Of a stretch of DNA of 20,269 bases, positions 1 to 20,269 are shown piece by piece (within the stretch, counting starts at the first letter, position 1; the number at the start of each line of letters is the position of its first letter). Source of the DNA: Baffinella frigidus (Eukaryota; Cryptophyceae; Cryptomonadales; Baffinellaceae); assembly GCA_026770585.1 (NCBI GenBank), contig MU646339.1, positions 515,861 through 536,129 of the forward strand, read 5' to 3'. The notes under the pieces are model-generated. The model was not told where the DNA came from, ran no database searches, and saw only the letters and a program-made list of their open reading frames with translations. The translations under genes and the position numbers were made by a program.

Positions 1-160
1 CCCCAAACCCTAAACCCTAAACCCTAAACCTTAAACCCCAAACCCAAAATTCCAAGCCCCAAACCCCACGCCCCAAACCCCAAACTACAAACCCTAAACC
101 CCAAACCCCAAACTACAAACCCCAAACCTCAAACCCCAAACCCCAAACCCACGCCAATCC
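1..160. repeat. Degenerate CCCTAAA / CCCCAAA telomere-like tract
   Basis: Heptamer-like units CCCTAAA, CCCCAAA and CAAACTA run to about 152. They are too degenerate to be an active telomere. A small inverted pair, TTTGACCAT and ATGGTCAAA, follows at 160-203. Confidence 0.8.
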
Positions 161-216
161 TTTGACCATTAAACCCCTTGATGGTCAAATCCTTTGACCA
201 TCAAACCCTGAAGCAG

Positions 217-338
217 GGTGGCGACGGGGGCAACGCGCGGCAGCTTAGGGGCGCGCTCAAAACTGCGCAGCGCGATGTTCAGCGGGAGGTGAGAAGGGCG
301 AAGTTCCGAGATGCCGCCGCGGGTGCGAGATGCAAGCC
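217..338 (+). CDS. Possible exon of an unknown gene
   Basis: AAGCAG|GGTGGC opens an uninterrupted GC-rich frame reading GGDGGNARQLRGALKTAQRD, then VQREVRRAKFRDAAAG.., up to AAGCC|GTCCAC, where the H1 element begins at 341. The charged, helix-like composition differs from the repeats around it. No family recognised. An upstream or downstream partner is not visible; 479-520 is also GC-rich. Confidence 0.3.
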
Positions 339-340
339 GT

Positions 341-478
341 CCACTTAGCAGCCACCGAGGACTTCACGGATACAGTCCATCTAAACTATTTGTTCTAGAA
401 TCTTATCCATTGCCCTGGAATCTAACCGGAATTCGCCTTGAATTCAAGGTGAAAAGGTCCTTGGTGGCTGCTAAGTGG
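341..478. mobile_element. Foldback element H1
   Basis: It is bounded by CCACTTAGCAGCCACC and its inverse GGTGGCTGCTAAGTGG, 138 bp. The interior ACTTCACGGATACAGTCCAT is shared with H2 at 15184. It begins 2 bp after a GT that could be the donor of the exon at 217. Confidence 0.8.
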
Positions 479-650
479 ATTGGCTGGGTCGGAGCCCCCG
501 GCGCGGGCCTAGAGACTGGGTTTTAGACAGAGAGGCCTTTGTTGATATCGTACACTAGGGTTGGATATCACTAAAGGTCTCTACACTACAGCTGCATGTC
601 AGTAAAGTCTCTCAGTAAAGGTCTCTCTTTCTCAGACCATTCCCCCAGAC
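479..650. other. Unassigned stretch
   Basis: 479-520 is GC-rich and could be exonic. 521-650 holds repeats of AGTAAAGGTCTCTC and a GATATC pair. No gene can be supported. Confidence 0.3.
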
Positions 651-772
651 TACAGAGGTACCTCGCTCATAAGAAACGCCCACCCCCCCTAGGATCACCA
701 TAGGGCCTTAGGCATAGTCCTACTGTAGGGTCCTAGGAGGAGGCGCTTTCTTATGAGCAAGGTGCCCCTGTA
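651..772. mobile_element. Family A foldback element A1
   Basis: The ends are TACAGAGGTACCTCGCTCAT and ATGAGCAAGGTGCCCCTGTA. The interior has CCTAGG and the CCTACTGTAGGG core. About 122 bp. Confidence 0.82.
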
Positions 773-798
773 TGCATGTTGCGTAGCTCTCAGCGTTG

Positions 799-907
799 TA
801 CAGGGTTACCTCGCTCGTACCCAACCCCCCTATGAGCCCACAGTAGGCCTAAACCTATGGCCCTACGGTGGTCCTACAGGGGTACTTATGAGCAAGGTAC
901 CCCTGTA
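799..907. mobile_element. Family A foldback element A2
   Basis: The ends are TACAGGGTTACCTCGCTCGT and GAGCAAGGTACCCCTGTA, with the core AGTAGGCC..CCCTACGGTGG. Two more right ends follow directly (to 934 and 973). Confidence 0.78.
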
Positions 908-910
908 GTT

Positions 911-973
911 TTTTATGATCGAGGTACCCCTGTAGGGGGGGGCGCGGCTCCTTATGAGCGAGGTACCCCTGTA
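911..973. repeat. Two extra right ends of family A
   Basis: TATGATCGAGGTACCCCTGT (ending 934) and TATGAGCGAGGTACCCCTGT (ending 973) repeat the A right terminus without a left end, spaced 39 bp apart. Confidence 0.7.
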
Positions 974-1057
974 GGGTGGTTCTAGGCTCCTAGACCTTCA
1001 TTGAGCAGGTTACGACAAAACCGAACCTCAACCCGCGCGCTCACAACTGGGGATGCA

Positions 1058-1162
1058 TATCCCTCAAGTGGCAAGTAAGCTCATACGCCCTTCGGTAGGG
1101 CCCTAGGACCTGCCTAGGACCTGTCGGGGGTCAATTTTGACCCCCTGGCCACTTGAGGGATA
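1058..1162. mobile_element. Family B foldback element B1 (105 bp)
   Basis: The ends are TATCCCTCAAGTGGC and GCCACTTGAGGGATA. The interior is GGTAGGGCCCTAGGACCTGC and a GGTCAATTTTGACC palindrome. It is the same length as four other copies. Confidence 0.85.
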
Positions 1163-1323
1163 TGGCGGCCGTTTTGGTGGTATTCATTTGAAAACTCTCG
1201 AAAACTTGAAATCGAAAACGGACAATAATTACCACAAACGCTCTAACCTGCAAGTCACTCCAGGGCTGCGAACAAAAGATTGCCTGGTAGAGGCACGCAT
1301 TTGGCAAAACGGCGAATCCTCTT
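1163..1323. other. Spacer between two family B elements
   Basis: This is 161 bp of ordinary-looking sequence without repeats or a convincing coding frame, between B1 and B2 in the same orientation. Confidence 0.3.
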
Positions 1324-1428
1324 TATCCCTTCAGTGGCGAGTAGGCTCATACGCCCTACCGTAGGGCTCTAGGACCTGCCTAGGACCTCTTGGCGGTCAA
1401 TTTTGACCGCCTCGCCACTTAAGGGATA
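1324..1428. mobile_element. Family B element B2 (105 bp)
   Basis: The ends are TATCCCTTCAGTGGCGAG and CTCGCCACTTAAGGGATA. The interior is GGCGGTCAATTTTGACCGCC, a perfect palindrome. Confidence 0.85.
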
Positions 1429-1572
1429 AATTCATTAACGAAGAGAAGAAGGGACCGCTCTTTTTTCTCCCGCAGTCGCTTCAGAAACCAAAACGATGTG
1501 CGATGTGAGTGTAAACAAATCACCAAAAACGCCGTCCACATTCGCATGAAGGTTGAGCCTTGAGACGGTAGG

Positions 1573-1707
1573 CACACGGTGGACCACGGAGTCCCTCAAA
1601 GCCCCGGAATCCGGGGGTTACGTGACTAAGTTTGCAAAGAAAAGAGCTAACCAACTGAACTTGAACGAGACTCCATTGAGAATGAAAACCTCGTAGTCCA
1701 CCGTGTG
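1573..1707. mobile_element. Foldback element N
   Basis: CACACGGTGGACCACGGAGT is inverted as ACTCC..GTAGTCCACCGTGTG, about 135 bp. Single copy. The flanks 1429-1572 and 1708-1828 hold no recognisable gene. Confidence 0.5.
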
Positions 1708-1828
1708 GGGCGTATGCCCGAGCTGTTTTCGCGCCATCACGCAACCTCCCGAGGCGATGCATGTTACTGTTTCACGAACGCGCTGGCTCCCTGTGTACCC
1801 TGTGTGTAGAGTGTGCATGAAATCTCTC

Positions 1829-1950
1829 TACAGGGGTACCTCGCTCATAAGAAACCGCCCCCCCCCTAGGTCCCTACAGTAGGCCTGTGCCTAGGGCCCT
1901 GTGGTGGTCCCTAGGGGGGGGGCTGTTTCTTATGAGCGAGGTGTCCCTGA
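1829..1950. mobile_element. Family A element A3
   Basis: The left end is TACAGGGGTACCTCGCTCAT and the right end TTATGAGCGAGGTGTCCCT. The core CTACAGTAGGCC lies between two C/G-runs. Confidence 0.82.
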
Positions 1951-1956
1951 AGATCT

Positions 1957-2186
1957 TACTGAAACCTAGTCTCCGTGCAGAGGAATGCCTAGTGGCAATG
2001 TTGGTGTCACCACACAGCGGACTTCGAAGGGATTTCGAATAACCCCTAAGCGATAAGACCTAGGACCCTACGGTAGGCAATCCGTAGGGACATAGGAGGG
2101 GTTCTTACGGATAAGGTAACGGAAAGGTGGCCCGATTTGGGCCGAAAATCCCTTCGATGCCCGCTGTGTGGTCTGGTGTCTGGAGA
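1957..2186. mobile_element. K/G-type element split by family C element C1
   Basis: CCTAGTCTCCGTGCAGAGGA through TTGGTGTCAC matches the K element at 2209-2337. TCTGGTGTCTGG continues it after 2171. C1 (2010-2171) sits in the break. Confidence 0.6.
2010..2171. mobile_element. Family C foldback element C1
   Basis: The ends are CCACACAGCGGACTTCGAAG and CCCTTCGATGCCCGCTGTGTGG. The interior is GACCTAGGACCCTACGGTAGG. About 162 bp. Confidence 0.82.
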
Positions 2187-2208
2187 GACCTTAATTAATA
2201 TTAGAAAC

Positions 2209-2337
2209 ACCATGTTTGATACCAGAGTGACACCAGAGTGAATGAGTGAGTGTGCATGACCGTCTTGCCGAAACCTAGCCTCCGTGCAGGGGAATGCATG
2301 GTGGCCATGTTGGTGTCACTCTGGTATCAAACATGGT
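2209..2337. mobile_element. Foldback element K
   Basis: The termini ACCATGTTTGATACCAGAGT and GACACCA are perfectly inverted at the right end, 129 bp. The interior CCGTGCAGGGGAATGCATGG is shared with G elements. Confidence 0.75.
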
Positions 2338-2544
2338 CTGTCTGACATTAGTCCCGGGGCCACGAAGTTTCGCGGTAGTAATTTTAACGGCGTGGCGTTG
2401 TGATGCATTGTATGTGTGATGAGTTATATTTTCGTGCTCATAAAGTTGTGAATGTACTAGTGCATGCCCGCACCCTCTTTTCCTCGTCGGGGAAAGCACC
2501 GTGTATTGACCACACAGCACGACCTCGGAAAGCTCAGGCTTTCG

Positions 2545-2666
2545 TACAGGGGTACCTCGCTCATAAGAAACCGCCCCCCCCCCTAGGACCACCATAGGGC
2601 CCTAGACATAGCCCTACTGTAGGGTCCTACGAGGAGGCGCTTTCTTATGAGCGAGGTACCCCTGTA
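2545..2666. mobile_element. Family A element A4
   Basis: The ends are TACAGGGGTACCTCGCTCAT and ATGAGCGAGGTACCCCTGTA, an exact inverse, 122 bp. Confidence 0.86.
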
Positions 2667-2723
2667 GTGCAGGACAGCCGGGAACGAAGAAGCACACCCC
2701 AGAGAAGCACCCAAGCGGCACAG

Positions 2724-2845
2724 TACAGGGGTACCTCGCACATAAGGGGGCGAACCCTCCCAGGACCCTTCAGAAGGCCAATACCTACGGCCCTATGGTG
2801 GTCCTCGGGGGGGCGACGGTTCCTTATGAGCGAGGCACCCCTGCA
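2724..2845. mobile_element. Family A element A5
   Basis: TACAGGGGTACCTCGCACAT is inverted as ATGAGCGAGGCACCCCTGCA, 122 bp, 57 bp after A4. Confidence 0.84.
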
Positions 2846-2897
2846 CCTCACACGCCTCCGCACCCCACGGGACGGCGCATGCCCCCTCAACAATCGA

Positions 2898-3002
2898 TAT
2901 CCCTCAAGTGCCCATGCGGTCAAATTTGACCGCAAAGAGATCGTAGGCAGGTCCTGGGGCCCTACGGTAGGGCGTATGCGCCTACTGGGCACTTCAGGGA
3001 TA
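2898..3002. mobile_element. Family B element B3 (105 bp, reverse)
   Basis: TATCCCTCAAGTGCCCATGC is inverted as GGGCACTTCAGGGATA. The GGTCAAATTTGACC palindrome is on the left, so this copy is flipped relative to B1. Confidence 0.84.
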
Positions 3003-3045
3003 CAACCACACGTGGAGCCCGGTTTGGTCCCTCCTCCTCCAAACC

Positions 3046-3146
3046 TCAGCCGTTGAACAGAGGTATGTCCTCTTCAAACCCTGACCGCGGGACCCCGACA
3101 GCCCCGCACTCCCCGCATTCTTGGAGCTCCGGCGTGCGGAGGTCAC
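3046..3146 (-). CDS. Candidate last exon of the beta-helix gene
   Basis: CCTCTCCAG|GT then 32 codons beginning DLRTPELQECGECGAVGVP and ending EEDIPLFNG, stop TGA at 3048-3046. It is non-repetitive and coding-like. It needs phase 1, whereas exon 9 ends in phase 0, so another exon or donor must lie between, or the call is wrong. Confidence 0.3.
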
Positions 3147-3169
3147 CTGGAGAGGTCAGGCGTCAGGGT

Positions 3170-3257
<88 letters not shown>

Positions 3258-6200
3258 GGTCTCGGGTTTCGGGTTTAGGGGAGGCTCGCCTAAGGGGAGG
3301 AGCTTGTTGTCGCGTTCGACGAGCGACGCGTTGACAAACCGGTCCTGTGAGAAACGTCCAAAGTTGACGGATTTGTACCACGCACCCAGAAGGACAACTT
3401 CAGAATAGTCTGGCAAGGCGGGAGTGTGAGCGTCCTGGGAGGCGGTTAGAGTTCAGGGCTGAGGGCTGAGGGTCTCGACGCTTCACTCAGAACACTACGA
3501 GGAACATTCTAAGAGTCAATTATTGGATTATTCCTTAGGAAACACGCCAAAACTCAGCGATTGTTGGTCACGTTACACCGGATATCCGGGGCTGGCGTGC
3601 CTACTAGTCTTTTGGGCGGATACTCCCCTCCCTTGAAGCAGTTTTACCCTCAATTCTGAACCCTAACCGGCTCGCATAAGGGGAGGAGCTTGTTGTCGCG
3701 TTCGACGAGCGACGCGTTGACGAACCGGTCCTGAGAGAAATGTCCAAAGTTGACGGATTTGTACCACGAATCCAGAAGGACAACTTAAGAAATAGTCTGC
3801 CAACCGGTCCTGGACGGCACCAAGGCGGGAGTGTGAGCGCCGAAACCCTGAGCCCCAACCCCTAAAATCGGCATCCCTGGCAACTTAAGACTGAACGGAG
3901 AGTTGCAACTCTCCCAGCAGGGTCCACAAAAAAACAAAAACAGAAGGGTCCGCAAAAACACACGCGTCCACCACGCCAGAGTCTTCGAAGGAGTCGCCAA
4001 AAGTCAATTTCCCCTGAAGGCAGTTGTTTTCAAAAGTCAAATACCGTATCCACATACGGTTTAAAAACATTAACCCCCTCCTCCACTCTGGCGTGGCATG
4101 GGGAGAGACCACGTCAGAGAAGAGCTCCCTGACAAGGTGTTTCTGATGGGTTGTCCACTCCAGTGAATACCCATGCCCATACCCATACCCATGGGTATGG
4201 GCAATCATAAGTATGGGTTATTTACGAAATGCCTTTGCAGACCGCCTCGAGTGGGATGGAGACAGAAAGCGGTGGTAGGTACTTAAGTTGGCAAGGTGGT
4301 TCCAATGGATCATTCTCTTAGGGGTTATTCACAAAAACCCTTCGTAGTCCGATGTGTGGTGGGGTACCAAATCGCCTTTTTCTGAGCACGCAGTGTTTAT
4401 CCGGGGAAACCTATTTTTCTTTCATTTCCTGGCAACGAAAATTGATTAAAAAATTCTTCAATGTTACTAGTAAGAACGAATTGTGTAGCAATTTTCGTTG
4501 CCAGGAAATGAAAGAAAAACAGGTTTCCCCGGATACGTGTGGGATGGGGGCAGACCGCGTCGGCGTAGAGATCCCCGATAATGTGGTTCCGCTGCAGCTC
4601 CACGCTCGCTCCCTCGGTCCACACCTGCCACGCGAGGGGGGTCACGACCTCTTTTAGCACTCAAGTAAACAGCCACGCCAAACCACGCCAGAGGGCTCGA
4701 AACATCCACGTTTGACATCTTTCAGGGGAAATACCCTGAATACTTAAGTCAATGGCGTCAGATCTGACGTGGATAAGGCGTCGGTTTTCCTCGAGCCCTC
4801 TGGCGTGGAGAGGCCTTGACCCGCCCGGCACCATCTATGTGAACTCCCCACGCCCGGACACGAACAGGTTCCCATTGTAGGGTGGGTTTTACCGTCGTAC
4901 TTTCAGCCCGTGAGGGTGGGTTTCAGCCCGTGAGGATGGGTTCGTACTTTCAGCCCGCGAGGGTGGGTTCGACCGTCGTACTTTCAGCCCGTGACAACAA
5001 CCGCAGTGACACACATTTTCTTCAAGAGTCATCGTTATCGTGACCGACGACGATCAAGCGTTTGCTAAGACGTAGATACCGTCCTCGTATTTCTGGACCT
5101 TGCCTTCCAAACCCGGGGGTTGATTCGTGGTTGATAAGCTGCCGCTTCACACCCAGGGCGGGGGGGCAGTCACCTTGAAGACCCTGTGGTTATCCCGAAT
5201 GATCGAATCCCGGATCGAGAGAGATCAGACGTCGTCGACCTCGGACGCCACAGAACCGTCCATTTACTTTCGTGGTACCAACTAATAATTGCTCTGTACA
5301 CTACAAAGACATCTTATCAACCGATATTTCAAACGGATTTTCGGTTGAAATTTCCTGCGAAGCGCACTGTGTGGGGACTGTGTGGGGAGGGTGGGGGAGG
5401 CGCCTTGAAAGCCCAGTGGTTATCCCGGATGATGTAATCCCGGATCGAGAGAGAGCAGAAGTCGTCCACTTCGAACGCCACCCCTCCTCACTAAATACAT
5501 TTAGACCAGGACTCCGTACAAACGCTCCAGTACAAAGAACATCTACATGAATTTAACGGGGAGACCCGATCAATTGAGGCAGAGCTAGACCTCGTGAGCT
5601 CAAGCCATCCTTGGACCAGCTAGGAAGCTGTGGCGTTACACCCAGGGTGGGGCGCGCGCCTTGAAAGCCCAGAGGTTGTCTCGGATGATGGAGTCTCGGA
5701 TCGAGAGAGAGCAGAAGTCGTCGACCTCGAACGCCACGCCGCACCCGTGGATCACGGTTCCTTTGATGAATGTCACGCTGGAGGGTTGAGAGTTCAGGGT
5801 TCAGGGTTCAGGGTTCAGGGTTCAGAGTTCAGGGTTCGGAGTTCAGGGTTCAGGATTCAGGATTCAGGGTTCATGGTTCAGTGTTTAGGGTTGGGGATTA
5901 GGATCTATGGGCGCCGTAGATCACGCTCCCTTTCACAGACGGCTGGCGGGAAGGGGACTTCACTCAACTGGGAGCTGCGAACGAAACCTCAACCCTAAAC
6001 CCAAACGCAACCCCCTTGTTGCGCGCGCGTGCTTGAGTTCGAGCAACCCCAGTACTCGATGCTCGAACCCACCAAGCACAAGCAACAAAGGGCCTCGGGT
6101 CTCTAGCTCTGCCTGCATAGAACTGGGCTCACCACAAACGCATTTTAGCCGAACTTTTGTACTAGATTTCCTGCGCTAAATGTATTTTATGGCGAGCCCA

Positions 6201-7929
6201 GTTCTACTCAGACAGAGCTAGGTACTCGATTCTCGAACTCAAGCAGACGCGCGCAACAAGGGGCCTCGGGTCTCGAGGCCACCCCCCTGTGGTCCCGAGG
6301 GGGGCCCTAGCGCAACTGCCCCGAAACTAGCCAGGCAACGCTGTCACCATATTCACGGTAGAGCGGGTTTTGCATCTGTGGGCCACGAAAACAACGAAAA
6401 GCAATAATATTGACGGTTTAGGAGAGGGAGAGAGAGAGAGAGAGAGAGAGAGAAAGAAGGAGAGAGGGAGGGAGGGAGGGAGGGAGGTGGTGAGAGAGAG
6501 AAAGAGACAGACAGACAGATTTCCCCACTTCTCCACTACATTATATTGACGGTTTGGTACCAGCGCCGTCAACCTTTGGCGGTGTTTCGTTCTTGTCGCG
6601 TGGCCAACAGAGGTGAAAACCGCTCTACTCTCGAGCCTAGAAACGGGTGATGGCATACAAACCTGCTGCCGAAGACGGGACACGGCGCGCGTCATCCCTC
6701 CCCGCAACAAACACGGTGAAGGAAAAAACAGAAAGGTAAAATTTGACGGTTCTGGCACAACAACGTCAACTTGAACCACTTTTTCAATATTTCGGCGGCC
6801 AACTTCTCAGCACACCACACGAGGCTCAATTTAAACTCGGGGTTGAAATTATGTAGCAATTTTTATGTGTCTGGTCGGATAGAAAGACTCGATACACACT
6901 TTGTGTGTAGGCACGTAACCAACTTCCATACAAAACGGTACAATCGACTTTTATTCTGGGTGTATGGGTAGCCTCGTGTGGCTCTACGGACCTGGTGCCG
7001 AAGACGGACACGGCGCTCGTCAGCCCTCCTCGCAGCTCCGAATCCTGCTCACCCGCGCGTACCACACTTTCATTCTAGAGTCAAAGACGTTTACTCTAGA
7101 GCTTCCTTTAGCACAGAGACGTTTATTTACACCAGCTTGCTGCAAAAGCTCCCACACGCTTCAGATTCCCTAGTGCCACAAGCTAACGCCAGCGGACCAC
7201 TTAAGTCCCTCGCTGGAGAGGGACTTACCAGCTCTAAAACGATTTAAAAATCAGGACTTTTAAAGTACTAAAAAAATCTATTATAACTTTTTTACAGAGT
7301 CGTGTCCAATCTAAGTGGTCCACTGGCGTTAGCTTTTTGCATGACCCCCCCCCCCGAGCTCCGAATCCTGCTCATCCGCGCGTACGATACCGTTATGATA
7401 GAGTTTCCTGTGCGGGAGGGACGTGTACTCTAGAGCTTCCTGTAGCTCAAAATTAATGGTGAGCCCGGGCTCCTTTTCGCTCCAAAGTTGACGGATGTAT
7501 ACCGCGAATCCAGCGTGTCAACTTGAGAATAGTCGGTCAAGACGGCTGAGGCAGAGCTAGGAGACCTGACAGTCGAGGGTAGCGTGGTACAAAGCCGTCA
7601 ACTTTGGAGCGGAAAAGATCCCGGGCTCAACAGATTGGTGAGCCCAAACAGACTGAGATAGCGCTAGGAGACCTGACAGTCGAGGGTGGTTGGGCTCGTT
7701 TTCGCTCCAAAGTTGACGGGTTTGTACCGCACACCCAGAACATCCACTTGAGAATTGTCCGTGAGGTAGAGCGAGGACCTGACAGTCGAGGGTAGCGTGC
7801 GCGCTGACGTAGATCAGCGTGTCCACTTCGTCTCCTGGTGCGGTTCAGGGTTTGGTTTTTAGTTTTTGGTTTTTAGGGTTTAGGGTTTAGGGTTTAGGGT
7901 TTAAGGTTTAGGGTTTAAGGTTTAGGGTG

Positions 7930-7982
<53 letters not shown>

Positions 7983-10900
7983 CGTGTGTGTGTGTGTGTT
8001 GACGAGAGGACCTTGCATGATACCACGAACCGGACACAAAATCCCTTTACAGGATGCGTGTGGTGACAAGAGACCCGTGAGTGATACAGCGATTTTCACA
8101 TCTGTCGGCCACGGGTTGTTTTTAAAACAATGGCAAAACTTGACAGTTTAGTACCAGCATCGTCAGAGTTTGGCTTTGTGTTATTGTTTTGGAGTGGCCA
8201 ATCGATGTGGAAACCGCTCTACTTCTCAAGAATCTCTTGGGAGACCTGAACCCGAAACCCCGAACCCCATGAACCCTCAATCAGGGAGGCCTAAACCCTA
8301 CACCCTAAATCCTATCACCCCTCAACCAGCGAGACCTAAACCATAAACTCTAAACCCTGAACCCGTGGAACCCTAAACCAGGGAGTCCCCACACCCTGAA
8401 CCCTACACCCTATTCACCCTAAACCGGGGAGACTTAAACGCTGTGGACCCTAAAAGAGGGAGACCTACACCCTAAACCTTAAACCCTGTTGACCCTAAAC
8501 CAGGGAGACTTCAACACTATTAACCCTAAATCCTATTACCCCTCACCCAGCGAGACCTAAACCCTAAACACTTAACCCTAAACCCTATCAAGCCTAAACC
8601 AGGGAGTCCTACACCCTGAACCCTACACCCCATTTACCGTAAACCGGGGAGACTTAAACACTATTGACTCTAAAAGAGGGAGACCTACACCATAAACCTT
8701 AAACCTTGTTGACCCTAAACCAGGGAGCCTTCAACACTATTACCCCTAAAGCCTAAAAGAGACCTACACCCTAAACCTTGAACTCTATTCACCCGAAACC
8801 CCGAAAACGTGAGCGTCGTCGGGGACTGGAAACGGAACCCCAAACCCGAAACCCGAAACCCGAAACCCGAAACCCTAAACCCGAAACCCGAAACCCTAAA
8901 CCCGAAACCCGAAACCCCAAACCCGAAACCCGAAACCCTAACCCTTGAACCCCAACCCCCGAAACCGTGAGCATCGTCGGGAACTGGGAGGCGGGGTTTC
9001 TCCTCCTGGTTTCGGGTTTCGGGTTTGGGGTTTAGGGTTTAGGGTTTAGGGATAAGGGTTAAGGGTTTAGGGATGAGGGTTAAGGGTTTCGGGTTGAGGA
9101 TTTAGGGCTCGGGGGTTCGGGGTTTCGGGTGTAGGGTGTAGGGTTTCGGGTTTAGTGTTTAGGGTGCGTAACTGTCGATTTAGGGTGTAGGGTTTACCTG
9201 GACGTTACGGGTTTATGATTCACCTGGAACCTTAGGGTTTAGGGTTTAGGGTTTAGGGTCGAAGGTTTAGCTGGACCCTTGGGGTTTAGGGTTTAGGGTT
9301 TAGGGTTTAGGGTTTACATGTACGAGGCAGTTTCGCATCCGCAGCAGCGGCGCCCGGCACGGCCGCAGCGCCTCCACTCTGCAGGGTTAGGGTTAGGGGT
9401 TTAGGGTATAGGGTTTAGGGTATAGGGTATAGGGTATAGGGTATAGGGTATAGGGTTTAGGGTTTGGGGTTCAGGGTTTAGGGTGTAGGCCGCAGCGCCC
9501 ACACCGTGCGAGCCAGGGGGGGGGGGTCTGGGATCCCTGATCGCCCACAAGATCTAATCTAACTTCGGAACCAGCCAGATTATCTGCCGCTGTCTTAGGC
9601 TTCCGACACCGAAGATAAGAATGTGTATGCTATTTTAGGCAAACAATGATGCTATATTATGCCTTTTTACGTGGACAGATTCTGGCATGTTCCGAGATGA
9701 AATCGCGGCGAGTATTTTGGCAAAATACTCCACGGCAAAAAAAATTACTGCACAAATGGATCATTCTAGTATTTATGAAAGTATTTGTGCGGTAAACTTC
9801 GTAGCCGGTGACAATTTTGCCAAAATACTCGTCCGGATGAGATCTAGCTGCGCCATAGTCGGCTAGACGGACCATCATTAAGTTGACAGTCTGGGTGAGT
9901 GGCGCCGATTCGTCAACTTTAGAGGAAAAAGAGCCCGGGCTCACCATGTCAACTTTAGAGCGAAAAAGAGCCCGGGCTCACCATGTCAACTTGAGAGCGA
10001 AAAAGAGCCCGGGCTCACCAACATGGTGAGACCGAATCAGAGCTTGGAGAGAGGATCAAAACACTTGACTTCGGAGGGCGGGTGGGAGGGATCCAGGCAC
10101 GGCTCATCAGCGCTCCGGGCGGGAGGGAGGGATCTCATCGCGGCGAGTATCTATGATAAATACTCAAAGGCAACGAAATTTACTACACAAATCGATCATA
10201 CTAGTAGTTATTAACACATTTGTGTAGTAATTTTCGTTGCCGGTGCGTATTTATCATAAATACTCGTCAGGATGAGATCCACGATTAGCCGTGCGTGGAT
10301 CCCTCCCTCCCGTCCGGCTAATCAGAGCCCCAGATCGAGAGTCGGTCAAGCTTACGCCTCAGACCCGAGCGCCCCACAGCAGTCGACTAAATAAATATCC
10401 TAGTACAAACCCTGCCGAGTTTACTCAGCTTCCACGTACAAAACCTCCTGGTACAAGCCTGCCCAGATTACTCATCCCCCAAGTTCAATACAAAACGTTG
10501 ACTCAAGGGGTTAGTCAACCGTCGACTAACCAGGTCAGTCAACCGTCGCACGAGGAAGAAAAAAATTCAGACCCGAGCTCGGGGAAGTCGTTGCCCTTGA
10601 AGCCCTCCTCCTCCCCCCCAAGCTGGATCAGCGCTGGGGCCGCCTGCCCGGTCCCGCACCCCTGCCGAGGAGACAGCGCGGTTACCGCCTGCAACCGCCC
10701 CCTTCATGTGGGGTGCCCTCGGAATGCATGCTTCCCAAAATCTACCCCCCAGAACCCTACCTCTGTCTCACTCTATTTAGGCTGGTTTATATATATATAT
10801 ACATATACATATATATATATACCTCATACTTTCCCACAGCTTTCTGTGAAAAACTTTATCAGGATCGGGGTCCGTTACCCCCCCCCCCAGTTTTCGACCT

Positions 10901-12795
10901 GTTGTCGGTCCAAAAACTGCGAGAGAGCGAATTTTCGGAAGCATTCAAGGAGTGTAAGTTCCAGCCCTCCTCCTCCCCTCCAAGCTGGATCAGCGCTGGC
11001 GCAGCCTGCCCGGTCCCGCATCCCTGCTAGCCGAGGATGTGTGTCTTGGGTTACGAAACTTCAGGGCAAAAGGGCAACTGAAATGCGTGTCTGACGAGAG
11101 CTCGACTCAAGCCTCAAGGGCCTGTTTTGGACCTGTATCGAGAGTAATACTAGCTCTGTTTCACTCTGGTAGACTAAATCGATTATGTCTTTTTATTCAA
11201 CTCAAAACGCCACAAGTCATCTTTTCCAAAGGGATTTGTCAACTTTTGGCGAACCGTTGCGATCTGGTCTCGCCAAATTGGCGAGACCAAATCGAGTGGA
11301 ACAGAGCTAGTAATAGAGAAGAAGACGAGAACTGGATCAGCCAGCCCGGGCCCGCACCCCTGTACGCCGAGAAAAGGAATGAAGTTTGTTGGACCACCCT
11401 GGAGGCAATTTATGGGCAAATTGATGATTTCTTAAGCCAACTCCCATAAAAATGCACCCAGAATCCGAGTGCATTTGTGGGAGATTGACTTAAGATTTAC
11501 CCCCAAGTTGACTCCAGGGTGGATACCCATAACATTGCGAACTCCTGGGTGTTGCAGGGGTCTCAAACGAGGCTCAAAACCTCTAAAACCCTGAGAAATT
11601 TCAACCCGTTTTGGGCCCCTGGATTCCGGAATCCAGCGGAGGAGACAGCGCGGTGATCACCTTGAACCGCCCTTCATTTGGGGTGCCCTCGGAGTGAACT
11701 TAAGGAGTTTAGTGTTTGGGGTTTAGGGTTTAGGGTTTCCGCTCTGTAACCCTCCGAGCTTCGTGGGTTTATCGGTGTGCAATTAAATTAATTGCTTCTC
11801 GGCGTGCAGGGATGCTTCTCGGCGTGCAGGGATGCGGTAGCACGGTAACCGCTTTCGACCGTTCCCCCTTGATTTCGGGTGCTCTCGGAATGCACACAAG
11901 TTTGGCACGTGTGAGCACACAAGGTGCGTTGATTACGGATCGAAACCAACATGACCACCATGTATTCCCTTCCGTGAAGGCCTTGTAAGACAAGGACCTG
12001 GCCACAAACAAAAACGAGAGTCTTCTGAGCAGAGGGGAGAGCAAGCGTACCGCAATCTCGCACTCGAGCAGCTCCCACTCGCCCCCCATCACCGTCAGCA
12101 CCCCCACGCCCCCATACGGACTCTCCTCGCTGCGATGGTTGACCAGCGCAACATTCTGCAGCAGCCCCCCATCCCCCCCGCGCCACCCCTCGCACATCAC
12201 CACCTCCCCGTACGGAAAGTCCCCCCCGCGCCCTGCGGTTCCGATCTCCACGCCCTCCGGGTCGTCCCCAGCTGCGAGAACGTCGGCGTCGTACTCCAGG
12301 CCGCGGCACGCATTCCACGCGTCTCCGCCGTCGAGGTCCCAGGAGCCGGCGATGCGCACCTCGCCCTCACCCCCGCGCGCGCCACGCGTGCCGTAGCTGG
12401 CGCCCACGAGCGTCATGGGAACGCCGGCGCTGCGATCGAGCACCCGGAGCGGAGGCGCGGTTCCCACCGTCAGCTTCTCTGGCGTGGTGAGATGCTTCCC
12501 AGGCTCCACCACCACCTGGCCGGAGGGTCTGTGTGTCAATGCGATACTCAAGATCCCCGAACTCTTAGAGGGGGGGCCATGATCTAGGAAGCGCCGTACC
12601 CGCATGAGCGGGTCCGGAGGGCAGGAATGACACCTTGCCGCCGCCACGGCCTTGCTGCGCGGCGCTGATGGCATCCGCAAGCGAGGGGAAGTCAGCAGAG
12701 GGGTACTCGAGCGCCAGCGACTTTGGCAGCGCTCCTCCCAGGGGAGGCGCGAGGAGCACCAAGAGCAGGACAGCTACCCGCACTAGATGCACCAT
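3046..12795 (-). CDS. Secreted right-handed beta-helix repeat protein (multi-exon)
   Basis: Proposed exons, in transcript order: 12795-12634, 12515-12051, 10717-10686, 9378-9324, 7834-7779, 7044-6992, 5777-5660, 4624-4556, 3730-3668 and possibly 3146-3046. It begins MVHLVRVAVLLLVLLAPPLG, a signal peptide. ADFPSLADAISAAQ and VVVEPGKHL follow, typical of the N-cap of pectate-lyase-like beta-helix proteins. The rest is made of turns such as GGVGVLTVMGGEWELLECEI, RVEALRPCRAPLLRMRNCL, DTLIYVSAHATLDCQ, VTFIKGTVIHGCGVAFEV, SLSIRDSIIRDN and ASVELQRNHIIGDLYADA. These look like NosD / CASH-type parallel beta-helix repeats. Phases agree across most junctions. They disagree between 9324 and 7834, and between 3668 and 3146, so at least one exon is missing or the end is wrong. 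No catalytic residues can be assigned; carbohydrate binding or lysis is possible but not shown. Confidence 0.65.
3170..3260. repeat. GGGTTGA heptamer tract
   Basis: About 12 near-perfect GGGTTGA units, a variant of TTTAGGG, then GGGTCTCGGGTTTCGGGTTT. On the other strand it gives a spurious STLNPQP peptide. Confidence 0.88.
3283..3344 (-). pseudogene. Second copy of beta-helix exon 9
   Basis: CTCACAG|GACCGGTTTGTC.. encodes DRFVNASLVERDNKLLPLGE then P, but the donor GT is lost (CCTCCC). The reading frame runs on into a GGGTTGA heptamer tract, giving a repetitive STLNPQP peptide. Its own E-family core (3350-3412) lies upstream, so exon plus element were copied together. Confidence 0.62.
3350..3412. 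repeat. Family E core next to exon 9 copy
   Basis: TCCAAAGTTGACGGATTTGT and ACAACTTCAGAATAGTCTGG match the E-family interior. A second such core is at 3738-3800 beside the complete exon 9. Confidence 0.65.
3668..3730 (-). CDS. Beta-helix gene exon 9
   Basis: The acceptor is TTCTCTCAG|GACCGG and the donor GAGCCG|GTTAGG. The 63 bp encode DRFVNASLVERDNKLLPLCE then P, phase 0 in and out, continuing exon 8 (..DLYADA). An E-family core (3738-3800) lies just upstream. Confidence 0.6.
3801..3809 (-). repeat. Copy of exon 9 acceptor edge
   Basis: GCCGTCCAG|GACCGGTTG repeats only the first nine bases of exon 9, with its AG. The E-family core separates it from the complete exon at 3730. Confidence 0.5.
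3971..4096. mobile_element. Family D foldback element D1 (126 bp)
   Basis: CCACGCCAGAGTCTTCGAA is inverted as CACTCTGGCGTGG. The length equals D2 at 4683. Confidence 0.72.
4182..4201. repeat. 20-bp perfect palindrome
   Basis: CCCATACCCATGGGTATGGG, preceded by further CCCATA units. Confidence 0.8.
4243..4255 (-). repeat. Possible copy of exon 8 donor edge
   Basis: CCACTCGAGGCG|GTCTGC resembles the exon 8 donor GACGCG|GTCTGC, and the CCATCCCAC text found after the real donor is next to it. It is short, so weak. Confidence 0.35.
4316..4359. mobile_element. Half of a family C element
   Basis: CTTAGGGGTTATTC and CCCTTCGTAGTCCGATGTGTGG match the reverse of a C left end. The other half is not seen. 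Confidence 0.6.
4398..4535. mobile_element. Family F foldback element F4
   Basis: TATCCGGGGAAACCTATTTT is inverted as GTTTCCCCGGATA, with long arms including CTGGCAACGAAAATT, 138 bp. It lies 20 bp from the exon 8 donor. Confidence 0.84.
4556..4624 (-). CDS. Beta-helix gene exon 8
   Basis: The acceptor is TGGCAG|GTGTGG and the donor GACGCG|GTCTGC. The 69 bp encode VWTEGASVELQRN-HIIGDLYADA, phase 0 in and out, joining exon 7 (..LWAFK) directly. An F-family element starts 20 bp downstream of the donor (4535). Confidence 0.68.
4683..4808. mobile_element. Family D foldback element D2 (126 bp)
   Basis: CCACGCCAGAGGGCTCGA is inverted as TCGAGCCCTCTGGCGTGG. Confidence 0.8.
4879..4998. repeat. Short irregular tandem repeat
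   Basis: Units of GTACTTTCAGCCCGTGAGGG with GTGGGTT and CCGTC, three to four copies. The surrounding 4809-5160 shows no gene I can support. Confidence 0.7.
5174..5255 (-). pseudogene. Copy of exon 7 (c), 5'-truncated with a stop
   Basis: It encodes VASEVDDV, then TGA in place of the Cys codon, then SLSIRDSIIRDNHRVFK, ending AAG|GTGACT. This copy alone has a GT donor, but the reading frame is broken. Confidence 0.68.
5404..5486 (-). pseudogene. Copy of exon 7 (b), 5'-truncated
   Basis: It encodes GVAFEVDDFCSLSIRDYI, then IRDNHWAFK, followed by GCGCCT. The open frame is kept, but the first third of the exon is missing. Confidence 0.68.
5660..5777 (-). CDS. Beta-helix gene exon 7 (complete copy)
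   Basis: The acceptor is CCTCCAG|C. The 118 bp complete a Ser codon and encode 39 residues: VTFIKGTVIHGCGVAFEV, DDFCSLSIRDSIIRD, NLWAFK. It ends AAG followed by GCGCGC, so the donor is GC, unlike the GT of the other exons. It is the strongest beta-helix exon. Confidence 0.7.
5781..5905. repeat. GGGTTCA heptamer tract
   Basis: Units GGGTTCA, GAGTTCA and GGATTCA lie directly against the acceptor of beta-helix exon 7 at 5777, so the tract supplies the pyrimidine-rich intron end on the minus strand. Confidence 0.85.
6103..6221. mobile_element. Family E element E1 between 50-bp direct repeats
   Basis: CTAGCTCTG is inverted as CAGAGCTAG, with inner arms AGAACTGGGCTCACCA and GGCGAGCCCAGTTCT. GTACTCGAT..CAACAA.GGGCCTCGGGTCTC stands at 6052-6102 and again at 6222-6275. 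Confidence 0.78.
6423..6516. repeat. GA-rich microsatellite
   Basis: (GA)n, then GGGA units and GACAGACA. It is bracketed by two copies of TATTGACGGTTT (6408 and 6543). Confidence 0.85.
6543..6579. repeat. GTTGAC-type hairpin module
   Basis: TTGACGGTTTGGTACCAGCG then CCGTCAACCTTTGG. Related modules are at 6741-6773, 8138-8171, 16982-17024 and 18840-18877. Confidence 0.6.
6663..6707 (-). pseudogene. Copy of exon 6 3' part
   Basis: CGGGGAGGGATGACGCGCGC continues to CTTCGGCAGCAG|GTTTGT. It matches exon 6 but carries one extra base, which shifts the frame. The donor GT is kept. Confidence 0.65.
6992..7044 (-). CDS. Beta-helix gene exon 6
   Basis: The acceptor is GTGAGCAG|GATTCG and the donor GCACCAG|GTCCGT. 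The 53 bp encode DSELRGGLTSAVSVFGT plus two bases of a Ser codon (phase 0 in, 2 out). It joins exon 5 (..TLDCQ) and exon 7 (VTFIKG..) in phase. Confidence 0.65.
7179..7339. mobile_element. Foldback element J
   Basis: AAGCTAACGCCAGCGGACCA is inverted as TGGTCCACTGGCGTTAGCTT, with an AT-rich interior, 161 bp. It is flanked by about 80-bp direct repeats that include the exon 6 acceptor (7030-7110 and 7355-7440). Confidence 0.8.
7356..7367 (-). repeat. Copy of exon 6 5' edge
   Basis: GATGAGCAG|GATTCGGAGCTC repeats the acceptor edge at 7044, and about 75 bp of upstream intron are copied with it. Foldback element J (7179-7339) lies between the two. Confidence 0.66.
7566..7586 (-). repeat. Copy of exon 5 donor edge (b)
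   Basis: CCACGCTACCCTCGACTGTC then AG|GTCTCC repeats the last codons of exon 5 (HATLDCQ region) with a GT donor. E-family half elements separate this copy, the one at 7673 and the complete exon. Confidence 0.68.
7673..7688 (-). repeat. Copy of exon 5 donor edge (c)
   Basis: ACCCTCGACTGTCAG|GTCTCC is the middle of three donor-edge copies spaced about 107 bp apart (7566, 7673, 7779). Confidence 0.66.
7779..7834 (-). CDS. Beta-helix gene exon 5
   Basis: The acceptor is CACCAG|GA and the donor TGTCAG|GTCCTC. The 56 bp finish a codon and encode DEVDTLIYVSAHATLDCQ (phase 1 in, 0 out), a clear beta-helix turn. The upstream phase partner is not identified. Confidence 0.65.
7860..7930. repeat. TTTAGGG tract
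   Basis: TTTTAGGGTTTAGGG units, about eight, run straight into a GT microsatellite. Confidence 0.88.
7928..8000. repeat. (GT)n microsatellite
   Basis: About 35 GT dinucleotides with a few GC changes. Open frames across it are artefacts. Confidence 0.93.
8306..8746. repeat. 221-bp tandem repeat, two units, of CCCTAAA-type text
   Basis: TAAATCCTAT.ACCCCTCA.CC opens units at 8306 and 8527, and a third start (TAAAGCC) is at 8747. Units contain CAGGGAG and GGGAGACCTACACC between CCCTAAA motifs. Confidence 0.78.
8836..8950. repeat. CCCGAAA / CCCTAAA tract
   Basis: About 15 heptamers, mainly AACCCGAAACCC, in C-strand orientation. Confidence 0.88.
8966..8983 (-). other. Possible 18-bp microexon (two copies, here and 8808-8825)
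   Basis: CGCCTCCCAG|TTCCCGACGATGCTCACG|GTTTCG lies in a heptamer tract. A copy, TTTCCAG|TCCCCGACGACGCTCACG followed by TTTTCG, lies about 160 bp lower. A non-repeat island with AG..GT edges in the gap between exons 4 and 5 is suggestive. Its phase (0/0) does not by itself repair the junction, so this is weak. Confidence 0.25.
9006..9322. repeat. TTTAGGG tract, opposite orientation
   Basis: GGGTTTCGGGTTT, then long runs of GGGTTTAGGGTTTA. With 8836-8950 it forms a head-to-head pair around GTGAGCATCGTCGGGAACTG. Confidence 0.88.
9324..9378 (-). CDS. Beta-helix gene exon 4
   Basis: The acceptor is CTGCAG|A and the donor CTGCCTC|GTACAT. The 55 bp complete a codon and encode VEALRPCRAPLLRMRNCL, one beta-helix turn aligned with the last turn of exon 2 (GVLTVMGGEWELLECEI). 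It is embedded in TTTAGGG-type tracts on both sides. It ends in phase 0, which does not fit the next exon found. Confidence 0.58.
9385..9487. repeat. GGGTATA / GGGTTTA tract
   Basis: GGGTATA units (six in a row) mixed with GGGTTTA, just upstream of beta-helix exon 4 on the minus strand. Confidence 0.88.
9488..9504 (-). repeat. Copy of beta-helix exon 4 5' part
   Basis: GTGTGGGCGCTGCGGCC repeats the start of exon 4 (GTGGAGGCGCTGCGGCC). No acceptor AG stands before it, so it is a remnant. A TATAGGG/TTTAGGG tract separates the two. Confidence 0.55.
9693..9844. mobile_element. Family F foldback element F1
   Basis: CGGCGAGTATTTTGGCAAAA pairs with ATTTTGCCAAAATACTCGTC. The centre has CTGCACAAAT..TTTGTGCGGTAA. 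It ends GGATGAGATC. The preceding 9500-9690 shows no gene. Confidence 0.8.
9910..10019. repeat. 37-bp tandem repeat from a family E end (3 units)
   Basis: GTCAACTT.AGAG.GAAAAAGA then GCCCGGGCTCACC, three times, at 9910, 9946 and 9983. Each holds the palindrome GAGCCCGGGCTC. Confidence 0.82.
10131..10279. mobile_element. Family F foldback element F2
   Basis: GATCTCATCGCGGCGAGTAT is inverted as ATACTCGTCAGGATGAGATC-like ends. The centre is TACTACACAAAT..ATTTGTGTAGTA around ACTAGT. GGGAGGGAGGGATC outside is also inverted at 10298-10315. Confidence 0.84.
10280..10600. other. Intron sequence with imperfect short repeats
   Basis: GTACAAA.CCTGCC..TTACTC is repeated at 10413 and 10455. AGTCAACCGTCGACTAACC and AGTCAACCGTCG are at 10513-10548. 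No coding frame matches a family. Confidence 0.4.
10606..10670. repeat. Repeated GC-rich intron segment (copies at 10965-11035 and 11332-11365)
   Basis: CTGGATCAGCGCTGG.GC.GCC then TGCCCGGTCCCGCA.CCCTGC occurs at all three places, the first just below exon 3 of the beta-helix gene. This is intron text copied with the exon edge. Confidence 0.75.
10686..10717 (-). CDS. Beta-helix gene exon 3 (phase-keeping copy)
   Basis: The 32 bp lie between TTCCGAG and GTAACC and encode GTPHEGGGCR (phase 0 in, 2 out). It is the only one of three related copies whose length links exon 2 to exon 4 in phase, joining ..LLECEIA and VEALRPC.. with a typical turn. The call rests on phase and repeat spacing, so it is moderate. 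Confidence 0.45.
10784..10822. repeat. (TA)n microsatellite
   Basis: TATATATATATACATATACA and continuing TA units. Confidence 0.9.
11150..11310. mobile_element. Family E element E8
   Basis: CTAGCTCTGTTTCACTC is inverted as GAGTGGAACAGAGCTAG. The inner palindrome is GGTCTCGCCAAATTGGCGAG, 161 bp. Confidence 0.8.
11394..11522. mobile_element. Foldback element L
   Basis: CCACCCTGGAG is inverted as CTCCAGGGTGG. The inner arms are TTAAGCCAACTCCCATAAAA and TTTGTGGGAGATTGACTTAA, 129 bp. Confidence 0.75.
11661..11687 (-). pseudogene. Diverged copy of beta-helix exon 3 (b)
   Basis: CTCCGAG is followed by GGCACCCCAAATGAAGGGCG and GTTCAAG|GTGATC, 27 bp, GTPNEGRFK. The flanking ACCGCGCTGTCTCCTC matches the copy at 10686. 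Its length would shift the downstream phase. Confidence 0.5.
11850..11883 (-). pseudogene. Diverged copy of beta-helix exon 3 (c)
   Basis: TTCCGAG is followed by AGCACCCGAAATCAAGGGGG and ACGGTCGAAAGCG|GTTACC, 34 bp. It is the most diverged copy and sits closest to exon 2. CTTCTCGGCGTGCAGGGATG is tandemly doubled next to it (11806-11835). Confidence 0.45.
11929..11994 (-). mobile_element. G-type element G3 in beta-helix intron 2
   Basis: The reverse strand reads GTCTTACAAGGCCTTCACGG, then GGTGGTCATGTTGGTTTCGA, as in G1 and G2. Confidence 0.72.
12051..12515 (-). CDS. Beta-helix gene exon 2
   Basis: The acceptor is CGGCCAG|GTGGTG and the donor ATTGCG|GTACGC. Its 155 codons start VVVEPGKHLTTPEKLTVG and end GGEWELLECEIA. 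Joined to exon 1 it gives GRGGGK-VVVEPGK, the usual beta-helix entry strand. It is the longest exon and is rich in Gly. Confidence 0.78.
12634..12795 (-). CDS. Beta-helix gene exon 1 (signal peptide)
   Basis: The 54 codons run from ATG at 12795, with a hydrophobic Leu/Val core at residues 5-18 and likely cleavage near GGALP. It ends GGGK|GTGTCA, phase 0. A 118-bp intron (12516-12633) follows, the only compact, element-free intron in the window. Confidence 0.78.
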
Positions 12796-12901
12796 TCCCG
12801 GCAAGAACGTCGCGCACAGAGGCGAATCCCCCCGGCTTGCTTGGTCAGGACAGGCAAAAGCTGGGAAGAGCCTCGAAGAGGGAAGAGGAGAGCAGGGTAA
12901 G
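12796..12901. promoter_or_regulatory. Shared 5' region of the two divergent genes
   Basis: Only 106 bp lie between the ATG of the leftward beta-helix gene (12795) and that of the methyltransferase (12902). The stretch has no foldback element and no TATA box that I can recognise. Both 5' UTRs and any promoter must fit here or overlap the coding sequence. Confidence 0.55.
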
Positions 12902-13195
12902 ATGAACGACGAGCTGCGGGCGCTGCGCGAGGCACGCGTCGCGCGGCAGGCCGCGAACCCGACCCACTCAGAGGTGGTGCTGGGCGAGGGCGAGTCCCTG
13001 ACGCGCGTCAAGCTCGTCGAGGTGCATGGGCAGGCGCTCGGATCCAGCCTCTGGGAGAGCGGCACGCTCCTCGCGGAATTCCTCGTCTCGCCTGAGGGGC
13101 GTGCGCTCGTGGAGGGAAAGGATCGCGCGATGGAGCTTGGGTGCGGCGTGGGCCTTCCAGGGCTCGCGCTGGCGCTCCTGCTGGGCCGCCGCGAG
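12902..13195 (+). CDS. Methyltransferase exon 1
   Basis: This exon encodes 98 residues from ATG, ending after ..LLGRRE, and carries the LW..L helix and SAM motif I. The donor is GAG|GTACCT, phase 0. Reading on past the donor gives a non-family tail, while joining to 13996 restores the expected VVLTDN strand. The codons are GC-rich. Confidence 0.85.
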
Positions 13196-16100
13196 GTACC
13201 TGGGCGCGGTCAGTTGGTGGCGTGGGCTTTGGGCGCGAGGGCTGCTCTGTTCCTATCCTCTTTCCCCTACGCGGCGCCAGTCGCTTCCGCTCTCAACCGC
13301 GGCTTCAATGATGCTGTTCTTAGTTAAGGCGCAGGATCCGACCTGTTTAAGCTCATGGTTTGGGGTTTAGTGGTTTGGGGTTTAGAAACAACGGAGCAGA
13401 ATGCATCACCACTCTCATCCCGCCGGCCATTCCGCGCCCCCTCAGAGCGCTCGCGCTCTCTCTAGCCGACCCTGCTAAACCTATACGCTGAAACCCTGAG
13501 GAGCGAGGGGGGGGGTGCGTGCTGGCCGTGTTGGCATGTCGAAAGGTCCCTCTGTCCCTAATCACGTCTCGTCCCACCTCTCCTCCTGGCTCGTCGCGGT
13601 CGTGTTTGAAAGTGGATTGACCCGCTTCCCCCCCCGAAAGGTGGTCCTGACGGACAACACGCGGGAGGCGCTAGCGGTCTTACAAGGCCTTCAAGGAATG
13701 GAATACATGGTGGCCATGTTGGTTTCGATCCGTAACACACGCACTTTCTCGCTCTGTCCCTAAGTTCTGACACAATTCGGTCAGGCCTCCCTGGTACAAA
13801 AGGCTTGGCCGAAAACCCGTTCATTCTCCAGAACCGCCCTCTGGAATCCCTCAAGGTCTCTCTGTCCCGAAAGGTGGTGCTCACGGACAACGCGCGTGTC
13901 CCTGGAGCGAGGAGGGGGGTGCGTTGCTGCCGTGTTGGCGTCCCCAAAGGTCTCTCTGCCCCGAACGGTCTCTAAAGGTCTCTCTGTCCCGAAAGGTGGT
14001 GCTCACGGACAACACGCGGGAGGCGCTCGCGCTCGCGGAGCAGAGCATCCTGGCCAACACCCTCGGAGACAGGTACACTTCTCTTCCTTCCGTCTGTCCC
14101 TCCCTTCTATCTCTCCCTCCTCTCTCCCCTTCCCCCCCCACCCTTTCACTCCCCTCCTCTCCCTTCTCACTCCCTTCTCATCCAACACGGGGTGGAGCAG
14201 AGCGTCTTGACCAACACCCTCGGAGACAGGTACCGGTTTCGGTACCTGGAGACAGGTACCGGTTTCAGCGTTTAGGTTCAGCAGGGTCGGCTAGAGACAG
14301 CTTGAGCGCTCTGCCTTGAGGGGGCGCGGAATGGCATCCGGCGGGATGCGAGTGGTGTTGCTAGCGCTCGTGGAGCAGAGCATCCTGGCCAACACCCTCG
14401 GGGATAGGTACCCTACACAAATTCTTTAATATTACTAGCAAGAACGAACCGTGTAGTAATTTTCATTGCCAGAAAATGAAAGAAAAATAGGTTTCCCCGG
14501 ATAAATATTGGCCAACAGCCTCGGAGACAGGTAAGGGTGGACGCCCTAGTTCCGGCGTCAACCTAATTCCGGCATTCCATAGGGTGCTACCGTATGCAAT
14601 ACAGTAGGGTGATACGGGACGCCAGATGTAGGTTGACAGCCTCGGAGACAGGTGCCCTACCTCTGTCTCAGTCTATTCGGGCTCATCTATCTGGTCAGCC
14701 CGGGCTCTTTTCCGCAGGGGTGGGACGACCGTCCAAAGTTGACGGATTTGTACCGCAAACCCAGCATGTCAACTTGAGAATAGTCGGCCAACCCGAGTGA
14801 GGCAGAGCTAGGTGTCCTTGATCTTCCCGCTCTTCGATTCAACCTCGTGACACAAATTCTAGCTCTGCCGCAGTTGCCTTGCCGGACTATTCACAAGTTG
14901 ACAGTCTTTTTGTGTGGTACACATCCGTCAACTTTGGAGTGGAAAAGAGCCCGGGCTCACCAAATTGGTGAGCCAAAAAAGACTGAGACATGGCTATAAG
15001 TTGTCTGGATTAGGAGTGAAGTATTTTGACGGTGTGGCCCCCCCGCGTGGATGTCTCCATGCCCTAACCCCTGAGACCGGCGGCAGGGTGTCGGCAGCGG
15101 AGTTATGCTGGGAGGAGCCGGAGCAAGCCAGGGCGCGATTCGGAGAGTTTGACCTGGTTGTTGCTGCTGACGTCCCTAACCCCCCACTTAGCAGCCACCG
15201 GGGGCTTCACGGATACAGTCCATCTAAACGATTTGTACTAGAATCTTATCCATGTGCGTTGGATTATAACCGCATTTCCCCCGGATATCCGGGGGGGGGG
15301 GGACTCGGCCGCTGCTAAGTGGAAGAATGGCTGCAGGGTGTCGGCAGCGGAGCTATGCTGGGAGGAGCCCGAGCAAGCGAGGGCGCAATTCGGGGAGTTT
15401 GACCTGGTTGTCGCTGCCGACGTGCTCTATCGCCAGGTTTTTGTGATTTTGCTTAACAATGCTGGTATGGTGACTTAAGGCGGCAACCGAGAGTGGTCGG
15501 GTTGACCGTTTAGGGCTTAGGGGCGTTTGACGTTTTTGTCGCTGACGTGCTCTATTGCTAGGTTTCAGGTTCAGGGTTTAGGGTTTAGGGTTTAGGGGCG
15601 TTTGACGGTGTTGTTACTGCTGACGTACTCTATCGCCAGGCACAAACCCTAAACCCTGAACCCGAAGTTTCTAGACTCCAACCACTGGTAGCTACAATGT
15701 TGATGATTTTCTTGGTTCTCCTCCTGCCTGGTTTCATATGCGGAAACAGTATAAAAATACTGTTTTTGGCCACGCGTAAAGTTGATTCCCCCCTTGAAAA
15801 CAAGCCACTTTTGGCGTATCATCACAAAACACGCCAAAAGTGGCTTGTTTTCAAGGGGAGAATCAACTTTACACGTGGCCAAAAACAGTATTTTTATACT
15901 GTTTCCGGAGATAAGGTTGTGTCAGCTATCGCCGGAGTTTCAACGTTGTGGGCCCTGCTTTGACTCCTGATTCCTTTTTTTTAATTTTCTCATACGTTGA
16001 GGGTGCGTCACTTTTTCCGGGAAATAATTTCCCATTGCCGTAGAATCGAGGTGGTTGACGTGAGGGTGTGTGTCGTGCAGAAACTCCTGGCACCACTGGG

Positions 16101-19100
16101 TGGGGTCCGAGATCTTGCAAGGCCTTCACGGAGGGGAACACATGGTGGCCATGTTGGTTTCGATCCGTACTAAACCTTTCTTCTCTCGAGCAGGACCTCC
16201 TGGCACCGCTGCTTGCAACGCTCCTGGCTCTGACACACCCAGGTGTGTACCCACGTCTCCTAGGGCACCACCAAGGACCCTCCCCGCAGCCACCAAGCCG
16301 CAGCGGAGCCCCCCCCGCCACCCCCTAGCCACCAAGGCCACGGCGGAGGACCCCCATACGCGAGATTTACTGCCTAGCTCTGTCTCAGTCTATTTGGGTT
16401 CACCAATTTGGTGCGCGCAGGCCTGTGTTGACCCCAAAGTTGCCGGATGTGTACCGCAACCCCAGCATGTCAACTTACGAACAGGGAGCCACGTCGAATG
16501 AGGCAGAGCTAGAAAACAACAAGCCGCCCGTGTTACACTCGCCCCTAGAAAAAGGAACGCTGGCTTGGTTTCGTGGAACCCCGCAGCGACGATGCTGAGG
16601 GTTTCCGGGGTTTGGTTTAGGAGTTATGTTTTGGTTTAGGGGTCAAGGTTTGGTTGAGCCGTGAGAAATGAGGGTTTGGGAGCCTCACCTGTTTGCTGGT
16701 TGGCTCATCCACGTCGCAGAGGGATGCACCGTGCGAAATGAGGTGTTGGGGGATCCTGGCTGCGACCTAACCATACAGCGGACTTCGAAGGGATTTTGAA
16801 TAACCCCTAAGCGATAATATCTAGGACCCTACGGTAGGCAACCCGTAGGGGCTTAGGGGGGTTCCTACGGATAAGGTAACGGAAACTCGGGCACTGAGTG
16901 CCCGAAAATCCCTTCGTAGCTCTCTGTGTGGGCAGTTGATGATTGTGAAGCTGATTCACACGTGCAGGATCCGTGGAACAATGCCAAACGTTGATAGCAC
17001 GGGTACCTAAACTGTCAACCGTTGGCATTATCTGCTTGTGCAGGGTCCCTGGTGCTGATCAGCTACAAGCAGCGAGCCTCTCCTGTTGTTTGTGGCGTAA
17101 GCTGGTTCACACGAGCACGATCTCATCCGGTCAGGTATTTGATTTAAATGGTTCGGAGTCCCCCCCCGAATGCACGAAATTTACTACACGTTTGATCATA
17201 CTAGTAATAATAAGGGTAGGACGTGACAAACGTGTAGTAAATTTCGTGCATTCGGGGGACTCCGAACTATTTAAATCAAATACCTGACCGGATGAGATCC
17301 CTGGTGCTGATTGGAGCCTCTGTTGTTTGTGACTTGAGCTGATGCACACGGTTTGGTTGAGTCGTGCGAAACCAGGTGTTGGGAGCCTCTACTGTTTCAC
17401 TTGATCAGTTGATGCGTGTGACGTCAGCTCATGCACACGTGCAGGGTCCCTGGTGCTGATCGGCTACAAGCAGCGCATCGCATCCGATCGAAGCTTCTTC
17501 CTCGCGGCTCGCCGGTCCGCGACCCTCTCGCTCTGTGACTATTCGTAAGTTGACATGCTGGCTGTGTCGTACACACCCGTCAACTTTGGAGTAAGAACGA
17601 GCCCCGTCTCACCAAATCGGTGAGACCAGATAGACTGCAGCGCATCGCATCCGATCGAAGCTTCTTCCTCGCGGCGCGCCGGTCCGCCACCCCTCTCTTT
17701 TATTCCCTCTTTTTCCTTCTCTTTTGGAAGAACAGACACCGCCCTACACAGCGGACTTCGAAGGGATTTTAGAACCCACAAGTGATAAGACCTAGGACCC
17801 TACGGTAGGTAACCCGTAGGGACACAGAGAGGTTCCTACTGATGAGGTAACGGAAACTCGGTCACTGAGTGCCCGAAAATCCCTTCGTAGCCCTCTGTGT
17901 GGCAGATGACTACAAAGGGATTCTCGGTGGCTGAGTCACCGAGAATCAGTTAGGATATCCGTAGGAACAACCCTATGTCACTACGGTATTGCCTACCGTA
18001 GAGTCCTACGGATTACTCACTTACGGGTTATTCACTAAGTCCCTTTGTAGTCAGCTGGGTGGCCTTGCCAACGACGCGTTTTTTTTGGACCAGGATCAAC
18101 GTGGCCACCGTGTATGATATCCCTCAAGTGGCGAGTAGGCTTATCCGCCGTACCGTAGGCCCCTAGGACTTGCCTACGATCTCTGCGGGGTCGAATTCCA
18201 CCCCATCGCCACTTAAGGGATGACCTCTCCAGGAGGCCTTGTTTGACTCGGACCTAACCGCCAAACAGGGGCCCTCGAGAAAGCCGTGCACCTCCTCTAC
18301 AGGGGTTGCTCGAAGTCAAGGACACGCACCGCCCCGAGGGTGGTCCTATGCTCCTATGAAACGCCCTAGTGTAGGACCCTAGGGCGGTAACTTGACTTAA
18401 TTTCGAGCAACTCCTGTACCGCCGCAAAGCCCGAAAGTGGTCCGTTGATGCTACAGGGTTACTTTCCTCACGGGGAGGCGCACCCCCCCACGACCCTACA
18501 GTAGGCCTATCTATGGCCCTACGGCGGTCCTAGGGGGGGGCGTGGTTCCCTGTGAGCGAGGTAACCCTGTACAGGTTATGGGAAAGATGGTTTCTGTACA
18601 AAGGTATCTTGTTCATAAGAATCCGCTCCCCCCCCTAGGGCCACCACAGGGCCCTAGGCATGGTCCTACTGTAGGGTCCTAGGAGGGGGCGGTTTCTCAT
18701 GAGCGAGGTACCCCTGTAGTCCCGGTCAGCTGGTATCATTCGCTTTCAGCAAAGTTAATCTCTTTCTGAAAAGTTGATTTCTGTCTCTCGCCGCGCAGGG
18801 CCTTCGCGATAGACCCACGAAAAGAAGGAAACACAGCACAAAGTTGACGATTCTGGTACTAAACTGTCAACTTTTGGCGCAGGGCCTTCGAGATAGATGT
18901 CGTGTCCTCCAACACGTCCGAGTCACGCGACGCTTCGGGCGGGAGTAGGACACGACACGGGTCGGGACCAGGACACGACTCCGGACATGGAGTCACCCCT
19001 GATACAGACGAGGGAAAAGGTGCCGCTGGCGAAGATGGGGAGGGTGGGAATGGCTCCAATGATGTGGATGGCTCCAATGGCTTCAATGGCTCAAGTGGGG

Positions 19101-19171
19101 CGGAGTGGGTGAGTGGGGCGCGCCCGGTGGTGTTTCGTATGGTGAGGCGCAGCGAGGACCTGCCTTCGTAG
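12902..19171 (+). CDS. METTL21-like protein-lysine methyltransferase (6 exons)
   Basis: Spliced gene: 12902-13195, 13996-14072, 15337-15436, 16194-16242, 17445-17514 and 18883-19171. All junctions are GT-AG and in phase, giving 879 bp and 292 residues plus TAG. Order of motifs: LWESGTLLAEFL (about residues 50-61), the LW..g..La.fL helix typical of this family; SAM motif I ELGCGVGLPG (about 78-87); post-I strand VVLTDN (about 99-104), whose Asp would contact the SAM ribose; FDLVVAADVLYR (about 146-157), the family's strand-4 AD-V-L-Y signature; then LLAPLLATLLALTHPG, LVLIGYKQR and FFLAARR. These match family 16 methyltransferases, which methylate lysines of chaperones and translation factors. 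The substrate here cannot be told. The last exon adds a Gly/Ser/Asp-rich stretch of roughly 60 residues before a PVVFRMVRR end, which is unusual for the family. Introns are 757-1368 bp and packed with foldback elements and partial exon copies. The start ATG at 12902 is chosen because the family-like N-terminus begins there. Confidence 0.85.
13641..13676 (+). pseudogene. Partial copy of methyltransferase exon 2, 5' part (a)
   Basis: CCGAAAG is followed by 36 bp encoding VVLTDNTREALA, nearly the same as the start of exon 2. It breaks off at GCG|GTCTTA, where a G-family element begins. The acceptor is kept and a GT follows, so it could act as a short alternative exon of 36 bp, which would keep phase but lack the rest. 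Confidence 0.75.
13677..13735 (+). mobile_element. G-type element G1
   Basis: GTCTTACAAGGCCTTCAAGG, then GGTGGCCATGTTGGTTTCGA and TCCGTAA. It begins exactly at the truncated end of the exon 2 copy at 13641. Confidence 0.75.
13874..13905 (+). pseudogene. Partial copy of methyltransferase exon 2, 5' part (b)
   Basis: CCCGAAAG is followed by bases encoding VVLTDNAR, then the sequence diverges into GTCCCTGGAGCGAGG. It is a second acceptor-side copy. The intronic text upstream of each copy (CTCTCTGTCCCGAAAG) is copied too. Confidence 0.75.
13996..14072 (+). CDS. Methyltransferase exon 2 (complete copy)
   Basis: The acceptor is CGAAAG|GTGGTG and the donor GACAG|GTACAC. The 77 bp encode VVLTDN-TREALALAEQS-ILANTLGD plus two bases of a split Arg codon (phase 0 in, phase 2 out). 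This is the only copy with both edges. Two other 5' edges (13641, 13874) and five other 3' edges (14229, 14255, 14407, 14530, 14651) lie around it. Confidence 0.82.
14191..14255 (+). repeat. Copies 2 and 3 of the exon 2 donor edge
   Basis: 14194-14229 repeats GAGCAGAGC..CTCGGAGACAG and is followed by GTACCGG. 14248-14255 repeats only GGAGACAG, again followed by GTACCGG. The two lie in an inverted GGTACCGG / GGTACC context. They follow a pyrimidine-rich stretch at 14076-14180. Confidence 0.75.
14352..14407 (+). pseudogene. Copy 4 of methyltransferase exon 2, internally deleted
   Basis: It starts GTGGTGTTG and lacks the central LTDNTRE codons, but keeps GAGCAGAGCATCCTGGCCAA and CTCGGGGATAG, followed by GTACCC. 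An F-type half element (14412-14503) begins directly after it. Confidence 0.72.
14412..14503. mobile_element. Family F half element F5
   Basis: CTACACAAATTCTTTAATAT TACTAGCAAGAACGA and GAAAAATAGGTTTCCCCGGA match the right part of F4. The left arm is missing. Confidence 0.75.
14509..14530 (+). repeat. Copy 5 of the exon 2 donor edge
   Basis: TTGGCCAACAGCCTCGGAGA then CAG|GTAAGG. This is the best donor consensus of all the copies, but only the last 20-odd bases of the exon are present. Confidence 0.75.
14531..14637. mobile_element. Short foldback element between donor copies 5 and 6
   Basis: The unit begins GTAAGGGTGG and contains GGCGTCAACCTA and its inverted partner TAGGTTGAC, with CCGTATGCAATACAGTAGGG between. 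CAGCCTCGGAGACAG stands directly before it and again directly after it (14637-14651), so a 15-bp exon end is the direct repeat flanking this element. Confidence 0.6.
14637..14651 (+). repeat. Copy 6 of the exon 2 donor edge
   Basis: CAGCCTCGGAGACAG is followed by GTGCCC, after which an E-family element starts (14657). It is the most distal of six donor-edge copies. Confidence 0.72.
14657..14811. mobile_element. Family E element E4
   Basis: CTACCTCTGTCTCAGTCTAT to GTGAGGCAGAGCTAG, with AGCCCGGGCT and TCCAAAGTTGACGGATTTGT inside. It follows donor copy 6. Confidence 0.78.
14869..14997. mobile_element. Family E element E5 (reverse)
   Basis: CTAGCTCTGCCGCAG to GACTGAGACATGGCTAT, with GTCAACTTTGGAGTGGAAAA and GAGCCCGGGCTC. 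It is 57 bp from E4 and opposite in orientation. Confidence 0.76.
15087..15173 (+). pseudogene. Methyltransferase exon 3, first copy, truncated at the H2 element
   Basis: The acceptor is CGGCAG|GGTGTC. Codons VSAAELCWEEPEQ.. run to VVAADV, then break after GACGT, where CCCTAACCCC and the 139-bp H2 element follow. It lacks LYRQ and the donor, so a functional message must use the second copy at 15337. Confidence 0.8.
15184..15322. mobile_element. Foldback element H2 between two exon 3 copies
   Basis: CCACTTAGCAGCCACCG is inverted as CGGCCGCTGCTAAGTGG, and the interior matches H1. It separates the truncated and the complete copies of methyltransferase exon 3. Confidence 0.83.
15337..15436 (+). 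CDS. Methyltransferase exon 3 (complete copy)
   Basis: The acceptor is GGCTGCAG|G and the donor CGCCAG|GTTTTT. The 100 bp complete the Arg codon and encode 33 residues ending FDLVVAADVLYRQ, the family signature (phase 2 in, phase 0 out). It begins 15 bp after the end of the H2 element. Confidence 0.83.
15520..15561 (+). pseudogene. Copy of exon 3 3' end (c)
   Basis: GGGGCGTTTGACGTTTTTGT and on to CTCTATTGCTAG|GTTTCA. It aligns with GEFDLVVAADVLYRQ but has TAG in place of CAG. The donor GT is kept. Confidence 0.7.
15565..15594. repeat. GGGTTTA tract in intron 3
   Basis: TCAGGTTCAGGGTTTAGGGT, about four heptamers, between exon 3 end copies c and d. Confidence 0.8.
15595..15639 (+). pseudogene. 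Copy of exon 3 3' end (d)
   Basis: It encodes GAFDGVVTADVLYRQ, ending CGCCAG|GC, so the donor is GC here. Heptamer tract GGGTTTA lies between copies c and d. Confidence 0.7.
15741..15907. mobile_element. Long near-perfect hairpin I
   Basis: Arms of about 77 bp run from CGGAAACAGTATAAAAATAC to GCCACTTTTGGCG, with the inverse on the right and a loop of about a dozen bases. Each arm holds the smaller palindrome AACAGTATAAAAATACTGTT. Confidence 0.9.
16081..16102 (+). pseudogene. Copy of exon 4 5' edge
   Basis: TGTCGTGCAG is followed by AAACTCCTGGCACCACTGG, matching the first codons of exon 4 (LLAPL). It then runs into a G-family element whose other end is 20 bp before the complete exon 4. Confidence 0.72.
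16116..16173 (+). mobile_element. G-type element G2
   Basis: GCAAGGCCTTCACGGAGGGG, then GGTGGCCATGTTGGTTTCGA and TCCGTAC. It lies between the two copies of the exon 4 acceptor edge. Confidence 0.75.
16194..16242 (+). CDS. Methyltransferase exon 4
   Basis: The acceptor is TCGAGCAG|GACCTC and the donor CACCCAG|GTGTGT. The 49 bp encode DLLAPLLATLLALTHP plus one base of a Gly codon (phase 0 in, 1 out). This is the helix before the last strands of the methyltransferase fold. Confidence 0.8.
16374..16512. mobile_element. Family E element E6
   Basis: CTAGCTCTGTCTCAGTC to GAATGAGGCAGAGCTAG, with CACCAATTTGGTG inside, 139 bp. Confidence 0.8.
16772..16931. mobile_element. Family C element C2
   Basis: CATACAGCGGACTTCGAAGG is inverted as CCCTTCGTAGCTCTCTGTGTG. 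The CCTAGGACCCTACGGTAGG core is shared with C1 and C3. Confidence 0.82.
16978..17030. repeat. GTTGAC-type hairpin beside exon 5 acceptor copies
   Basis: AACAATGCCAAACGTTGATA..GGTACC..ACTGTCAACCGTTGGCATT. It sits between a GTGCAGGATCCGTGG trace (16962) and the exon 5 copy at 17044. Confidence 0.7.
17044..17082 (+). pseudogene. Copy of exon 5 5' edge
   Basis: TTGTGCAG is followed by GGTCCCTGGTGCTGATCAGC and TACAAGCAGCGAGCC (SLVLISYKQR), then diverges. A shorter trace, GATCCCTGGTGCTGATTGGA, is at 17296-17315. The intervening text (GAGCCTCT.CTGTTGTTTGTG and CACACG.GCA) is also repeated. Confidence 0.72.
17119..17299. mobile_element. Family F foldback element F3 (181 bp)
   Basis: GATCTCATCCGGTCAGGTAT is inverted as ATACCTGACCGGATGAGATC. 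The arms are long and near-perfect, with GTACCAA-free AT-rich turns and TTTACTACACGTTTGATCAT inside. Confidence 0.88.
17445..17514 (+). CDS. Methyltransferase exon 5
   Basis: The acceptor is CACGTGCAG|GG and the donor CGCCG|GTCCGC. It encodes SLVLIGYKQRIASDR-SFFLAAR (phase 1 in, 2 out), the last core strand and helix of the fold. The GTCCGC donor is weak by general consensus but is needed for phase and is conserved in the second copy at 17681. Confidence 0.75.
17529..17637. mobile_element. Family E element E7 between exon 5 copies
   Basis: CGCTCTGTGACTATTCG, GTCAACTTTGGAGTAAGAAC, CACCAAATCGGTGAGACC, ending ATAGACTG. The outer TAGCTCTG ends are worn. Confidence 0.72.
17638..17681 (+). pseudogene. 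Copy of exon 5 3' part
   Basis: CAGCGCATCGCATCCGATCG continues to GCGGCGCGCCG|GTCCGC, matching the second half of exon 5 almost base for base. An E-family element (17529-17637) lies exactly between the two copies. Either donor would give the same protein end. Confidence 0.78.
17744..17903. mobile_element. Family C element C3
   Basis: CTACACAGCGGACTTCGAAG to CCCTTCGTAGCCCTCTGTGTGG, with ACCTAGGACCCTACGGTAGG inside. Confidence 0.82.
17907..18053. mobile_element. Family C-like element C4
   Basis: TGACTACAAAGGGATTCTCG is inverted as CCCTTTGTAGTCA. The core is ACGGTATTGCCTACCGTAGA. It abuts C3. Confidence 0.76.
18098..18250. mobile_element. G-type element (reverse) split by family B element B4
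   Basis: GGATCAACGTGGCCACCGTG on the left and AGGAGGCCTTGTTTGACTCG on the right match the two halves of a reverse G element. B4 (18118-18222, TATCCCTCAAGTGGCGAGTA .. CGCCACTTAAGGGAT) fills the break. Confidence 0.66.
18298..18418. mobile_element. Family A-related element A10
   Basis: TACAGGGGTTGCTCGAAGTC is inverted as GACTTAATTTCGAGCAACTC and CTGTA. The core is TAGTGTAGGACCCTAGGG. Confidence 0.74.
18452..18571. mobile_element. Family A element A6
   Basis: TACAGGGTTACTTTCCTCAC is inverted as GTGAGCGAGGTAACCCTGTA. The core is CTACAGTAGGCC. Confidence 0.8.
18597..18717. mobile_element. Family A element A7
   Basis: TACAAAGGTATCTTGTTCAT is inverted as ATGAGCGAGGTACCCCTGTA. The core is CTACTGTAGGGTCCTAGG. 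Confidence 0.82.
18799..18815 (+). repeat. Copy of exon 6 5' edge
   Basis: CCGCGCAG is followed by GGCCTTCGCGATAGACC, matching the acceptor edge of exon 6 at 18883. A GTTGAC/GTCAAC hairpin module at 18840-18877 separates the two. Confidence 0.7.
18840..18877. repeat. GTTGAC-type hairpin before exon 6
   Basis: CAAAGTTGACGATTCTGGTA then CTAAACTGTCAACTTTTGG, separating the two copies of the exon 6 acceptor edge. Confidence 0.68.
18883..19171 (+). CDS. Methyltransferase exon 6 (last)
   Basis: The acceptor is TTGGCGCAG|G. After completing an Arg codon it reads AFEIDVVSSN, then a Gly/Ser/Asp/Asn-rich segment with repeated NGSNDVDGSNGFNGS-like text, then GARPVVFRMVRR and TAG at 19169-19171. The start and end fit the final strands of the fold. 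The low-complexity insert is roughly 60 residues. Confidence 0.75.
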
Positions 19172-19268
19172 AAGGGGTGCGGGGGGCGAGAGGGAGAGAA
19201 AAGTAAACTCTGTTCTTGAAAGTTGAGCGGCGGCAAGATCTGACGCCGGGGTTCGTCCGTGTTGAATG

Positions 19269-19398
19269 TACAGGAGTACCTCGTTCATAAGAAACACCCG
19301 CCCCCTCCCTAGGACCAGTATAGGGCCCTAGGCATAGGCCTACTGTAGGGTCCTAGGGGGAGGCGGTTTCTTATGCGCAGCGACGAACTGCCTGTGTA
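19269..19398. mobile_element. Family A element A8
   Basis: TACAGGAGTACCTCGTTCAT to TTCTTATGCGCAGCGACGAA and CCTGTGTA. The core is CTACTGTAGGGTCCTAGG. Confidence 0.8.
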
Positions 19399-19522
19399 GT
19401 TTGGTGTCGATCCGTAATAAACTCTCGAGGAGAGGGGTGCGAGGGGAGAGAGGGAGAGGGAGATTTTCTGTACGTACAGGTACGGTCGGGGAATGTAATG
19501 TAAGAACCTCGCATCGAGTGCT

Positions 19523-19797
19523 TACAGGGGTACCTCGACATTAAGAACACGCTTCCCCCCTAGGACCACCCTAGGGGGGTCCTAGATGTAGGCCTACTGC
19601 AGCGTGCAGGTGGTACATGTAGGAGGTGGAGATAGAATCCATCCGGGAAAATTTCGTAAGAGCAGCCGACACGGGGTACAGTATGTAGCACAATGCGGAA
19701 GGCATGTGCGGCGCTGACGCTGTTTGTTTGGCAATAAATTATCAATCTCGCTAGGCCTACTGTAGGGTGCAGGTTCTTAACAACTCGAGGTGCTCCT
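19523..19797. mobile_element. Family A-like element A9 with a long interior
   Basis: TACAGGGGTACCTCGACATT on the left and AACTCGAGGTGCTCCTAT on the right. Inside, GGCCTACTGCAG.GTGCAGG and GGCCTACTGTAGGGTGCAGG bracket about 150 bp of unique sequence (19603-19750). Confidence 0.65.
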
Positions 19798-19901
19798 ATC
19801 CCTTAAGTGGCGAGGCGGTCAAAACTGACCGCAAAGAGATCGTAGGCAGGTCCTAGGACCCTACGGTATGGTGTATAAGCCTAGTGGCCACTTGAGGGAT
19901 A
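19797..19901. mobile_element. Family B element B5 (105 bp, reverse)
   Basis: TATCCCTTAAGTGGCGAGGC to GGCCACTTGAGGGATA. The interior is GGTCCTAGGACCCTACGGTA. It starts where A9 ends. Confidence 0.86.
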
Positions 19902-20030
19902 GCCTCTACTGATTCCAAGCGCTCACTCTCACAGCGCCAGTTAGATCTGGCCCTTCTCTCTCATTCCCGAAGAGAAGGCCGGTGGGGTTGGGAGGATAAA
20001 ATATCCACCTGTCGAAGATCTGGCATAGAA
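19902..20030. other. Unassigned stretch
   Basis: It contains one inverted pair, GGCCCTTCTCT and AGAGAAGGCC (19949-19982). No gene seen. Confidence 0.35.
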
Positions 20031-20269
20031 TTTAGAGTTGAGGGTCTAGGGTGAAGGTTCTAGGGTCTATGGTCTAGTGTCAAGGGCCTAGGGCCTAGGG
20101 TCTAGGGTCTAGGGTCTAGGGTCTTGGGTCTAGGGTTTAGGGTCTAGGGTCCAGGGTCTAAGATTCGGGGGTTGGGGTTGAGGTTTGAGGTTTGAGGGTT
20201 GAGGGTTGAGGGTTTGGGGGTTTGAGGTTTAGGGCTTGGGGGGTTGGGTTTGGTGGTTGGGGTTTGGGG
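20031..20269. repeat. Degenerate GGGTCTA / TTTAGGG / GGGTTGA tract
   Basis: GGGTCTA units, then GGGTTGA and GGTTTGG variants to the end of the window. It is in the outward orientation relative to the CCCTAAA tract at the left end. Confidence 0.86.

Follow-up and report, generated by a model that had tools for sequence, protein, structure and literature searches.

MITEs are short foldback elements with inverted termini that produce a short fixed target duplication and are moved by a cognate transposase. In introns made by introners, the ends consist of the element and its target duplication, such that the intron start copies the start of the next exon or the intron end copies the end of the previous exon; introners also form families of introns that are nearly identical as far as their splice sites. 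MITEs are briefly described in PMC7789003; neointrons of Daphnia carry 4–12 bp repeats at exon ends together with internal repeats, and were ascribed to the repair of staggered double-strand breaks (PMC4202315); insertions in rice combine tandem duplication with filler and are described as products of patch-mediated break repair (Vaughn and Bennetzen 2014, via PMC7407515); and intron gain through tandem duplication of AGGT has been reported (PMC3443670).

The locus described here resembles the Daphnia case in its direct repeats at exon ends, its intron-internal repeats and the repetition of events at one site; it differs in that 12–87 exonic bases are repeated, with up to five extra copies per edge, whereas in Daphnia the repeats are of 4–12 bp and lie in new introns, and in that the introns here have no general gain signature (PMC4202315). 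Local duplications occur together with nearby-derived filler, as in rice, but here exon edges are the sites concerned, and MITE-like elements have been superimposed on them (via PMC7407515). As with introners, small elements, some with inverted ends, are found in the introns of an aquatic protist; here, however, the ends of 25 introns show no general target-duplication signature, and the foldbacks inspected sit within longer introns and decoys (PMC9860276). The copies bear splice-site sequence, as in AGGT duplication, but here the additional copy is located within an intron and is not the source of that intron's ends (PMC3443670).

Exon-edge copies in the methyltransferase gene

The window, that is, the whole 20,269-nt stretch of DNA analysed, comes from the nuclear genome (382 Mb) of the cryptophyte Baffinella frigidus; the sequence on either side of it is masked. 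No tRNA was found in the window, and no Rfam family reached the gathering score there. A methyltransferase gene was predicted on its plus strand (Table 1), the joined product of which matches PF10294 at 7.2e-28 (residues 36–194 of 292). No second gene copy was found, exon 1 giving a single match in the searchable (unmasked) genome. The splice sites taken to be in use, and with them the division into real edges and decoys, are predicted.

Eight of the 10 internal exon edges have a copy in the adjacent intron at p≤0.01 (null, introns of other genes; floor, 0.005); the two without a significant copy by this test are the donor edges of exon 1 and exon 4. A local near copy was detected for 28/46 30-mers at exon edges, 176/1651 in introns and 16/159 in exon interiors, compared with 0/697 in each of three shuffles of the gene; the exon interiors of this gene are not depleted of copies relative to its introns because long edge copies extend into short exons. 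The iterated exon-edge copies reported for this gene in the initial annotation are therefore real. The acceptor edge of exon 2 (AAAG/GTGGT, with the slash at the junction) occurs at 13637, 13870 and 13992, and its donor edge is matched six times, at 14068, 14225, 14251, 14403, 14526 and 14647, the match at 14251 comprising only about 12 bases. Exon 3 has two acceptor and three donor edges, exons 4 and 6 have two acceptor edges each, and exon 5 has two donor edges, all as annotated; the count of two acceptor edges for exon 5 was too low, as this edge is present at 17038, at 17442 and in a foldback-split copy around 17296, with a weak further copy at 16933–16976 (79%). GT is not kept throughout, as the third donor copy of exon 3 reads CCAG/GC. 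The splice junction is included in 24 of the 27 exon-edge copies identified in four genes. The three copies without it measure 12, 15 and 17 nt; the 17-nt one is the decoy split by a foldback. Most methyltransferase copies reach no more than 8 nt past the splice site into the intron, and the mean intronic share over the 27 copies, which are not independent, is 0.21 vs 0.5 for random placement (z −5.1).

Table 1. Predicted exons, putative decoy edges, repeats, foldbacks and fillers in the window.
Feature	Position	Strand	Remarks
Methyltransferase exon 1	12902..13195	+	open frame; PF10294 match of joined product
Methyltransferase exon 2	13996..14072	+	part of joined product matching PF10294
Methyltransferase exon 3	15337..15436	+	part of joined product matching PF10294
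Methyltransferase exon 4	16194..16242	+	part of joined product matching PF10294
Methyltransferase exon 5	17445..17514	+	part of joined product matching PF10294
Methyltransferase exon 6	18883..19169	+	3′ end approximate; beyond conserved domain
Decoy, exon 2 acceptor edge	13633..13679	+	91% over 47 nt
Second decoy, exon 2 acceptor edge	13847..13896	+	94% over 50 nt, 27 intronic
Decoy, exon 2 donor edge	14194..14233	+	92.5% over 40 nt
Decoy, exon 2 donor edge	14360..14414	+	91% over 55 nt
Decoy, exon 2 donor edge	14508..14533	+	96% over 25 nt
Decoy, exon 2 donor edge	14636..14653	+	94% over 18 nt vs exon 2
Decoy, exon 3 acceptor edge	15079..15173	+	91.6% over 95 nt
Decoy, exon 3 donor edge	15517..15565	+	81%
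Decoy, exon 3 donor edge, GC instead of GT	15592..15640	+	82%
Decoy, exon 4 acceptor edge	16073..16098	+	85% over 26 nt
Decoy, exon 5 acceptor edge	17038..17074	+	97% over 37 nt
Decoy, exon 5 donor edge	17637..17697	+	95% over 61 nt
Decoy, exon 6 acceptor edge	18793..18813	+	95% over 21 nt
Filler between exon 2 donor copies	14261..14357	+	inverted copy of 13407-13495 (intron 1); 85.6% across a 97-position alignment on the minus strand
Filler, part of dispersed foldback family	14419..14503	+	fuller copy 4398-4535; 89% over 85 nt
Foldback between exon 3 acceptor copies	15184..15323	+	family also at 341-479, L019, L003
Foldback interrupting further exon 5 acceptor decoy	17119..17299	.	GATC at both ends
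Direct repeat pair 3283-3416 / 3669-3803	3283..3803	-	93% over 135 nt; putative gene
Three copies 5136-5251 / 5388-5484 / 5644-5740	5136..5740	-	78-88%; putative gene
Edge copies 10601-10665 / 10963-11027	within 10601..11894	-	80-94%; putative gene
Edge copies 10661-10728 / 11633-11696 / 11839-11894	within 10601..11894	-	80-94%; putative gene

On the minus strand, where a beta-helix gene with edge copies had been annotated, the direct repeats are present, but the gene itself lacks Pfam support, as none of seven pieces searched exceeded the cut-off (best Beta_helix match, E 0.16).

Edge copies recur on other contigs, yet they are no rule: in HSP70 genes, whose exons were placed by frame and known HSP70 sequence, 2/32, 1/4 and 1/5 edges have a copy, so that "almost every exon" does not hold generally. 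In the C62, C226 and C1133 genes the family search gave matches to five, three and two stretches, respectively; for C1133, an uncertain third donor was excluded, the joined product is out of frame past exon 3, and 600 nt 5′ of the fourth exon were taken as intron. Intronic overhangs of 12 to 88 nt are present in the HSP70 genes; one edge copy in L034 has 88 intronic nt and one in L036 has 26, an extension of the kind that plain tandem duplication produces. Gene L037, with one intron, shows no copy in self-comparison. When four genes were pooled, 22/547 30-mers in exon interiors, 37/248 at edges and 400/4019 in introns had a local near copy. The contrast between exon interiors and introns in these pooled counts comes from the non-methyltransferase genes.

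The window is not exceptional in its load of local direct repeats, with 19.7 per 10 kb compared with 0, 1, 7, 12, 18 and 38 in six random stretches, out of 20, in which some or all of the sequence was unmasked; masked bases are part of the length used, and outside genes the counts include dispersed elements. Heptamer and low-complexity repeats were filtered out of the repeat-pair and gap, repeat-boundary, foldback-flank and split-copy analyses. The 110 filtered repeat pairs have a median length of 48 nt (10–90% range, 29–116), a median gap of 188.5 nt and a median identity of 90.6%. When 286 repeat boundaries were scanned without regard to strand, GT occupied the first position 29 times, vs 7–18 times at other offsets, and there was no AG or AC signal.

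Fillers and foldback elements

The 15 gaps between copies in the methyltransferase gene comprise seven dispersed elements or pieces (one assigned through a single other match), three local copies (one inverted), one heptamer tract (15566–15591, between the exon 3 donor decoys) and four with no clear source in searchable sequence. The family of the 14419–14503 filler has 21 matches in 10 of the searched records. The fillers at 14415–14508 and 17530–17636 each correspond to a portion of an element family rather than to a whole element, the latter being a 107-nt fragment of the GTTGAC foldback family; it is flanked by direct repeats at the exon end (17470–17529 and 17637–17697), an arrangement characteristic of staggered-break repair.

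In four intact/split comparisons, a foldback lies inside one of two local copies with a target duplication of 2–4 bp (GATC, CC, AGTG and ATTT). The joined flanks of the 17119–17299 foldback align with the real acceptor edge of exon 5 over 54 nt (score 27.6), and inverted ends were found in 5/28 sequences splitting a local copy (control, 0.5%). Among 88 foldbacks, the ends of which were set by BLAST and are possibly off by some bases, exact adjacent 2-bp repeats flank 17 vs 6.3 expected, and no excess is seen for exact 3-bp or 4-bp repeats (1 vs 1.3 and 1 vs 0.4 expected); a long flanking direct repeat was found for six vs 0.3 expected, the remaining 82 scoring lower. Judging by their sequences, the foldbacks probably act like ordinary MITE-like elements, having terminal inverted repeats and, where readable, 2–4 bp target duplications, and no difference from MITEs was found. 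The special tie of the copies to foldbacks and heptamers that had been proposed was not borne out: foldbacks are barely richer in the gaps between copies (22.7% vs 16.1%, p 0.015, at only the strictest of four thresholds), and heptamers are not enriched there (2.7% vs 9.6%), for which reason telomere-like heptamer filler was rejected as the cause.

Origin of the edge copies

We consider it probable that the pattern reflects recurrent local duplication, a selection filter retaining the splice site and subsequent MITE invasion. The genome would repeatedly generate small local duplications, typically of 30–115 bp and with a spacing of about 190 bp between copies; staggered-break repair or slippage would be the most likely cause, the filler sometimes being drawn from nearby DNA or dispersed elements. 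Such duplications would land in introns and outside genes too; those within exons would be purged by selection, and those spanning a junction would persist because one full edge with its splice site stays on the exon, the other copy becoming an intronic decoy. Foldbacks with 2–4 bp target duplications would then enter among the copies, at times into a decoy. The inclusion of the junction in 24/27 copies is what such selection predicts, and duplication by repair or slippage fits, whereas the insertion of foldbacks with large duplications suggested in the initial annotation is unsupported. The many copies ending no more than 8 nt from the splice site and the intronic share of 0.21 vs 0.5 speak against this reading; erosion by later insertions accounts for the short overhang in one case (17119–17299) and not clearly for the four exon 2 donor copies. 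Among the exon 2 donor copies the filler differs each time, which is not what plain tandem duplication yields.

The insertion of foldbacks at exon edges with very long (20–135 bp) target duplications would agree with the 7/15 methyltransferase gaps filled by foldbacks, other dispersed elements or pieces of these, and with the long flanking repeats at 6/88 foldbacks; however, the other 82 score lower, exact 2-bp repeats next to the elements exceed expectation, the intact/split comparisons give 2–4 bp and two of the fillers are partial elements. On gap enrichment, foldback flanks and these comparisons, this proposal was rejected, and we hold it to be very unlikely. Break repair might also have pasted exon pieces into the adjoining intron as templated filler, without any duplication that spans the exon itself, an account consistent with the 3/15 fillers copied from the same gene, one of them inverted, and with the nearby-templated insertions reported for rice (PMC7407515). 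A pasted piece could nevertheless omit the splice site, yet 24/27 include it and the exceptions are short, and we regard this account as unlikely. An assembly artefact is extremely improbable, given that the copies are mostly 3–22% divergent, the fillers are unlike one another and the pattern occurs on other contigs.

Anchoring of duplications at splice sites by recognition of exon boundaries, for example in an RNA-linked process, would agree with the overhangs of ≤8 nt in most methyltransferase copies, the intronic share of 0.21 (27 copies) and the GT excess at the first repeat base (29/286 boundaries). The HSP70 overhangs of 12 to 88 nt, the lack of an AG or AC signal in the boundary scan and the case in which a later foldback conceals a longer intronic part argue against it, and we judge it quite unlikely; we know of no mechanism for such anchoring. 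A similarly doubtful conjecture is that exon ends, from the splice site inward, are the preferred unit of local duplication, with breaks or template jumps at exon boundaries; introns would then lengthen by stacking edge copies of neighbouring exons.

Intron lengthening and intron creation

Under the favoured reading of local duplication and selection, the serial duplications by which introns lengthen could be followed stepwise in this cryptophyte, with decoy splice sites emerging beside real ones. It would permit a direct test of how a spliceosome passes over near-perfect copies of the sites it uses, and it aids in distinguishing intron lengthening from intron creation. There is no general signature of intron creation: at the ends of 25 introns, mean matches to a target duplication are 2.76 vs 2.78 (null) on the 5′ side and 3.40 vs 3.38 on the 3′ side, a signal that old introns would have lost, and creation by insertion with target duplication was rejected on this basis. 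One of the 25 introns matches 7 of 12 positions (0.17 expected). Two isolated cases look suggestive of an origin by insertion: the intron that follows L034:4995 in an HSP70 gene (beginning GTCTTCGAGAG; following exon, GTGTTCGAGGG) and an intron in L020.

Genes and loci compared

The assembly that contains the window (at C37:515861-536129) comprises 382 Mb in 1364 contigs and is heavily masked (among 20 stretches of 10 kb, 14 consisted entirely of N, 3 partly, and 3 had none). Eleven matches to the phycoerythrin alpha-chain family PF02972, which we take to be confined to cryptophytes, were identified in the genome, all 11 over the cut-off, and 0 in 14 control genomes, which marks it as a cryptophyte genome; six of the 11 lie on one contig (C225), within approximately 75 kb. 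The six joined exons of the plus-strand gene encode 292 residues, and residues 36-194 correspond to the lysine methyltransferases (PF10294; 7.2e-28, 97.9 bits, cut-off 21). For the putative minus-strand gene, initially called a beta-helix gene, none of the seven tested pieces reached a Pfam cut-off, and the best Beta_helix match had an E of 0.16. HSP70 exons on other contigs were placed by frame and known HSP70 sequence; when joined, they encode HSP70 throughout in C62 and C226, and up to exon 3 in C1133. Many introns of the 17-exon HSP70 stretch in C62 consist largely of CCCTAAA-like heptamers, and contig C709 holds two full-length HSP70 matches of equal score in inverted orientation.

Exon-edge copies and their position at the splice site

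The extra copies of exon edges claimed by the initial annotation were seen on self-comparison of the window. For each 40-nt edge, the comparison with its own intron was set against 200 comparisons with equal-length stretches from introns of the other genes. At p<=0.01, a copy was identified for 8 of the 10 methyltransferase edges and for fewer HSP70 edges (2/32 in C62, 1/4 in C226, and 1/5 in C1133), making 12 of 51, where approximately 0.5 is expected at that level; therefore, the phenomenon is real and recurs elsewhere, and the gene in the window is an extreme case. Outside this count, the last donor edge of the C226 stretch has three copies, a randomly hit, coding-looking but unverified gene (L020) has an anatomy like that of the methyltransferase gene, and no copy was found by self-comparison alone in another HSP70 gene, the single-intron L037. 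The donor edge of one HSP70 exon in C226 occurs four times, the first three being followed by half of a foldback family, and each further copy begins near the central palindrome of the foldback, as if one unit had been amplified.

The splice junction lies inside 24 of 27 edge copies in four genes; it is absent from three short ones of 12, 15, and 17 nt, the last being a decoy split at the junction by a foldback. Pasting of exon pieces into introns would not give this proportion, which fits selection acting on duplications across an exon edge: the exon would retain a complete edge while the second copy turned into intron, and selection would leave such cases. Methyltransferase copies often stop no more than 8 nt from the splice site; over the 27 copies, the intronic part averages 0.21 of the length (z -5.1 against a uniform distribution, the copies not being independent). 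At exon 5, a later insertion concealed part of the intronic portion; the four exon-2 donor copies are each followed directly by a different sequence, and later insertions do not clearly account for them. At the 286 boundaries of 145 direct-repeat pairs from readable loci, examined without regard to strand, GT stood at the first base 29 times and at other offsets 7-18 times, and there was no AG or AC signal. The short intronic overhangs and the GT excess did not fit in; a novel process, with exon ends as the preferred duplication unit anchored at splice sites, is retained as an improbable alternative.

Iterated exon-edge copies are not described in the titles and abstract openings of the open-licence papers covered, comprising 10 of 82 that concern introners with long target duplications, six dealing with exon duplication, staggered breaks and filler, and five about introners and cryptophytes; this is weak evidence of absence. 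The closest footprint in the portions available is that of Daphnia introns, with exon-end repeats of 4-12 bp (PMC4202315); related literature concerns intron gain by AGGT tandem duplication (PMC3443670), rice fillers (PMC7407515), and MITEs (PMC7789003), with PMC12220804 as a further source. An introner survey (PMC9860276) gave no mention of cryptophytes under five search words.

Local duplication and probable intron growth

Four genes were tiled with 30-mers, a near copy being 25/30 identical within 1.5 kb. Near copies were found for 28 of 46 methyltransferase edge 30-mers and, across the four genes, for 37/248 at edges, 22/547 in exon interiors, and 400/4019 in introns, the intron count arising partly from dispersed elements and from the partner copies; each of three shuffles of the methyltransferase gene gave 0/697. 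The methyltransferase gene supplies 16 of the 22 interior cases (16/159, no rarer than in its own introns), since its long edge copies extend into short exons. Local duplication is thus not peculiar to exon edges. Among 25 introns, the likeness of intron start to next exon start and of intron end to previous exon end was at chance level, one HSP70 intron standing out. As far as this test reaches, given a signal that old introns would no longer show, the copies would therefore reflect the lengthening of introns rather more than their creation.

Foldbacks and fillers

Foldbacks form a second layer, separate from edge duplication. A special tie to the gaps between copies was not confirmed: strong hairpins were present in 22.7% of the gaps of 110 direct-repeat pairs versus 16.1% of randomly drawn stretches under the strictest threshold (p 0.015), and the difference was not significant at three lower thresholds. 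Nor was such a tie seen for heptamers, which were rarer there than expected. Insertion of foldbacks with large duplications, as had been proposed, is not supported: long flanking repeats accompany 6 of 88 (0.3 expected), exact adjacent 2-bp repeats 17 of 88 (6.3 expected), and exact repeats of 3 and 4 bp do not exceed chance. In 28 cases, one member of a local pair of copies is split by an insert; five of these inserts have inverted ends (control 0.5%), four of them with readable target duplications (GATC, CC, AGTG, and ATTT). When the window foldback with GATC at both ends is removed, the joined flanks align over 54 nt, 35 of them intronic, with the true exon 5 acceptor edge; hence, before the foldback cut through it, this decoy was a longer copy.

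The sequences filling 15 gaps that separate adjacent copies of a single methyltransferase edge were searched against the window and the other loci retrieved; two stretches lying between different edges were also examined and are not part of the count. Seven gaps contain dispersed elements or parts of them (one assigned by a single other match), three contain same-gene copies, among them an inverted one originating in intron 1, a heptamer tract fills one gap, and four have no clear source. Fillers made of partial elements and local copies suggest repair synthesis, not transposition.

Coordinates of features in the window and other loci
Feature	Locus	Positions
Foldback at exon 5 decoy	window	17119-17299
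Filler with single other match	window	18814-18876
Repeat near end of minus-strand gene	window	3355-3416
Motif site	window	2288-2317
Motif site	window	13700-13726
Motif site	window	16132-16161
Motif site	L035 (C226:183200-187200)	1130-1163
Motif site	L035	1355-1383
Motif site	L019 (fetched locus)	9386-9419
Motif site	L019	9698-9731
Fourfold donor edge	L035	3097-3671
HSP70 stretch, 17 exons	L034	C62:290000-297000
Inverted HSP70 pair	G000 (this genome)	C709:130108-134621

Two edge gaps carry a short dispersed motif around GGTGGCCATGTTGGTTTCGATCCGT, which in L035 borders a foldback. An arm of the GTTGAC foldback family is matched at 85% by a stretch within the repeat close to the end of the putative minus-strand gene.
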